Source: Chromatiaceae bacterium (GTDB lineage: Bacteria; Pseudomonadota; Gammaproteobacteria; Chromatiales; Chromatiaceae). From it: a stretch of 64,000 bases of DNA. The stretch covers positions 1 to 64,000 of the forward strand of contig JALWWO010000007.1 in the NCBI GenBank assembly GCA_027078745.1. The letters are read 5' to 3'. Under the pieces are notes generated by a model. It was not told where the DNA came from. It worked only from the letters and a program-made list of their open reading frames with translations, and made no database searches. Shown one piece after another: positions 1-64,000 of the stretch. Positions within the stretch are counted from its first letter, which is position 1; every line of letters begins with the position of its first letter. A program made the position numbers and the translations under genes.

Positions 1-2302
1 AGCGGATGATGTGATCGCCACCCTAGCCACTCAGGCCGCCGCTCGGGGCTTGCGGACCTGGATCGATACCGCTGACAAGGATCTAGCCCAACTGGTGAGC
101 CCGCACATTCAGCTTTTCCACAGCAATAACGGGGAACTTTGGGATCGGGAAGCGGTGCGGCAAAAGTTTGGGGTGGCGCCGGAACAGCTCGGGGACTATC
201 TGAGCTTGGTTGGGGACGCTTCCGACCATATCCCCGGCATCCCGGGCTGGGGCAAGAAGACCGCGGCCAAATGGCTTCAGACCTACGGCAGCTTGGAAAA
301 GCTCCTGGAGCGCGCCCAGGAGATCCCCGGGCGGGCGGGGCAGTCCTTGCGCGCCCATCGGGACCAACTGCCTCAGTTCCGGCAGTTGATCCAGTTGAAG
401 ACTGATGTACCCTTGGAACAAACGCCGGAGAGCCTGAAGCTCAACCCGCCGGATCTGCCCTTGTTGCGGGATTGGTATCGCCGCCTGGAATTCGAACGCT
501 TGTTGGACAGCCTGCCCCCAGTCCCCGAGGAGGCACGGCACTATGTCCAATTGGACTCGGCAGCCCTAGAAAACTGGATGAACGAGCTCGGGCGCGGGCA
601 GCTCTTCGCCCTGTCCCTCCTCCCACCTACGGGAACCCCCTGGGGCTTGGGGCTGTGCAAGGCTGGCGGAGAGGCCGTTTATCTCCCCCTGCCCGAGGAC
701 GCAGCGGATCCAGTTTGGCAGCGGTTTCAAGCCCTGTTAGAGAACCCCGAGCAACCCAAGCTGGGGCATGATCTGAAGGAGATCAGCAGGGGGCTGCGGC
801 AGCGGGGGATCCAACTGCGCGGGATGGCGCAGGATGTGTTGTTAGCGGCCTATGTGCTGGACAGCACCGCCCGCCAGCTGGACCTAGAGAGCCTGGCCCG
901 CAAGCATCTGGGCCGCACGCTTGCCGACTGGGCGGCGTTGACCGGCAAGGGGCGCAAGGCTCGATCCGTGGAAGCGATCCCTGAACCCCAGTTGGCGCGC
1001 TATGGGGCGGCGCGGGCGGAAGTCAGTTGGGCGCTCCACGAAACATTTTCCGCGCGCCTGCGGGAAGAACCCCAGCTCCTGCGCCTCTATGCAGATCTGG
1101 AAATGCCCTTGGTGGCCGTGCTCGATCGCATGGAGGAGCACGGGGTCGCCCTCGATTGCGCCCGGCTCCAGGCCCAGAGCCAACAGCTCGCCCAGCGCAT
1201 GCAGGTCTTGGAGCGGGAAGCCCAGGCCGAAGCGGGGCATCCCTTCAATCTGAATTCCCCGAAGCAGATTCGGGCGGTGCTCTTTCAGGAACTGGGCCTG
1301 CCCGTCCTCGAAAAAACCCCCAAGGGCGAAGCGTCCACTGCGGAATCCGTGTTGCAGGCCCTGGCGGATGCCGGAGAAAAGCTGCCCCGTCTGATCCTGG
1401 ACTACCGCCGCTTGGCTAAGCTCAAATCCACCTATACAGATCGGCTGCCCCAACAGATCGATCCCCAAACCGGTCGGGTGCACACCATCTATCATCAGGC
1501 CGTAACCGCCACGGGCCGGCTCTCCTCTTCCGATCCCAATTTGCAGAACATCCCTATCCGCACGGAGGAAGGGCGACAGATCCGCCGGGCCTTCGTGGCC
1601 AGCCCGGGCGATCGTCTCCTGGCGGCGGACTATTCCCAGATCGAGCTGCGCATTTTGGCCCATCTCTCCCAAGATGCCCGCCTGTTAGCTGCCTTCCAGC
1701 AGGGCTTGGATGTGCACCGGGCCACTGCCGCCGAAGTCTGGCATCTGCCCCTGGAAGCCGTCAGCGCGGCACAACGACGCGCTGCCAAGGCCATCAACTT
1801 CGGCCTGCTCTATGGCATGTCCGCCTTCGGGCTTGCGCGGCAGATCGGGGTCCCTCGGGAGGAAGCCCAGACCTATTTGGAACGCTATTTTCAGCGCTAT
1901 CCCGGGGTGCAGGCCTATTTGGAACAGCTCCGCACCCAGGCACGGCGGGATGGCTATGTGGAAACTCTGTTCGGCCGCCGCCTCTACCTGCGGGACATCG
2001 ATCACAGCAATCAGGCCCGCCGCGCGGCGGCGGAGCGGGCCGCCATCAACGCGCCCATGCAGGGCACCGCCGCCGACCTCATCAAAAAGGCCATGATCGC
2101 CTTGGACGCTTGGATACAGGCGGAAGCGCCGGCGGTGCGCATGATTCTACAAGTGCATGACGAACTGGTCTTCGAGGTGCCGGAAGCCCAGCTTGCTCAG
2201 GTACAGGAACCGATTCGAAGGTTGATGGAAAACGTCGCTCAGCTGGCCGTTCCCCTGAAGGTGGAGATCGGCATAGGGAAAAACTGGGAAGAGGCCCATT
2301 AG
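1..2302 (+). CDS. polA: DNA polymerase I, 3' part (5' end outside window)
   Basis: DNA polymerase I fills gaps and removes RNA primers during replication and repair. The frame is already open at base 2 with ADDVIATLA, which aligns with about residue 114 of E. coli PolA, so the true start lies upstream. The rest of the 5' nuclease domain follows (GDASDHIPGIPGWGKKTA, a helix-hairpin-helix). The polymerase domain is complete: motif A DYSQIELRILAHLS, motif B RRAAKAINFGLLYG and motif C QVHDELVFEV. The middle 3'-5' exonuclease domain is present in length but has lost its acidic residues: the DTET site is replaced by ALSLLPP, and the later Asp positions read DLKEISRGL and YGAARAEVSW. It should therefore polymerise without proofreading, as Taq polymerase does; that is inference from alignment by eye. 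The following 238 bases contain no gene. Confidence 0.97.
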   Translation, partial: ADDVIATLATQAAARGLRTWIDTADKDLAQLVSPHIQLFHSNNGELWDREAVRQKFGVAPEQLGDYLSLVGDASDHIPGIPGWGKKTAAKWLQTYGSLEKLLERAQEIPGRAGQSLRAHRDQLPQFRQLIQLKTDVPLEQTPESLKLNPPDLPLLRDWYRRLEFERLLDSLPPVPEEARHYVQLDSAALENWMNELGRGQLFALSLLPPTGTPWGLGLCKAGGEAVYLPLPEDAADPVWQRFQALLENPEQPKLGHDLKEISRGLRQRGIQLRGMAQDVLLAAYVLDSTARQLDLESLARKHLGRTLADWAALTGKGRKARSVEAIPEPQLARYGAARAEVSWALHETFSARLREEPQLLRLYADLEMPLVAVLDRMEEHGVALDCARLQAQSQQLAQRMQVLEREAQAEAGHPFNLNSPKQIRAVLFQELGLPVLEKTPKGEASTAESVLQALADAGEKLPRLILDYRRLAKLKSTYTDRLPQQIDPQTGRVHTIYHQAVTATGRLSSSDPNLQNIPIRTEEGRQIRRAFVASPGDRLLAADYSQIELRILAHLSQDARLLAAFQQGLDVHRATAAEVWHLPLEAVSAAQRRAAKAINFGLLYGMSAFGLARQIGVPREEAQTYLERYFQRYPGVQAYLEQLRTQARRDGYVETLFGRRLYLRDIDHSNQARRAAAERAAINAPMQGTAADLIKKAMIALDAWIQAEAPAVRMILQVHDELVFEVPEAQLAQVQEPIRRLMENVAQLAVPLKVEIGIGKNWEEAH

Positions 2303-2445
2303 AAACTAGTATTCAGGGAACAGAATCGGCCACTTCCCATCGTCCTTCCAGACCGAACAGAGGGCCGGAGTCCACAAGGGGACACAACAAATCTTTCTAT
2401 TTCGTAACGATCTGAACGGTTCACCCTGCAGGCTAGGCACTAGGC

Positions 2446-2478
2446 GTTAGAAGCTAACCGCGAGAAACCAGGCTCTGG
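2446..2478 (+). promoter_or_regulatory. Two short inverted repeats upstream of cusC (possible activator sites)
   Basis: GTTAG-AAG-CTAAC at 2446-2458 and CCAG-GCT-CTGG at 2468-2478 are both perfect short dyads. They lie 10-40 bases upstream of a sigma-54-like promoter. Activators of the NtrC family bind dyads upstream of such promoters, usually somewhat farther away. The link to the regulator at 9864-11186 is inference. Confidence 0.3.
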
Positions 2479-2486
2479 AAACCAGA

Positions 2487-2501
2487 TGGCGCAGATCCTG
2501 C
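2487..2501 (+). promoter_or_regulatory. Candidate sigma-54 (-24/-12) promoter for cusCBA
   Basis: TGGCGC at 2487-2492 and CTGC at 2498-2501 place the GG and GC dinucleotides exactly 12 bases apart (2488 and 2500), as in the -24/-12 consensus TGGCAC-N5-TTGC. Predicted transcription would begin near 2513. That leaves about 28 untranslated bases that include GAGGA before the cusC ATG at 2541. An NtrC-family (sigma-54-dependent) regulator is encoded just beyond the operon, which makes the match more believable. The -12 element is imperfect (CTGCC rather than TTGCA/T). Confidence 0.42.
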
Positions 2502-2540
2502 CTCAATCGGGGCTAGTCTGTTGTTTGAGGAATCTGTGCC

Positions 2541-3815
2541 ATGCAGTTTGATCGAAGTATTCGGGTTCTGCTCCCCCTCGTTTTCCTGCTCGGCCTAGCC
2601 AGCGCAGAGGCGGGCGCTGTGCTCAGTCTCCGGCAAGCGGAGCAGCTGGCAGTTTCGGAAGACCCGGGCATTCAGCGCCTGAAAGCACGGGCTCAAGCCC
2701 TTTCCGAAAATGCCATCGCGGATGGCCAGCTCCCCGATCCCAAGCTCAAGCTGGGGGCGGTGAATGTTCCCGTCGATACCTTCAATTTCTCCGACACCCC
2801 CATGACCCAACTGCAACTGGGGGTGCGTCAATCCTTCCCCCGAGGCCAGAGTCTGCGCTATCGCAGCCGCAGGACAGCGGCCAAGGGACGGGCAGAAGAA
2901 GCCTTGGCAGAAGATAAAAGCCTCCTCGTCCTGCGCGCTGTGCGGCGGGATTATCTGGAAGCCTGGTACAATCAGCAGGCGGCCAGAATCGTAGAGGACA
3001 GCCGGAAGCTGTTCCGGGAACTGGTGGAAATCACCGAACGCCATTACGGCATCGGCAAGCAGACCCAACAGGATGTGGCCAGCGCCCAATTGGAACTCTC
3101 TCTGCTGGAAGATCGCCTCATCCGCATTCGAGAGCAAGAAGAGATCGCCCGGGCAGCCCTAGCCCGCTGGACGGGGGAAGCTGCCTATCGACCCTTGGAA
3201 ACCAAACTGCCTGCGCTCCCCAGGCCCCCCCAGCGCCAAGCGATGCTCGCCGCCCTGGAACAACATCCCCGGATCCGTGCAGAGGAAGCCCGCAGGGAGG
3301 CGGCCAACCAGGGGGTGCAGCTCGCCTTGGAGCAATACAAACCCGGCTTTGCCCTGGATATCAGCTATGGGTTCCGGTCGGGACAGGACCTGGACGGCAG
3401 TGAGCGGCCGGATCTCTTCAGCGCGGTGCTTCTCATCGATCTCCCCCTGTTCACGGACAAGCGCCAGGATCGCCGCCTTTCCGCCAGCCGGCTGGAGAAG
3501 GTGGCCGCAGGCTATGCCCGCATCGACCGGTTGCGGGATCTGCGGAAACAGCTGGATGGAGCTTATGGGCGTTGGCGCCGGCTCGGGGAACGGGAAAAGC
3601 GGTTTGAGCAACGCCTGCTGGGAGAAGCAAAACTCAACGCAGAAGCTGCCCTGAGCGCCTATCAAAACGGAATCACCGAGTTCACCCCCTTGGTGCGGGC
3701 GAGGCTGCGGGAGCTGGATGCTCGCCTCCAGATGCTCCGCATTCGCGTGGATCGGGCGAAGACCCAAGCCGATCTCTTGTATCTCGCCGGCCAGGTAGGA
3801 GGCGTTGCCCCATGA
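2541..3815 (+). CDS. TolC-family outer membrane channel of a heavy-metal efflux system (CusC-like)
   Basis: Outer membrane component of a tripartite metal efflux pump. The 424-residue product begins with a Sec-type signal peptide (about residues 1-26, ending near SAEAGA). It then shows the long helical repeats of the outer membrane efflux protein family, including a C-terminal helix rich in Arg and Leu (LRELDARLQMLRIRVDRAKTQ). GAGGA precedes the ATG. The gene overlaps the adaptor gene by 4 bases (ATGA), followed by another such overlap into the inner membrane pump, so the three are one operon. The metal specificity is taken from the partners, which carry copper/silver motifs. The protein is close in length to other TolC-like metal channels, but sequence alone cannot separate it from CzcC-type proteins. 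Confidence 0.88.
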   Translation: MQFDRSIRVLLPLVFLLGLASAEAGAVLSLRQAEQLAVSEDPGIQRLKARAQALSENAIADGQLPDPKLKLGAVNVPVDTFNFSDTPMTQLQLGVRQSFPRGQSLRYRSRRTAAKGRAEEALAEDKSLLVLRAVRRDYLEAWYNQQAARIVEDSRKLFRELVEITERHYGIGKQTQQDVASAQLELSLLEDRLIRIREQEEIARAALARWTGEAAYRPLETKLPALPRPPQRQAMLAALEQHPRIRAEEARREAANQGVQLALEQYKPGFALDISYGFRSGQDLDGSERPDLFSAVLLIDLPLFTDKRQDRRLSASRLEKVAAGYARIDRLRDLRKQLDGAYGRWRRLGEREKRFEQRLLGEAKLNAEAALSAYQNGITEFTPLVRARLRELDARLQMLRIRVDRAKTQADLLYLAGQVGGVAP

Positions 3816-5332
3816 GAACCCTTGTCCTCGCACTGTTCGCTTTGATGCTCGGTTTGGGTTTAGGCCTTTGGAGCGCGGGCACCGGCCGTATCCAGGCCTG
3901 GACCCCAGAATCTTTGCAACCCTGGCTGGCGAAGCTGGGACTGTCCGGAAGTCAGGAAGAAAAATCCGGCGGTCCGGAAGAAAAAGAAGAGGAACGGAAG
4001 ATCCTCTATTGGGTAGCGCCCATGGATCCCAACTATCGGCGGGATAAGCCCGGGAAGTCTCCCATGGGCATGGATCTGGTGCCCGTCTATGCAGACGAAG
4101 CGGGGGGCGATGAAAACGCAGTGAAGATCGATCCCGCCGTGGTGCAGAATCTCGGGGTGGTCACCGCCAAGGTAGAGCGGGGCCCCCTGTGGCGGCGCAT
4201 CGATGCGGTGGCTTCGATCCGAGTAGACGACAATCGGGTCGCCCATATCAATCTGCGCACCAACGGTTGGATCGAGCGGATGACTGTCAAGTCGGCGGGG
4301 GAACGGGTCCGCAAGGGCGATCTGTTGCTCGAGCTGTATTCCCCGGATCTCATCAATGCCCAGGAAGAATATGTGCGGGCCCTGTCCGGCGGGAATCCCC
4401 CCCTGATCCGCGCTTCTCGGGAACGGCTCATCGCCTTGGGACTCAACGAAGATCAGATCGAAGCCCTGCGCCGAAGCCGCAAGCCCCAACGGTTGGTCAA
4501 GGTCTATGCCCCCCAGGATGGCATCGTGTCCAGCCTCAAGATGGGAGAAGGCATGTTCGTGAAACCCGCCAGCACCATCATGACCCTGGCGGATCTCTCT
4601 CAAGTCTGGGTACTGGCGGAGGTCTTCGAACGCCAAGCCAACTGGGTAGCGGTGGGCCAGCCGGCAGAGGTGCGCTTGCCCTATCTCCCCGGACGGGTCT
4701 GGGATGGGAAAGTGGAATACATCTATCCCGAGCTCAATCCCAAGACCCGCACCTTGCGGGTGCGCCTAGTCTTTGACAACCCGGGCGAGCTGTTGAAGCC
4801 CAATATGTACGGCAAGGCGGTGATCTACGGCGGGCCCAAGTGGGGCGTGCTCAGCGTGCCCCGTCAGGCCCTCATCCGCTCCGGCTCCGGCGATCGGTTG
4901 ATCATTGCCCTGGGCAAGGGGCGGTTTGAAGCCCGGGAAGTGCTAGTGGGCATCGAAAGCGGGGATTGGGTGGAGATCCTCGAAGGGGTGAACGAGGGGG
5001 AAGAGGTGGTCACCTCCGCCCAATTCCTCATCGATTCCGAGGCCAGCATCGCGGGCAGTTTGGTGCGTCTGGAAGCAAGGCGGGAACCGCCCCAATCTGT
5101 GGAAGCCAGGGGCACGGTGAACCGGATCATGGCCGCCGCCAACCGGATCAACATCAGCCACGATCCCATTCCCGAACTGAATTGGCCGGTGATGACCATG
5201 GATTTCACCGTCGCCCCCGGCACGATTCCGCCGGATCTGAAGCCCGGGCAGCCGGTCCATTTCACCCTGCAACAGCAGCCGGGTAGCGGCTGGATCATCA
5301 CCCATTTGATGGTACTAGAGGGCCAGCCATGA
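3812..5332 (+). CDS. cusB: Copper/silver efflux RND periplasmic adaptor with fused CusF-like domain
   Basis: Membrane fusion protein joining inner membrane pump to outer membrane channel, 506 residues. An N-terminal membrane anchor (about 1-25) is followed by an acidic linker and a heavy-metal-binding domain with [11 protein letters not shown] and [12 protein letters not shown] (about 70-95). The barrel-sandwich, hairpin and membrane-proximal domains come next. The C-terminus, from about residue 430, is a CusF-type metallochaperone domain. It keeps the copper ligands His450, Trp458, Met461 and Met463, with exactly the 8-3-2 spacing of CusF His36, Trp44, Met47 and Met49. In E. coli CusF is a separate protein, so here chaperone and adaptor are one polypeptide. 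Start and stop overlap both neighbours by 4 bases. Copper/silver specificity is well supported by these ligands. Confidence 0.93.
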
Positions 5333-8300
5333 TCGCTGCCATCATCCATTGGTCCATCAGCAACCGGTTTCTCGTGTTGCTGCTCACCCTGATCCTCACC
5401 GGCTGGGGCATCCTCTCCCTGAAGAACACGCCGGTGGATGCCCTGCCGGATCTGTCCGATGTGCAGGTCATCATCAAGACCAGCTATCCCGGGCAAGCGC
5501 CTCAGGTGGTGGAGGATCAGGTCACCTATCCCCTGACCACCGCCATGCTCTCAGTGCCCAAAGCGGTGACCGTGCGGGGCTATTCCTTCTTCGGGGATTC
5601 CTATGTGTACGTGATCTTCGAGGATGGCACAGATCTCTACTGGGCTCGGTCTCGGGTGCTGGAATATCTGAGCCAGGTAGCCCCCACCCTGCCCCCCGCC
5701 GCCCGGTCCGCCCTGGGGCCCGATGCCACCGGCGTGGGCTGGGTCTATGAATATGCCTTAGTGGATCGCACGGGCAAGCATGACCTGGGCCAGCTCCGCG
5801 CCCTCCAGGATTGGTTCCTGAAGTTCGAGTTGCAGACCGTGCCCGGGGTTTCGGAAGTAGCTTCCGTGGGGGGCATGGTGCGCCAATACCAGGTGATCGT
5901 GGATCCCGATGCCCTGCGCGCCCGAGGCATCCCTCTGGCGCGCATCAAGCGAGCTATTCAGCGGGCGAATCGGGAGGTGGGGGGCTCCGTCATCGAGATG
6001 GGCGAAGCGGAATATATGATCCGCGCCACCGGCTATCTTCAAGGCATCGAGGATTTGGAACGCATTCCCCTGGGCACCGATGCCCAGGGCACCCCGATTC
6101 TGCTGTCCGATGTGGCCCAGATCCGCTTGGGCCCCCAGATGCGCCGAGGCATCGCGGAATTGGATGGGGAAGGGGAAGTCGCCGGCGGGGTGGTGGTCAT
6201 GCGTTGGGGGGAAAACGCCCTCAAGACCATCGAGGCGGTGAAAGCCAAGCTGGAAGACCTGAAAAAGGGCTTGCCAGAGGGGGTGGAAATCGTCCCCACC
6301 TATGACCGCTCCCGCCTGATCCAACGGGCGGTGGAAACCCTGGAAGGGAAGCTGATCGAGGAATTCCTTGTGGTGGTCCTGGTGTGCGCCGTCTTCCTCT
6401 TTCACCTGCGATCGGCCCTGGTCATCATCCTGAGCTTGCCGGTGGGCATCCTCAGCGCCTTCATCATCATGCACGCCCAGGGCATCAACGCCAACATCAT
6501 GTCCCTGGGGGGCATTGCCATCGCCATCGGGGCCATGGTGGATGCGGCCATCGTCATGATCGAAAATGTGCACAAGCATTTGGAACGGCATCATGCTCAC
6601 CATCCCGACGAGCCGCCGGAAATCTGGCTCATCGTTTCCCGCGCCGCCCGCGAGGTGGGACCGCCCCTGTTCTTCTCCCTGCTCATCATCACCCTGAGCT
6701 TCCTGCCGGTCTTCACCTTGGAGGCGCAAGAAGGCCGCTTGTTCGCCCCCTTGGCGTTCACCAAGACCTATGCCATGGCAGCGGCGGCGGGGCTGTCCAT
6801 CACCCTGGTGCCCGTGCTCATGGGCTATTTCATTCGGGGGCACATCGTGCCGGAGCACAAGAACCCCTTGAATCGATTCCTTATCTTTCTCTATCAACCC
6901 TTCATTCAAGCGGTGGTCCGGCATCCCAAAACCCTGTTGACCCTGTCCTTGATGCTGGTGGTCATGGGCCTGTTGCCCGTGCGGGAACTGGGTTCCGAAT
7001 TCATGCCGGATCTGGATGAAGGGGATCTGATGTACATGCCCACTACCTTCCCGGGCATCTCCATCGGCAAGGCGGAACAGATCCTGCAGCAGACGGACAA
7101 GCTCATCAAGACGGTGCCCGAAGTGAAACGGGTGTTCGGGAAGATCGGGCGGGCGGAGACCGCCACGGACCCGGCCCCCCTCACCATGATCGAAACCATC
7201 ATTCAGTTGAAGCCCAAATCGGAATGGCGCCCGGGCATGACCACGGAGAAGCTCAAGGAGGAGCTGAACCAGCGGGTGCGGCTCCCCGGGCTGACCAACG
7301 CTTGGGTCATGCCCATCAAGACCCGCATCGACATGCTCGCCACCGGCATTAAAACGCCGGTGGGCATCAAGGTGGCAGGACCGGATCTAGCGGTGATCCA
7401 GCAGATCGGCGAGCAGTTGGAAACCATCCTCAAGCCCATTCCGGGCACCGCCTCCGTGTTCGCCGAGCGGGTGGCGGGGGGTCGTTATGTGACCGTGGAC
7501 ATCGACCGCGTGGAAGCCGCCCGCTACGGCTTGAACATCGCCGACATTCAGGAAGTGGTGAGCACCGCCGTGGGCGGCATGAATGTGACGGAAACGGTAG
7601 AAGGGCTGGAACGCTATCCGGTCAACCTGCGCTATCCCCGGGATGTGCGGGATTCCGTGAGCAAGCTGCGCCTGTTGCCCATCGTGACCCCCAGCGGTGC
7701 CCAGATCACCTTGTCGGATGTGGCCGAGGTGTCTGTGACCGACGGCCCACCCATGATCAAGAGCGAGAACGCCCGCCTCAACGGCTGGATCTTCGTGGAC
7801 ATCGAGGGGCGGGACTTGGGTTCCTATATTCAGGAAGCCATGGCGGCGGTGGATGCGCAGTTGGATCTGCCCGCAGGCTATTCCCTCAACTGGTCCGGTC
7901 AGTACGAATACATGCAGCGGGCAAAGGAACGGCTGGCGATCGTGGTGCCCGTCACCCTCGCCATCATCCTGCTCCTGCTCTATCTGAACTTCCGGGCCAT
8001 GACTCCAGCGCTCATCATCCTGGGCACCTTGCCCTTAGCCCTGGTGGGGGGCGTGCTGCTCCTCTACTGGCTGGACTTCAACCTTTCCGTGGCCGTGGGC
8101 GTGGGCTTCATCGCCCTGGCGGGGGTAGCGGTGGAAATCGGCGTGGTCATGCTCGTCTATCTGGATCAATCCTGGGAAGAACAGACCGCGCGAGCGGCTC
8201 AAGAACATCGCGCCCTGAATCGGGCGGATCTGCGGCGCGCGGTCATCAACGGGGCCTTGCTGCGGGTGCGGCCCATCATGATGACGGTGGCCACCATCAT

Positions 8301-8478
8301 CGCGGGATTGTTGCCCATCATGCTGGGCAGCGGCACGGGTTCTGAGGTCATGCGGCGGGTGGCGGCGCCCATGGTGGGGGGCATGGTCAGCGCTACCTTG
8401 CTCACCCTGGTGGTGTTGCCAGCGGTCTATCTGCTGTGGAAGGGCAGGGGGCTGCCTCCCGAGGAATCCGCAGGATGA
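5329..8478 (+). CDS. cusA: Copper/silver efflux RND inner membrane transporter
   Basis: Proton-driven heavy-metal efflux transporter of the HME-RND family, 1049 residues, the usual length. The N-terminus has the typical first transmembrane helix (about 14-31) followed by [15 protein letters not shown]. The three methionines that form the substrate site in E. coli CusA (Met573, Met623, Met672) are conserved here as Met570 (LMYMPTT), Met620 (APLTMIETI) and Met669 (RIDMLATG), all shifted by three. The transmembrane proton-relay helix contains [13 protein letters not shown]. The start overlaps the stop of cusB by 4 bases. The last 77 bases overlap the convergent histidine kinase gene. Function as a Cu(I)/Ag(I) pump is secure at family level. 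Confidence 0.96.
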
Positions 8479-9865
8479 AGCAGATTCGCTTGCCGTCCTG
8501 GCGCAGGGTTACGGCGCCGCCGTGCTCCATCGCCACCCGCTTCACCAGGAACAATCCTAGCCCCGTGCCCTTGGGTCTCGTGCTGAAAAAGGCATCGAAG
8601 ATGCGTTCCCGCTGGCTTTCCGGAATGGGTTCCCCCGGATTGCACACCTGCAATTGCCAGCCGGAATCCCAAGGTGCTGCGGCGAGCTGAATGGTTTCCC
8701 CGGGGGCAGAGAAAGCCAGGGCATTTTTCAGCAGATTCAACAGGGCCTGTTGCAGCTGATCCACATCCACGCGCAGGGGCGGGCAATGGAGACAAGGCTG
8801 CACTTGAATCCGCTGCCGGTTTCTTTCCGCCACCGGCAGCAGCAGTTCCGCAACCTGTGTGAGCAAGGCGTTCACCGGAACAGGTTGCTTGGATCGGCGG
8901 ATCGGGCGCACCTGATCCAGGGTTTGATCGAGCAGATCGTTCAATCGGTCGGTCTCCCGCAACACCAAATCGACCCGCCGCCGATCCCGCGCCCGAAGAT
9001 AGTCCGCTTGATGCAGGCTGGAGAGGGAAAGCTTGATGGCAGCCAGGGGATTGCGCATCTCATGAGCCAGAATCGAAGTGGTCTGACCGATGGCCGCCAA
9101 GGTGGTTTGGCGAAGCACTTCCCGATGGGAGGCTTCCAATTCCGCTGTGCGGGCAGCCAGCTGGGCTTCCAGGGTCTGTTCATAAAAGCGGCCCACGCGG
9201 CGCAGGGCGAAGAAGCCCAACAGAATGATCAACAGATCCGTGATCAGGAGCAGCCATTTAACGCGCCCCTGCATCAAGGCCGAGGTTTTGGCCACATCTA
9301 CCATTTCCGTTTCCACCACCAGATCCCAATGCCGAGCATAGGCGGGAAAATCTTCGGGCAGGGGGGCGCGGTACCAAAGCAATTGGGTGCCCTGCGGGGC
9401 GCGGCGCGCCAGGGCGACCCCCTGATAAGGATCTTCCTGGGGCAGCAACAAGCGGGGCGGTTGGGCCGAATGCGTGATCAGCGGTTGGCCGCTCGACGGC
9501 CTCTCATGACCGCTGCGGGCGAGGATGCGATTTTCCCGACGATCTACCAGAAACAGGGACATGCTCAGGGTCTCCGCCGCTGCGAAGGTGCGGGCAAAAT
9601 CCGCCAGGGCTTCTTCGGGCACGGAATGCCGATTCAGCAGAGCTTGCAGGGGGGGCAGGATGCGCGCGAACACCGCCCGATTATGGTCTACCCCGTGGAG
9701 GATCATTTCCTGCTCCAGCAAACGGGCGATGCGCTGACTGCCCCAGAGACCGATGGCGAGCACCACCAAGGAAAAGACCAGGAACCCCACCCAAGATACG
9801 GTGGTAGGGCTCCACTGCAGTTTTCGCAGGAACCGAGGCTTCTGCAGCCAATGCGATAGAAACAT
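8402..9865 (-). CDS. Membrane-bound sensor histidine kinase (NtrB/ZraS-like)
   Basis: Sensor half of a two-component system, about 487 residues if translation begins at MFLSHW. It has a first transmembrane helix (about 20-45), a periplasmic sensor region of about 140 residues, and a second helix ([20 protein letters not shown]). A coiled linker precedes the phosphoacceptor H-box [12 protein letters not shown], the N-box [11 protein letters not shown] and the G2 box [12 protein letters not shown]. The start is uncertain: an ATG at 9883 and a GTG at 9901 are also in frame. All candidates lie at or inside the start of the regulator gene on the other strand; the ATG at 9865 shares the bases CATG with it. 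No good ribosome binding site is visible for any. The 3' end overlaps cusA by 77 bases. The sensed signal is unknown; metal is a guess from position. Confidence 0.88.
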
Positions 9866-11186
9866 GATGACCACTATTCTCATCGTAGAAGATGATCCCA
9901 CCCTGGGCGAGGTGCTCCAGATGCAGATCGAAGATCTGGGCTACCAACCCCAGCTGGTCACCAGCTTGCAAGCCGCGCGGCAAGCCTTGGAACAGACTTG
10001 TCCCGGGCTGATCCTGTTGGATCAGCAGCTTCCCGACGGCGCGGGGCTGGATCTCTTGGAAGAGATGGCCGATCGCCCCTGCATGCCGCCAGTCATCCTG
10101 ATCACCGGCATGCGCGACACCGACCTAGCGATCTTGGCCATGAAAGCGGGTGCCTATGATTTCATCCGCAAGCCCATGGATGTGGACGCGCTGAACCGCA
10201 CCATAGAAACCGTGCTCCGCAGCCAGCGGGCCATGCGCCCGGTTGGCGTCAAGGAGGTCCAGCCGGCAGGCATGATCGGCAACAGTCCTGCCATCACCGC
10301 CGTGGCCAAGACCATCGGCCGAGTGGCGCAGACCAACGCCACTGTGCTTATCACGGGAGAATCCGGCACCGGCAAAGAGGTGGCCGCTCGGGCCATTCAC
10401 AAGCACAGCGGCCGCAAGGGTGCGTTCGTGGCCATCAACTGCTCTGCCATCGTGGAAACCCTCTTGGAGAGCGAATTGTTCGGCCATGAAAAGGGCAGCT
10501 TCACTGGCGCCAGCACTCGCAAGCTGGGCAAATTCGAGACCGCCCGAGATGGTACCCTATTTCTTGATGAGATCGGAGAATTGGCCCCTCGCCTGCAAGC
10601 GAAATTGCTGCGGGTGCTTCAGGAACAAAATTTCACGCGGGTCGGCGGCAACGAGCTGATCCAGACCAACGCCCGCATCCTCGCCGCCACCAATCAGGAT
10701 TTGGAAGCCATGGTGCGGGAAAAGACCTTTCGGGAAGACCTCTATTTCCGCCTCAACGTGATTCATCTCCATCTGCCCCCCCTGCGCGCACGGCGGGAAG
10801 ATCTGCCCGAACTGGTGGACCATCTCTTGGCGCGGGTTCAAGCCCAGGTGCACAAGCGCATCACCCACATCACCAAGGAAGCTTGGGCGAAGCTGCGGGA
10901 ATACCCTTGGCCGGGAAACATTCGAGAGTTGGAAAACGTCCTTCTGCGGGCGGTGATCCTGGCCCCGGGCCCTGTGCTGACTCAGGAGCTGTTTCAGCTG
11001 GATCCACCGGCGCAGCCCAGCGACGAAGCCGAAGTGCCGGAACTCATCAGTCTGGAGGAATTGGAACGCCGCCAGGTCAAGGCGATCCTGGAATACACCC
11101 GCTGGAACAAGGGCCGCGCCTGCGAGATTCTCGGCATCGCGCGACCCACCTTGGATCGGAAGATCGCTAAGTTCGGTTTGAATTAA
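9864..11186 (+). CDS. NtrC-family sigma-54-dependent response regulator
   Basis: Transcriptional activator that drives sigma-54 RNA polymerase after phosphorylation. The 440-residue product has a receiver domain with the acidic pair at 10-11 and phosphoacceptor Asp53 (LILLDQQLPDG). An AAA+ domain follows with Walker A GESGTGKE, a sigma-54 contact loop reading GSFTGA instead of the usual GAFTGA, and Walker B TLFLDEIGE. A Fis-type helix-turn-helix is at the C-terminus (NKGRACEILGIARPTLDRKIAKFGLN region). The open frame extends upstream to 9753, but the receiver fold begins MTTILIVEDD, so the start is 9864 or 9867. It is divergent from its presumed kinase with overlapping start codons. The candidate sigma-54 promoter at 2487 suggests cusCBA as target, which is inference. 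Confidence 0.93.
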   Translation: MMTTILIVEDDPTLGEVLQMQIEDLGYQPQLVTSLQAARQALEQTCPGLILLDQQLPDGAGLDLLEEMADRPCMPPVILITGMRDTDLAILAMKAGAYDFIRKPMDVDALNRTIETVLRSQRAMRPVGVKEVQPAGMIGNSPAITAVAKTIGRVAQTNATVLITGESGTGKEVAARAIHKHSGRKGAFVAINCSAIVETLLESELFGHEKGSFTGASTRKLGKFETARDGTLFLDEIGELAPRLQAKLLRVLQEQNFTRVGGNELIQTNARILAATNQDLEAMVREKTFREDLYFRLNVIHLHLPPLRARREDLPELVDHLLARVQAQVHKRITHITKEAWAKLREYPWPGNIRELENVLLRAVILAPGPVLTQELFQLDPPAQPSDEAEVPELISLEELERRQVKAILEYTRWNKGRACEILGIARPTLDRKIAKFGLN

Positions 11187-12087
11187 GGGAAGAAAGCGCT
11201 CCTTCTAAGCGATGCCAGATGGCATCCATGGCATCGGCTCGGCGGCATCGGAGCCGCAGGACGGGCAAGGCGGCGGCCAGATCGCTGGCCACGGCAAAGA
11301 GGCGGGGCGCCAAACTGGGATCCAGATTGACAAAGGGCGCGTTGCCGAGCAGACGGGCCACGGCTTGGGCGGGGGAAACCGGCTCGGCCCGCAAGTCCTG
11401 TCCCTGCTCCAGCAACACCAGCGCGGCCACCGGATAGTTCGCGCGGGCTTCTGGATGCCGCAGGGTGCGGCCGAACTCTCCGGTGAAGGGCACCACGTGG
11501 GCGCGGTAGCCTCGGGCATCGGGCAGGAGCAGATTCATATCATCGCTGAGCACCTGTGCGCCGGCTGCCTGAGCTTTCCGGCTCAAGGTGGTTTTGCCCG
11601 CATTGGAATAGCCTGAAAAGATCCAAGCAGTTCCCTGGCGCACCAGGCCTGCGCTGTGCAGCACCAGACCGCCGCCCCGCAGGGCTTGATGGGCGCAGAA
11701 CACCCGCAGGAAGTTTTCCAGCACGATGGGCTTGGGCAAGTCCTCCTCCCCATGCACGCCCAAACGGGCGGGCATCCGAGGGTCTAGGCTGATCTGGGCA
11801 TCGAAGTTGAAGCCCGTGAGCTGGAAGCAGTCGGGGGAAAGGGGCTGTTGCCGCATGGTATAGCAGCCGTCTCGGGTCAACTCTTCCTGACGGACGGCGG
11901 GCGGGGCGGGGAGGCGGTATGCTTCACAGCGGAAGCGGACCTCGCCCGCCGCGGCTACAAAGCTGGGATAGGTGACATCGATCGCCCGCCCCTGGGCTTC
12001 GCTTAAGCCTTCCAACCGCAGCGTGCCCAGGGGCAGGAAGAACCCCCGGGCTTCCCTGCCCCAGACGCCCTGTGGATGATCCCCCAT
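11167..12087 (-). CDS. HprK-like serine kinase domain protein, last gene of the C25 peptidase operon
   Basis: 306 residues related to the C-terminal domain of HPr kinase/phosphorylase. Visible motifs are LHSAGLV (His144), Walker A GYSNAGKTT (about 159-167) and VLSDDMNLL with Asp182-Asp183 at the catalytic acidic position. There is no HPr or PTS gene nearby and no N-terminal HprK domain, so it is not the classical regulator. Stand-alone HprK homologues are known in peptide-modification loci; in the paeninodin lasso peptide cluster one phosphorylates the C-terminal Ser of the precursor. The short peptide in this operon ends in Ser, which makes a similar role possible (inference). Its ATG directly abuts the TGA of the upstream gene (TGAATG), so translation is probably coupled. 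The 3' end overlaps the convergent regulator gene by 20 bases. Confidence 0.7.
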   Translation of the reverse strand: MGDHPQGVWGREARGFFLPLGTLRLEGLSEAQGRAIDVTYPSFVAAAGEVRFRCEAYRLPAPPAVRQEELTRDGCYTMRQQPLSPDCFQLTGFNFDAQISLDPRMPARLGVHGEEDLPKPIVLENFLRVFCAHQALRGGGLVLHSAGLVRQGTAWIFSGYSNAGKTTLSRKAQAAGAQVLSDDMNLLLPDARGYRAHVVPFTGEFGRTLRHPEARANYPVAALVLLEQGQDLRAEPVSPAQAVARLLGNAPFVNLDPSLAPRLFAVASDLAAALPVLRLRCRRADAMDAIWHRLEGALSSLNSNRT

Positions 12088-15000
12088 TCAGGGCAATACC
12101 AGTTTGAAAGGGCCATAGGTGCGCTGAGCACCGCGGGCTTCCTGTTCGATCAGCCGATACTCATAACTGCCCCGCTCTGCACCAGGATCGATCAGCTGAT
12201 ATTGTCCCCCTGCAGGAGCATCGATGAGCCCCGGGAGCATCTCTTCGTTGATCCGAATCCATCGGGAAGTCCCCACAGGGCGCCGTTCCACATAGAACCC
12301 CAGGGTACCCCGTTCTTCCAGGGTATCCCAGGACAATAGGGCGAGCTGTCCATCCCCGTCCGGATCCAGATAGGGCGACAGGGCTTGCACCAGGCTTGCC
12401 CGATCCCAGCCTTCCCCAATGCTCGGTGCCCAGCTCTGGAGCCATCGGGCGAGTTGGGCTTGGTCCAGGGAGTTGAGGAACTCTCGGAGGAGCACCGCTC
12501 GCAGCCGAACGGCCCCGATGGTCACGGCGGTGGGTCGGAAGTCGAATTGCACCTGGTAACCTTCCACTTCCCCATCCCGCAGGGCACCGCTCGATGCATT
12601 GACGCTCAGATTGGGATCTGAGCTGACGCGGAACCGCGCGTAGGTAGTGTATTGCTGATCTGTGGGGAGATTGTCCCACTGGAAGGTGCACAGATATTGA
12701 TCGTTCCCCTGATCGGTGCAATTCGTGCCGTTGACAGTCTTGCAGTCTCCATCACTGGATTGGAAACTGCCATCGGTGCCATCTGGCACATCTAACCAGC
12801 CGCAGACCTGAACTGCCCCGCCCGTTTTGTTGGTAACGGTTACATCCGCGAAGATGCTGTAATCAGGACCTTTAGAAGCGCGAAATGCCACACCGCTTTC
12901 ATCGTCATTGCCATCAGTATCATCTTCCGATTGAGTACCGGTTTCCGCATCCGGTTGCCCCGTGTTGTCCCCAATCCAAACCGCTGTGGGGGCCGGCGTT
13001 GTGAAATCCCCCACATGAGGCAATGCATGGGAAGCATCGCCATAACCGCTGGGCAAGTCATCGTAATCCTCACTGCCTAGATGCGGATGATCTTCCACTT
13101 CACCGAACCCGAGCGGAGCGGTGTTCGCATCGCTTGTGCTCATGCCGGTATCCGAACTGATGCGGAAGCGGGCGAAGGTATCCCCCACGGGGATATATTT
13201 GCCAGAGCCGGAGTTGTCCCAGGTAAAACTCACTGTACGGTCGGGGGATCCACTGTTGTCAGACACGGTAATACACTGACCTTCCGAGGCATCAAAGCTG
13301 CCATCTGCCAAGCCATCCGCCTGTGCTGAGCCGTCCAACCAACCGCAAATCTTGGCATCGCTGCCGGTGGTGTTGTTATAGGTTACGGTTGCAGTGATCT
13401 GTGAATAGTCCGCGCTGTAGCTGAATACCACGCTATTTTCATCGTCGCGCCCTTGGCTGTCGTCCCCACTGGCATCACCGCTATGTTGCATCCCCGGGTC
13501 GCCGTCTGCAGTGCCCTCTGTGTTCGGGCCGAGGAAGAGATTCGCGGACAGGGCATGAGAGGGCGCACCATAGGCTGAAGGGGAACCGGCAGGTGTGGCG
13601 CTGCCATCGGTTGGGGTATCGCCGTAATCGGTCAGGGGATCGTGATGAGTATCCGTTACCGGCGTCGTGATTTCAGCACTGGTCACACTGACACTGTTGT
13701 CGATCTTGACTGCGCTGGAATCCACCGGGTTATCCACCTGTACCTGAAAGGTGACGGTCATGAAATCACCGGGTTTCAGGCGGAATGCATCTGCGGCAAT
13801 GACCAAATTCGGCGGTGTGCCATTACTGAGATCCGCATTGCTTCCGCCTGGTTGATTGTCCTTCGTCATGGCGGCATAACCCTGCGTCACTGCGATGTCG
13901 AAATTATCGATGCGCAGATCTCTACTATTTCTTGTACTCGTTACCCGAAATCGAACCCGCGTGTTCTCAGCAGCATAGCTGCTGATATCGAAGGATTCCG
14001 AACCAGAAGTTGCATTGCCGGTATAGGTCTTCAAGGTCGTATAGCTCGTGCCGCCATCATCGGAGATTTCCAATACAATTGCACCGCCACCCAAATTTTC
14101 TTGATCGTAGTCGAACGTCAGGGATGCCGCCGTATAATCCGATAAATCCAACTCCCGATAGATATGATCTCCCGTGGTCTCTGCCTCCACCCGCAAGCAG
14201 AGGTTATTAGGCGTGGGACAATTGGAAACCGCTTCTACCTTGATGTTTTCTGATCCGCCAACACTATCCAGCTCTACCCAAGGGCCGCTGAACGACTGGG
14301 TCCCCGTGTTACCCGAATAGCCACCGGTCTCAAAATCGTCAGCAAAGTTTTCAGTTAGGGGCTGGATAGCAAACCCCTGGGCTAGGGTGCTCTGAGCTAC
14401 GTAAGTCGTATCATTGGGCAATCCATCGTTCACCACGATATCGGTCAGGGTATCCACCCCGATATTGGTCACTGTGATCGTATATTCGATCGTATCCCCC
14501 GCATCCACGGAGCTGGAAACATCGCTGGTCTTCTGCACTGCCATGGCGAACGGATCACTGGTATAGCCGAAATCGTTATCGGCATCGGTTTCGTTAGTTG
14601 GATCATTGGTGAAGCTGGCGGTTTGAGTGAAATGCGGTGGATTGGTGGTCTGGGTGGTGCCCGTCGGCAGGGTGTCGCTGTCGATCGCAAGGACAAAATT
14701 TCCAACGCCCGCATTGAAGCTGTAATTGCCACTGGTATCGGTAGTAGTGATGCCGCTCAGATGATCGCCGGCATCCACTTTGCCGTTATTGTTCGTATCT
14801 TCGTAGAGGCGCACGGTCACATTGGAAGCTCGGTTCGTTTCCCCGGCATCGAGCACGCCGTCCAGATCCGTATCCTCAAACACTGTGCCGCTGATGGTCT
14901 TGGTCCCCGGCCCGATGCCGAAATCATTGCCGGAATCCGTCGCGCCAAAAGTGGGCGAAGTGGAAGGAGGCACTGGAAATGCTGCGGTTTCCACATTGTC

Positions 15001-16191
15001 TGTGGTCATGGAATTGTTGGCGGGCAATGTGGAGAGCTTGAGCCGAACGACGAAGGGTCCCGCGGAGGCAGTCATGAAATCGTAGGTGCCCGGCACACCG
15101 CTGGTATCCACCCCATCGAAGCTGGTGATGGTGCCTGAATTACTGGTGGTCAGTTCTTGGACCAGAAAATCATCGCCGTCGATCACCCCGTTGTTGTTGA
15201 GATCTCGGAACAACTGCACAGTGACATTGGCCCAGCCGTTGCCGCCATCATCATTTCCATCCCGATTATTATCGAAGAATACCTTACCCTTGATGTGATT
15301 GGCCCCACCGGTGAGACAGGCCACGGATTCATAATCGCTCCTGCCGGACTGTGCCTCGATATCTAAAATGCGGGTTGCTTGCGCGGTAGCTAAATCGATT
15401 TCCCAGAAGGAATCATCAAAGCCATTGTTTGAACTGCTTCCCGTAGTGCCGTAAAAAACGCCGTTATTGTAGAAGCCAAGACCTTCCATATCGTTTACAT
15501 TATCACTGCCATTCCTGAATACACCGACATCCGTGACTTCTCCCGTGTTCTTATCGATCTTGACCAAATGATCCGATGACCCACCGTTATTGGCCACCCC
15601 ATACATCTGGCCATCTCTGGGATCGATGGCGATGTCGTCAATGTCATCGAGATTAGCGCTTCCAAATACCGCCTGGGTTTGGATCACCACATAATCTACC
15701 CCTGTCCCGAAAGCATCGGGAACATGGGCACCCGTCGCGCGATCGATGCGAAATAGCAGATCTTCACCGCTCTGCCGTTCTGTGCCATAGAAATAGCCGG
15801 TCAAAGCGTCAAAGGCCAACCCATCCACATCGCTGAAGGTTACGTTACCTTGTGCGCCGTTCCCCGTGCCAAAGGTGCTAGAGGTGGGAGTGAATGTGCC
15901 TGAACTCGTATTGAGAATACCTAACTGATTCGCATTGGCTGCGTATACGGTGGTGCCGTCCAGATAAAGGGCAGCGGATTCTATAGAGCTCGTTCCCGTT
16001 GGGCCAATATTGGTCCAACTCGATGCGACTCGGTCCACCTCCTCCAATTGGTCCCCGCTATCCGCCACCACATAGCAGATTGTAGAATCTGCCCTTGCTG
16101 GAAGAGGGTTGCCCAACAGCAGGATGAGCGCTAGAAACAATATGATGTTCTTTTGGTGCGGAGAACCTCGACGGGAACATTGATGCGTCAT
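12088..16191 (-). CDS. Large secreted multidomain protein with SdrD B-like, DUF11-like and GEVED domains
   Basis: About 1367 residues starting at MTHQCSRRG, chosen because GGAG lies 7 bases upstream; the longer frame to 16239 has no such site. A signal peptide (hydrophobic IILFLALILLLG, ending near PARADS) is followed by a propeller-like region of about 250 residues. Two SdrD B-like domains (GKVFFDNNRDGNDDGG; GTVFEDTDLDGVLDAGE) have Asp/Asn-rich probable calcium loops. A DUF11-like domain (DTIEYTITVTNIG), a beta-sandwich region and two GEVED domains (GEVEDHPHL; DGEVEGYQVQ) come next. The last roughly 150 residues contain an EF-hand-like LDPDGDGQL and a fibronectin-like segment nearly identical to that of the 18931-21474 product. 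Codon use is less G+C biased than in flanking genes. Exported adhesin or surface protein is the likely class; the specific role is unknown. Confidence 0.85.
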   Translation of the reverse strand: MTHQCSRRGSPHQKNIILFLALILLLGNPLPARADSTICYVVADSGDQLEEVDRVASSWTNIGPTGTSSIESAALYLDGTTVYAANANQLGILNTSSGTFTPTSSTFGTGNGAQGNVTFSDVDGLAFDALTGYFYGTERQSGEDLLFRIDRATGAHVPDAFGTGVDYVVIQTQAVFGSANLDDIDDIAIDPRDGQMYGVANNGGSSDHLVKIDKNTGEVTDVGVFRNGSDNVNDMEGLGFYNNGVFYGTTGSSSNNGFDDSFWEIDLATAQATRILDIEAQSGRSDYESVACLTGGANHIKGKVFFDNNRDGNDDGGNGWANVTVQLFRDLNNNGVIDGDDFLVQELTTSNSGTITSFDGVDTSGVPGTYDFMTASAGPFVVRLKLSTLPANNSMTTDNVETAAFPVPPSTSPTFGATDSGNDFGIGPGTKTISGTVFEDTDLDGVLDAGETNRASNVTVRLYEDTNNNGKVDAGDHLSGITTTDTSGNYSFNAGVGNFVLAIDSDTLPTGTTQTTNPPHFTQTASFTNDPTNETDADNDFGYTSDPFAMAVQKTSDVSSSVDAGDTIEYTITVTNIGVDTLTDIVVNDGLPNDTTYVAQSTLAQGFAIQPLTENFADDFETGGYSGNTGTQSFSGPWVELDSVGGSENIKVEAVSNCPTPNNLCLRVEAETTGDHIYRELDLSDYTAASLTFDYDQENLGGGAIVLEISDDGGTSYTTLKTYTGNATSGSESFDISSYAAENTRVRFRVTSTRNSRDLRIDNFDIAVTQGYAAMTKDNQPGGSNADLSNGTPPNLVIAADAFRLKPGDFMTVTFQVQVDNPVDSSAVKIDNSVSVTSAEITTPVTDTHHDPLTDYGDTPTDGSATPAGSPSAYGAPSHALSANLFLGPNTEGTADGDPGMQHSGDASGDDSQGRDDENSVVFSYSADYSQITATVTYNNTTGSDAKICGWLDGSAQADGLADGSFDASEGQCITVSDNSGSPDRTVSFTWDNSGSGKYIPVGDTFARFRISSDTGMSTSDANTAPLGFGEVEDHPHLGSEDYDDLPSGYGDASHALPHVGDFTTPAPTAVWIGDNTGQPDAETGTQSEDDTDGNDDESGVAFRASKGPDYSIFADVTVTNKTGGAVQVCGWLDVPDGTDGSFQSSDGDCKTVNGTNCTDQGNDQYLCTFQWDNLPTDQQYTTYARFRVSSDPNLSVNASSGALRDGEVEGYQVQFDFRPTAVTIGAVRLRAVLLREFLNSLDQAQLARWLQSWAPSIGEGWDRASLVQALSPYLDPDGDGQLALLSWDTLEERGTLGFYVERRPVGTSRWIRINEEMLPGLIDAPAGGQYQLIDPGAERGSYEYRLIEQEARGAQRTYGPFKLVLP
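12121..12576 (-). repeat. Copy 1 of a 456-bp near-identical C-terminal module
   Basis: Matches 18964-19419 with only four mismatches that I could count (two adjacent at the TAGGGCGACA/TAGGGCAGCA position, two single ones near 12491 and 12560) and no gaps. It encodes the shared C-terminal module of the two secreted proteins. Identity ends abruptly at both sides, including inside the GEVED coding sequence. This looks like recent duplication or gene conversion. Confidence 0.95.
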
Positions 16192-16298
16192 CAAAATACT
16201 CCAAAAAATCAAATGGGAACCCCCGCTCTTGGCGGGCATAGCATAATCAAGCGATTTTCTGCCAAGAGCTACCGTCGCTGCCCTCTCCTAGGCAACTC

Positions 16299-16484
16299 TC
16301 AGGAGCCAAGCCGAGCCGGGCTACAAGTGGGGACGCTTTTGCCAAAACCGCCCGTGCCCTTGCCATCACAGGTCGCCGCCGCCGCTTCTAAAGGTTCGCT
16401 GCTGAGGATCTGAGGCGGTTCATAGGGTCGTTTTCTCTTCTGGGATGCGGCCCGCTCTTCCCGGGTGTCTTGAATTGTTCGCAT
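16299..16484 (-). CDS. 61-residue two-cysteine peptide with RiPP-leader-like motif
   Basis: A short peptide whose translation is strongly supported: AAGGAG lies 7 bases before the ATG, and the gene sits about 20 bases after the peptidase stop codon in the same operon. The N-terminal half is charged (RTIQDTREERAASQKRKR). It is followed by PYEPPQILSSEPLEAAAATC and a Gly-rich tail with GTGGFGKS; cysteines are at 39 and 54, and the final residue is Ser61. The YxxPxI spacing resembles the YxxPxL leader motif recognised by RRE domains in lasso peptide precursors. No RRE/PqqD, lasso cyclase or radical SAM gene is in the operon, so the type of modification is open. A function as modified peptide, peptidase substrate or signal is inference; the existence of the gene is not in much doubt. 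Confidence 0.75.
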   Translation of the reverse strand: MRTIQDTREERAASQKRKRPYEPPQILSSEPLEAAAATCDGKGTGGFGKSVPTCSPARLGS

Positions 16485-16504
16485 GATTGTTCTCCTTCAC
16501 TGTA

Positions 16505-18934
16505 CTACCAGGCCAAAACGCTGGGATCCCCCACGATGCTGTAAATGTGCGGCATGTATTCGGAAAGGCGGCTCCGGTTCTCCTGCTCGCTCTGTACCAG
16601 GGCCTTGCCGATGGACTGGCCCCAGGTACCGAAGAGCGCATCCACAAAGCTGTTACTCAGGATCTGGGCTTCCCCGTCCAGGGATAAGCCGGTCGGCGCG
16701 AGAGAAGCGATGGCGCCCCCTTCGGGGTTGAGCACCAAAGCGCCGGCCAGGGAGCGAATGCCCGGTTGGGTATCGTCCGCCACCGCACAACTCAGCGCGG
16801 TGAACAGGGGATGGATGGCATTCTGCAAGCTTCCCGCTATGTTCGCATTGAGAAAATTCTCCTGATAGTTCCCGATCTGCGCGGCGGAACCGTGCCCGTC
16901 ATAGCTCAGATAACCCAGTTCCCAAGCATCGGATTGGGACAGGGTGCCGCTCACATCATCTTGGGGATGGTAGACTTTGGTCACCCGCTCGAAGCCCAGC
17001 CCGAACAGCCGGTCCGCCAGGGCATCGGAGTTGGTATGAAAATCTCCGCCATCGTCCGGATTGTCCGCAGCCAACAGGGCGGTTCTCCGCGCCGGCGCAC
17101 CCAAGGTTTCTTCCTGGGCGATCAGCTTTTCCACATAGGCCAAGCCTTCCGCATCATTGGTGATGGGAATGCGGCCGATGGCGAAGGGCAGGGGAGTCGC
17201 TCCACTTTCTTCCAGTCCCAACAAGCGTTCATCCGAAGCGGCGAGGGCCCAAGGGGTGCTGACCATGCGGATGGGTAAAAAGCTATCCCCATAGCCCATG
17301 CGATTTTTTTCGTCCAGGGTGCCCTTGCCGACGAGCATCACATATTCAGGAGCACCGTTTCGACGGCGAAACCGCTTCATAAAACGGCTCAGGGCGCTGG
17401 GATCTACGCGGCCGTAGCTGTAGCTGTTGTAGATGGCTTCCAACCAGACGATGGCCACTCGTCCGAAGCGGTTTTTCTCATAGTCAGCCAGGGCTTCGGC
17501 AGTGCTGGCAAAAGCCTTGGGGGCGATGATGAGATAATCCACAGGAAGCGCGATCAGGAGGGAAGCCGGACTGGGTTCGAAAGGATTGCCCATGAACAGG
17601 GGATCGTCCATGAAGTAGTCGGGCTCTATCCGATCATCCGGTGCGATCTCCGGTGTTTTGAGAGTATCCACCCCAACCACCAGATAATCAGCCCCTTCTT
17701 GGGCGCGGAAACTCACCTGCCAGCCTCCATCCACCGCTGGTTCCACCAGCACGTTTTCCAACAGGGCAGCCTGTCCCTCTGGATCCTGGATCACGAACAG
17801 ATCCTCTGTGGTCAGACCAGCGACCTGCTGGGTGCCGCCGCTGACCGCTCGCATCCAGAGTTGATTGTTCTGGGCGACGGAGAGGCGCTGATATTCCACA
17901 TCGATCGCATCGAGCCACTCCCCCGGATGAGTGCCCGGGGCATACTCGGTGGTCAGGACCAAGCGATGATTGCCATCGGGATTAAAGATCGCCTGATCCA
18001 CAGAGAATTGGATCTGGGCTTCCTCAAACCCATCCCAGACTGCACTGCCGCTGCCCAGGACTGCGCCGCTGTCCCCGTCAACGAGTTCTGCCAGAACCTG
18101 ATGATCGGGTCCCTCGATGAGATCCGTAAAACCGCGCAGGGTAACACGGATGTTTGCCGTGCCCGCCTCAGCGGGATAGGGGATCTGCAACGGGATTTCC
18201 AAGCGGTCCTTATACCCGCCGTAGAGATAATCCCAGAACCAATAATCCGCATCCGGTTCCTGAGCCACCGTCCAGGTGGAATAGCGCAGATCCGGTTCTT
18301 CCTCGAAGTGCAGATGTGCTGGGAAAGGTCGGGGCCCGCTGGCCGGTGCGGCCGGCGTGCCATCGATCCATTGCATTTCCCAAGCCTGCCCTTTCTGATC
18401 ACCCAGATGGAACAGATAAGCGTTGCGATCCGTGTAGAAGGTTTCGTATCGGGCGGCGGGAAAGAGGAAGGCATCTTCTGCTTCGTCCCAATACCAGGGA
18501 GCCAGCGCACCGCCTACCCGCAGGGAGATCTTTCCTTTGTCCGCATTTTCCCGCAGTTTTTCTTCCGTGGTGCCCAGGGCCGCTGCGAGGTCTGCGATGC
18601 CCACCCGATAGAGACCCGCCGCACCGGTGCGTAACCAGAGGGTGCGATTGTTTTTCGCCTTCTGCGTGACAGGCTGCGAGGATATCCGGTGCATCTGCCC
18701 CCGCAGCTGAACCGCCTGCAGCTTGCGTTCTGCGACGGGCAGATCCAGCTTTTTCGGAATCCGGCGGCGGGCAAGGTAGCCGCTGCCCAGAGGTTGCCAG
18801 GGGCTCCACTGGCCATCCAGATCCATGGGCAGGGCCTGAGTCGCGCCCGCAGGCGCACCGATGGCGAGCAGCAGACTGCTCAGGAGCAGGTTTTTCTTCA
18901 AAGAGAGGGTTACAGGATTGTCTGGAATTTTCAT
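16505..18934 (-). CDS. Secreted C25 (gingipain-like) cysteine peptidase
   Basis: 809 residues with a signal peptide (KKNLLLSSLLLAIGAPAGATQA). The N-terminal 450 or so residues are beta-rich, followed by a C25 peptidase domain. The catalytic dyad is visible as His681 in SYDGHGSAA and Cys716 in TALSCAVADD. The 35-residue spacing is like that of gingipain His211/Cys244. Family members cleave secreted proteins or, like PorU of the type IX secretion system, trim and attach C-terminal sorting domains. No type IX genes are seen here. Translation is coupled to the upstream gene by an ATGA overlap at 18931-18934. Its neighbours are two exported proteins with the same C-terminal module and a short peptide, so these are natural candidate substrates (inference). 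Confidence 0.9.
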   Translation of the reverse strand: MKIPDNPVTLSLKKNLLLSSLLLAIGAPAGATQALPMDLDGQWSPWQPLGSGYLARRRIPKKLDLPVAERKLQAVQLRGQMHRISSQPVTQKAKNNRTLWLRTGAAGLYRVGIADLAAALGTTEEKLRENADKGKISLRVGGALAPWYWDEAEDAFLFPAARYETFYTDRNAYLFHLGDQKGQAWEMQWIDGTPAAPASGPRPFPAHLHFEEEPDLRYSTWTVAQEPDADYWFWDYLYGGYKDRLEIPLQIPYPAEAGTANIRVTLRGFTDLIEGPDHQVLAELVDGDSGAVLGSGSAVWDGFEEAQIQFSVDQAIFNPDGNHRLVLTTEYAPGTHPGEWLDAIDVEYQRLSVAQNNQLWMRAVSGGTQQVAGLTTEDLFVIQDPEGQAALLENVLVEPAVDGGWQVSFRAQEGADYLVVGVDTLKTPEIAPDDRIEPDYFMDDPLFMGNPFEPSPASLLIALPVDYLIIAPKAFASTAEALADYEKNRFGRVAIVWLEAIYNSYSYGRVDPSALSRFMKRFRRRNGAPEYVMLVGKGTLDEKNRMGYGDSFLPIRMVSTPWALAASDERLLGLEESGATPLPFAIGRIPITNDAEGLAYVEKLIAQEETLGAPARRTALLAADNPDDGGDFHTNSDALADRLFGLGFERVTKVYHPQDDVSGTLSQSDAWELGYLSYDGHGSAAQIGNYQENFLNANIAGSLQNAIHPLFTALSCAVADDTQPGIRSLAGALVLNPEGGAIASLAPTGLSLDGEAQILSNSFVDALFGTWGQSIGKALVQSEQENRSRLSEYMPHIYSIVGDPSVLAW

Positions 18935-21474
18935 GGAAGTCTTACCTCAAAGGGCCCGTAGATGCGCTGAGCACCGCGGGCTTCCTGTTCGATCAGCCGA
19001 TACTCATAACTGCCCCGCTCTGCACCAGGATCGATCAGCTGATATTGTCCCCCTGCAGGAGCATCGATGAGCCCCGGGAGCATCTCTTCGTTGATCCGAA
19101 TCCATCGGGAAGTCCCCACAGGGCGCCGTTCCACATAGAACCCCAGGGTACCCCGTTCTTCCAGGGTATCCCAGGACAATAGGGCGAGCTGTCCATCCCC
19201 GTCCGGATCCAGATAGGGCAGCAGGGCTTGCACCAGGCTTGCCCGATCCCAGCCTTCCCCAATGCTCGGTGCCCAGCTCTGGAGCCATCGGGCGAGTTGG
19301 GCTTGGTCCAGGGAGTTGAGGAACTCTCGGAGGGGCACCGCTCGCAGCCGAACGGCCCCGATGGTCACGGCGGTGGGTCGGAAGTCGAATTGCACCTGGT
19401 AATCTTCCACTTCCCCATCGGGAGCAGTTCCGGTGGCATCAGCAGTGGTCAGAGCACCGGAAGTGACTCGGAAGCGGGCATAGGTGGTATAGGCTTGATC
19501 CGTGGGAAGATTGCTCCACTGCAAGGTGATGGTCTGTGTGCCGGGACTCACGGACTGGCAGATCCCATCGGCCGCATCGAACGCACCGTCCACCGTGCCG
19601 CCGGATGGTACATCCAACCAGCCGCAGAGAGTTACGTTAGCAGCGGTCGGATTCTGAACCACCACATCCGCGAAGATGCTGTGATTAGTGCCTGCGGGAG
19701 AACGGAAGCTGACCCCATCCTCATCATCCACTGCCGCAGTATCATCCCCTTCCGCATCGGTCGCGTTCTGGCTCCCCGTCTCCCGATCTCCCCGACGGTC
19801 TCCCAGATAGGGGCTGGGGATGCGATGAAAGGCCCAATAGGCGACTTGCTCAGTAATATGCCAACGTTCTGAGTCCCCGATCTGATCCTCATCTACGGCC
19901 AGATCGAGTCGGCCGCCGCTGATCGGGTTGGTCCCATACAATACTGCCCAACTGCCATTGCCGCCATCCATCGCGGACTGAGTTGCTACGGCAAAATCAT
20001 AGGTGCTGGAACTACTCGTGCTGAGGAGATAGCTATAAGGGGGCGCATTATCCACCCCTTGCACTGTATCACCTCCGAGCGCAGCAATATATCGCACATT
20101 CCCAAAGCTGCCGCTGCCCTGTTCCACGACGATATAGCCCAAGGTCTCATCAGCGCGGGTCGTATTAGTGTCTTCCCCCACATGCTTGCCGATACAGAGG
20201 CTGGTCGCGGTGGGTGGATGATTCCTACTGCCGCACTCACTGCTCCAAAACACACTCCAATTCGGATCGTTGAAGGTCATGACCTGACCCAATACCACCG
20301 GCGTGGTATAATTCCCGAGGATGGTTGCAGATTCTCCGACCCAACTTCCCGTATTGTCCGTTACACTGGATTTTTGTTTATGCGCCTCGAACTGCCGGCC
20401 ATCGGGCAGACTGTGATAGCCGGATTCCGCCACTAGGCAACGGACGGTCGAAGCAGTTACCGCGCTGCCATTGCCTGGGTTCTGCAACCGTACCTCAAAA
20501 CCGGTCGAGGCAGCATTTCTCACCCGTACCACGGCGGGCGCATTTCCCGTCGTATAAAGATTACTCGTGCACACCACCACGGGATCAATATACGCATTGT
20601 TCAGGAACACAGTTTGCCAGCGTTCATCCACATTGGGGACCGTGACCCATTCCAACAAAGGCGTGTCGTTCAGATTATGACTTGCGCTGCCATAACTCGC
20701 TGGGGCATCGTCGTACTCCCGCGCTATATTGTCGTCAGCTAGATTACCCGTCCAGGATAGATCACCGATGCCGGCAATCTGCCCGTCGTTAAAGGGATTG
20801 TCGGACTCACAATAGGTGATCTCGATGCGATCGACTAATTCTGCATAATGAATCTCGACATTTCCCCGGGTTTCCGTTGGACCTGCGTTAGCCTGGATTC
20901 CCGTCAGGCACAGACCGTTCCCGAACTCGTTCTGGATATCTGTACAAGTGTATTCCGTAACTCCGGCCGGGGTGCCTAGCTGAACAGTCGGGTTCGGGTC
21001 GACAATGGTTGCCGTGCCCTGGACTAAAGCACCTCGATAGGTCGCCCTTACCAGAACCATGTCGCGCCACCGGTTATAATCGATATCGAGCAAAGGAAAC
21101 TGCAGACCTGAAACCGCCGGTGAAAAACGAAAGATTGCGCGCGTGCATTCCGTATTACCTCCCCTGGCACCACTGATTGAATCCATGGTTAGGAACAGGA
21201 ATCCCATCTCATTGCCCAGTGTTGCATTGAGGGTTCTAAAATAGACGTTATAATAGGGATGCGGCCAGGGCATAGGATAATCCGGAAAGGCATAATCAAT
21301 GGTGATGCCTACGCCATCCTGGGTAAAAGCATCCGTGGGCGGATTGCCATAATTCCCGCTATCCACCGTAGCGGTGATAACTTCGCTGTACCAAATGAGA
21401 TCACCTGCTGCTGCCTGTCCCTCTCGGTAAAGGGATAACAGCGCGATCCATAGAATCAGGAGATTTCTCGCCAT
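18931..21474 (-). CDS. Secreted GEVED-domain protein, first gene of the C25 peptidase operon
   Basis: 847 residues starting MARNLLILWIALLSL, a signal peptide ending near GQAAAG. TAGGAACA stands in front of the ATG. The N-terminal region (about 25-250) is a beta-rich domain with paired Cys that I do not recognise. The centre (about 280-560) repeats Trp/Gly-rich beta strands such as WQTVFLNNAYIDPVVVCTS and GYIVVEQGSGSFGNVRYIA. A GEVED domain follows (DGEVEDYQVQ). The final module is nearly identical to that of the 12088-16191 product. It is the promoter-proximal gene of the operon; an AT-rich block (TATATA near 21505-21512) lies upstream, but no convincing -35 element was found. Exported, cell-surface or released protein is likely; molecular function is unknown. 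Confidence 0.8.
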   Translation of the reverse strand: MARNLLILWIALLSLYREGQAAAGDLIWYSEVITATVDSGNYGNPPTDAFTQDGVGITIDYAFPDYPMPWPHPYYNVYFRTLNATLGNEMGFLFLTMDSISGARGGNTECTRAIFRFSPAVSGLQFPLLDIDYNRWRDMVLVRATYRGALVQGTATIVDPNPTVQLGTPAGVTEYTCTDIQNEFGNGLCLTGIQANAGPTETRGNVEIHYAELVDRIEITYCESDNPFNDGQIAGIGDLSWTGNLADDNIAREYDDAPASYGSASHNLNDTPLLEWVTVPNVDERWQTVFLNNAYIDPVVVCTSNLYTTGNAPAVVRVRNAASTGFEVRLQNPGNGSAVTASTVRCLVAESGYHSLPDGRQFEAHKQKSSVTDNTGSWVGESATILGNYTTPVVLGQVMTFNDPNWSVFWSSECGSRNHPPTATSLCIGKHVGEDTNTTRADETLGYIVVEQGSGSFGNVRYIAALGGDTVQGVDNAPPYSYLLSTSSSSTYDFAVATQSAMDGGNGSWAVLYGTNPISGGRLDLAVDEDQIGDSERWHITEQVAYWAFHRIPSPYLGDRRGDRETGSQNATDAEGDDTAAVDDEDGVSFRSPAGTNHSIFADVVVQNPTAANVTLCGWLDVPSGGTVDGAFDAADGICQSVSPGTQTITLQWSNLPTDQAYTTYARFRVTSGALTTADATGTAPDGEVEDYQVQFDFRPTAVTIGAVRLRAVPLREFLNSLDQAQLARWLQSWAPSIGEGWDRASLVQALLPYLDPDGDGQLALLSWDTLEERGTLGFYVERRPVGTSRWIRINEEMLPGLIDAPAGGQYQLIDPGAERGSYEYRLIEQEARGAQRIYGPFEVRLP
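18964..19419 (-). repeat. Copy 2 of the 456-bp near-identical C-terminal module
   Basis: Partner of 12121-12576 at a constant offset of 6843 bases. Both copies lie at the 3' end of a secreted-protein gene in the same orientation. Recombination between them would delete the peptidase and peptide genes and fuse the two secreted proteins. Confidence 0.95.
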
Positions 21475-21912
21475 TGTTCCTATTTTGATCTGTTTTGCTC
21501 GACGATATATACATGACGCTGCCTCTAGAGAATCGGGTCAGGGTGCTTCCCGATAAACTCTTTGGAATACAACCCGAGAGGCGGCTGCTGCCCGCAGCGA
21601 CAGGAGAAGTGCTTCACTGCTGCTCGCGGAGCCTCTCTTTTCAAGTATAGTCGATTCGTTCTAAACCTCTAATTCTTAAGGGATTTTCTGCAATTCCACC
21701 CGCCGGGGCTCGAGAAAATGGGCACTGTCCGGCCAGGCTGGAAAAAGTCGGTGCGGGTATGCTGGATTCGGGCGGCATCCCGATCGAGTTGGGTGAGGCT
21801 GATCCTCAATCGGAGAGGATTTCCATTTCCGTGGCAGTTCGATAGGCTTGGGGATCATGAATGTGCAAGAGCATCAACAGTTGCGCAGGGAAAGGGGGTT
21901 GCTTTTTTGTTC
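21475..21912. other. Divergent intergenic region between the C25 operon and mrcA
   Basis: About 440 bases with no supported gene. The first 40 or so are AT-rich and probably hold the promoter of the minus-strand operon. The plus-strand frame of mrcA stays open back to 21718, but the product before residue MVMGSL looks non-native. A minus-strand 60-codon frame (21676-21858) has no ribosome binding site. Short palindromes are present, but no clear terminator. Confidence 0.5.
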
Positions 21913-24456
21913 ATGGTTATGGGATCTCTCCAGCGGAAGAATCAAGCGGCAAATAGGCAGCAGAAGGCTGAGATTCCCCCGATTCCCGAAGAAAAGCGGA
22001 GCTGGCTGGCGAGACTGGGCCTAGGGATCGCCGCTTTGGTAGCAATCGGGCTGGACTTCGCCGCCTTGGGTTCCTTAGGGGCCGGGTTCTATGTGGCCAT
22101 CACCCTGGCGGAACTGCCCCATGCGGAAGCCCTGCGGACGGTGCAATTGCAGCAGCCCATGCGGATCTACAGCGCGGACGGGCGGTTCATGGGGGCGTTC
22201 GGCTTGGAACGGCGGGAACCCGTGTCCTTCGAACAAATCCCCCCGCAGCTGATCCAAGCTTTTCTGGCCACGGAGGACAGCCGTTTCTTTGAACACGAAG
22301 GCATCGATCTCTTCGGGTTAGGTCGTGCGGCCCTGAGCTTCCTGCGCACCGGAGAGCGGCGGCAGGGAGGCAGCACTATCACCATGCAGGTGGCCCGCAA
22401 TTTCTTCCTCTCTCGAGAGAAGACCTTTCACCGGAAGTTCTCGGAAATCCTTCTCTCCCTTCATATCGAACGCACCCTGACCAAGCAGGAGATCTTGGAA
22501 CTCTACCTCAACAAAATTTTCTTCGGGCATCGAGCCTATGGGATCTCCGCCGCCGCAGCCCTGTACTACGACAAGCCCTTGCGGGAATTGAGCTTAGCCC
22601 AGATGGCCATGCTCGCGGGCATTCCCAAAGCCCCTTCCGCCAACAATCCAGTATCCAATCCCAAGCGGGCCTTGGCACGTCGGAATTACATCCTGGGCAG
22701 GATGTGGGCCCTCGGCTATATCGACGAGCAAGCCTATCAGATGGCGAAAGCCACACCGGATGATGCAGCGCTGCATCGCCCGCCGGTGGAACTGCAGGCG
22801 GATTATGTGGCCGAGTTGGTGCGCCGAGAATTGGTGAAACGGCTTGGCGAATCCGCCTATCGGGAAGGGCTGCGGGTGATTACCACCCTGGACAGCCGGC
22901 TTCAGCCTCTGGCGGAACAGGCGGTGCGGACAGCCCTGTTGGATTACGACCGCCGCCACGGCTACCGAGGTCCAGAAGCCCATTATGCGGTGGCGAATCG
23001 GTCGGATCAGGCACTGGATGCGCTCTTAGCTCAGGCGAAGCCAGTGCCCCTGCTGCAGGCGGCCCTGGTGGTGCGGGCAGATGCTGAGTCGGCCCAACTG
23101 TATCTGGGCGATGGGCAGCGGGAAACCCTCGAACTCGCCCAGGTGCGCTGGGCACGACCCTACAAGAACGAGAATGCCCAGGGCCGAGCCCCCCAACGGG
23201 TGGATCAGGTGCTTCATCCGGGGGATCTGGTCCGCCTGCGCAAGGACGCGGAAGGGCGCTGGGAACTGGCCCAGCGGCCAGCGGTGAGCGGTGCCCTGGT
23301 GGTGCTGGATCCATCAAATGGGGCGGTGCTGGCCCTGATGGGGGGCTATGACTACGGGGAGAGCAAGTTCAATCGCGCGGTGGATGCCCGCCGGCAGCCA
23401 GGTTCCAGCTTCAAGCCCTTCATCTATGCGGCGGCCCTGGAGCAAGGCTGGACGCCGGCGAGCCTGATCCGAGATGAACCCCTGCGCATTCGCCTGGGCC
23501 CACGGGAGGTTTGGACGCCTAAGAACTTTGATCATAAGAATCTAGGCCCCATCCGGTTGCGCCTCGCCCTGACCCAATCCCGCAATCTGGCCTCAGTGTT
23601 CCTTTTGAAACAGATCGGTCTGGAGAAAGGACGAGCCTTCGCCGCTCGCTTCGGGTTCTCTCCCAAGGCGATGCAGCCCGTGGGCCTTTCTCTGGTTCTG
23701 GGCACCCTGGGCGCTTCCCCCCTGCAGATGGCCGGTGCCTATGCGGTCTTCGCCAACGGCGGCTTTCGGGTGCTGCCTCATTTCATCCAGCGAATCGAGA
23801 ACAGCGCCGGAGAAGTGCTCTTTGAAAGCCAAGTGCCTAAGGCCTGCGCCCACTGTTGGTTCTACTACGAGGAAGAACGGGAATCCGGCGTGGAAACCCA
23901 GGGCTTGGCAGACAGCGCCATCGGCGCACCGGAAGCGGAACGGGTGCTAGAACCCCGCATCGCCTATCAGATGCATTCTATGATGGGAGATGTGATCCGC
24001 TACGGCACAGCCCGCCGAGCCCTGAAGCTCAAACGGGACGATCTGGCGGGCAAGACCGGCACCACCAACGAGGTGCGGGATTCCTGGTTCTGCGGTTATC
24101 AGAAGGATTTGGTGGCGGTGGCCTGGATGGGCTTCGATCGATTCCAGCCCCTGGGCCGAAAGGAAACCGGCGGTCGCGCAGGCTTGGGGCTCTGGATGAA
24201 CTTCATGGGGCCCGCCCTTGCGAACACGCCGGAAGCCAAGCTGGCGGTGCCGGAAGGTCTGGTCGCCGTGCGCATCGACAAGCGCACCGGACTGCCCACC
24301 CGATCCCAGGGAAAGCACACTCAGATGGAATGGATTCGGGAAGAGTATCTTGCCAGAATCCAAGGCCCGGCACCCGTGCAGGCACCCCAAAACCCTCGGC
24401 AGTTTTCTCAGTCTCCCCACCGCCCCGCGCCCCGCGCGATCGATGAATTGTTCTGA
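21913..24456 (+). CDS. mrcA: Penicillin-binding protein 1A (bifunctional glycosyltransferase/transpeptidase)
   Basis: Class A PBP that polymerises and crosslinks peptidoglycan at the outer face of the inner membrane. From ATG 21913 the product is 847 residues; TTG 21907 and ATG 21919 are alternatives, since the GGGGG-rich Shine-Dalgarno candidate near 21890 fits TTG 21907 best. A cytoplasmic tail and one transmembrane helix (about 30-60) are followed by the GT51 domain with EDSRFFEHEGID and GGSTITMQVARN. The transpeptidase domain has the SxxK serine at Ser498 (GSSFKPF), SRN (TQSRNLAS) and KTGT at 714-717. All catalytic motifs are intact. It is separated from the usual pilMNOPQ partners, which are absent from the window. 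Confidence 0.95.
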   Translation: MVMGSLQRKNQAANRQQKAEIPPIPEEKRSWLARLGLGIAALVAIGLDFAALGSLGAGFYVAITLAELPHAEALRTVQLQQPMRIYSADGRFMGAFGLERREPVSFEQIPPQLIQAFLATEDSRFFEHEGIDLFGLGRAALSFLRTGERRQGGSTITMQVARNFFLSREKTFHRKFSEILLSLHIERTLTKQEILELYLNKIFFGHRAYGISAAAALYYDKPLRELSLAQMAMLAGIPKAPSANNPVSNPKRALARRNYILGRMWALGYIDEQAYQMAKATPDDAALHRPPVELQADYVAELVRRELVKRLGESAYREGLRVITTLDSRLQPLAEQAVRTALLDYDRRHGYRGPEAHYAVANRSDQALDALLAQAKPVPLLQAALVVRADAESAQLYLGDGQRETLELAQVRWARPYKNENAQGRAPQRVDQVLHPGDLVRLRKDAEGRWELAQRPAVSGALVVLDPSNGAVLALMGGYDYGESKFNRAVDARRQPGSSFKPFIYAAALEQGWTPASLIRDEPLRIRLGPREVWTPKNFDHKNLGPIRLRLALTQSRNLASVFLLKQIGLEKGRAFAARFGFSPKAMQPVGLSLVLGTLGASPLQMAGAYAVFANGGFRVLPHFIQRIENSAGEVLFESQVPKACAHCWFYYEEERESGVETQGLADSAIGAPEAERVLEPRIAYQMHSMMGDVIRYGTARRALKLKRDDLAGKTGTTNEVRDSWFCGYQKDLVAVAWMGFDRFQPLGRKETGGRAGLGLWMNFMGPALANTPEAKLAVPEGLVAVRIDKRTGLPTRSQGKHTQMEWIREEYLARIQGPAPVQAPQNPRQFSQSPHRPAPRAIDELF

Positions 24457-24515
24457 TCCCAGCGATTCATCCATAAATCGATGAAGCATCGCGCCCGCTG
24501 ATCTGCCCTTTCGGG

Positions 24516-24535
24516 TTCAGCTTGTTTTCAGCTTG
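24516..24535 (+). promoter_or_regulatory. Direct repeat with 11-base period upstream of cytochrome b561 gene
   Basis: TTCAGCTTG occurs at 24516-24524 and again at 24527-24535. Tandem half-sites one helical turn apart are typical of OmpR-family regulators (for example PmrA/QseB-type boxes). The start codon is 45 bases downstream. No regulator of that family is in the window, so the assignment is tentative. Confidence 0.3.
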
Positions 24536-24579
24536 GCCAGCTAGTCTGTGGCCAGAAGGCAAGCACAGGAGCAAGGATC

Positions 24580-25146
24580 ATGGTGCAAGAAATCAAAGTC
24601 TGGGATCCGTTGGTGCGGATCTTCCATTGGTCCCTGGTGGCGACCTTCTTCGCTGCCTATCTCGTCGAGGATGATTGGCTTTCCCTGCATGTCTGGGCGG
24701 GCTACAGCGTGGGTGGACTGGTCCTGTTCCGGGTGCTGTGGGGATTCATCGGCCCCCAGCACGCGCGGTTTTCCGATTTCGTGCGGTCGCCCTGGGATGC
24801 CCTCACCTATCTGAAGGAGGAACTCCGAGGGCAAGCGCAGCGCTACATCGGCCATAACCCGGCGGGGGGTGCCATGGTGGTCGCCCTACTCCTCTCCCTG
24901 AGCTTCACGGTCGCCGCCGGGCTGGTGCTGTACGGTGCGGGGGAATGCAGCGGCCCCCTCGGGGGTTGGCTCTGCAATCGCTCCGGCTGGCTTCCGGAAG
25001 CTGCGGAGGAGATCCACGAATTTTTCGCCAACTTCACCCTGTTCTTAGTCGTGTTGCATGTGGCTGGCGTGATTGGGTCCGGGTTCCTGCACCGCGAGAA
25101 CCTAGTAGCCGCCATGTGGCATGGTCGCAAACGCATGGAGGAATGA
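24580..25146 (+). CDS. Cytochrome b561-type membrane protein
   Basis: 188 residues of the prokaryotic cytochrome b561/Ni-Fe hydrogenase b-subunit family, a four-helix dihaem membrane protein that passes electrons between quinol and a periplasmic partner. It begins KVWDPLVRIFHWSLVATFF; His16 and the His of LSLHVWAG are likely haem ligands. The last helix carries EIHEFFANFTLFLVVLHVAGV with two more histidines. Four hydrophobic segments are evident. The ribosome binding site is AAGGA before ATG 24580. The gene stands alone after mrcA; the physiological partner cannot be told from the neighbourhood. Confidence 0.88.
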   Translation: MVQEIKVWDPLVRIFHWSLVATFFAAYLVEDDWLSLHVWAGYSVGGLVLFRVLWGFIGPQHARFSDFVRSPWDALTYLKEELRGQAQRYIGHNPAGGAMVVALLLSLSFTVAAGLVLYGAGECSGPLGGWLCNRSGWLPEAAEEIHEFFANFTLFLVVLHVAGVIGSGFLHRENLVAAMWHGRKRMEE

Positions 25147-25219
25147 ACACCAAGTGCAGATTCCCGGCCTGGATCGCTGGGAGGATTAGCGGGGTCTGGC
25201 CCTTCGCAGGAGATCAGGA

Positions 25220-26281
25220 CTACTTCCAATCCAGAAAACTGCCCGGTGCATGGGGAGGCAAGGGAATGCTGAGCTGGGCGATGGGATCGACCGGTGTTGT
25301 CAGCCAGGGGAAAGGGTTCTCGGTCTCCTTGTAAAGGGGCGGGCAATCGATCTGAGATAACAGCTCATTGGTGAGATAGCGCAGGTACTGCCGAAATTTG
25401 AGCAGCTCCGAGGAGGAAAGGGCCTCCTGGGCATAGTGCAGAGTGCGCGACAAAACAGCCTGCTCTAAGAAATCCCTCTCTGGCTTCCAAGCCTGAGGGC
25501 GCAGCAGCGCGATGCCGAAATCCCGATGCCCCTGAAGATCCTGCAAGATCCGCTGGAACAGGGTGGCGATGCCGGAGAATTCCAGGCGGCGGGCGATGAG
25601 CAAGGGGGCTAAGAGGGCAGCCGGACATAGGAGGCTCTTGAGGATAAGGAAAAACCCCTCCTGTTCCCGCTGCACCGAGGAGGATTCTGCCTGGGCCAGT
25701 TCCAGATAGGTTTCCATCCAAGCGAAGAGGGGCGGCATCTCGGCCGGTGCTTCCGCCTCGCCTAGCTGTTCCAGGGCATAGCGGCCCGCTTCCGCAGCTA
25801 GGCTTTCTTCAAAGGCTTGGCGCAATAGATAGGCGCGGCAGGCAGGTTCCTCCGTCTGCTGATACACCCCTAGGGTCAAAGGCGTGATGAGCTGATTCCA
25901 ACAAGTTAAGACCTGCAAAGCTTCTCGGAGAAAGCTTCGTTCCGCTTCTGTGCCGGTCGCACCCGCTGCCCAGCGTTTCCGATCCATACCCAAGGAAATC
26001 TGAGCCGGATGCCAGGAACGGGCACAGCTCTGGACATAGAGTTTCCGCGCCCAATGGCGTTCTGGCTCTTCCGGTACCTCGATGACCTCCGGCTCCGGTG
26101 GCGGCTGTTGCACCCGAAAGGGCGAATGGGCGCGGGGCTGCCAGGGACTTTCCCTAGGACTGGACGCCACCGTTGCTCGTTTATTTTTTTCGGAGGCTGC
26201 CGGCGGAGATGCCGGCTTCTTCGGCACAGCTTTGCGGAAGGATCCCAGGGGATCTTCCCAATCCGAAGGCACTTCGCTCAT
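25220..26281 (-). CDS. Ribonucleotide reductase small-subunit (NrdB) homologue lacking most cofactor ligands
   Basis: 353 residues. After a Pro-rich N-terminal 70 residues it aligns by eye with proteobacterial/chlamydial NrdB: RSWHPAQISL, CRAYLLRQAFEES, FQRILQDLQGHRDFGIALL, FRQYLRYLTNELLSQI and ENPFPW. Relative to E. coli NrdB the ligand positions read D84 to Trp128, E115 kept as Glu159, H118 to Ala162, E204 to about Cys219/Pro220, E238 to Leu249 and H241 kept as His252. The radical Tyr122 position is Gly166. The C-terminal Tyr/Glu tail used in radical transfer is also not evident. It should not assemble a normal di-metal/tyrosyl radical cofactor. Its ATG overlaps the nrdA stop (ATGA), so it is made together with NrdA. 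A true NrdB may lie elsewhere; this may be a scaffold or regulatory paralogue, or a decaying copy. Confidence 0.72.
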   Translation of the reverse strand: MSEVPSDWEDPLGSFRKAVPKKPASPPAASEKNKRATVASSPRESPWQPRAHSPFRVQQPPPEPEVIEVPEEPERHWARKLYVQSCARSWHPAQISLGMDRKRWAAGATGTEAERSFLREALQVLTCWNQLITPLTLGVYQQTEEPACRAYLLRQAFEESLAAEAGRYALEQLGEAEAPAEMPPLFAWMETYLELAQAESSSVQREQEGFFLILKSLLCPAALLAPLLIARRLEFSGIATLFQRILQDLQGHRDFGIALLRPQAWKPERDFLEQAVLSRTLHYAQEALSSSELLKFRQYLRYLTNELLSQIDCPPLYKETENPFPWLTTPVDPIAQLSIPLPPHAPGSFLDWK

Positions 26282-29200
26282 TGACAGGCCTCGCATTCTG
26301 GATCCAGGATGGAACAAACTTGGGCCTGCTCCAATCCGAGACCTCGGCTGCTTCTCAAACTGCCGCCGCGCTGCCACCGCCGTGGATCCAGGGTCTTTTC
26401 CACATGAGTCGCCCCCATAGACCGCAAGTAATAGGTGGTCTTCAGCCCCCGCACCCAAGCGAGTTTATAGAGTTGGTCCATCTTTTTGCCGCTCGGCTCT
26501 GGCATATACAGGTTGAGACTCTGAGCTTGATCAATCCATTTTTGTCGGCGGGCAGCGGCTTCCACCAACCACCGGGGATCGATCTCAAAGGCTGTGGCAT
26601 AGCGCACTTTGAGGTGCTGGGGAATGCGGTCAATCTGCTGCACAGAACCGTCGTAATACTTGAGATCCTCCACCATAGTCAGATCCCAAAGCCCCAGCTT
26701 CTTCAGATCCGCTACCAGATAGGGATTCACGATGGTGAATTCTCCAGAGAGATTGGATTTCACGAAGAGATTTCGATAGATGGGCTCGATGGACTGACTC
26801 ACTCCCGTGAGATTGGAGATGGTGGCGGTGGGGGCGATGGCCATGCAGTTGGAATTCCGCATACCCACCCGCTGGACCCGTTCCCGCAACGCATCCCAAT
26901 CCAGGGTGCGGCTGCGATCCAATCTGAGATACCCGCCCCGCTCTCGTTCCAACCGTTCGATGGAATCAATGGGCAGGATACCCTGACTCCACAGGCTGCC
27001 TTCAAAGCTGGAATAAGGCCCTCGCTCCTCCGCCAGATCCACAGAGGCGGAGATGGCTTCATAGGAGAGGAGTTCCATACTCCGATCCGCGAACTCCACT
27101 GCCTCCATGCTGGCATAGGGGATGCCCAGGCGGTACAGGGCATCTTGAAAGCCCATGAGCCCCAGCCCCACGGGACGATGGCGCAGATTGGCATTCCGCG
27201 CCTGGGGCACATTGTAGAAGTTGTAATCGATCACATTGTCCAGCATCCGCATGGCGGTGCGCACCGTGCGCCGGAGCTTCTGCCGATCGATGCCCTGATC
27301 GCCGAGATGGTTCACCAGATTGACGGAACCCAGATTGCAGACGGCGATTTCCTCGCGGTTGGTGTGCAAAGTGATCTCGGTGCAGAGGTTCGAGGAATGG
27401 ACCACCCCCACATGCTGATTGGTATAGCGGAGATTGCAGGGATCCTTGAAGGTGATCCAGGGATGACCGGTTTCAAAGAGCAGGCTCAGCATCTTGCGCC
27501 ATAGGTTCACCGCCTGCACCCGCTTGTGGATTCGGATCTCCCCCCGCGCTGCCTTTGCTTCATAGGCGAGATAGGCCCGTTCAAAGGCCTGGCCGGTGAG
27601 CTCATGGAGATCCGGCGTTTCATCCGGAGAAAACAGGGTCCAATGGCTTTCCTCCGCCAACCGTTTCATGAAGAGATCCGGCACCCAATTCGCCGTGTTT
27701 ATGTCGTGGGTGCGGCGTCGCTCGTCGCCGGTGTTCTTGCGCAGCTCTAGGAACTCCTCGATATCGATGTGCCAGATCTCCAGATAGACGCAGACGGCTC
27801 CCTTGCGCTTGCCCCCGTTGTGGGCCAATGCTGAGGTGGTCATGTAGGAGGCATCTCCCTCGACCTTTAGGTCGAAGACGAAGGGCACCGAGTTGATCTC
27901 CCGTACATCGCGCACCCGGGTGAAGAGCCAGTTTTTCCAGAGCAACCAGTTTTGCTTGTGGATGGGTTGGCAGCCCAGCCGTTCCGCCAGGGCTTTCACC
28001 GCGGGAATGAGTAGATCATAGGCTTTGCAAGTCCCGTCGAAACGGTTCTCGGTGCTATCCGTGCGGATGCCTTTGGGATGCGGTTCCCGTTCGCGGTGCT
28101 GGCCGGCGCAAGGCACCCCCAGGCGCAACAGCTGGTAGCGGACGCCCTCAGCCAGGGGCTGGGAAGTGGTGGTGAAGCGGATTTCCTTGCCCCGGCGAAT
28201 GTTCCCGTCGGTTTCGAGCAAACCCTGGATCAGCGCTCGGGTCTGGCCGGGAGGCAGATGGGCATATTTGCGATGGATGCGTTTGTTGCCCTGGGCATCG
28301 TAGAGTGCCTCACGTTCGAAAAGAAAGCCCCGCTGGTTGCTCCGAATCCGCTGCCCCGTGGTGGCCTCCCTGGCGAGGTCTACATCGGTTGCCCAGCCGA
28401 TCTGCAAGCAGTTGGGACGGACCTGCTTGCTCCAATAAGGGAGGCCCCGTTTTTCCAGATAGTGTCGCACGAAGGCTAAGTGTTCGTCCTTCTCTGGATC
28501 GCCGGATACACCCCATTCCAGTCCAGCCTCGGTGCAATGGCCCGCCCCCAGCAAAATGCCGTAGAGGCGGGCATCCTCTTCGTCGAAGCCAGGTACCGGA
28601 ACCGTTTCCTGGGGAATCACCTGGGCGACATAGTCGCCCTTTTTCAACTGGCCGGCTTCCACCCAGCGGGGTTGGACCTTGCCCTTCTCTAGCCCGTCAT
28701 AACTGCATGCGTTGGCCTGTTCCGGCGGTATCCCCTGGATTGCCCAGAGCGGATGACCGGCGGTAACCCGCAAGGGGCTGATGGCATGTGCGATCCGGAT
28801 TTCCACCATGGGATCGCGCTGGTTGTAGACCAAGCGTTCGCGCACAGCTCGGTAGATTCCTCGCTGCCCCAGGACCAGATCGCCCTGCTCGATCTCCTGA
28901 ATGGGTTTGATGCCGTCGGCGGTGTACACCAGGGTATCCCCGGCGAAGCACTGGTTCACTGCTACCGCCGTATCGTTGACCACCTTGAGGAAGGGCACCA
29001 CCCCTTGGCTCTTGCCGTTGGTGCCCTTGATGTGCGCACCCATGCCGCGAACAGGGGTCCAGTCGTTGCCCAAGCCACCGGCAAACTTGGAGAGCAAAGC
29101 ATTGTCTTTGATGGCGTCGTAGATGCCCTTCAGATCGTCGGGCACCGTGGTGAGGTAGCAAGAACTGAGTTGGGGGCGCAGGGTGCCGGAATTGAATAGA

Positions 29201-29949
29201 GTCGGCGTGGAGGTCATGAAATCGAATCCGGAGAGCAGTTCGTAGAATTCGATAGCGCGTTCCTCGCGCTCGACCTCGTTGAGGGCCAGACCCATGGCCA
29301 CGCGCATGAAAAGGGCTTGAGGCAGCTCGAACCGGGTACCGTCTGCGGTGTGGATGAAATAACGGTCGTAGAGGGTTTGCAGGCCCAGATAGGTGAATTG
29401 GAAATCCCGCTGGGGTTGCAGGGCAGCCCCCAGGCGGTGCAGGTCGAACTGGGCGAGGCGGGGATCGAGCAGTTTCAGCTGAATTCCCTGATGGATGTAG
29501 CGGTGAAAATACTCGCTGTAACGTGCAGCCAAGTCCGCCTGGGTTTCAACCTGCCAGTCAGGTGCGAGAAAACCCAGGACCTCCCGCCGCAGACGGTCCA
29601 GCAGCAGGCGGGCGGCCACTTGGCTATATTGGGGTTCCTGCTCAATGCGGGTGCGGGCACTCATCACTAGGGCGTGCCGCACTTCCGATTCTCGCACCCC
29701 GTCGAAGAGATAGCGCAGGCTGTCTTTCAACACCTGCTCGGCGGATACCGCTTCCAGGCCCTGGCAGGCCTCCCGAACGAGTCGTTCCAATCGGGCGAGA
29801 TCTAAGGGGCGATGCTGACCATCCTCCCCTGCTACCAGAACAGACGGCTGCAGCAGTACCTGCGGTAGGACATCGGTTCTTTCCAACGGATCTAGAGTCG
29901 ATTGAGCGTTTGAATCCAAGGAGATCGATTCCATGGACGACATACACAT
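26278..29949 (-). CDS. nrdA: Class I ribonucleoside-diphosphate reductase large subunit, intein-containing
   Basis: Reduces ribonucleotides to deoxyribonucleotides. The start at 29949 (MCMSSMES) is chosen for GGGAAG 9 bases upstream; the frame is open to 30042. The product is 1223 residues, 845 without the intein. An ATP-cone occupies about 35-125. Active-site elements are intact: first Cys in QLSSCYL, NLCTEI with the thiyl-radical Cys, VCNLGS, the TTYYLR tyrosine pair for radical transfer, and the C-terminal ECEACQ redox pair. A Hint/homing endonuclease element of 378 codons (27817-28950) splits VAVNQ from GGKRKG. The gene is coupled by ATGA to the degenerate small-subunit homologue, an odd partner because NrdA retains everything needed to accept a radical from NrdB. 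Confidence 0.93.
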   Translation of the reverse strand: MCMSSMESISLDSNAQSTLDPLERTDVLPQVLLQPSVLVAGEDGQHRPLDLARLERLVREACQGLEAVSAEQVLKDSLRYLFDGVRESEVRHALVMSARTRIEQEPQYSQVAARLLLDRLRREVLGFLAPDWQVETQADLAARYSEYFHRYIHQGIQLKLLDPRLAQFDLHRLGAALQPQRDFQFTYLGLQTLYDRYFIHTADGTRFELPQALFMRVAMGLALNEVEREERAIEFYELLSGFDFMTSTPTLFNSGTLRPQLSSCYLTTVPDDLKGIYDAIKDNALLSKFAGGLGNDWTPVRGMGAHIKGTNGKSQGVVPFLKVVNDTAVAVNQCFAGDTLVYTADGIKPIQEIEQGDLVLGQRGIYRAVRERLVYNQRDPMVEIRIAHAISPLRVTAGHPLWAIQGIPPEQANACSYDGLEKGKVQPRWVEAGQLKKGDYVAQVIPQETVPVPGFDEEDARLYGILLGAGHCTEAGLEWGVSGDPEKDEHLAFVRHYLEKRGLPYWSKQVRPNCLQIGWATDVDLAREATTGQRIRSNQRGFLFEREALYDAQGNKRIHRKYAHLPPGQTRALIQGLLETDGNIRRGKEIRFTTTSQPLAEGVRYQLLRLGVPCAGQHREREPHPKGIRTDSTENRFDGTCKAYDLLIPAVKALAERLGCQPIHKQNWLLWKNWLFTRVRDVREINSVPFVFDLKVEGDASYMTTSALAHNGGKRKGAVCVYLEIWHIDIEEFLELRKNTGDERRRTHDINTANWVPDLFMKRLAEESHWTLFSPDETPDLHELTGQAFERAYLAYEAKAARGEIRIHKRVQAVNLWRKMLSLLFETGHPWITFKDPCNLRYTNQHVGVVHSSNLCTEITLHTNREEIAVCNLGSVNLVNHLGDQGIDRQKLRRTVRTAMRMLDNVIDYNFYNVPQARNANLRHRPVGLGLMGFQDALYRLGIPYASMEAVEFADRSMELLSYEAISASVDLAEERGPYSSFEGSLWSQGILPIDSIERLERERGGYLRLDRSRTLDWDALRERVQRVGMRNSNCMAIAPTATISNLTGVSQSIEPIYRNLFVKSNLSGEFTIVNPYLVADLKKLGLWDLTMVEDLKYYDGSVQQIDRIPQHLKVRYATAFEIDPRWLVEAAARRQKWIDQAQSLNLYMPEPSGKKMDQLYKLAWVRGLKTTYYLRSMGATHVEKTLDPRRWQRGGSLRSSRGLGLEQAQVCSILDPECEACQ
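27817..28950 (-). mobile_element. Intein in NrdA with degenerate LAGLIDADG endonuclease and Gly at +1
   Basis: 378 codons from Cys1 (CFAGDTLVYTADGIKP, block A) to the terminal His-Asn (TSALAHN, block G). Block B is TAGHPLWAI with the TxxH motif. The endonuclease region has YGILLGAGHC, where the first LAGLIDADG acidic residue is Ala, and LIQGLLETDGNI, where it is intact. DNA cleavage is therefore probably lost. The residue after the terminal Asn is Gly (HN/GGKRKG), confirmed at the codon level (CAC AAC GGG). Ordinary inteins need Cys, Ser or Thr at +1. Other NrdA proteins of this group read straight through NQGGKRKG, so the boundaries are well placed. Splicing may be atypical or replaced by cleavage. 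Confidence 0.9.
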
Positions 29950-30292
29950 CGTGAAAGACTTCCCAGGAAAAGCGAAGCGGTTGACGATGGAGACCGAAGG
30001 CTTGAATAATGCGGATGCCCCAGAATCTCCTGGATCTACCATATATGCGGTTCTGTTCAGATGTCAACTCAAGATATGGTATATCAACGGAGAGCATTCC
30101 TTAGGGGTGATTCCTCATTTTTTTTCGCAACTTCAGCGCACTACCTCCCCTCGGTGCAGGGTGCGAAAGCGCAGGGAAGATCCTCCCCGGAAAGAGAACA
30201 ATTCTGAGTGAGACTCCGCCGCTTTGTCCTCCGAGGCGTCCCCTGCCCTCTGATAGAATGGCCCGGAGGAGTTTTAAAAGGAGAAAAATTCG
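29950..30292. other. Divergent nrdA/sucC intergenic region
   Basis: About 340 bases without a supported gene. It contains a likely nrdA promoter (30040-30067, minus strand), a perfect dyad GATAT-GGT-ATATC at 30073-30085, a T-run near 30116-30124 and, at the right end, the sucC ribosome binding site AAGGAG at 30278-30283. No clear sucC promoter was recognised. Confidence 0.5.
30040..30067 (-). promoter_or_regulatory. Probable sigma-70 promoter for nrdA
   Basis: On the minus strand TTGACA (30067-30062) is followed after 16 bases by TATATG (30045-30040). This is a perfect -35 and a 4/6 -10. Transcription would start roughly 85 bases before the ATG at 29949. The dyad at 30073-30085 lies just upstream and could be a regulator site; it does not clearly match the NrdR box. 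Confidence 0.45.
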
Positions 30293-31465
30293 GTGAATAT
30301 CCATGAGTATCAGGCCAAGGCCCTGCTGCGGCAATTCGGTGTACCGGTGCCAGAAGGACGGGTCGTCCATTCGGATGCCCATGCCGCAGCGGCGGCGGAA
30401 GAGATCGGTGGGGATCGCTGGGTGCTGAAGGCCCAGATCCACGCGGGGGGCCGAGGCAAGGCGGGCGGCGTCAAGGTGGTGGATTCCATCGAACAGGTGC
30501 AGATCGCTGCGGATGAATTGATCGGCACCCATCTGGTCACACCGCAGACCGGTCCGGCAGGCCGCTTGGTCCAACGGGTGCTGGTGGAACAGGCCCAGAA
30601 CATCACCCAGGAATATTATCTAGGCTTGGTTGTGAACCGAGATGCCCAGCGCATCACCCTCATCGCTTCCTCCGAAGGAGGCATGGAAATCGAGGAAGTC
30701 GCCCGAAAAACCCCCCAAAAGGTGATTCGGGAAACCATCGATCCGGCGGTGGGGCTGCTGGATTTCCAATGCCGCAAGGTGGCCGCCCGCATCGGCTGTG
30801 TGGGCAAGCCCATGAATGCCCTGGTGCGGCTCATGAAGGGCTTTTACCGCTGTTTCCGGGATAAGGATTGCCTCATGGCGGAGATCAATCCCCTGGCCCT
30901 GGTGAACGGCACGGAACTGATGGCCCTGGATGCCAAGATGAGCTTCGACGGCAATGCCCTGTACCGCCATCCCGAGATCGCAGATCTCCGGGACTTCGAG
31001 GAAGAAGACCCCCGAGAAGTGGAAGCCTCCGGGCACGGGCTGAACTACATCGCTTTGTCGGGCAACGTGGGCTGCATCGTCAACGGCGCGGGCTTGGCCA
31101 TGGCCACCATGGACGCCATCACATTACACGGGGGCCAGCCGGCGAATTTCCTGGATGTGGGGGGCGGCGCTTCGCCGGAGAAGATCGCCAACGCCTTCCG
31201 CATCGTCCTGGAAGATTCCCAGGTGAAGGCCATCTTGCTCAACATCTTCGCGGGCATCAACCGATGCGACTGGGTGGCCGAAGGCATCGTGCAGGCCATT
31301 CGGGATCAGCACATCCAAGTGCCCGTGGTGGTGCGCTTGGCGGGCACCAACGTGGAGGCAGGCCGGCGAATTCTCGCGGAATCCGGGCTGAACTATATCG
31401 AAGCGCAGAATCTGGACGACGGCGCCGCCAAGGCTGTGCAGGCGCTGCAAGGAGCAGAGGCATGA
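30293..31465 (+). CDS. sucC: Succinyl-CoA synthetase beta subunit
   Basis: ADP-forming succinate-CoA ligase beta chain of the TCA cycle, 390 residues, the standard length. The N-terminus MNIHEYQAKALLRQFGVPVPEG opens the ATP-grasp domain, which continues with LKAQIHAGGRGKAGGVK. The ligase domain carries VGCIVNGAGLAMATMD and DVGGGASPEKI. The start is GTG with AAGGAG 9 bases upstream. The stop overlaps sucD by 4 bases, so the two chains are made together. A malate thiokinase (mtkAB) reading is less likely because both chains look like ordinary SucCD. Confidence 0.95.
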   Translation: MNIHEYQAKALLRQFGVPVPEGRVVHSDAHAAAAAEEIGGDRWVLKAQIHAGGRGKAGGVKVVDSIEQVQIAADELIGTHLVTPQTGPAGRLVQRVLVEQAQNITQEYYLGLVVNRDAQRITLIASSEGGMEIEEVARKTPQKVIRETIDPAVGLLDFQCRKVAARIGCVGKPMNALVRLMKGFYRCFRDKDCLMAEINPLALVNGTELMALDAKMSFDGNALYRHPEIADLRDFEEEDPREVEASGHGLNYIALSGNVGCIVNGAGLAMATMDAITLHGGQPANFLDVGGGASPEKIANAFRIVLEDSQVKAILLNIFAGINRCDWVAEGIVQAIRDQHIQVPVVVRLAGTNVEAGRRILAESGLNYIEAQNLDDGAAKAVQALQGAEA

Positions 31466-32331
31466 GCATTCTCGTCAACCGCGATTCCAAGGTCCTCATT
31501 CAGGGCATCACCGGCCAGCACGCCACCTTCCACGCCCAGGAAGCCATGAAGATCGGCACCCAGATCGTGGCCGGGGTTACCCCGGGCAAGGGGGGCAGGA
31601 CCCATCTGGGTCTCCCCGTCTTCCACACGGTGGAACAGGCGGTGGAAGCCACGGGCGCGGAGGTGAGCGGCATCTTCGTGCCCCCTGCCTTTGCGGCGGA
31701 TGCCATCATGGAAGCCATCGATGCCGGCATTCGGGTCATCGTGGTCATCGCCGACGGGGTGCCGGTCCAGGATATGATGCGGGTCAAGCGCTATCTCATC
31801 GGCCGAGATTCCATCATCATCGGGCCGAACACAGCGGGCATCATCACGCCGGAAGCCTGCAAGGTGGGCATCATGCCCGCCCACATCTACCGGCCTGGGC
31901 CCGTGGGGGTGGTGTCCCGTTCCGGCACCCTGAACTATGAGGCCGTGGAGCAGATGAACGCCCTGGGGCTGGGTCAATCCACCGCCCTGAGCATCGGCGG
32001 TGATCCCATCAACGGCTGCGATTTCATCACGATCTTGAAAGCCTTTGAGGAAGATCCCCAAACGGAAGCCGTGCTCCTCATCGGGGAGATCGGCGGTGCC
32101 CAGGAAGTGGAAGCCGCCGCCTGGGCGAAAGATCACCTGTCCAAGCCCTTGGTGGCCTATATCGCCGGGGTTTCCGCCCCGCCGGGCCGGCGCATGGGCC
32201 ATGCGGGGGCCATCGTTTCCGGCGAAGCGGACACCGCCAAGGCGAAGATGGCGCGCATGCAAGCGCTGGGCGCCCAAGTGGTGGAAAATCCCGCTGAGAT
32301 CGGCGCAACCCTGCGGGCGGTGCTTCCCTGA
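31462..32331 (+). CDS. sucD: Succinyl-CoA synthetase alpha subunit
   Basis: Alpha chain of succinyl-CoA synthetase, 289 residues. The CoA-binding Rossmann domain begins [19 protein letters not shown]. The phosphorylated histidine is His247 within [12 protein letters not shown], and the preceding [13 protein letters not shown] segment is typical. ATG 31462 overlaps the sucC stop (ATGA). It catalyses substrate-level ATP formation from succinyl-CoA, or the reverse. No other TCA gene is in the cluster. Confidence 0.96.
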
Positions 32332-32356
32332 ATGCGGGGGTTCCGCCCTACTCATC

Positions 32357-33928
32357 ATGAGCGATCCCATCGGACAAAGGCGCACCTTCGCCATCATCTC
32401 CCATCCGGACGCGGGGAAAACCACCCTCACGGAAAAGCTCCTGCTTTTCGGGGGGGCCATCCAGCTCGCGGGCACGGTCAAAGGACGCAAGGCAGCCCGT
32501 CATGCCACCTCGGATTGGATGGCCTTGGAAAAGCAGCGGGGTATCTCGGTGACCTCCTCCGTGATGCAGTTTCCCTATGGCGGGGCCCTCATCAATCTAT
32601 TGGACACCCCGGGCCATGAGGATTTTTCCGAGGACACCTATCGCACCCTCACCGCTGTGGATTCCGCCCTCATGGTCATCGATGTGGCCAAAGGGGTGGA
32701 AGCCCGGACCATCAAGCTCATGGAAGTGTGCCGGCTGCGCACCACGCCCATCCTCACCTTTGTCAACAAACTGGATCGGGAGGGGCGGGATCCCATCGAG
32801 ATCCTGGACGAGATCGAAGCGGTTTTGGAGATGCAATGCGCCCCCATCACTTGGCCCATCGGCATGGGGCGGCAGTTTCGGGGCGTCTATGACCTGCGCA
32901 ATCAGCAAACCCATCTGTTCTCCACTCGGCACGAGGGGAAGAGCCAGCAGGGAGAAATCATCGACGGATTGGACAATCCCCGATTGGATGCGCAGCTAGG
33001 TCCCCTGGCGCAGGAACTGCGGGAGGAACTGGAACTGGTGCAGGGGGCCAGCCATGCCCTGGATCTGGAAGCCTATCGGGCGGGCACCCAAACGCCGGTT
33101 TTCTTCGGCTCCGCCCTCAACAATTTCGGAGTTAAGGAACTGCTGGATGCCTTCGTAGCCTACGCCCCCCCGCCCCAGCCGCGCGCTGCCCAGGAACGGA
33201 CGGTGCACCCTGAGGAACCGAAGTTCAGCGGTTTTGTGTTCAAGATTCAGGCGAACATGGACCCCGGGCACCGGGATCGGGTGGCTTTCCTGCGGATCTG
33301 CTCAGGCCGCTACAAGAAGGGCATGAAGCTGCATCAGGTGCGGACGGGAAAGACCCTGCTCGTCAACAACGCCCTCACCTTTCAGGCAGATGCGCGGCGG
33401 CAGGTGGAAGAAGCCTGGCCCGGGGACATCATCGGCTTGCACAATCACGGCACCATTCAGATCGGGGATACCTTCACCGAAGGGGAATCCCTGAAGTTCA
33501 CGGGCATTCCCTTCTTTGCGCCGGAACTCTTTCGGCGCATCGTGCTCAAAAATCCCCTGCGCATGAAGGCCTTGCAAAAGGGGGTGGTGCAGCTCGCCGA
33601 GGAAGGCGCCATCCAAGTGTTCCGCCCCCTGAAGAACAATGATCTCATCCTGGGGGCGGTGGGCATCCTCCAATTTGATGTGGCCGCCTATCGGCTGAAG
33701 GAGGAATATGGGGTGGAAGCCCAGGTCGAGCCCGTGAACATCTACACCGCTCGTTGGATCGTTTGTGAGGATCCCAAGGTATTGGAGCGGTTCAAGGTGC
33801 GGGCCTATGAACAGCTTGCCCTGGATGGCGATGAACAGCTCGTCTATCTCGCATCCACACGGGTCAATCTAAGCTTGACGGAAGAGCGCTGGCCAGAGAT
33901 CCGTTTCCTGCCCACCCGAGAGCTCTAA
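32357..33928 (+). CDS. prfC: Peptide chain release factor 3
   Basis: Translational GTPase that recycles RF1/RF2 from the ribosome after peptide release. The 523-residue product starts [23 protein letters not shown] (G1), with [11 protein letters not shown] (G3) and [12 protein letters not shown] (G4). The length matches E. coli RF3 (529). The open frame extends upstream into sucD, but the ATG at 32357 gives the canonical N-terminus. It is 25 bases after sucD and 4 before the methyltransferase gene, so co-transcription is likely. Confidence 0.96.
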
Positions 33929-33932
33929 ACCC

Positions 33933-34565
33933 ATGTCTGAAACCGATTTCGATCCCAAAGCCCATTGGGAACAGGTGTATCAGCACCGATCTCCCCAAGA
34001 GGTCAGCTGGTATCAGTCGGAACCCAAGCTTTCCCTGCGCTTGATCCAGAACAGCGGTTTCGATCGATCCGTGCCCCTCATCGATGTGGGCGGGGGAGCT
34101 TCCGTGCTGGTGGATCGGCTCCTGGCCCTAGGGTATGAGCAACTGGCCGTCCTGGATATCTCCGGTCGGGCCTTGGCCCATGCGAAACAGCGGCTCGGGA
34201 GAAAAGCGGCGGCGGTGGATTGGTTTGAAGCGGATGTAACCTGCTTTCACGCACCCCGGCCCTTCGCCCTCTGGCATGATCGGGCGGTGTTTCACTTTCT
34301 CGTTCGAGAAGAGCAACGCCAGGGTTATCGGGAAGCCCTGCGCAACAATCTGGCCATCGGGGGGCAAGTCATCATCGCCGCCTTCGCCATCGGCGGGCCC
34401 ACCCAGTGCAGCGGGTTAGACATCGTGCAGTACGATGCTCAAAAGCTCAGCGAGACCCTAGGGGACGCCTTCCAATGGCTGGAATCCCAGGAAGAAGACC
34501 ATCGCACACCGGCGGGGAAGGTGCAACAATTCGGCTATCATCGATTCCGCTATCTGGGGGTCTGA
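33933..34565 (+). CDS. Class I SAM-dependent methyltransferase (small, TPMT/TehB-like)
   Basis: 210 residues with FDPKAHWEQVYQHRSPQEVSWYQ, a signature of small-molecule methyltransferases. The SAM-binding motif is VPLIDVGGGASVLVDRLL, with an acidic loop AVLDISGRAL and a later DRAVFHFLVRE. Similar proteins act on thiopurines, tellurite or unknown thiols; the substrate cannot be assigned. It follows prfC by 4 bases, and its TGA shares an A with the next ATG (TGATG), so it belongs to a run of closely packed genes. Confidence 0.82.
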   Translation: MSETDFDPKAHWEQVYQHRSPQEVSWYQSEPKLSLRLIQNSGFDRSVPLIDVGGGASVLVDRLLALGYEQLAVLDISGRALAHAKQRLGRKAAAVDWFEADVTCFHAPRPFALWHDRAVFHFLVREEQRQGYREALRNNLAIGGQVIIAAFAIGGPTQCSGLDIVQYDAQKLSETLGDAFQWLESQEEDHRTPAGKVQQFGYHRFRYLGV

Positions 34566-35119
34566 TGATTCGCTTTCTGCTCCCCTGGCTGCTGCTGTGG
34601 GCCAGCACTGCTTGGGCCCAAGGGGATCGCTGGGGCTTCCGGCAGGGGGGATTTTCCCTGCAATTGATCCAGCGCACGCCGGATCAGACCCGGGCCTTCT
34701 TCCAGGCGCGGGGCTTTTCCCTGGCTGCTTCGGATCAGATCGCCGAAGCCTGTGTGCTGCAAGCGATCCTGCGCAACGAGGGAGAAAGGGAGCTGACCGT
34801 CGACCTGCGCCGATGGCGGGTGCTCCAAGATGGCAGGGAAAAACCCATCCCTGTGGCCTCATCCTGGCGGCCCCGCTGGGAAAAGCTGCGAGAGTCCCCA
34901 GCCGCGCAGATCGCCTTTCGCTGGGCCTTGTTTCCCACTCAGCAGCGCTTTTTCCCCGGAGATCAAGCCTGGGGCATGATTCCCTTCGGCCCTGCCCCGG
35001 ACAGGGTTTTCGATCTTCTCTTGACGTGGAAGGAAGATCAAATTCCCCGTCAAGGTCGTATCTCAGGCATCCGCTGCCCCGCAGATCCCGTGATTTTGGA
35101 GAACGCTGATGAAACCTAG
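34565..35119 (+). CDS. Exported protein of unknown function
   Basis: 184 residues beginning MIRFLLPWLLLWASTAWAQG, a clear signal peptide with cleavage after AWA. The mature part is a predicted beta-sandwich-like domain (ACVLQAILRNEGERELTVDLRRWRV; FFPGDQAWGMIPFG). I do not recognise a named family. The start overlaps the methyltransferase stop (TGATG) and the end overlaps the TlpA-like gene by 11 bases. The thioredoxin partner suggests an envelope role, but no cysteine pair suggests that it is its redox substrate. Confidence 0.75.
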   Translation: MIRFLLPWLLLWASTAWAQGDRWGFRQGGFSLQLIQRTPDQTRAFFQARGFSLAASDQIAEACVLQAILRNEGERELTVDLRRWRVLQDGREKPIPVASSWRPRWEKLRESPAAQIAFRWALFPTQQRFFPGDQAWGMIPFGPAPDRVFDLLLTWKEDQIPRQGRISGIRCPADPVILENADET

Positions 35120-35615
35120 CCGCTTGCTCCCCCTGTGCCTGTTGCTCTTCGCCGCCCTGTCCCAAGCGGGGCAGGGCCTCAGCCCCCTTCCCAACCGCCC
35201 CGCGCCGGAACTGGGTTTGCGGGATCTGGACGGCCAGTTGCACCGAATCCAGGATTATCGGGGCCAAGTGCTCATCGTCAATTTCTGGGCTACTTGGTGT
35301 CCTCCCTGCCGGGCGGAGATGCCTTCCATGGAAGCGGCTTGGCAGCAGCTCAAAGGGGAAAACATCCGGCTGCTGGCCGTGAATGTGGGGGAGACAGAAG
35401 ATCAGGTCTGGGCCTTCACGGCGGAATATGGCCTCAGCTTCCCCCTGCTCCTGGACGAGGACGGCAAAGCGGTGAAACGTTGGCCCGTGCGCGGCCTGCC
35501 CACCACCTTTGTGATCGATCCCCAGGGAAAGCTGACTTATCAGGCCCTCGGGGAGCGGGATTGGGCAGATCCCAAGCTGTTAGATAAGATCCGCGCCCTA
35601 GCTGCCGACCGGTAG
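35109..35615 (+). CDS. TlpA/ResA-family periplasmic thiol-disulfide oxidoreductase
   Basis: 168 residues with a signal peptide (LLPLCLLLFAALSQAG) and a thioredoxin fold. The active site is WATWCPPCRAEM and the cis-proline loop is RGLPTTFVID. The family reduces disulfides outside the cytoplasm, for example in cytochrome c maturation or copper-centre assembly. It overlaps the preceding exported protein gene, and mnmA begins within its stop codon (TAGTG). The specific client is unknown; no ccm or cox genes are nearby. Confidence 0.9.
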   Translation: MKPSRLLPLCLLLFAALSQAGQGLSPLPNRPAPELGLRDLDGQLHRIQDYRGQVLIVNFWATWCPPCRAEMPSMEAAWQQLKGENIRLLAVNVGETEDQVWAFTAEYGLSFPLLLDEDGKAVKRWPVRGLPTTFVIDPQGKLTYQALGERDWADPKLLDKIRALAADR

Positions 35616-36700
35616 TGCAGCCTGTGGCAGATTCCCTGATCATCGTCGGCCTTTCGGGGGGGGTGGATTCCTCGGTAGCCGCCTGGCAGCTGCTGGAACA
35701 GGGAGAACGGGTGGAAGCCCTGTTCATGAAGAACTGGGAAGAGGAAGACCGGCCCGGCTACTGTGCTGCGGCGGAGGATCTGGCGGACGCTCAAGCTGTG
35801 GCCGACCATCTGGGCATCCGCCTGCATCGGGTGAATTTCTCCGCGGAGTACTGGGACCAGGTCTTTTCGGAATGCCTGTTGGAATATCGGGCGGGGCGAA
35901 CGCCCAATCCAGATGTGCTCTGCAATCAGCGGATTAAGTTCCGGGCCTTTCTCGATCACGCCAGAAGCCTGGGTGCCAGTGCCATCGCCACCGGCCACTA
36001 TGCGCGGATTCGGCGGGATGCGCGGGGGGTTCACCTCTGCTTGAGCCGAGATGCTCGAAAGGATCAGACCTATTTTCTCTATCGGCTCGATCAAGAGCAG
36101 TTAGCCGCCAGCCGCTTTCCCCTGGGCACGATGACCAAGGCTCAGGTGCGCGACCTGGCGCGGCAGATCGGCTTGCCCACAGCCGAGAAGCCGGACAGCA
36201 CGGGAATTTGCTTCATCGGCGAACGACCCTTTCGAGCATTCCTCGCCCGCTATGTGCCGGAAGCCCCGGGCCCCATTGAGACGCCGGAAGGCGAGCGCAT
36301 CGGCACCCATCGGGGAGTGGCCTATTACACCCTTGGCCAGCGGCAGGGCTTGGGCATCGGCGGCATTGCTGGGGCGGCCGAAGCCCCCTGGTTCGTGGCC
36401 CGGAAGGATCTCAGCCGCAACGCCCTCATCGTGGTGCAAGGTCATGATCATCCCTTGTTGCTGCGACGAGAGATCACCGCCACCCGCTGGCATTGGATCC
36501 ATCGCCCCGCCCTGCCCCTGGCTTGCTCAGCGCGCCTCCGCCACCAGCAACCCTTGCAAGCTGTTCAGGTGCTAAGCTGTCGAAGAGATCGCTGCACCCT
36601 GCGCTTCGAACAGCCCCAACGGGCCATCACCCCGGGCCAATCGGTCGTGGTCTATCTGGGGGAAGAATGTTTGGGCGGCGGCATTATTGAAGACGATTAA
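35615..36700 (+). CDS. mnmA: tRNA-specific 2-thiouridylase
   Basis: Adds sulfur to the wobble uridine of tRNA-Lys, -Glu and -Gln. 361 residues. The PP-loop is IIVGLSGGVDSSVAAW, the first catalytic Cys is in NPDVLCNQRIKF, and the second is in DSTGICFIGERPF. MKNWEEEDRPGYCAAAEDL is a family signature. The start is a GTG overlapping the TAG of the previous gene. It is followed by hflD, the same pair as in E. coli (mnmA-hflD), which supports both assignments. Confidence 0.97.
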   Translation: MQPVADSLIIVGLSGGVDSSVAAWQLLEQGERVEALFMKNWEEEDRPGYCAAAEDLADAQAVADHLGIRLHRVNFSAEYWDQVFSECLLEYRAGRTPNPDVLCNQRIKFRAFLDHARSLGASAIATGHYARIRRDARGVHLCLSRDARKDQTYFLYRLDQEQLAASRFPLGTMTKAQVRDLARQIGLPTAEKPDSTGICFIGERPFRAFLARYVPEAPGPIETPEGERIGTHRGVAYYTLGQRQGLGIGGIAGAAEAPWFVARKDLSRNALIVVQGHDHPLLLRREITATRWHWIHRPALPLACSARLRHQQPLQAVQVLSCRRDRCTLRFEQPQRAITPGQSVVVYLGEECLGGGIIEDD

Positions 36701-36704
36701 TGCT

Positions 36705-37322
36705 ATGGCATATTCGGATCAAGATCGGCTCTTAGCCCTGGCCGGCATCTATCAAGCAGTGCTCTGCGTCCACAGGATCGCCACCCAAGGACGGATCGAT
36801 ACCGCCCTCATGGAACCCTGTATCTTCAGCCTCTTTCAGACCGATGCCCCCTCGGTAGAAGCCGTGTTCGGGATGCCGGGGGCCCTGCGCCTTGGCGTTC
36901 AGGAATTTCAAGGACAGCTTTCGGGACAGAGGCCCCGAGATGCTGCCCTCACGGGCTATTTGATCGCCCTGCTCCGCCTGGAACGCCTGCTGGCTAAGCA
37001 GCCGGCCCTGGTGCAGCAGATCGCCCAGGGCATCGAAGGGGCGCGGGAAAAACTGCAGCATTTCGCCTTGCTCCATCCCAATCTGCTCGCCCATCTGGCG
37101 GATCTCTACAGCCGCACCATCAGCACCTTGCAGCCCCGCATTCAGGTGCGGGGAGAACCGAGCTATCTCCAGAATCCGGACAACCAGAACCGTATTCGGG
37201 CCCTGCTCCTGGCAGGCATCCGCAGCGCTTGGCTCTGGCGGCAGCTGGGAGGGAATCGATGGCAGATGCTCTTTCGTGCGAGGCGGTTGTTGGAGGCGGC
37301 GAACGCCTACCTCCGGCAGTGA
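36705..37322 (+). CDS. hflD: High frequency lysogenization protein HflD homologue
   Basis: 205 residues of the HflD (YcfC) family, a peripheral inner membrane protein of poorly known cellular role; in E. coli it affects lambda CII. Matching segments are LALAGIYQAVLCVHRIATQG, the AVFG-like AVFGMPGALRLGV, and PRIQVRGEPSYLQNPDNQNRIRALLLAGIRSAWLWRQLGG (given here only as a region near residues 145-185). ATG 36705 matches the family N-terminus better than the upstream TTG 36687. Its TGA is immediately followed by the CCA end of the convergent tRNA gene. Confidence 0.9.
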   Translation: MAYSDQDRLLALAGIYQAVLCVHRIATQGRIDTALMEPCIFSLFQTDAPSVEAVFGMPGALRLGVQEFQGQLSGQRPRDAALTGYLIALLRLERLLAKQPALVQQIAQGIEGAREKLQHFALLHPNLLAHLADLYSRTISTLQPRIQVRGEPSYLQNPDNQNRIRALLLAGIRSAWLWRQLGGNRWQMLFRARRLLEAANAYLRQ

Positions 37323-37396
37323 TGGAGCGGGTGATGGGAATCGAACCCACGTTAGAAGCTTGGGAAGCTCCTGTTCTACCATTGAACTACACCCGC
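37323..37396 (-). tRNA. tRNA-Gly (anticodon CCC)
   Basis: On the minus strand the 74-nt molecule starts GCGGGTGTAGTTC. It has a D-arm GTTC-AATGGTA-GAAC and an anticodon arm GGAGC-TTCCCAA-GCTTC, giving CCC. The T-arm is TGGGT-TCGATTC-CCATC-like, the acceptor strand is CACCCGC, and CCA is encoded. It closely resembles E. coli glyU. The 3' CCA abuts the hflD stop codon on the other strand. Confidence 0.97.
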
Positions 37397-37448
37397 GCGG
37401 CGAACGCAGTCTAGCACCCTCTCCCGAGGGGAAGCAATAGGGCTTAGT

Positions 37449-38057
37449 TCAGTCGATACGGCTGCGGATGAGCAGGGGTTGCAACCCCTGGGCAGTGAGC
37501 TTCGCCAAATCCTGCTCGGCGGCGGCCTTGTCCGCATAGGGCCCCACTCGAACGCGGTAGTAGCGGTTCCCGTTGATCTCCGTGCGCTGGGTGTTACTGG
37601 AGAAGCCCAGCAAGCCCAGCTTGGCGCGGAGGGCTTCCGCGTCTCCGGGATCTCGGAGAGAAGCCACCTGCAATAAATAATAGGTGCTGCGGGTTATGGG
37701 CCGTTGTTTGGACACTTGAGCGGAACCCCCCTCTTTCGGTGCGGGCTCCGGTTCCACGGGTTCCGGCGGCAGGGCGGGGGGATGCTGATCCGCGCTTTCC
37801 TTGGGCACCACTACCTTGAGTTCGGGCAGCAGGGTTTGATAGTCGAACTGGGGTGGGGGCACTGGCCGCTTGGCCAGATTCTCCGCGATCTCCGGCGGCG
37901 CATCCGGAGGAATGGGGGGCTTCTCCGCCTGCATCGGGACAAGGATCATGACCAGTACACCGCACAGGGCCCCGCTGGAAAACCAAAGCCAACAGGATGG
38001 TCGCCGCCTCCGCCGTTTGGGAGCTGGATTCATCGGATCCTTGTAATCCCTCGGCAT
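37449..38057 (-). CDS. SPOR-domain membrane protein (FtsN-like)
   Basis: 202 residues with a short basic cytoplasmic tail (KRRRRRPS), one transmembrane helix (CWLWFSSGALCGVLVMILV, about 22-40) and a Pro-rich periplasmic linker. The C-terminal SPOR domain (about 125-200: YYLLQVASLRDPGDAEALRAK, YYRVRVGPYADKAAAEQDL) binds denuded peptidoglycan at the division septum. Location directly after argS is the common position of ftsN-type genes in gammaproteobacteria. It is a bitopic division protein; the essential FtsN helices before the linker are not clearly recognisable, so I leave the symbol blank. Confidence 0.87.
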   Translation of the reverse strand: MPRDYKDPMNPAPKRRRRRPSCWLWFSSGALCGVLVMILVPMQAEKPPIPPDAPPEIAENLAKRPVPPPQFDYQTLLPELKVVVPKESADQHPPALPPEPVEPEPAPKEGGSAQVSKQRPITRSTYYLLQVASLRDPGDAEALRAKLGLLGFSSNTQRTEINGNRYYRVRVGPYADKAAAEQDLAKLTAQGLQPLLIRSRID

Positions 38058-38058
38058 C

Positions 38059-39864
38059 TTACATTTGCTCCGGCGCAGAAACGCCCAGTAGATTCAACGC
38101 ATTGCGCAAGACTTGACGAGTGGCCAAGATGAGTTTGATGCGCCCATCCCGCAGCTTTTCGTCGTCTACCAGAAAGGGATGAGCGTTGTAGTAGCTGTGG
38201 AAGGCATTGGCCAGGTCCCGCAGGTAATGGGTGAGTTGATGGGGTTCCTCCTGCAACGCTGCCGCTTCCAGCACTTCGGGATAGCGCCCCAAGCACTTGA
38301 TCAGGTCCACTTCCTGGGGTTCCCGCAGCAGATCCAGATGTTGATCCCCTTCGCTGGGCTCCACCGACAGCCCCCGATCCGATGCTTGCCGCAGCACGCT
38401 ACAGATGCGCGCATGGGCGTATTGCACATAGTAGACGGGATTGTCGTTGGATTGGGATTTGGCGAGATCCAGATCGAAATCCAAGTGCTGTTCAGCCCGG
38501 CGCATCACATAGAAGTAACGGGCAGCATCCCGGCCCACCTCTTGGCGCAGCTGGCGCAGGGTGACGAACTCCCCGGCCCGGGTGGACATGGGCACCCGCT
38601 CGCCGCCCCGATAGAGGATGGCGAATTGCACGAGCGACACGGACAGCCGATCCGGATCATCGCCCAGGGCTCTTAACGCCGCCTTGATGCGGGGCACATA
38701 GCCGTGATGATCCGCTCCCCAGATGTCGATGACTCGATCGAACCCCCGTTCCAGCTTGTCCATGTGATAGGCGATATCTGAGGCAAAATAGGTGGTCTGG
38801 CCATTTTCCCGCACCAGCACCCGATCCTTTTCATCTCCGAATGCACTCGCGCGAAACCAAAGGGCCCCCGCTCGATCATAGGCATAGCCCGCTTCTCGCA
38901 ACCGCTCGATGGCGCGGTAGATCAACCCCCGCTCCGCGAGAGAGCGTTCCGAGAACCATTGATCGTATTCCACGCCGAATTGGGCGAGATCCATCCGGAT
39001 GTCGTCCAGAATCGTGTTCAGCCCCAATTCGAAGATCAGGCGGTAGCGATGATCTCCCAGCAGGTCCTTTGCTCGCCCGATCAAGGCATCGATATGGGCT
39101 TCCTTGTCCCCCTGGGGGGCATCGGCCAGGGGGTTTCCCTGGGCATCCCGCTCTTCTTCCGTGGGGGCATCTTCCGGCACGCCGGCGAACAGGGTTTCGG
39201 CGGGTTGCCGATAGGCATCCCCATGTTCCCGATGAAGGTTGGCGGCGATATCCCAGACATAATCTCCCCGATAACCGTTGCTGGGGAAGCGCAGGGTCTC
39301 CCCGCAGAGTTCCAGATAGCGCAGCCAAATGGACGTGGTGAGGATATCCATCTGGCGGCCCGCATCGTTCACATAGTATTCCCGATGGACCTGAAAGCCC
39401 ACAGCTTCCAAGAGGTTTGAAACAGCAGCGCCATAGGCTGCCCCTCGGCCGTGCCCCACGTGCAAGGGGCCTGTGGGATTGGCGGAGACGAATTCCACCT
39501 GCACCCGCTTTCCCGCCCCGATCTGGCTGCGCCCGAAGTTCGGCCCCTGGGCGAGGATCTGGGGGATCCAGACGCGATGGGCATCGGATGTCAGGAAAAA
39601 ATTGAGGAAGCCGGGGCCGGCGATCTCCACCTTTTCCAGGAAGGGGGCTTCCGGCAGCGCTTCCAAGAGCTCTTGGGCCAGGGCTCTGGGCTGGGTGCGG
39701 GCAGCCTTTGCGAGGGCCAAGGCCAAGTTCGAAGAAAAATCCCCGTGGGCTGGATTCTGGCTGCGCATCACCTGGGGAATCTGCCGTGCGGTTTCCGGCA
39801 ATCGGCCCCTTTCGACCAATCGATCTAACGCAGTTCCCAGCAGGGTTTGAATTTGGGACCTCAT
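38059..39864 (-). CDS. argS: Arginyl-tRNA synthetase
   Basis: Charges tRNA-Arg; class I synthetase of 601 residues. The N-terminal Add-1 domain is followed by [21 protein letters not shown]-type sequence with the HIGH variant HVGH. The KMSKS-like loop is [11 protein letters not shown], and the C-terminal DALR anticodon-binding domain ends [12 protein letters not shown]. The start codon overlaps the stop of the RRM protein gene by 4 bases (ATGA). One base separates its stop from the SPOR gene start. The three are therefore one operon read from a promoter near 40500. Confidence 0.97.
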
Positions 39865-40421
39865 GAAGTCTTCTTCCTTCGCAGGAAAGCCAGGTTCTTA
39901 GGCGATTTGCCCTTTATGCTGCGCAGGTTGAAGGCGGCGGCACATTCCGTGGCATAAGCAGTTACCTCTTCCAAGGTGCCCCGATGCAGGCCTGTGATGC
40001 GAGAAGAACCGCTCTGGAGTTCGTAGCGGCACCAATCTCCCTCAGCATCAGGCATCGGGCCGGGCGCTTTCTCCACGGAGATCACTTGATAGTACCGGCG
40101 GAGCAGGTTGCTGGGGGGCACCTCATCCAGGGGAACGGCGAGTTCTGCGGTGGCATCGCGGGCAGCCCGCTGGGCAAGCTGGGCCGGCGTGGCCTCGGCA
40201 ACGCAGAGGATCGCCCCTCGGTAGATGCTGCCATCCAATTCCGCGATAGCTGCGCGGCCGGGTTCCGCTTCCATTTCCACGAAACCGTAGCCTTGGAAGG
40301 GTCGTCCCGCAGGGGGGACGATCAGCTCGAGGGCGGCGACTTCCCCGAAGCGGGAGAAAAGCTTTTTCGCCTGAGATTGCTTGGTATCGTTGGGTAGGTT
40401 CCCGATGAAGATAGTAATCAT
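39861..40421 (-). CDS. RRM-domain RNA-binding protein upstream of argS
   Basis: 186 residues. The N-terminal 80 form an RNA recognition motif: RNP2 TIFIGNLP and RNP1 GYGFVEM, both with the aromatic RNA-contact residues. The C-terminal half ([37 protein letters not shown]) is a separate domain I do not recognise; its basic tail is [15 protein letters not shown]. Bacterial RRM proteins are often short and cold- or stress-regulated, but two-domain forms coupled to a synthetase gene are unusual. No good Shine-Dalgarno sequence precedes the ATG. Translation is coupled to argS by ATGA. Confidence 0.85.
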
Positions 40422-40447
40422 AATGGGGTATTAGGCGTGTACTAGCG

Positions 40448-40468
40448 CAGGATCCTCCGGGGATCCTG
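40448..40468 (-). promoter_or_regulatory. Perfect stem-loop in the 5' leader of the RRM-argS mRNA
   Basis: Arms CAGGATCC and GGATCCTG pair perfectly around a 5-base loop. It would lie a few bases from the predicted 5' end and 26 bases before the ATG. It is not followed by a U-run, so it is not a terminator. It may stabilise the mRNA or bind the encoded RRM protein (inference). Confidence 0.5.
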
Positions 40469-40480
40469 ATAAAGAAGAAA

Positions 40481-40510
40481 ATTATAACAGGCTTCCCCCT
40501 GCCCTGTCCG
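40481..40510 (-). promoter_or_regulatory. Sigma-70 promoter for the RRM-argS-SPOR operon
   Basis: A perfect TATAAT (40486-40481 on the minus strand) is preceded, after an 18-base spacer, by CGGACA (40510-40505), a 4/6 -35 element. Transcription would start near 40474, just before the stem-loop at 40448-40468. Confidence 0.5.
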
Positions 40511-40590
40511 GTCGCCTCCCTGAAAACCGCTTTTCCTGAGGAGTTCTGGAACGATGCCTGGGTTTTCTGATGCGGAAGGATTCGGAATAG

Positions 40591-42024
<1,434 letters not shown>

Positions 42025-42029
42025 GCACG

Positions 42030-42278
42030 ATGCCGTTCAGCGCGCTGATCTGGGAGGGCCTGCGCCTCATGGGCATCGGCATGGGGATCGTGTTCGCCTT
42101 TCTCCTGCTGCTCATCGGCCTGTTGCGCCTCCTGGCCCTGGGGGTACAGCGCTTTGCCCCTGCCGAACGGATCGAAGGCGAAGCTCCTGAGGGAACCGCC
42201 GATGCCGAGTTGATCGCAGTGATCTCAGCGGCCATCCATCGCTATCGACAGGATCACCCCAGCTCGACCGCCGCTTAG
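42030..42278 (+). CDS. oadG: Oxaloacetate decarboxylase sodium pump gamma subunit
   Basis: 82 residues: one N-terminal transmembrane helix ([21 protein letters not shown]) and a short cytoplasmic tail with [15 protein letters not shown], the typical C-terminal helix of the gamma chain that anchors the alpha subunit to the membrane beta subunit. ATG 42030 follows the purA stop by 5 bases. The order G-A-B is that of the sodium-pump decarboxylase operon. A small protein, easily missed, but placement and topology are decisive. Confidence 0.9.
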
Positions 42279-42289
42279 AACAGGGAATC

Positions 42290-44056
42290 ATGATGACGCA
42301 AGCTACACCACTGGGGATTACGGATGTCGTGTTGCGCGATGCCCATCAATCCCTCCTCGCAACCCGCCTCCGCATCGAGGACATGTTGCCCATCGCGCCC
42401 AAGCTGGATCGGGTGGGCTTTTGGTCCTTGGAAACCTGGGGCGGCGCGACCTTCGATGCCTGCATCCGCTATCTGGGGGAGGATCCTTGGGAGCGCCTGC
42501 GCCGATTGAAGCAAGCCATGCCCCGCACCCCCCAACAGATGCTCCTGCGGGCGCAAAATCTCCTGGGCTATCGGCACTATGCGGACGATGTGGTCTGGGC
42601 CTTTGTGGAGCGAGCGGCGGAAACTGGCGTGGATGTGTTCCGCATCTTCGATGCCCTGAACGATCTCCGCAATTTTGAACAGGCGGTGAAGGCTACCTTG
42701 GCCACCGGCAAGCATGCCCAGGGAGCTATGTCCTATACGGTGAGTCCGGTGCACGATGTGCAATACTGGGTAGACCTGGGTCGGCGACTGGAAGATCTCG
42801 GCTGCCATTCCCTCTGCATCAAGGACATGGCGGGCCTGCTGAAGCCCTATGTGGCGGAAGAATTGGTGAGCCGGCTCAAGGAAGTCTGTTCCATCCCCCT
42901 GGCCCTGCAGTGCCACGCCACCACCGGCATGAGCACCGCCACCAATCTCAAGGCCGCCGAGGCGGGCATCGACCTGGTGGACACGGCCATCTCTTCCATG
43001 AGCATGACCTATGGCCATTCCCCCACAGAGTCTCTGGTCGCCATCCTCCAAGATACTCCCAGGGATACCGGCTTAGATCTGAAGCTGTTGGAAGAGATCG
43101 CCGCCTATTTCCGCGAGGTGCGGAAGAAATACGCCAAATTCGAAGGCAGCCTGAAGGGGGTTGATTCCCGTATTCTGGTGGCTCAGGTCCCCGGCGGCAT
43201 GTTGACGAACATGGAAAACCAGCTTCGGGAGCAGGGGGCCAGCGACCGACTGGATGAAGTGTTGGAGGAGATCCCTCGGGTGCGCAAGGATCTGGGCTAT
43301 CTGCCCTTGGTTACCCCTACTTCCCAGATCGTGGGCACTCAAGCCGTGCTCAATGTGCTCAGCGGGGAGCGTTACAAGATCATTACCAAGGAGACTGCCG
43401 GCGTGTTGCGGGGGGAATACGGGGCCACACCTGCACCGGTGGATGCCAGTTTGCAAGCGCGGGTCCTGGGGGAGGGCGAAGAACCCATGACCGGCCGACC
43501 GGCGGATCATCTGGCGCCGGAACTGGATCGCCTCACGGCAGAGCTAGAAGAATTGGCCGTGGAAAAGTCTTTGGAACTCTCCGATCCTGTGTTGGACGAT
43601 GTGTTGATCTACGCCCTATTCCCCCAGGTGGGGCTGAAATTCCTGGAGAATCGGGGCAATCCCGATGCCTTCGAGCCGCCCCCTTGGGCGGAAAAGCCCG
43701 CCGCGCCCTCCCCTCCGCCAGTCGCTTCCGGAGAACCCGTTCAATATCAGGTGGAAGTCAACGGCAAAACCTATGCGGTGAAGGTGTCGCCCCAGGGCGC
43801 GGTGCAAAGCGTTTCCCCCGCGCAGCCCAAAGCAGATCCCCAAGAAGTGCCGGTTTCCGCACCGCTGGCGGGGACCCTCTATAAGATCCAAGTCCAGCCC
43901 GGACAGCAGGTGGCCGCCGGGGAGGTGGTGATGATCTTGGAAGCTATGAAGATGGAGACCGAAGTGCGCGCCCCCTCGGCGGGTACCGTCCAGGGGGTTC
44001 ACGTGAAGGAGGGGGATAGCGTGCAGGTGGGCGATGTCCTGCTGACGCTCCGGTAA
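42290..44056 (+). CDS. oadA: Oxaloacetate decarboxylase alpha subunit (carboxyltransferase and biotin carrier)
   Basis: 588 residues. The carboxyltransferase domain starts [18 protein letters not shown], has [10 protein letters not shown] and the metal-binding [13 protein letters not shown] conserved-carboxylase domain follows (YGATPAPVD). A Pro/Ala-rich hinge leads to the biotinyl domain, where Lys554 in EAMKMET is the biotin attachment site. It transfers CO2 from oxaloacetate to biotin; OadB then releases CO2 while moving Na+. The presence of oadG and oadB on either side argues against a pyruvate carboxylase B-subunit reading. Two adjacent ATGs (42290, 42293) are possible starts. Confidence 0.95.
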
Positions 44057-44059
44057 GGC

Positions 44060-45190
44060 ATGGAAGCGTTGCTGAGGCTCTGGCAGTCCCTGGGGATTGC
44101 CAATCTGGAACCCGGGCAGGCCTTGATGATGGGGGTAGGCGGGGTGTTGCTCTATCTGGCCATCGCCAAGCAGTTCGAACCCCTTTTGCTGGTGCCCATC
44201 GGCTTCGGGGCGATCCTCAGCAATATCCCCCTGGCGGGCATCGGTGGGCCAGAAGGCCTGATCGGCATGATCTATGCGGTGGGCGTGGAAACCGGTATCT
44301 TCCCCCTGCTCATCTTCATGGGGGTGGGTGCCCTGACGGATTTCAGCGCCCTGATCGCCCGGCCTTCCACTCTGTTGTTGGGGGCGGCGGCCCAGTTCGG
44401 CATCTTCGCCACCCTGCTCGGCGCCCTGGCCCTGAACCTGATTCCGGGCTTCGGCTTCTCCCTGCAAGATGCAGCGGCCATCGCCATCATCGGCGGCGCA
44501 GACGGCCCCACCGCCATCTTTCTCGCTTCCCGTCTCGCGCCGGAACTGCTGGGCGCCATCGCTGTAGCGGCCTACTCCTATATGGCGTTGGTGCCCATCA
44601 TCCAGCCCCCCATCATGCGGGCCTTGACGACCCCGGCGGAACGGGCGGTGATCATGCAGCAGCTGCGCCCCGTGTCCCGAGTGGAACGCATACTCTTTCC
44701 CCTGGTGCTGCTTTTCCTCTGCGCCCTGCTCCTGCCCTCCGCCGCGCCCCTCATCGGCATGTTGACCTTCGGCAATCTGTTGCGGGAATGCGGGGTGGTG
44801 GATCGCCTGAACCGCGCCGCCCAGAATGAGATCATCAATGTAGTCACCTTATTTCTCGGGCTCGCCATCGGTTCCAAGCTGTCTGCGGAGAAGTTCTTGT
44901 CTCTGGAGACCCTGGGTATTCTGGGGCTGGGTGCCCTGGCCTTCTGCATCGGGACCGCCGCCGGCGTGCTCATGGGGAAGCTCATGCACCGGCTGACCGG
45001 CGGGCAGGTCAATCCCCTGATCGGGGCGGCGGGGGTTTCCGCCGTGCCCATGGCAGCGCGGGTGGTTAACAAGGTGGGCCTGGAAGCGGATCCCCATAAT
45101 TTCTTGCTCATGCATGCCATGGGGCCCAATGTGGCCGGCGTGATCGGCTCGGCGGTGGCGGCGGGCGTGCTGCTCGCCCTGGTGGGTTGA
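44060..45190 (+). CDS. oadB: Oxaloacetate decarboxylase sodium pump beta subunit
   Basis: 376-residue integral membrane protein that decarboxylates carboxybiotin and exports Na+. About nine or more hydrophobic helices are seen. The conserved [20 protein letters not shown] region carries the Asp of the Na+ site, and the late [17 protein letters not shown] and [16 protein letters not shown] segments match the family. The start lies 3 bases after the oadA stop. An exported Na+ gradient from oxaloacetate is compatible with a halotolerant or marine habitat, but that is only suggestive. Confidence 0.95.
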
Positions 45191-45193
45191 TTC

Positions 45194-45223
45194 TTGACGC
45201 TGGGCGGAAAAAACACGTAGCCT
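45194..45223 (+). promoter_or_regulatory. Candidate promoter for yceD-rpmF-plsX-fab genes, very close to the start codon
   Basis: TTGACG at 45194-45199, an 18-base spacer and TAGCCT at 45218-45223. If used, transcription would begin around 45229-45232, at or next to the yceD ATG. There is no Shine-Dalgarno sequence in AAAAAATTATG, so the message could be leaderless. The -10 matches only 3/6. Confidence 0.35.
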
Positions 45224-45231
45224 AAAAAATT

Positions 45232-45723
45232 ATGTCTCAAGCCTTACCCCCACTCCTCAATCCCTGGCAGGCACTGAAAACGCGAGCCCAGTTCGCAGGC
45301 GCTGTGCCTCTGTCCGCCTTCTCCCGACTCCGGTCCGAGCTGGTGGATTTGGAAGGCCAGTTAGACTATGGGTTGCGTTTCCAGCGGGACGAAGAGAAGC
45401 GGGGCTTGATCCTAGGCTGGGTATCCGGTCAGCTGCGGTTGACCTGCCAGCGCTGCTTGCAGCCCCTGGACTATGGGGTGCGCTGTTCGGTGGCGCTCGC
45501 TCTGGTCTCCGGCATCGAAGAAGCCAAGCGTCTGCCGGAAGCTTATGATCCCCTGTTGGTGGAGGATGCCCCGATCCGCAGCATCCTACTGTTGGAAGAT
45601 GAATTACTCTTGGCACTGCCTCAGATTCCCAGACATCCGGAAGGCACTTGTCATCCACCCGTCTCCACCGATCTTCCGAAGGAAAGGCATCCCTTCGCCG
45701 CCCTAGCAGATTGGAAACCCTGA
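45232..45723 (+). CDS. yceD: YceD family (DUF177) large-ribosomal-subunit RNA accumulation protein
   Basis: 163 residues. The family signature is the segment [19 protein letters not shown] with the CxxC pair, followed by an acidic region and a late IPRHP motif. YceD promotes accumulation of 23S rRNA and precedes rpmF in most bacteria, as here. The start lacks a Shine-Dalgarno sequence. It heads the conserved block yceD-rpmF-plsX-fabH-fabD-fabG-acpP-fabF. Confidence 0.92.
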
Positions 45724-45754
45724 GATCCATCGATCCTTCTTTTTGGAGAACCTC

Positions 45755-45931
45755 ATGGCTGTTCAACAGAATCGAAAGACCCCCTCGAAGCGGGGCATGC
45801 GCCGTTCCCACGATGCTTTGTCCAGACCGACCCTTTCCATAGAACCCCACACAGGCAGTGTACATCGCCGCCATCATGTTTCCGCGGAGGGCTTCTATCG
45901 GGGCCGCAAGGTCGTAGAACCCAAGGATTAA
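45755..45931 (+). CDS. rpmF: 50S ribosomal protein L32
   Basis: 58 residues beginning [20 protein letters not shown], the invariant L32 start, and ending with [21 protein letters not shown] precedes ATG 45755. The zinc-binding Cys pairs of some L32 proteins are absent, as in E. coli. It lies between yceD and plsX as usual. Confidence 0.98.
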
Positions 45932-45952
45932 GGATCGAAAAAGATAAGGACC

Positions 45953-46984
45953 GTGGGGGAACAGCTGACAATCGCGCTGGATGCCATGGGAGGGGATCAC
46001 GGCCCCCAGGTCATCGTGCCCGCCGCCCTGAACTTCCTGCGCGCGACGCAGGGCATCCGGCTGATTCTGGTGGGCAAGCCGGACGTGTTGGCACCGCTCA
46101 TAAAGGATCAGAATTTTCAAGGCAGGTTAATGATTCATCCTGCCTCCCAGGAAGTGGCCATGGATGAATTGCCTTCCAAAGCCCTGCGCTTGAAAAAGGA
46201 TTCTTCCATGCGAGTGGCCATCGATCTGGTGAAATCCGGAGAAGCCCATGCCTGTGTGAGCGCGGGCAATACGGGGGCGCTCATGGCCATCGCGCGATTC
46301 GTGCTGAAAATGTTGCCTTTGGTGGATCGTCCCGCCATCATCACCGCAGTGCCCTCTCTGACGGGCTCCACCCATGTGCTGGATCTGGGGGCCAATGTGG
46401 ACTGCACCGCTGCTCATCTGTTTCAATTCGCCGTCATGGGCAGCGAGCTAGCTCGAGCCATCGGCGGTCTTGATTCCCCCAAGGTGGGCTTGCTCAACAT
46501 CGGCGCCGAAGAGATCAAGGGCAATGAACAGGTGAAGCAGGCCCATGAATTGCTCGCCCGCAGCGCCCTCAACTATGTGGGTTATGTAGAGGGAGATGAC
46601 ATTTATCTGGGGGATGTGGACGTGGTGGTGACGGATGGCTTCGTGGGCAACGTGGCCCTGAAATCCAGCGAGGGGGTGGCCAAACTGGTCCGCCAAATGC
46701 TACAGCACAATTTCCAGCGGAACTGGTTCACCCGATTGTCCGGGCTTGCCGCCCTGCCGATCCTCAAGCGGTTCAGCCGTACTTTCGACCCCCGCCGCTA
46801 CAATGGCGCGAGCCTGCTGGGCTTGCGGGGGATCGTCATCAAGAGCCACGGCGGTGCTGATGTGCTCGCGTTTGAGAATGCTATCCACATCGCAGAAAAG
46901 GAAATCCATTACAACATACCAAAGCGCATCGCCCAGCAGGTGCAAAGCCAGCTCGATGCCGAACGGCAAAGGGCAGAGGTGTGA
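45953..46984 (+). CDS. plsX: Phosphate acyltransferase PlsX
   Basis: Makes acyl-phosphate from acyl-ACP for phospholipid synthesis. 343 residues, starting with [25 protein letters not shown] has the family-defining AMGGDHGP. Later segments include [11 protein letters not shown] and [19 protein letters not shown]. It overlaps fabH by 4 bases (GTGA). Confidence 0.97.
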
Positions 46985-47940
46985 ACCGCTATTCTCGGAT
47001 TTTGGGCACGGGCAGCTATCTGCCCGAAAAAGTGCTTACGAATCGGGAACTGGAAGATCTGGTGGACACCTCCGACCAGTGGATTCGGGAGCGTACTGGC
47101 ATTCGGGAGCGCCATTTGGTTTCCGAGGGGGAAACCTGTAGCGGACTCGCCGAAGCCGCCGCCCGACGGGCGCTGGCAGCGGCGGAACTCGAACCGGATC
47201 AGATCGATCTGCTCATCGTCGCTACCACCACCCCGGATCAGGTCTTCCCCAGCACTGCTTGTTTGCTGCAACATCGCCTGGGCATCGGGGGCTTTGCCGC
47301 CTTCGACATCCAAGCGGTCTGCACGGGGTTTGTCTATGCCCTGAGCGTGGCGGACAAGTTCATCCGCTCCGGCACTCATCGATGTGCCCTGGTGGTGGGT
47401 TCCGAAACCATGTCCCGCATCGTCAACTGGCAGGATCGGGCCACCTGTGTGCTCTTTGGGGACGGCGCGGGCGCTGTGGTGCTGGGCGCCGCCGAAGAAC
47501 CCGGCATCCTCTCCACGCACCTCAGCGCCGACGGGGCCTATAAGGATCTGCTGCAAGTGCCCTCCGGCGTAGGCATGGGACGCTGTGAGGATCCCTACAT
47601 CGAGATGCGGGGCAACGAGGTCTTCCGCATGGCGGTGACCACCCTGGGGCGCATCGTGGATGAAACACTCGCTGCCAATCGGCTGAGCAAGTCGGACATC
47701 GATTGGTTAGTACCCCATCAGGCGAACATCCGGATCATCCGAGCTACGGCGAAAAAGTTGAATCTGCCCATGGAACGGGTGGTGGTCACTGTGGGCGAAC
47801 ACGGCAATACCTCTTCTGCTTCCATTCCACTGGCGCTGGATACCGCAGTACGAGACGGTCGCATCCAGCGAGGGGAGACTTTGATCATGGAGGCCTTCGG
47901 GGGCGGTTTCACCTGGGGTTCCGTCTTGGTGCGTTACTGA
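46981..47940 (+). CDS. fabH: 3-oxoacyl-ACP synthase III
   Basis: Initiating condensing enzyme of type II fatty acid synthesis. 319 residues from a GTG start inside the plsX stop. The catalytic triad is visible: Cys114 in [12 protein letters not shown], His in VPHQANIRI and Asn in [22 protein letters not shown] and [13 protein letters not shown] are standard N-terminal elements. It overlaps fabD by one base (TGATG). Confidence 0.97.
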
Positions 47941-48881
47941 TGACCAAAAAAATCGCTTTTCTCTTCCCTGGCCAGGGTTCCCAGTCGGTGGGGATGCTCA
48001 GCGACTTAGCAAAGAGCGATCCGCTGGTGCAAGAGACCTTTGGGGAAGCCTCCGAAGTATTGGGCTTTGACCTGTGGCAGCTCGTGCAGGAAGGACCGGC
48101 GGAACAGCTCAACCGCACGGATCGCACCCAGCCCGCCATGCTGGCGGCAGGGGTTGCTGTGTGGCGGGTCTGGCAGGCCCAAGGCGGTCCATCCCCCGCT
48201 TGGCTGGCAGGACACAGCTTAGGGGAATTCTCTGCACTGGTCTGCGCGGAAGCCTTGGCCTTTCCGGATGCGGTGCAACTCGTGGCTCAGCGGGGTGCCC
48301 TCATGCAAGCGGCTGTCCCCTCGGGCGCAGGGGCCATGGCAGCCATCTTGGGCTTAGGAGATGCCCAGGTGCAAGCAGTTTGTCGAGAGGCTGCTCAAGG
48401 GGACGTGTTGGAGGCTGTCAATTTCAACGCCCCCGGGCAAGTGGTGATCGCAGGCACTGCGGATGCCGTAGAACGCGGAATGCAGTTGGCGAAGGCCCAG
48501 GGCGCAAAACGAGTCGTTCGCTTACCAGTGAGTGTGCCCTCCCATTGCGCCCTCATGCGCCCCGCTGCCGCACAGTTCTCCGCTACCTTAGAAACCGTTC
48601 CTTTCAATCCCCCCCGCATTCCCGTGCTGCACAATGTAACCGTTGCACCGGCGGCGGAACCGTCGGAAATTCGCCGTCTTTTGAGCCAACAGCTCTACAG
48701 TCCGGTCCGCTGGGTGGAGACCATTCAGCGGCTCCCTCAAGAGGGTGTGAACGTGTTGCTGGAAGCAGGCCCTGGCAAGGTACTCACAGGATTAGCCAAG
48801 CGGATCGATCGGCGTTTGACGGCCTTAGCCCTCTTCGATCCGGAAGGATTGCACCATGCACTGGAGATCACCGCATGTTGA
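47940..48881 (+). CDS. fabD: Malonyl CoA-ACP transacylase
   Basis: Loads malonyl groups onto ACP. 313 residues: IAFLFPGQGSQSVGM at the N-terminus, active-site Ser in AGHSLGEFSA, Arg in LVAQRGALMQ and His in VSVPSHCALM. The start is the A of the fabH TGA. It overlaps fabG by 7 bases. Confidence 0.97.
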   Translation: MTKKIAFLFPGQGSQSVGMLSDLAKSDPLVQETFGEASEVLGFDLWQLVQEGPAEQLNRTDRTQPAMLAAGVAVWRVWQAQGGPSPAWLAGHSLGEFSALVCAEALAFPDAVQLVAQRGALMQAAVPSGAGAMAAILGLGDAQVQAVCREAAQGDVLEAVNFNAPGQVVIAGTADAVERGMQLAKAQGAKRVVRLPVSVPSHCALMRPAAAQFSATLETVPFNPPRIPVLHNVTVAPAAEPSEIRRLLSQQLYSPVRWVETIQRLPQEGVNVLLEAGPGKVLTGLAKRIDRRLTALALFDPEGLHHALEITAC

Positions 48882-49615
48882 CTGATGAAATCGCCCTGGT
48901 CACCGGCGCTTCCCGCGGCATCGGTCGCGCCATCGCCCTAGCGCTTGGAGAGGCCGGCGCGCGGGTTGCAGGTACGGCGACCACAGCGGCGGGGGCCGCC
49001 CGCATCCAAGAAAGCCTTGCGAAGACAGGTCATCCGGGCTTAGGGCTGGTGCTGGATGTGTCCGATCCCCAGTCCGTGGCGCAGGCCATGGAGCGGATGC
49101 AGGCTGAGCTGGGTGCCCCTTCGATCCTGGTGAACAATGCGGGCATCACCCGAGATGCATTGCTCATGCGCATGAAAGCGGCAGATTGGGAACAGCTCAT
49201 GGCGACCAATCTGACCGGGCTCTATCATGTGACCAAGGCTTGCTTACGGCCCATGATGAAGGCGAAGCAGGGCCGGATCATCAATATTTCCTCAGTGGTC
49301 GGCTTCAGCGGCAATGCAGGACAAACCAATTATGCCGCCGCCAAAGCGGGCATGATCGGTTTCACCAAATCCCTGGCACAAGAGGTGGGTTCCCGAGGTA
49401 TCACAGTCAACGCCGTGGCGCCGGGTTTCATCGATACGGACATGACCCGCGCTCTGAGCGAATCCCAGCGGGCGGAGCTCCTCCGAGGAGTACCTTTGGG
49501 CCGTTTGGGCACACCGGAAGAAGTGGCTGCTGCGGTGGTGTTCCTCGCCTCCCCTGGCGCCGCCTACATCACGGGAACCACGGTCCACGTCAACGGGGGT
49601 CTGTTCATGGTGTAA
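48875..49615 (+). CDS. fabG: 3-oxoacyl-ACP reductase
   Basis: NADPH-dependent beta-ketoacyl-ACP reductase, 246 residues of the short-chain dehydrogenase family. The nucleotide-binding motif is [13 protein letters not shown], followed by NNAGITRD, the catalytic Ser in INISSVVG and YxxxK in TNYAAAKAG. The C-terminus is [16 protein letters not shown] 48875 lies inside the end of fabD. A 106-base gap to acpP follows. Confidence 0.97.
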
Positions 49616-49721
49616 ACCCACGTCCCGCGAGATCAGCACAACGCATCCGGCTCGGTCCGGGGCGCTTTTTTCAATGGTTGCCCGCAGGTGGGCGAGGACT
49701 CATTCGGAGGATCGTAAGCTC

Positions 49722-49955
49722 ATGAATATTGAAGAAAAGGTTCGTCAAATCGTGGTGGATCAGTTGGGAGTCAAGGAAGATCAGGTTACGCCGGACGCTT
49801 CCTTTGTGGACGATCTGGGGGCGGACTCCCTGGACACGGTGGAATTGGTGATGGCCCTGGAGGAGGAGTTTGACACGGAGATTCCCGACGAGGAAGCGGA
49901 AAAAATCACCACAGTGCAGGAAGCGATCGATTATATCAAGGCACATCAGGCCTAA
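49722..49955 (+). CDS. acpP: Acyl carrier protein
   Basis: 77 residues, strongly acidic, with the phosphopantetheine site Ser36 in [19 protein letters not shown]. The start [16 protein letters not shown] at 49722 is preceded by GGATCGTAAG. ACP shuttles acyl chains between the Fab enzymes. A large hairpin separates it from fabF. Confidence 0.98.
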
Positions 49956-49974
49956 GGGAAATCTAGCTATCGCG

Positions 49975-50011
49975 GGCAAACGGTAACCTCCCGAGGGGGT
50001 CACCGTTTGCC
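49975..50011 (+). promoter_or_regulatory. Strong hairpin between acpP and fabF (processing site or partial terminator)
   Basis: Arms GGCAAACGGTAACC (49975-49988) and GGTCACCGTTTGCC (49998-50011) form a 14-bp stem with one mismatch and a 9-base loop. Only TTGG follows, so a classical terminator is unlikely. Such a structure would leave a separate, abundant acpP transcript upstream of fabF. Confidence 0.65.
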
Positions 50012-50041
50012 TTGGTCTCATTCAGGTTCGGGGAGGATCGC

Positions 50042-51280
50042 ATGTCGATCAGAAGGGTTGTGGTCACCGGCGTGGGCCTCGTGTCTCCGGTGGGCTTGGA
50101 CGTGCAGACCGCTTGGGAAAACATCCTGGCGGGGAAGAGCGGCATCCAACCCATCACCCATTTTGATATCGCGCCCTTTTCTACCCGGTTCGGAGGACCG
50201 ATTTACGGCTTCGACCCTGAGAAGTACATCTCCAAAAAGGAATCCCGCAAGATGGATAAGTTCATCCATTACGGGATCGGGGCCGGGGTGCAAGCTATCG
50301 AAGATTCCGGCATCGAGATCACGGAGGAAAATTGCCGGCGGATCGGCGTGGCCATCGGTTCCGGCATCGGGGGCATCGCTGGCATCGAAAACAGCTATGC
50401 GGCCTATCTGCGGGGCGGTCCTCGCAAGATCTCTCCCTTCTTCGTGCCCGCCAACATCATCAACATGGTAGCGGGGGATCTCTCCATCAAATACGGGCTC
50501 AAGGGACCCAATTATTCCATTGTGTCCGCCTGTAGCACGGGAAGCCACAACATCGGGGAAGCCGCCCTCATGATCCGATTCGGCCTGGTGGATGCCATGC
50601 TGGCAGGCGGGGCGGAGATGGCCACGACGCCGGTAGGTCTCGGGGGCTTTGCCGCGGCCAAGGCCCTGTCCACTCGCAATGAAGCACCGGAACAGGCGAG
50701 CCGACCCTTCGATCGGGATCGAGATGGCTTCGTGCTCAGCGACGGAGCGGGGGTGGTCTTTCTGGAAGAATACGAGATGGCCAAAGCGCGGGGCGCGAAG
50801 ATCTATGCGGAAGTGGCGGGGGTAGGCATGAACTCGGACGCCTACCACATGACCGCCCCTTCGGAAAACGGGGAGGGAGCCAGCGAATGCATGTTGCTCG
50901 CCCTGCAATCGGCCGGCGTGAATCCCGAGGAGGTGGACTACATCAATGCCCACGGCACTTCCACCCCCGCCGGAGACATCGCGGAAACCAAAGCCATCAA
51001 GCGGGCCTTCGGGGAACATGCCTATCGGCTTGCCGTCAGCTCCACCAAATCTATGACCGGGCACATGCTGGGGGCAGCAGGCGGCGCGGAAGCCATCTTC
51101 ACCTTGCTGGCCATGCGGGATCAGGTGGCCCCCCCCACCATCAACTATGAGACGCCGGACCCAGAATGCGATCTCGACTATGTGCCCAATCATGCTCGGG
51201 AGATGAAGATCGATGTGGCGGTGAGCAACTCCTTCGGCTTCGGCGGCACTAACGGTTCCCTGGTCTTCCGCCGGATCTGA
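50042..51280 (+). CDS. fabF: 3-oxoacyl-ACP synthase II
   Basis: Elongating condensing enzyme, 412 residues. The catalytic Cys is in [12 protein letters not shown] and the two His are in [11 protein letters not shown] and [18 protein letters not shown] 50042 with GGGGAGG 5 bases upstream gives the normal N-terminus [18 protein letters not shown]. The last base of its TGA is the first of the pabC ATG. Confidence 0.97.
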
Positions 51281-52173
51281 TGGGGGCGGCGCTGTCTGTT
51301 CTCATCAACGGCATTCCAGCCCGTGCGCTGTCAGTATCGGACCGAGGACTTGCCTATGGGGACGGGCTCTTTGAAACCCTAGCAGTGCAGCAGGGTCAAC
51401 CCTGCCTTTGGGACGCGCACATGCTGCGCTTGCAGCGGGGAGCGGAACGGCTGGGGATCCCCTGCCCGCCACCGGCGCTTTGGCTGCAAGAGGCGCGGCA
51501 ACTCATCGGAGCGAGAAAAGCCGCTGTGCTCAAGCTGATCCTGACCCGAGGCAGCGGCGGACGGGGCTATGCATCGCCCTCCATCGTGCGGCCCACTCGC
51601 GTGCTCAGTCTGCATCCTTGGCCAGACGATCCCGCAGATCAGGCAGAAGCCGGCATCCTGCTCTTTCCTTGCAAGACCCGCTTGGCCATCCAGCCTGCCC
51701 TAGCAGGCATCAAACATCTGAACCGTTTGGAACAGGTGTTGGCCCGCTCGGAATGGAGCGCACCCTATGGGGAAGGCCTGATGCGGGACGCAGCAAATCG
51801 CATTATCAGCGGTACCCAATCCAATCTCTTTCTGTTCCGAGATCGTCGTTTTCTCACCCCTGCCCTGCATCGCTGCGGCATCGCGGGAACCGTGCGCCGG
51901 CTCCTCTTGCAGAGCGCGCCCCGATTCGGCATTCCGGTAGAAGAAAGGGAGCTCTTTCTATCCGACCTCTTGGCGGCGGAGGGAGTGCTGCTCACCAATT
52001 CGCTGATCGGTTGCCGGCCGGTGCAGTGCTTCGCAGATCGCGCCTATGCGCTGGATCAACTGCCCTGGGATTATCTGCGCTGGTTGCGAACCCAGGTGCA
52101 TCGGTTCCAACCCGAAGCTACTCTTCCCGCGGATCCGCATTCGCAAGCATGTGCAGGACTTCCCGATAGCTGA
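51280..52173 (+). CDS. pabC: Aminodeoxychorismate lyase
   Basis: PLP-dependent fold-type IV enzyme making 4-aminobenzoate for folate. 297 residues; SDRGLAYGDGLFETLAVQQG and the PLP lysine in LAGIKHLNRLEQVLAR are diagnostic, and GTQSNLFLFRDRR follows. Position after fabF is the usual one; the expected mltG/tmk/holB genes do not follow. The 3' end overlaps the convergent sbcD by 56 bases. Confidence 0.93.
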   Translation: MGAALSVLINGIPARALSVSDRGLAYGDGLFETLAVQQGQPCLWDAHMLRLQRGAERLGIPCPPPALWLQEARQLIGARKAAVLKLILTRGSGGRGYASPSIVRPTRVLSLHPWPDDPADQAEAGILLFPCKTRLAIQPALAGIKHLNRLEQVLARSEWSAPYGEGLMRDAANRIISGTQSNLFLFRDRRFLTPALHRCGIAGTVRRLLLQSAPRFGIPVEERELFLSDLLAAEGVLLTNSLIGCRPVQCFADRAYALDQLPWDYLRWLRTQVHRFQPEATLPADPHSQACAGLPDS

Positions 52174-53353
52174 GCCTTAAGGCAGACCGTTGCTCCTCAG
52201 GAATCTCATGCTGGGCGAGGCAGCGTTCGAAGACCTCTTCCGGATGAAGATCCGCCAAGGTTTCCTGGGAAAATGTGGGGCGGAGCACGGATTCCCGATG
52301 GCGGGCATCCGTGATGCGCAAGATCTCTAGCTCGGAATCCTGGACCACCTCTGCCAATCGCGCTCGAAGATTGCCCAGGGCTTTGCCCTCGTAGAGGATT
52401 TCCAACCAAGCGGAAACCCCTTCTTCCCGCAGCGCCCGCAGCTGAGCTTCCAGCTGGGCCCAATCTCCTCGCAGCTGTTCCAGCCGCTGAAAGCGGGGCA
52501 CGGGGATCTGTCGGATCTGGGGCACTCGCTCTGCGGGGGTGAATTCTACCAGGTATAGGCTCTGTGCCCGTCTGGCCTCCCCGAAGCTCAGGGGCAAGGG
52601 TGCGCCACTGTACCGAATGGGGGGGGCATCGCCCAAGGATTGGGCGCGGTGCAGATGACCCAAGGCAATGTAGTCTAGATTTGGGGGAAAGTCGCCGGCG
52701 GGGAATCGGGCGAGGGAACCGATGTACAGTTCCCGCACGCCGTCGCCCTCTACCGTCTGTCCACCCCGGGCGAACAGATGACCAGTGGCCAGGATGGGCA
52801 GGGATCCGCCCAGATCCGCCCGCACCCGCTCTGCTGCCCGCGCCACCGCTACATAATGTTCGCCCAGTCCCGCCAACAGCTGCTGGGTCTTGTCCGCGGG
52901 ATCTTCTCCGGAGACGGCGATGCGCAGATCCTGATCCCGCAGATAGGGCACAGCGCAGACGATCAGCTCGGGCCGTTGCGCCGCATCCCGCAGTACCAAC
53001 ACTTCTTCTTCCGAATGCTTGGGTGCCGCGCCGATTACCTGAATGCCCCGATGCTGGAGCAAGGATTTCGGGGCTTCGAGCAGGGAGGGAGAATCGTGAT
53101 TGCCCCCCACGATGATCAGATGGCGGCAGGGAGACTGGCTTACTGCCTGATGGAGGAATTCATAGTACAGCTGTTGGGCCCGATGGCTCGGGGTGGTGGT
53201 GTCGAACACATCCCCGGCGATCACCAACCCATGGATCTGTTCTCGCACCAACAGCTTCAGGAGCCATTGCAGGAAATCGGCGAACTCCTCATAGCGCTTG
53301 CGACCATAGAGGCGATGGCCCAGATGCCAATCGGAAGTATGCAGCAGCCTCAT
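52118..53353 (-). CDS. sbcD: Nuclease SbcCD subunit D (Mre11-like)
   Basis: Calcineurin-like phosphoesterase subunit of the SbcCD exonuclease/hairpin endonuclease. 411 residues from ATG 53353: LLHTSDWHLGHRLYGRKRYEEF holds the first metal site, followed by VIAGDVFDTTTPS, IVGGNHDSPS, ATGHLFARGG and DYIALGHLHRAQ. All phosphoesterase motifs are present. The ATG overlaps the gloB stop (ATGA). sbcC would be expected downstream, but the strand is occupied by convergent pabC, so SbcC must be encoded elsewhere or is absent. Confidence 0.94.
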   Translation of the reverse strand: MRLLHTSDWHLGHRLYGRKRYEEFADFLQWLLKLLVREQIHGLVIAGDVFDTTTPSHRAQQLYYEFLHQAVSQSPCRHLIIVGGNHDSPSLLEAPKSLLQHRGIQVIGAAPKHSEEEVLVLRDAAQRPELIVCAVPYLRDQDLRIAVSGEDPADKTQQLLAGLGEHYVAVARAAERVRADLGGSLPILATGHLFARGGQTVEGDGVRELYIGSLARFPAGDFPPNLDYIALGHLHRAQSLGDAPPIRYSGAPLPLSFGEARRAQSLYLVEFTPAERVPQIRQIPVPRFQRLEQLRGDWAQLEAQLRALREEGVSAWLEILYEGKALGNLRARLAEVVQDSELEILRITDARHRESVLRPTFSQETLADLHPEEVFERCLAQHEIPEEQRSALRLSYREVLHMLANADPREE

Positions 53354-54129
53354 GAATCGTAGCGTGTGTCTTTCCAGCGCCGCAGGGCGGTGAACACTTC
53401 GGTGGGATCGGACAGGGACTTGCCCGCAAATCCTTCCGCAGCGGCCCGCACCGCAGGCACCTGGGTGCGCAGAAAGGGATTGGTGGCCAGTTCCTCGGCG
53501 AGGCGAGAAGGCACGCTGGGTTGTTGCGCCGCGCGCAGGCGTTGGGTATCCGCAAGGCGCGCGGCGATGGCCGGATTCTCCGGCTCTACCCAGGTGGCGA
53601 AACCCAGATTGTCCAGGGTGTATTCGTGGGCACAGTACAGTCGGGTTTCCGGAGAAAGGGCGGCGATCCGCGCGAGGGATTGGGCGAGCTGGGCAAAGGT
53701 CCCGTCGAACACCCGCCCGCATCCGGCGCCGAACAGGGTATCCCCGCAGAACAGCCTGTCCCCGATCTGATAGGCCACGTGGGTAGCCGTGTGGCCGGGC
53801 ACCTCCATCACTCGAAAATTGGTCTCCAGGCCGGGCAGGGCATGCACTTCCCCTTCTCGCACCGTTCGGGTGATGCCCAGGATGCGACTATCCCGCGGTC
53901 CGAACACCTGGACTTCTCCCCGTTGCACCAGGGCTTCCACGCCCCCCGTGTGATCGCCGTGATGATGGGTGAGGAGGATGGCGGACAGGGCGAGCCCCCG
54001 TTCCCGCAGGACCGCGAAGACGGGTTCTTCTTCTCCGGGATCGACAACGGCTGCCCAGGGCTTTTCCGGTTGGTACAACAACCAGATGTAATTGTCGGAA
54101 AGGGCGGGAATCGGCTCGATCTTCAGCAT
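53350..54129 (-). CDS. gloB: Hydroxyacylglutathione hydrolase (glyoxalase II)
   Basis: Hydrolyses S-lactoylglutathione in methylglyoxal detoxification. 259 residues from ATG 54129 with AGGAGG 6 bases upstream. The metallo-beta-lactamase motif THHHGDHTGG is followed by EVPGHTATHVAY, CGDTLFGAGCGR and CAHEYTLDNLGFA. The C-terminal helical domain with NPFLR is complete. It lies between dxs and sbcD in one minus-strand operon. Confidence 0.95.
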   Translation of the reverse strand: MLKIEPIPALSDNYIWLLYQPEKPWAAVVDPGEEEPVFAVLRERGLALSAILLTHHHGDHTGGVEALVQRGEVQVFGPRDSRILGITRTVREGEVHALPGLETNFRVMEVPGHTATHVAYQIGDRLFCGDTLFGAGCGRVFDGTFAQLAQSLARIAALSPETRLYCAHEYTLDNLGFATWVEPENPAIAARLADTQRLRAAQQPSVPSRLAEELATNPFLRTQVPAVRAAAEGFAGKSLSDPTEVFTALRRWKDTRYDS

Positions 54130-54139
54130 GAAAATCCTC

Positions 54140-56032
54140 CTAGGCTTGCTGGCGTCGGCGCAGGGCCTGTTGCACCGCATCGCAGATGCTCGGCACGTCG
54201 AGCCCGCAGGCTCGCTGCTGATCGGCCTGACTGCCATGGTCAATGAAGCGGTCGGGCACACCGAGATGCAGACAGGGAACGGCGATTCCCCGGGCGGCTA
54301 AGCATTCGGCAACCCCCGCGCCGGCCCCCCCTGCGATGACGTTTTCCTCCAGGGTTACCAGCAGTTCATGTTCCTGCGCCATCTTCAGGATCAGGGCTTC
54401 ATCCAGGGGTTTGACGAAGCGCAGATTGACCACCGTGGCATTCAACCGCTCCCCCGCTTCTCGGGCTGGCGCGACCAGCGAGCCAAAGGCTAGGAGCGCC
54501 ACCCGTTCACCTCGTCGGATTTTAACCCCTCGACCCAAGGGCAGGGGCTGCCGCTCCGATCGCAGGGGAACGCCCGGCCCCTTGCCCCGTGGATAGCGCA
54601 CCAGGGCGGGCCCGGGATATTCGTAGGCAGTTTGCAGCATCTGGCGGCATTCCTGCTCATCTGCCGGCGCGAGGATCAATAGATTAGGGATGGGGCGGCA
54701 GAAGCTCAGATCGAAGGTGCCCCCGTGGGTCGCTCCGTCGGGACCCACCAGTCCGGCCCGATCCACCGCCAGGGTGACATCCAGATTCTGCAAGCAGATA
54801 TCGTGGATCAGTTGATCATAGGCCCGCTGCAAAAAGGTGGAATAGATGGCTACCACGGGCTTCAGTCCCTCGCAGGCGAGTCCTGCGGCCAGGGTGAGAG
54901 CATGTTGCTCCGCGATGCCCACATCGTAATAGCGCTTCGGATAGCGGGCCGCGAAGGCGCTGAGCCCGGAACCCTCGCACATGGCCGGGGTGATGCCGAT
55001 GAGCCGTTCATCTTCGGCGGCCAGCTCGCAGAGCCAATCCCCGAAGACCTGGGTATAGGTGAGCCCGCGGGTCTTCTTCTCGAGCTTGCCCGTCTTGCTG
55101 TCGAAAGGGGTTACGCCGTGATAGGCCACGGGGTGCCCCTCGGCGGGCGCATAACCCCGCCCCTTCTGGGTGATCACGTGGAGCAGGCGCGGGCCGGACA
55201 TGACCTTCATGTTGTGCAAGGTAGTCCGCAGGGCGGAGAGGTCGTGCCCATCGATGGGTCCGATATAGTTGAAGCCCAGTTCTTCGAACAGGGTGCCGGG
55301 CATCACCATGCCTTTCATGTGTTCTTCCCAACGTCCCATGAGCTCCCGCAGGCTGGGCAGGCGCCGGAGCACGGACTTGCTCCCCTCCCGCACCCGCGTG
55401 TAGAAGCGGCTGGAAAGGATCTGGGCCAGATGATTGCTGATGGCCCCCACCGGCGGCGAGATGGACATATCGTTGTCGTTGAGCACCACCAGCAGATCCA
55501 GATCGGTGGAGCCCGCGTGATTCAGGGCCTCGAAGGCCATGCCCGCGCCCAAAGCCCCGTCGCCGATGACGGCGACCACATGGCGCCGCTTGCCCTGAAG
55601 CTGAGCGGCGGCAGCCATACCCATGGCCGCGCTGAGGGAAGTGCTGGAATGACCGACCCCAAACGTGTCATAGGGGCTTTCGCTGCGCCGAGGAAAACCG
55701 GAAATTCCTCCCGTTTGACGCAACCCTTCCATCTGTCTGCGCCGACCGGTGAGGATCTTATGGGGATAGGCCTGATGGCCCACATCCCAGATCAGCCGAT
55801 CTTCCGGTGTCTGAAAGACCGAGTGCAAGGCGATGGTCAGCTCCACCACCCCCAGCCCGGCGGCCAGATGGCCGCCGGTGCGGGAAACGGTTTCGATGAG
55901 GAAGGTGCGCAATTCCTGCGCAAGTCGAGGCAATTGTTCCGGTGGCAGGCGGCGCAGATCTTCTGGGCTTTCCAGGGTGCTGAGCAGGGGAAACCGTTGG
56001 TCTTGGATCTGGGGTTGAAAGAAATCGGGCAT
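54140..56032 (-). CDS. dxs: 1-Deoxy-D-xylulose-5-phosphate synthase
   Basis: First enzyme of the MEP isoprenoid pathway; thiamine diphosphate-dependent. 630 residues: [17 protein letters not shown] and [16 protein letters not shown] at the N-terminus, the ThDP motif [19 protein letters not shown] to NDNDMSIS, and the transketolase-like C-terminal [15 protein letters not shown]. Substrates are pyruvate and glyceraldehyde 3-phosphate, a Calvin cycle product. It lies upstream of gloB by 10 bases. Confidence 0.97.
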
Positions 56033-56078
56033 GAATACAGCGGCTCCCTGGACTGAAGAATTTTTTAGTGTAGCGCAC

Positions 56079-56975
56079 TCAGGCGAGCTGTCGGGATTCC
56101 CGCAACACCAGTTCCCGAAAGGCCCGGGCGGCGGGGGAGAGCCGCTTGCCGCGGCGATAGACCAGATACCATTGCCGCTGGATGGGGAATCCCTCCGCCT
56201 GCAGCACCACGAGCTTTCCCGTGGCGAGCTCCAGTTCGATGGTATGCAGGGAAACCACGCTCAAGCCGAGTCCGGCCCGCACCGCCTGCTTCACCGCCTC
56301 GTTGCGGGTCATCTGCATTCCGTGGCGGATGCGGATCCCCCGTTGATCGAAAAAGCGTTCCATGGCCTGGCGGGTGCCGGAACCCGGCTCCCGCATGACG
56401 AAGACTTCTTCTTCCAGCCGCTTCAGGGGAATGACATCCTGCCCGGCCAGGGGATGTTCCGGTGGGGCCACCAGGACCAGGGGGTTTTCCATGAAGGGTT
56501 CCGCTTCTACATCCGCTTGTTCCGGTGCCTGCCCCATGAGCACCAAGTCCACGCGGTTGTCCGCCAACAGTTCCAGCAGCCGTTCCCGATTGGTGATGTC
56601 CAGTTTGAGATGAATCCCGGGGTATCGGTTGTGGAAGACCGCCAGCAGCCGAGGGGCGAAATAGTTCACGGTGCTGGCCACGGCGATGGACAGCCGCCCT
56701 CGGCTGAGTCCTTTGAGGGATTCCACCACCTCTTCCATCTCCCGCAGGGCCCGAGCGATGCTGCGGCTGTACTGGTAGACCTCCCGCCCCGCCTCCGTGA
56801 GGGCGATGCGCCGGCCCAGTTTTTCGAACAGGGGCAAACCGATGGATTCCTCCAGCTGGTGCACCTGCATGGAAACCGCCGGTTGGCTCAGGTGCAAGAC
56901 CTGGCTCGCCTTGGTATAGCTCAGGTGCTTGGCGACTGCCTGAAAGACCCGCAGTTGATGCAGCGTCACATGCAT
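56079..56975 (-). CDS. cbbR: LysR-type regulator of CO2 fixation (CbbR)
   Basis: 298 residues: N-terminal winged helix-turn-helix ([37 protein letters not shown]) and a LysR substrate domain. The segment [13 protein letters not shown]-type linker and [20 protein letters not shown] match CbbR proteins. It is divergent from cbbM with 145 bases between, the standard arrangement for the regulator of the cbb operon. Likely effectors are Calvin cycle metabolites or NADPH, as known for the family. Assignment rests on similarity plus context. Confidence 0.92.
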
Positions 56976-57120
56976 AAGATTTTCTTGATCCTATCGATAA
57001 GAACTTCAGTATTTTTTTATGTGATCGATTTCTGTTAGAGTGCTCCTTCAATGGCAGGGGACAAAAAATGGTCCTCTGATTCATCGGGCTTCCGGCCCAT
57101 TCACCTCACTGGGAGAAACC
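56976..57120. promoter_or_regulatory. cbbR/cbbM divergent control region
   Basis: AT-rich 145 bases. ATAAGA occurs at the left edge (56974-56979) and again at 56997-57002, and TTATCGATAAG-like and TGATCGATTT dyads (57022-57031) are present, all plausible LysR-type contact sites. A T-run lies at 57012-57018. GGGAGAAACC just before ATG 57121 supplies the cbbM ribosome binding site. Exact promoters were not resolved. Confidence 0.55.
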
Positions 57121-58512
57121 ATGGCACTTGATCAATCCGCTCGCTATTCCGATCTAAGCCTCAAAGAGGAAGACCTCATCGCAGGAGGCAAGCACATTCT
57201 GTGCGCCTATAAGATGAAGCCTAAGTCCGGGTATGGCTATTTGGAAGCGGCCGCCCACTTCGCCGCCGAGTCCTCCACCGGTACCAACGTGGAAGTCTCC
57301 ACCACGGACGATTTCACCAAGGGGGTGGATGCCCTGGTCTATCACATCGATGAGGCCAACGAGGATATGCGCATCGCCTATCCTCTGGAGCTGTTCGACC
57401 GCAATGTGACCGATGGGCGCATGATGATCGTCTCTTTCCTCACTCTGACCATCGGCAACAATCAGGGCATGGGCGATATCGAATACGCCAAGATGATCGA
57501 TTTCTACATGCCGCCCCGCGCCATTCAACTTTTCGATGGCCCGGCTAAGGATATCAGCGATCTCTGGCGCATTCTGGGCCGGCCCATCAAGGATGGGGGT
57601 TATATCGCCGGCACCATCATCAAGCCCAAGCTGGGCCTGCGCCCCGAGCCTTTCGCCGAGGCCGCCTATCAGTTCTGGCTCGGCGGCGACTTCATCAAGA
57701 ACGATGAACCCCAGGGCAATCAGGTGTTCGCGCCCATGAAGAAGGTCATGCCCCTGGTCTATGACGCCATGAAGCGCGCCATGGATGAGACCGGCCAGGC
57801 CAAGCTGTTCTCCGCCAACATCACCGCAGATGACCACTATGAGATGTGCGCGCGGGCGGATTTCATCCTGGAGACTTTCGGTCCCGATGCGGACAAAGTG
57901 GCCTTCCTGGTGGATGGCTATGTGGGCGGCCCCGGCATGGTCACCACCGCCCGCCGCCAATATCCTAACCAGTATCTCCACTATCACCGCGCAGGTCATG
58001 GTGCCGTCACCTCGCCCCAGTCCAAACGAGGTTATACAGCCCTCGTCCTGGCCAAGATGGCCCGCCTCCAGGGGGCATCGGGCATCCACGTCGGCACCAT
58101 GGGCTATGGCAAGATGGAGGGCGATAAGGACGACCGCATCATCGCCTACATGATCGAGCGGGACAGCGTGGATGGACCCGTCTATCATCAGGAATGGTAT
58201 GGCATGAAGCCCACCACCCCCATCATCTCCGGCGGCATGAACGCCTTGCGCCTGCCCGGTTTCTTCGAAAACCTGGGTCATGCCAATGTGATCAACACGG
58301 CTGGCGGCGGCTCCTACGGTCACATCGACAGCCCGGCGGCCGGTGCCATCTCCCTCAAGCAGGCCTATGAATGCTGGAAGGCGGGTGCGGATCCCATCGA
58401 GTGGGCCAAGGAGCACAAGGAATTCGCGCGCGCCTTCGAGTCCTTCCCCCACGACGCCGACGCCCTCTATCCGGGTTGGCGGGAGAAGCTCGGGGTTTCC
58501 GGCCACAAGTAA
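57121..58512 (+). CDS. cbbM: Ribulose bisphosphate carboxylase, form II
   Basis: CO2-fixing enzyme of the Calvin cycle, homomeric form II type. 463 residues, start [14 protein letters not shown]. The carbamylated lysine is Lys193 with metal ligands Asp195 and Glu196 in [14 protein letters not shown], shifted by two from Rhodospirillum rubrum Lys191. [11 protein letters not shown], the [18 protein letters not shown] segment and [15 protein letters not shown] are typical of form II. No small subunit gene follows, which fits. Form II has low CO2/O2 specificity, so it suits low-oxygen or high-CO2 habitats. The open frame upstream to 57040 is not used. Confidence 0.98.
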
Positions 58513-58537
58513 TCCCAATTCTGGGATACACCTTAGA

Positions 58538-58565
58538 AGCCCCTGCCCCGCAGGGGCTTTTTTTC
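58538..58565 (+). terminator. Intrinsic terminator after cbbM
   Basis: A perfect 9-bp GC-rich stem (AGCCCCTGC / GCAGGGGCT) with a 3-base loop is followed by a run of seven T. It lies between cbbM and cbbQ (start 58584), so it probably reduces rather than abolishes expression of the activase genes. Confidence 0.9.
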
Positions 58566-58583
58566 CATCTCTGGAGGCAGCCC

Positions 58584-59396
58584 ATGCGCTTGGACATCGC
58601 CCAATACAAGGTAAAAGCCGAACCCTATTATCAGCCTCAGGGCAACGAGATCGCCCTCTACGAAGCTGCCTATCAGCGGCGCTTGCCCGTGATGGTCAAA
58701 GGGCCTACCGGTTGCGGCAAGTCCCGCTTCATCGAATACATGGCCTGGCGGTTGGATCGCCCCCTCATCACCGTGGCTTGCAACGAGGACATGACTGCTT
58801 CCGATCTGGTGGGCCGCTATCTGTTGGATGCGAACGGCACCCGCTGGGTGGATGGTCCTCTCACCATCGCGGCCCGGATCGGGGCCATCTGCTACCTAGA
58901 CGAGGTAGTAGAGGCCCGTCAGGATACCACCGTAGTCATCCATCCCCTCACGGATCATCGCCGAACCTTGCCCTTGGATAAAAAGGGGGAGGTGGTGGAA
59001 GCCCATGAAGATTTCCAACTGGTGATTTCCTACAACCCGGGCTATCAGAGCCTCATGAAGGATCTGAAGCAGTCTACCAAGCAGCGCTTCACCGCCATGA
59101 CCTTCGACTATCCCCATCCCAAGCTGGAGGCGGAGATCCTGGCGAAGGAGACGGGCACGGAACTGGCCGTGGCGGAACAGCTTGTCAAAGTGGCGGGCAC
59201 CGCGCGCAATCTCAAGGGGCATGGCCTGGACGAGGGCATTTCCACCCGCTTGTTGGTCTATGCCGCCAGCCTCATTCAGGCGGGGATCGCGCCGCGGGAA
59301 GCGGGCCGCATGGCGCTGGTGGAGCCCATCACCGATGATGCAGACATCCGCGCCACCTTGCACCATGCCATCGATGCAGTGTTCGGCACGGAATAG
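58584..59396 (+). CDS. cbbQ: RuBisCO activase AAA+ subunit CbbQ
   Basis: MoxR-type AAA+ ATPase that, with CbbO, removes inhibitory sugar phosphates from RuBisCO. 270 residues from ATG 58584 with GGAGG upstream. Walker A is VKGPTGCGKSRF, Walker B is AICYLDEVVEAR, and the central-pore type segment is VISYNPGYQSLMKDLKQSTKQRF. The frame is open upstream to 58371 but the family N-terminus MRLDIAQYKVKAEPYYQPQG fixes the start. The pairing with form II cbbM implies the Q2O2 isoform. Confidence 0.96.
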   Translation: MRLDIAQYKVKAEPYYQPQGNEIALYEAAYQRRLPVMVKGPTGCGKSRFIEYMAWRLDRPLITVACNEDMTASDLVGRYLLDANGTRWVDGPLTIAARIGAICYLDEVVEARQDTTVVIHPLTDHRRTLPLDKKGEVVEAHEDFQLVISYNPGYQSLMKDLKQSTKQRFTAMTFDYPHPKLEAEILAKETGTELAVAEQLVKVAGTARNLKGHGLDEGISTRLLVYAASLIQAGIAPREAGRMALVEPITDDADIRATLHHAIDAVFGTE

Positions 59397-59409
59397 TTGA
59401 GATTTCGCC

Positions 59410-61668
59410 ATGACGAACCAGGATTCCGAACCGAGGGAGGCGGCGAGCTATCGTTCCGCCCTCAGTTGCAGTTTCCCCCAGCTCGATGCAGTCTTCGAGG
59501 ATTGCATGCGGGATGCTCTGAACCGCCTCGGGCCAAAAGGCATTCAGGATTATCTGGAAGGGGCTTCCCTCATCTGCATGATCGGGCGAGGGTTTGAGCC
59601 CGTGCTCGTCTATCTGGAAGAGATGCCCGAAGTGGCGGAACGCCTGGGGGAGCAGAGCCTATCTCAGGTTTCCCAAACGGTCTGGAAGCTCTCCCGCAGC
59701 CCCAACGGGAAGGCCATTCTGCCCTTCCTTCAGAGCATCGCCGAAGCCGCCCGGCGCTTGGGCAGCGCAGAACTCTTCGAACAGTATCTCAACCTAGTCC
59801 TGGACTTCATGGACCGCACCACCGGTTCCATTCACGGCTTTCACAGCACCATCCCCAGCCCGAGTCTGCCGAATCTTCTGGAGCAGATTCCCTATCTGCT
59901 CAACCAGCTCTCCCTACAGGGATTGCGCAACTGGATTCAATACGGACTGGAGAACTACAGCCATCATCCCGACCGGCAGCGGGACTATTTCAGCCTGCAA
60001 TCTGCGGATAGCCGGGCCATGCTCCAGCGGGAGCGCCACGGCACTTTGTTCATGGATCACGAGCGGCAGCTCGAACTCTATCTGCAGGCCCTGTGGCGGC
60101 AAAAACACCATCTGGTGCCCTATTCCCCGGGCTTCGATCCACTGCGCCAGCCCAAGCCCTATTTCGATGCCTTAGGGATACGGGTTCCTGATGTATATGA
60201 GGATCTCGGGGATATTCCAGGCATCGACCGCTATCGGGCACTCCTGGCCCACATGGCAGCCCATATGCGCTGGAGCGGGTTTCTCATCGCAGACAACTAC
60301 AGTCCTTTCCAACGGCTTGCCATCGAGACCTTTGAGGATTGCCGCGTAGATCGCTTGGCCATGCGGGAATATCCCGGCCTGCGCTCCCTGTTTCTGCGGC
60401 TTCATCCCCGTCCTCAGGAAGATGCCTGCGATCCGAAGCGGGAATCCTGCATCCGGCACCGCCTGGCGATGTTTTCCTATGCCATGCTCGATCCGAATCA
60501 CGGCTACACCAACCGAGATTTACTGGACTTCCTGGAACAGGCGAACGACCTGTTGGTCGATGGGGAGAGCAGCACTCAGGCTTTCGCCGGTCTGGCGGTC
60601 CTCTACATCGCCCGCACCCGCCGCCAAGCAGACCTCTCCGCTCGGGTCCATTTCCGGGATACAGAAGTCGAGTATCGGGATGACAACCGCCACCTCTGGC
60701 GCTATATCGAGGAAGGAGACGAGGAAGAGCACTTCGAGGAAGAACGGCGCTACGAGGCGGAAGAACTGGATGCCCTGCCCCCACGACACTATGCGGAGTG
60801 GAATTACAAGAACAAGACCTATCGGCCGGACTGGGTAAGCCTTTATGAGAATTTGCATCCTCAGGGCGATGCTCAAAAGATCGAGGCCCTGCTCCGCAAG
60901 CATGCCCTCTTGGCGAAGCAGCTCAAGCGGCTGTTAGATCAGCTCAAACCCCAAGAAGTGGTGCGAGAACGCTACCAGGAAGAGGGCAGCGAGCTGGATT
61001 TGGATGTGGCTATCCGGTCCTATATCGATTACCGAGGGGGGGCAACGCCCGATCCCCGCATCAACATGCGCTATCGGCGGGATGGTCGGGACATCGCGGT
61101 CATGCTCCTGCTGGATCTCTCCCAGTCCCTGAACGAGACCCCCGCCGGCTGCACCCAGACCATCCTAGAGCTCAGCCAAGAAGCGGTGGCCCTCCTGGGC
61201 TGGGCCATCGATCATTTGGGAGATGAGTTCGCCATCGCAGGCTTTTCCTCCAACACCCGCCACGAGGTGCGCTATCAACACATCAAGGGCTATAGCGAGG
61301 CTTGGGACGATCGAGTTAAGGGACGCTTAGCCGCCCTGCAGGCGGGTTGGTCCACCCGCATGGGGGCCGCGCTCCGCCATGCAGGCCATTATCTATCCAA
61401 GCGGAAGGCCGCCAAGAAGCTGTTGCTGGTGCTCACCGATGGGGAACCCTCAGATATCGATGTGGAAGATCCGCGCCTGCTCATCGAGGATAGCCATAAG
61501 GCGGTGCAGGAACTGGACCGGCAGGGCATCTATACCTATTGCATCAATCTGGATGCTCGGGCAGATGAGTATGTGCGGGACATCTTCGGCAATCGATTCA
61601 CGGTCATCGACCGAGTGGAACATCTGCCTGCCGCCCTGCCCCGCTTATTCATGGCCTTGACCAAGTAA
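59410..61668 (+). CDS. cbbO: RuBisCO activase adaptor CbbO (von Willebrand factor A domain)
   Basis: Substrate-binding adaptor of the CbbQO activase. 752 residues. A long helical N-terminal half is followed by an acidic linker (EEGDEEEHFEEERRYEAEEL) and a C-terminal vWA domain. Its MIDAS is Asp569-x-Ser571-x-Ser573 in LLLDLSQSLNE, with LTDGEPSDID later. It follows cbbQ by 13 bases. The final 24 bases overlap the convergent mtaB gene. Confidence 0.95.
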   Translation: MTNQDSEPREAASYRSALSCSFPQLDAVFEDCMRDALNRLGPKGIQDYLEGASLICMIGRGFEPVLVYLEEMPEVAERLGEQSLSQVSQTVWKLSRSPNGKAILPFLQSIAEAARRLGSAELFEQYLNLVLDFMDRTTGSIHGFHSTIPSPSLPNLLEQIPYLLNQLSLQGLRNWIQYGLENYSHHPDRQRDYFSLQSADSRAMLQRERHGTLFMDHERQLELYLQALWRQKHHLVPYSPGFDPLRQPKPYFDALGIRVPDVYEDLGDIPGIDRYRALLAHMAAHMRWSGFLIADNYSPFQRLAIETFEDCRVDRLAMREYPGLRSLFLRLHPRPQEDACDPKRESCIRHRLAMFSYAMLDPNHGYTNRDLLDFLEQANDLLVDGESSTQAFAGLAVLYIARTRRQADLSARVHFRDTEVEYRDDNRHLWRYIEEGDEEEHFEEERRYEAEELDALPPRHYAEWNYKNKTYRPDWVSLYENLHPQGDAQKIEALLRKHALLAKQLKRLLDQLKPQEVVRERYQEEGSELDLDVAIRSYIDYRGGATPDPRINMRYRRDGRDIAVMLLLDLSQSLNETPAGCTQTILELSQEAVALLGWAIDHLGDEFAIAGFSSNTRHEVRYQHIKGYSEAWDDRVKGRLAALQAGWSTRMGAALRHAGHYLSKRKAAKKLLLVLTDGEPSDIDVEDPRLLIEDSHKAVQELDRQGIYTYCINLDARADEYVRDIFGNRFTVIDRVEHLPAALPRLFMALTK

Positions 61669-62922
61669 ATCGGCATACAGATGGGTCCCTTCGGGATGCA
61701 GTTCCAAGGGCACTTCCAGAATGCGATTGCTCCAGTCCCCCGCCGGCAGCCGCAGGCGCACCGGCAAATAGTTGGCCGTATAGCCGAACCACTCCGCATG
61801 GTTGCCGGAGAAAGGGCCTTCAATGAGCACGGCGGATGTGCGGCCCAGTTGGGCTTGGAAGATCTGGCGGCGCATCCGGTCCACTAGTTCATGCATGGCG
61901 CGGCTGCGGGCGCGCTGGATCGCCGGCGGAACGGGATCGGGCAGGGTGGCGGCCTTGGTCCCGCGACGGGGGGAGTAGACGAAGGTATGCACCTGAGAGA
62001 AGCCGACGCGTTCCACCAGTTCTAAGGTCTGCTGCCAATCTGCTTCGGTCTCCCCGGGGAAGCCAGCGATGATGTCCGTGCTGAGGTTGAGATCGGGAAC
62101 GGCTTCTCGGGCCTGTTGGACCAGCTGGAGAAAATCCACCCGCCGATTGCGCCGAGCCATGCGGCGCAGGATTCGATCCGATCCGCTCTGCAGGGGCAGA
62201 TGGAGATGGGGCAAGCAGCGCGGGTTCTCGAACAGGGCCCAGAACCGATCTGCAATGCCCCAGGGTTCTAAAGAGCCCAAGCGCAATCGGGGCAAATCCG
62301 TATGCCGAAGCACGCCTTCGACGAGATCGGGCAGTGCCAAGCCGAAATCGTTGCCCCAGCCTCCTAGATGCACGCCGCTGAGCACGGCCTCTTGCACCCC
62401 TTCCGAGACCAGTCTGTTGATCTCCGCGATCACCGAATCCAGCGTCCGGCTGCGCTCCTCGCCCCGTGCCAGGGTTACGACGCAGAAAGTACAGCGGTGT
62501 CGGCAGCCGTCCTGCACCTTCACAAAGGCCCGATGCCGTCCCCGAGAGAACAGGGGATTGCTCCCGGGTGCTATCCAGGGCAGGCGGGGCAAGTCTAGGG
62601 CAGCGATGGCGATTTCCACCAAGCGTTCCTTATCCGGATTGGGCACCAAGAGATCGATGCCCGACGAATCGAGGGACTCCAAGGTGGCGAGGCAGCCGCT
62701 CACCACGAGCTTGGCTCTTGCGTTCTGCCGCTGGGCGCGCCGCAGGAGTTTGCGGGACTTGCGGACTGCTTCTTGGGTAACTGCGCAGGTATTGACCACG
62801 ATGAGATCTGCCCCTGCTGTCTCCCGCACGATCTCATAGCCCTGTTCCTGAAAAGCCCGCGCCCAGCTCGCTAACTCTGCCTCGTTCAATCGGCAGCCCA
62901 AGGCCGTCAGATGGACCCGCAT
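61645..62922 (-). CDS. mtaB: tRNA t6A37 C2-methylthiotransferase
   Basis: Radical SAM enzyme that converts t6A to ms2t6A at position 37 of tRNAs. 425 residues. The UPF0004 domain has LGCRLNEAE with the first Cys of the auxiliary cluster, NTCAVTQEAVRKSR and VVSGCLATLE. The radical SAM cluster is VQDGCRHRCTFCVVTLARG, and a C-terminal TRAM-like domain follows. LGCRLNEAE rather than MGCQMN, and GVHLGGWG, favour MtaB over MiaB. It is the last gene of the gyrB-led minus-strand run. Confidence 0.92.
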   Translation of the reverse strand: MRVHLTALGCRLNEAELASWARAFQEQGYEIVRETAGADLIVVNTCAVTQEAVRKSRKLLRRAQRQNARAKLVVSGCLATLESLDSSGIDLLVPNPDKERLVEIAIAALDLPRLPWIAPGSNPLFSRGRHRAFVKVQDGCRHRCTFCVVTLARGEERSRTLDSVIAEINRLVSEGVQEAVLSGVHLGGWGNDFGLALPDLVEGVLRHTDLPRLRLGSLEPWGIADRFWALFENPRCLPHLHLPLQSGSDRILRRMARRNRRVDFLQLVQQAREAVPDLNLSTDIIAGFPGETEADWQQTLELVERVGFSQVHTFVYSPRRGTKAATLPDPVPPAIQRARSRAMHELVDRMRRQIFQAQLGRTSAVLIEGPFSGNHAEWFGYTANYLPVRLRLPAGDWSNRILEVPLELHPEGTHLYADLLGQGHE

Positions 62923-62926
62923 GGCG

Positions 62927-63331
62927 CTATCGGGGCGGCTGCATGCCCGGGGGCGGAGGACCGGGGGAGTTTTGATGCAGGATCATGCGCCAGCCTTCCG
63001 GTCCCTTGCGGAAGATATGGGTGGCGAACAGGGGCGGTTGGGGGGGATGACCAGGCATGCATACCTGTTCCATCAGATAGTGAATGGCGAGGTCGCTGGT
63101 TTCCACCCAGCGGATGTGCTGCACCGTGATTTCCAAGGTGAGGTTCGCTTCCCGCAAGGGTTGCCAGGCCTCATGCACCTGTTCCCCCAAGCGCAGGGGT
63201 TGCATGGGCAGCAAGCAGGCGATGTCCGGAGAGGATTCCCAGACCTGGCGCAGCCCCGCCCAATCTCCCGCCTCGATGGCATCGTAGAAAGCATCCTCCA
63301 CCTCTTGTGGACTGGCATAGGTCGGGGACAT
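62927..63331 (-). CDS. SnoaL-like/DUF4440-type protein
   Basis: 134 residues from ATG 63331 (MSPTYASPQEVEDAF). The cone-shaped NTF2-like fold is suggested by EVEDAFYDAIEAGDWAGLRQVW at the start and WVETSDLAIHYLMEQV and TNIFRK-like ATHIFRKGPEGWRMILHQNSPGP at the end, as in the YybH/SnoaL_3 group. These proteins are often of unknown function. It lies 4 bases before the mtaB start in the same operon. Confidence 0.82.
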   Translation of the reverse strand: MSPTYASPQEVEDAFYDAIEAGDWAGLRQVWESSPDIACLLPMQPLRLGEQVHEAWQPLREANLTLEITVQHIRWVETSDLAIHYLMEQVCMPGHPPQPPLFATHIFRKGPEGWRMILHQNSPGPPPPGMQPPR

Positions 63332-63341
63332 GGGTTTGTTC

Positions 63342-63725
63342 CTATCTTCTGCGGGGCACTTGGATGCGAATGTAACTGGCTCGATCCTCCCGCCGCAGGG
63401 CATCGGCATCCGCATCGGGGGGCAGGGTAACCCGCCGCATCTGCTGGGCAGTGCGATAGCGCCGCACAAATCTCCATCCCTCAGGAAAACCCGACGCTTG
63501 CTGTTCCGCTTGGCGGTGATCTGTTCGAATGATGAGCCAGGGCGGTTTCACTTCCACTTGCACTTGCTCCGGTCTCAGATGGTGCAACCGGATATCTAGG
63601 ATATAGGTTTCTCCGGTCACATAGCGGGAGAGGGAGAAATGGGGGAAGGGCCGAAAACCACTGCTTGCCGTTGCCTCAATGGGTACCCATGAGGCCAAGA
63701 TGATCAAAAGGACTCTCAAACCCAT
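63342..63725 (-). CDS. Exported small heat-shock (alpha-crystallin-like) domain protein
   Basis: 127 residues. An N-terminal signal sequence (GLRVLLIILASWVPIEATAS) precedes a region that matches the Hsp20 core by eye: YILDIRLHHLRPEQVQVEVKP, WLIIRTDHRQ, FVRRYRTAQQMRRVTLPPDADADAL and YIRIQVPRR. The usual C-terminal IxI motif is missing. Most small heat-shock proteins are cytoplasmic; export would make this a periplasmic holdase. It lies 3 bases after the gyrB stop and 10 bases before the SnoaL-like gene, so transcription is probably shared with gyrB. Confidence 0.75.
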   Translation of the reverse strand: MGLRVLLIILASWVPIEATASSGFRPFPHFSLSRYVTGETYILDIRLHHLRPEQVQVEVKPPWLIIRTDHRQAEQQASGFPEGWRFVRRYRTAQQMRRVTLPPDADADALRREDRASYIRIQVPRRR

Positions 63726-63728
63726 GGT

Positions 63729-64000
63729 TTAGATGTCGAGGTTCTCCGCTTGCAAAGCGTGCTTTTCGATGAAGTCCCGCCGAGGTTCCACCTGATCTCC
63801 CATGAGGGTGGTGAAGATCTGATCCGCTGCGATGGCATCCTCGATGGTGACCTGCAACAGGCGGCGGCGCTTCGGGTTCATGGTGGTCTCCCAGAGTTGT
63901 TCCGGGTTCATCTCGCCTAACCCCTTGTAGCGCTGAATATGATAGAGTCGCTGGGACTCCCCTAACAACCAGTCCAAAGCTTCTCCAAAGCAGGCCACGG
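63729..64000 (-). CDS. gyrB: DNA gyrase subunit B, C-terminal end (5' part outside window)
   Basis: The last 90 residues of GyrB run in from the right edge. [22 protein letters not shown] is the conserved TOPRIM-tail segment, followed by [20 protein letters not shown] and the terminal AENLDI. Gyrase introduces negative supercoils. The frame is open to the window edge, so the gene is truncated by the window, not broken. Confidence 0.97.

Follow-up and report, generated by a model that had tools for sequence, protein, structure and literature searches.

What is encoded by the small reading frame that lies between a C25 (PorU/gingipain-type) peptidase gene and the gene of a DUF11 protein in this Chromatiaceae genome, and what is done to its product? 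The frame belongs to the window, by which we mean the whole stretch of 64,000 nucleotides that was analysed. An earlier sequence-only reading had described a 61-residue peptide starting with ATG, with AAGGAG 7 bases upstream, and carrying Tyr21, Pro24, Cys39, Cys54 and Ser61; all of these are where that reading placed them (Table 1). From the comparisons given here we conclude that the peptide is a real gene product, confirming the original observation, and that it is very probably the precursor of a little-known bacterial modified peptide, on which a kinase, a radical enzyme and a peptidase would act.

Table 1. Features of the peptide locus in the window (RRE motif, leader and core as predicted).
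Feature	Position	Strand	Remarks
Putative precursor peptide (A)	16299..16484	-	61 aa ORF, ATG start; sequence MRTIQDTREERAASQKRKRPYEPPQILSSEPLEAAAATCDGKGTGGFGKSVPTCSPARLGS
Ribosome-binding site AAGGAG	16492..16497	-	Read directly; 7 bases before ATG
Predicted RRE-binding motif of the leader, Y21-L27 (YEPPQIL)	16404..16424	-	From column counts
Predicted leader, residues 1-36	16377..16484	-	From Ala36 in 22/22 and the spacing of linear polyphosphorylated peptides (LPP)
Predicted core ATCDGKGTGGFGKSVPTCSPARLGS with Cys39, Cys54 and C-terminal Ser61	16302..16376	-	Boundary predicted
HprK/PEPCK-fold kinase (K)	11167..12087	-	Same strand as peptide
DUF11 protein with shared C-terminal domain, probably secreted	12088..16239	-	
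C25 (PorU/gingipain-type) peptidase, probably exported	16505..18934	-	
GEVED protein, same C-terminal domain as DUF11 protein, probably secreted	18931..21474	-	

The peptide gene stands in a same-strand run with the order GEVED protein, C25 peptidase, peptide, DUF11 protein and kinase. The first two genes overlap by 4 bases, C25 and peptide are separated by 20 bases and peptide and DUF11 gene by 59, and there is no gap between the DUF11 and kinase genes; judged from this spacing the run is likely one operon. A scan of the locus for promoters and terminators gave sites no more numerous than in shuffled sequence. The genome holds a single copy of the peptide (at E 10 or better). Moreover, a Pfam and NCBIfam scan of 17 precursors of the family returned no match at E 1, so that annotation by those libraries would leave them nameless.

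Relatives were sought by separate searches with the peptide and its neighbours. In 92 genomes (the genome of the window and its relatives), searched whole with C25 and with the peptide, C25 matched in four (own, G035, G006 and G029) and the peptide in 43 at E 1. Outside the own genome, the only peptide matches better than 0.018 were those in G029 (E 1.9e-6) and G035 (E 1.3e-3); both adjoin the C25 gene, and both genomes are among the three that have C25 besides our own. In the third, G006, a more diverged copy was found by reading at the same place beside C25. The remaining matches were treated as chance. The coincidence of peptide and C25 in these genomes is more than chance. Among 369 genomes of the class, strong matches to the peptide (E 5.5e-7 or better) and to the kinase (E 1.1e-47 or better) each occur in six, and the six are the same. 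Weaker matches to the peptide (G396, E 0.0012; G070, E 0.0058; each with an internal stop) and to the kinase (G287, E 7.6e-11; G352, E 1.2e-10) fall in different genomes. Scanning genome contigs with the kinase alignment gave ten loci, all with a PqqD-type RRE, a radical SAM enzyme and a family peptide (nine by profile and that of L039 by reading); as the kinase was the bait, its own presence there is by construction. Three of these loci coincide with those of G035, G006 and G029. The ten come from MAGs of Halioglobus, Thiolapillus, Thiodictyon, Sedimenticola, Chromatiaceae and a gammaproteobacterium, and from two Solemya symbionts. Lastly, the peptide was present in 15 of 210 genomes of the family, namely our own, nine that fit known loci and five new ones (L095-L099).

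In total, we identified 22 precursors in 22 loci of Gammaproteobacteria, the window included and two from one genome (G113), with Solemya gill symbionts and MAGs of Sedimenticola, Thiolapillus, Thiodictyon and Halioglobus as the named hosts. Peptide starts were taken at a plausible ATG; by a mechanical rule, five of the 22 frames start further upstream. A sample of 398 genomes of the phylum, some of which are also in that of the class, yielded no additional cassette: the peptide matched there in none but the own genome, G461 and G481, and the kinase in none but the own genome and, with weak matches, G422 and G665. The sequence-only reading had staked its case on homologous loci keeping both the peptide and its marked residues, and this is what the loci show.

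The most constant residue of the core is its last: Ser ends all 22 precursors. Counting from the predicted cleavage site, Ala at -1, Glu at -4 and Glu at -7 are likewise present in 22/22. Position -16 (Tyr21) is Tyr in 17 precursors and Trp in five, and Pro is at -13 (Pro24) in 21, L099 having its Pro one place earlier; [YW]xxP is accordingly kept in 21/22. Cys at core position 3 (Cys39) is found in 21, with L098 carrying it at core 4, and every core has two or more Cys. The comparison therefore bears out the proposed RiPP-type leader with its RRE motif. This pattern was drawn from 17 precursors; a profile of those seventeen brought in the other five, which are hence no blind test. Some independence is nevertheless given by the extent of the matches. 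An 11-row profile found six loci, and in four of them (G380, G282, G166 and G241) the match stopped at 47-52 of 58, before the C-terminus, so the terminal Ser was no part of the finding; it is nonetheless present. The match of the 17-row profile to L098 similarly stopped at position 53 of 60. As background, 12 of 199 non-overlapping mechanical ORFs of at least 150 aa end in Ser (fraction 0.0603). Grouped at 60% likeness, the 17 cores fall into 10 clusters, which are not fully independent.

Between its two kept ends the core is variable, with a length of 19-32 residues in the 17 measured. Two Solemya-symbiont peptides are identical over the 16 residues at the end of the leader and have cores only 0.53 alike, and there are two pairs with identical leader ends and differing cores. 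A short precursor with a conserved leader and a variable core, as is expected of an RRE-dependent RiPP, is therefore seen throughout the 22. In close pairs of relatives dN is well below dS (L095-L097, 0.13 and 1.19; L095-L096, 0.20 and 1.44; Sedimenticola pairs, 0.015-0.09 and 0.08-0.95; the two Solemya symbionts, 0.26 and 0.55); for the window peptide against its relatives, dS has reached saturation. In the cores as listed, the last residue is the only Ser or Thr that is invariant. Therefore, the single conserved kinase target, if there is one, is Ser61, which suggests phosphorylation of the paeninodin kind, although conservation of the terminal Ser could also have some other cause.

Two matches in the phylum sample, outside the class of the window, deserve separate mention (L077 and L078; G481:C1:2838878 and G461:C22:7225). 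Each is a tiny ORF ending KKAYQKPVLLKRERLSAVTA[V/A]CTPSTCPV that keeps the leader spacing and a Cys at the corresponding position, is shorter and is without the terminal Ser. It is perhaps another RiPP precursor.

Gene content was determined by tblastn at E 1e-3 over the 22 loci, with the window assessed separately. A kinase is linked in 20/22 (all save L067 and L099), which upholds the association with an HprK-like kinase that had been noted on the same strand in the window. The RRE and the radical SAM enzyme are each linked in 19/22. The pair is missing in the window, L067 and L099, L067 having an RRE without the radical SAM enzyme, and L068 has a radical SAM enzyme without an RRE. A signal-peptidase-like gene is linked in 16/22. 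Five loci were found with no bait but the peptide, and in four of them kinase, RRE and radical SAM enzyme are all present.

On contig C7, which carries the window, there is no match to the PqqD family or to the radical SAM enzyme of the cassettes; a UPF0004-type radical SAM gene (61645-62922), 45 kb away, is of another kind. To this extent the statement that no RRE or radical SAM gene is nearby stands, but it does not hold for the relatives, which carry both beside the peptide. Moreover, the own genome has the two together on another contig (RRE, C18:53476-53673; radical SAM, C18:53696-54646), followed by what by eye is a glutaredoxin-like ORF, and this radical SAM enzyme is 62% identical to that of Halioglobus. 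Therefore the proposed class with a kinase and neither RRE nor radical SAM enzyme was rejected. In both the own genome and L069, PF05402 is matched over its cut-off beside the radical SAM/SPASM gene, so that an RRE is encoded with modifying enzymes as in RRE-dependent RiPP systems. As a separate observation, one genome (G113) has two different precursors in two partial cassettes near contig ends (L066 and L067). Oligopeptide-type ABC transporter ATPase genes lie beside the cassettes L095, L097 and L098, from three genomes of one genus, and this may be merely shared gene order.

The radical SAM enzymes have CxxxCxxC and three further Cys invariant in 16/16, and a SPASM match was obtained in all three that were scanned. 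Among their best NCBIfam matches are the mycofactocin and PqqE maturases, all under the cut-offs, and PADLOC gave only viperin-profile matches, for this same enzyme. Maturase matches of this sort, together with a discrete PqqD-type RRE gene directly preceding the radical SAM gene, would also fit a redox-cofactor precursor like those of PQQ and mycofactocin, from which RRE and SPASM enzyme would make a small cofactor out of a few core residues, kinase and C25 being accessory. We think this unlikely, given cores of the length and variability described and a gene set that includes both a kinase and a C25 protease.

For the kinase, the best NCBIfam match is ScmC, below its cut-off, and the same is the best match for all four kinases scanned. 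Sequence comparison with solved structures gave weak, mostly P-loop matches, and a model was therefore made with AlphaFold2 (mean pLDDT 89.5). The model matched PEPCK 1oen at E 9e-8 and the HprK/P structures 3tqf and 1kkl at E 6.6e-5 and 9.4e-5; against PEPCK 2pc9 it aligned over 259 residues with Z 15.3 and rmsd 4.4. The modelled fold is thus nearest to PEPCK, with HprK/P next, and has the fold and P-loop of the HPr kinase/PEPCK superfamily. H144, K165, D182 and D183 are invariant in 10/10 aligned kinases and correspond, matched by order, to the His-Lys-Asp-Asp set reported as needed in lasso-peptide kinases, for which phosphorylation of the C-terminal Ser of the precursor is also reported (PMC9266682). 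The kinases of paeninodin-type lasso clusters, PadeK and ThcoK, share this set and a precursor ending in Ser. A lasso peptide of that type would account for the terminal Ser, the HprK-like kinase and the RRE, and for the NTP_transf_5 gene seen in the four loci examined for it (G035, L069, L070 and L098); however, a radical SAM enzyme is present, and a reading of L069 from one housekeeping border to the other recognised no macrolactam synthetase (lasso cyclase) and no B2 peptidase. Hence we regard a lasso product as very improbable.

In L069 the set has clear bounds: between rpsF, rplI and dnaB on one side and a phosphoesterase gene on the other lie the genes of the signal-peptidase-like protein, the kinase, the RRE, the radical SAM enzyme, the peptide, C25 and the NTP transferase. 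The NTP_transf_5 gene of the own genome (C2:113485) has no cassette gene beside it in the 17 kb read. The signal-peptidase-like proteins match the archaeal-type signal peptidase family under its cut-off, and their profile matches SEC11A (E 9e-7) and Staphylococcus SpsB constructs. Cys25, His62, Asp78 and Asp84 are invariant in 16/16, with GxCMxP around the Cys. Cys25 aligns with a Ser of SEC11A in 7p2p, which we take to be the catalytic Ser, and with Ala in 9rjb and 4wvg, presumably mutants of it. As judged by this alignment, the family has Cys in place of the catalytic Ser; such A7 proteins (16) occur in L039, L069, L095 and other cassettes, and a search of the open-licence literature by title found no report of Cys-type signal-peptidase-like proteins. 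The only candidate in the own genome (C18:132118) has GCSMQP, with Ser at the nucleophile place, and no aligned Asp, and so may not belong to the system of the peptide.

The closest known system is that of the linear polyphosphorylated peptides, described from the lpp cluster of Paenibacillus alginolyticus (Nat Commun 2026, PMC13381572). Clusters of this kind, which that report describes as restricted to Bacillota, encode a signal-peptidase-like leader peptidase, an RRE, an HprK-like kinase, an NTP transferase and an MsbA-like transporter, and their precursors have the motif YxxPxVLxHQxIxFETxxS with Tyr at -16, Leu at -10, Thr at -1 and a core Ser3 that is polyphosphorylated; the RRE leader motif is given as [Y/W]xxPx[L/V/I/F/A] (PMC13381572). 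With Tyr21 of the window peptide set at -16, the other positions follow without a gap, Pro24 falling at -13, Leu27 at -10, Ala36 at -1 and Cys39 at +3, and cleavage after Ala36 is therefore predicted. The two systems share the discrete RRE and the kinase with the precursor (the RRE being unlinked in the own genome), the signal-peptidase-like peptidase, NTP_transf_5 in the four loci named, the [Y/W]xxP leader at equal distance from the cleavage site with the Y21-L27 motif of the same form, and polysaccharide-type genes beside some loci (L025, L039 and L098 here). In contrast, our family has the SPASM radical SAM enzyme and C25 protease in addition, Glu at -7 and -4, Ala for Thr at -1, Cys for the phosphorylated Ser at +3 and an invariant terminal Ser, and is found in Gammaproteobacteria. 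Its peptidases carry Cys25 with His62 and Asp84 in 16/16, whereas LppS needs Ser29, His68 and Asp93 (PMC13381572). No MsbA-like gene or dedicated exporter was noticed in the ORF list between the borders of L069. By the features tested, the family would be neither LPP nor a shown lasso peptide, and appears like both in leader recognition and kinase use.

A third comparison is with the SynChlorMet cassette (ScmC, ScmE and ScmF), which likewise sets PqqD-type and radical SAM/SPASM genes beside a kinase whose family is the best match of ours. Scores to ScmC, ScmE and ScmF are far under the cut-offs, however, and our cassettes have one radical SAM enzyme rather than two, with C25 added. We know of no identified precursor for SynChlorMet, and the present family offers a candidate precursor type for ScmC-like cassettes.

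The C25 peptidase adjoins the peptide in 18 of the 19 loci whose flank is long enough, some running into a contig end. In L096 no more than a short C25-like stretch could be read, and L040, L044 and L071 end too soon to judge. The protein of the window matches Pfam PF01364 (E 9.9e-49), and His681 and Cys716, which we take to be the catalytic pair, are invariant in 5/5 aligned. It shares the domain and this His and Cys with PorU and the gingipains, but reaches only 136.6 bits against the PorU model NF033707 (NCBIfam), whose cut-off is 420. Comparison with solved structures gave no relative at E 0.001, and its structure model was poor (mean pLDDT 57.5) and went unused. The DUF11 and GEVED proteins of the window share 77% identity across their last 260 residues, and the final 150 are almost the same in both; the shared C-terminal domain also ends a Halioglobus neighbour and precedes C25 in proteins of G035 and G029. 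C25 and most of these proteins have N-termini that by eye are hydrophobic, and C25, GEVED and DUF11 proteins are probably exported or secreted. A side observation is that the C-terminal domains of the two window proteins contain a 300-base direct repeat (12107-12406 and 18950-19249; 98%), the result of recent duplication or gene conversion in two otherwise different proteins.

Such constancy would suit a small protein that serves C25 as inhibitor, chaperone or substrate, with the RiPP genes as incidental neighbours, the more so as in the window C25 and kinase accompany the peptide, RRE and radical SAM being encoded elsewhere, and as L099 has C25 and peptide without other cassette genes, on a contig of 5.9 kb. 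Against this, the most conserved part of the peptide is an RRE-type leader motif, and kinase and peptide co-occur in independent searches; a role confined to C25 is thus quite unlikely. For a RiPP precursor, the plain reading of C25 is that it may process the peptide outside the cell. A bolder proposal, which we hold to be unlikely, is that C25 acts as a sortase-like transpeptidase. It would attach the peptide, once phosphorylated, modified by the radical SAM enzyme and freed from its leader by the Cys-type signal-peptidase relative, to polysaccharide or to surface proteins of the exported GEVED/CTD kind: a covalent surface decoration by a RiPP, outside any type IX secretion system.

Taken together, we favour, with a probability of about 0.76, a RiPP precursor whose leader would be bound by a PqqD-type RRE and whose core would be presented to an HprK-like kinase and a SPASM radical SAM enzyme. 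Motif and gene partnership suggest that the discrete RRE binds residues 1-36 through Y21xxP24. The kinase would then most likely phosphorylate Ser61, and the radical SAM enzyme perhaps acts at Cys39 and Cys54. In the relatives, by analogy with the LPP system, the signal-peptidase-like protease (Cys, His, Asp) probably cuts after Ala36, and the probably exported C25 and GEVED or DUF11 proteins may process the product or serve as its carriers outside the cell. In the own genome precursor and kinase would be encoded in one operon and RRE and radical SAM enzyme in another. Several points sit uneasily with this reading. The LPP kinase acts on core Ser3, which here is Cys39, so that the target would have moved or the kinase have another role; the cassette peptidases have Cys where LppS needs Ser29; the bounded L069 cassette has no exporter of its own that we noticed; and L067, L068, L096 and L099 are without one or more cassette genes on the DNA covered.

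In summary, this is a real and unnamed family of RiPP precursors whose cassette we did not find in the open-licence papers searched. Judged by title and the start of the abstract, the papers listed there include none that combines kinase, SPASM enzyme and C25; nor did the searches give one on SynChlorMet, on HprK with radical SAM and a precursor peptide, or on Solemya with radical SAM and a peptide. Gene content suggests a relative of the phosphorylated RiPPs that has gained a radical SAM enzyme, a peptidase of the Cys type and a C25 protease that is probably exported. An HprK-like kinase and a SPASM radical SAM enzyme would here share one precursor, with a C25 protease beside them, and the theme of phosphorylated RiPPs would be carried from Bacillota to Gammaproteobacteria, including the Solemya symbionts. 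The cassettes also bring to light a family of signal-peptidase-like proteins in which Cys replaces the catalytic Ser. Elsewhere in the window, the gene of the large subunit of ribonucleotide reductase (26278-30042, minus strand) has an in-frame insertion that matches LAGLIDADG_3, with Hint_2 under its cut-off, and that is probably an intein.
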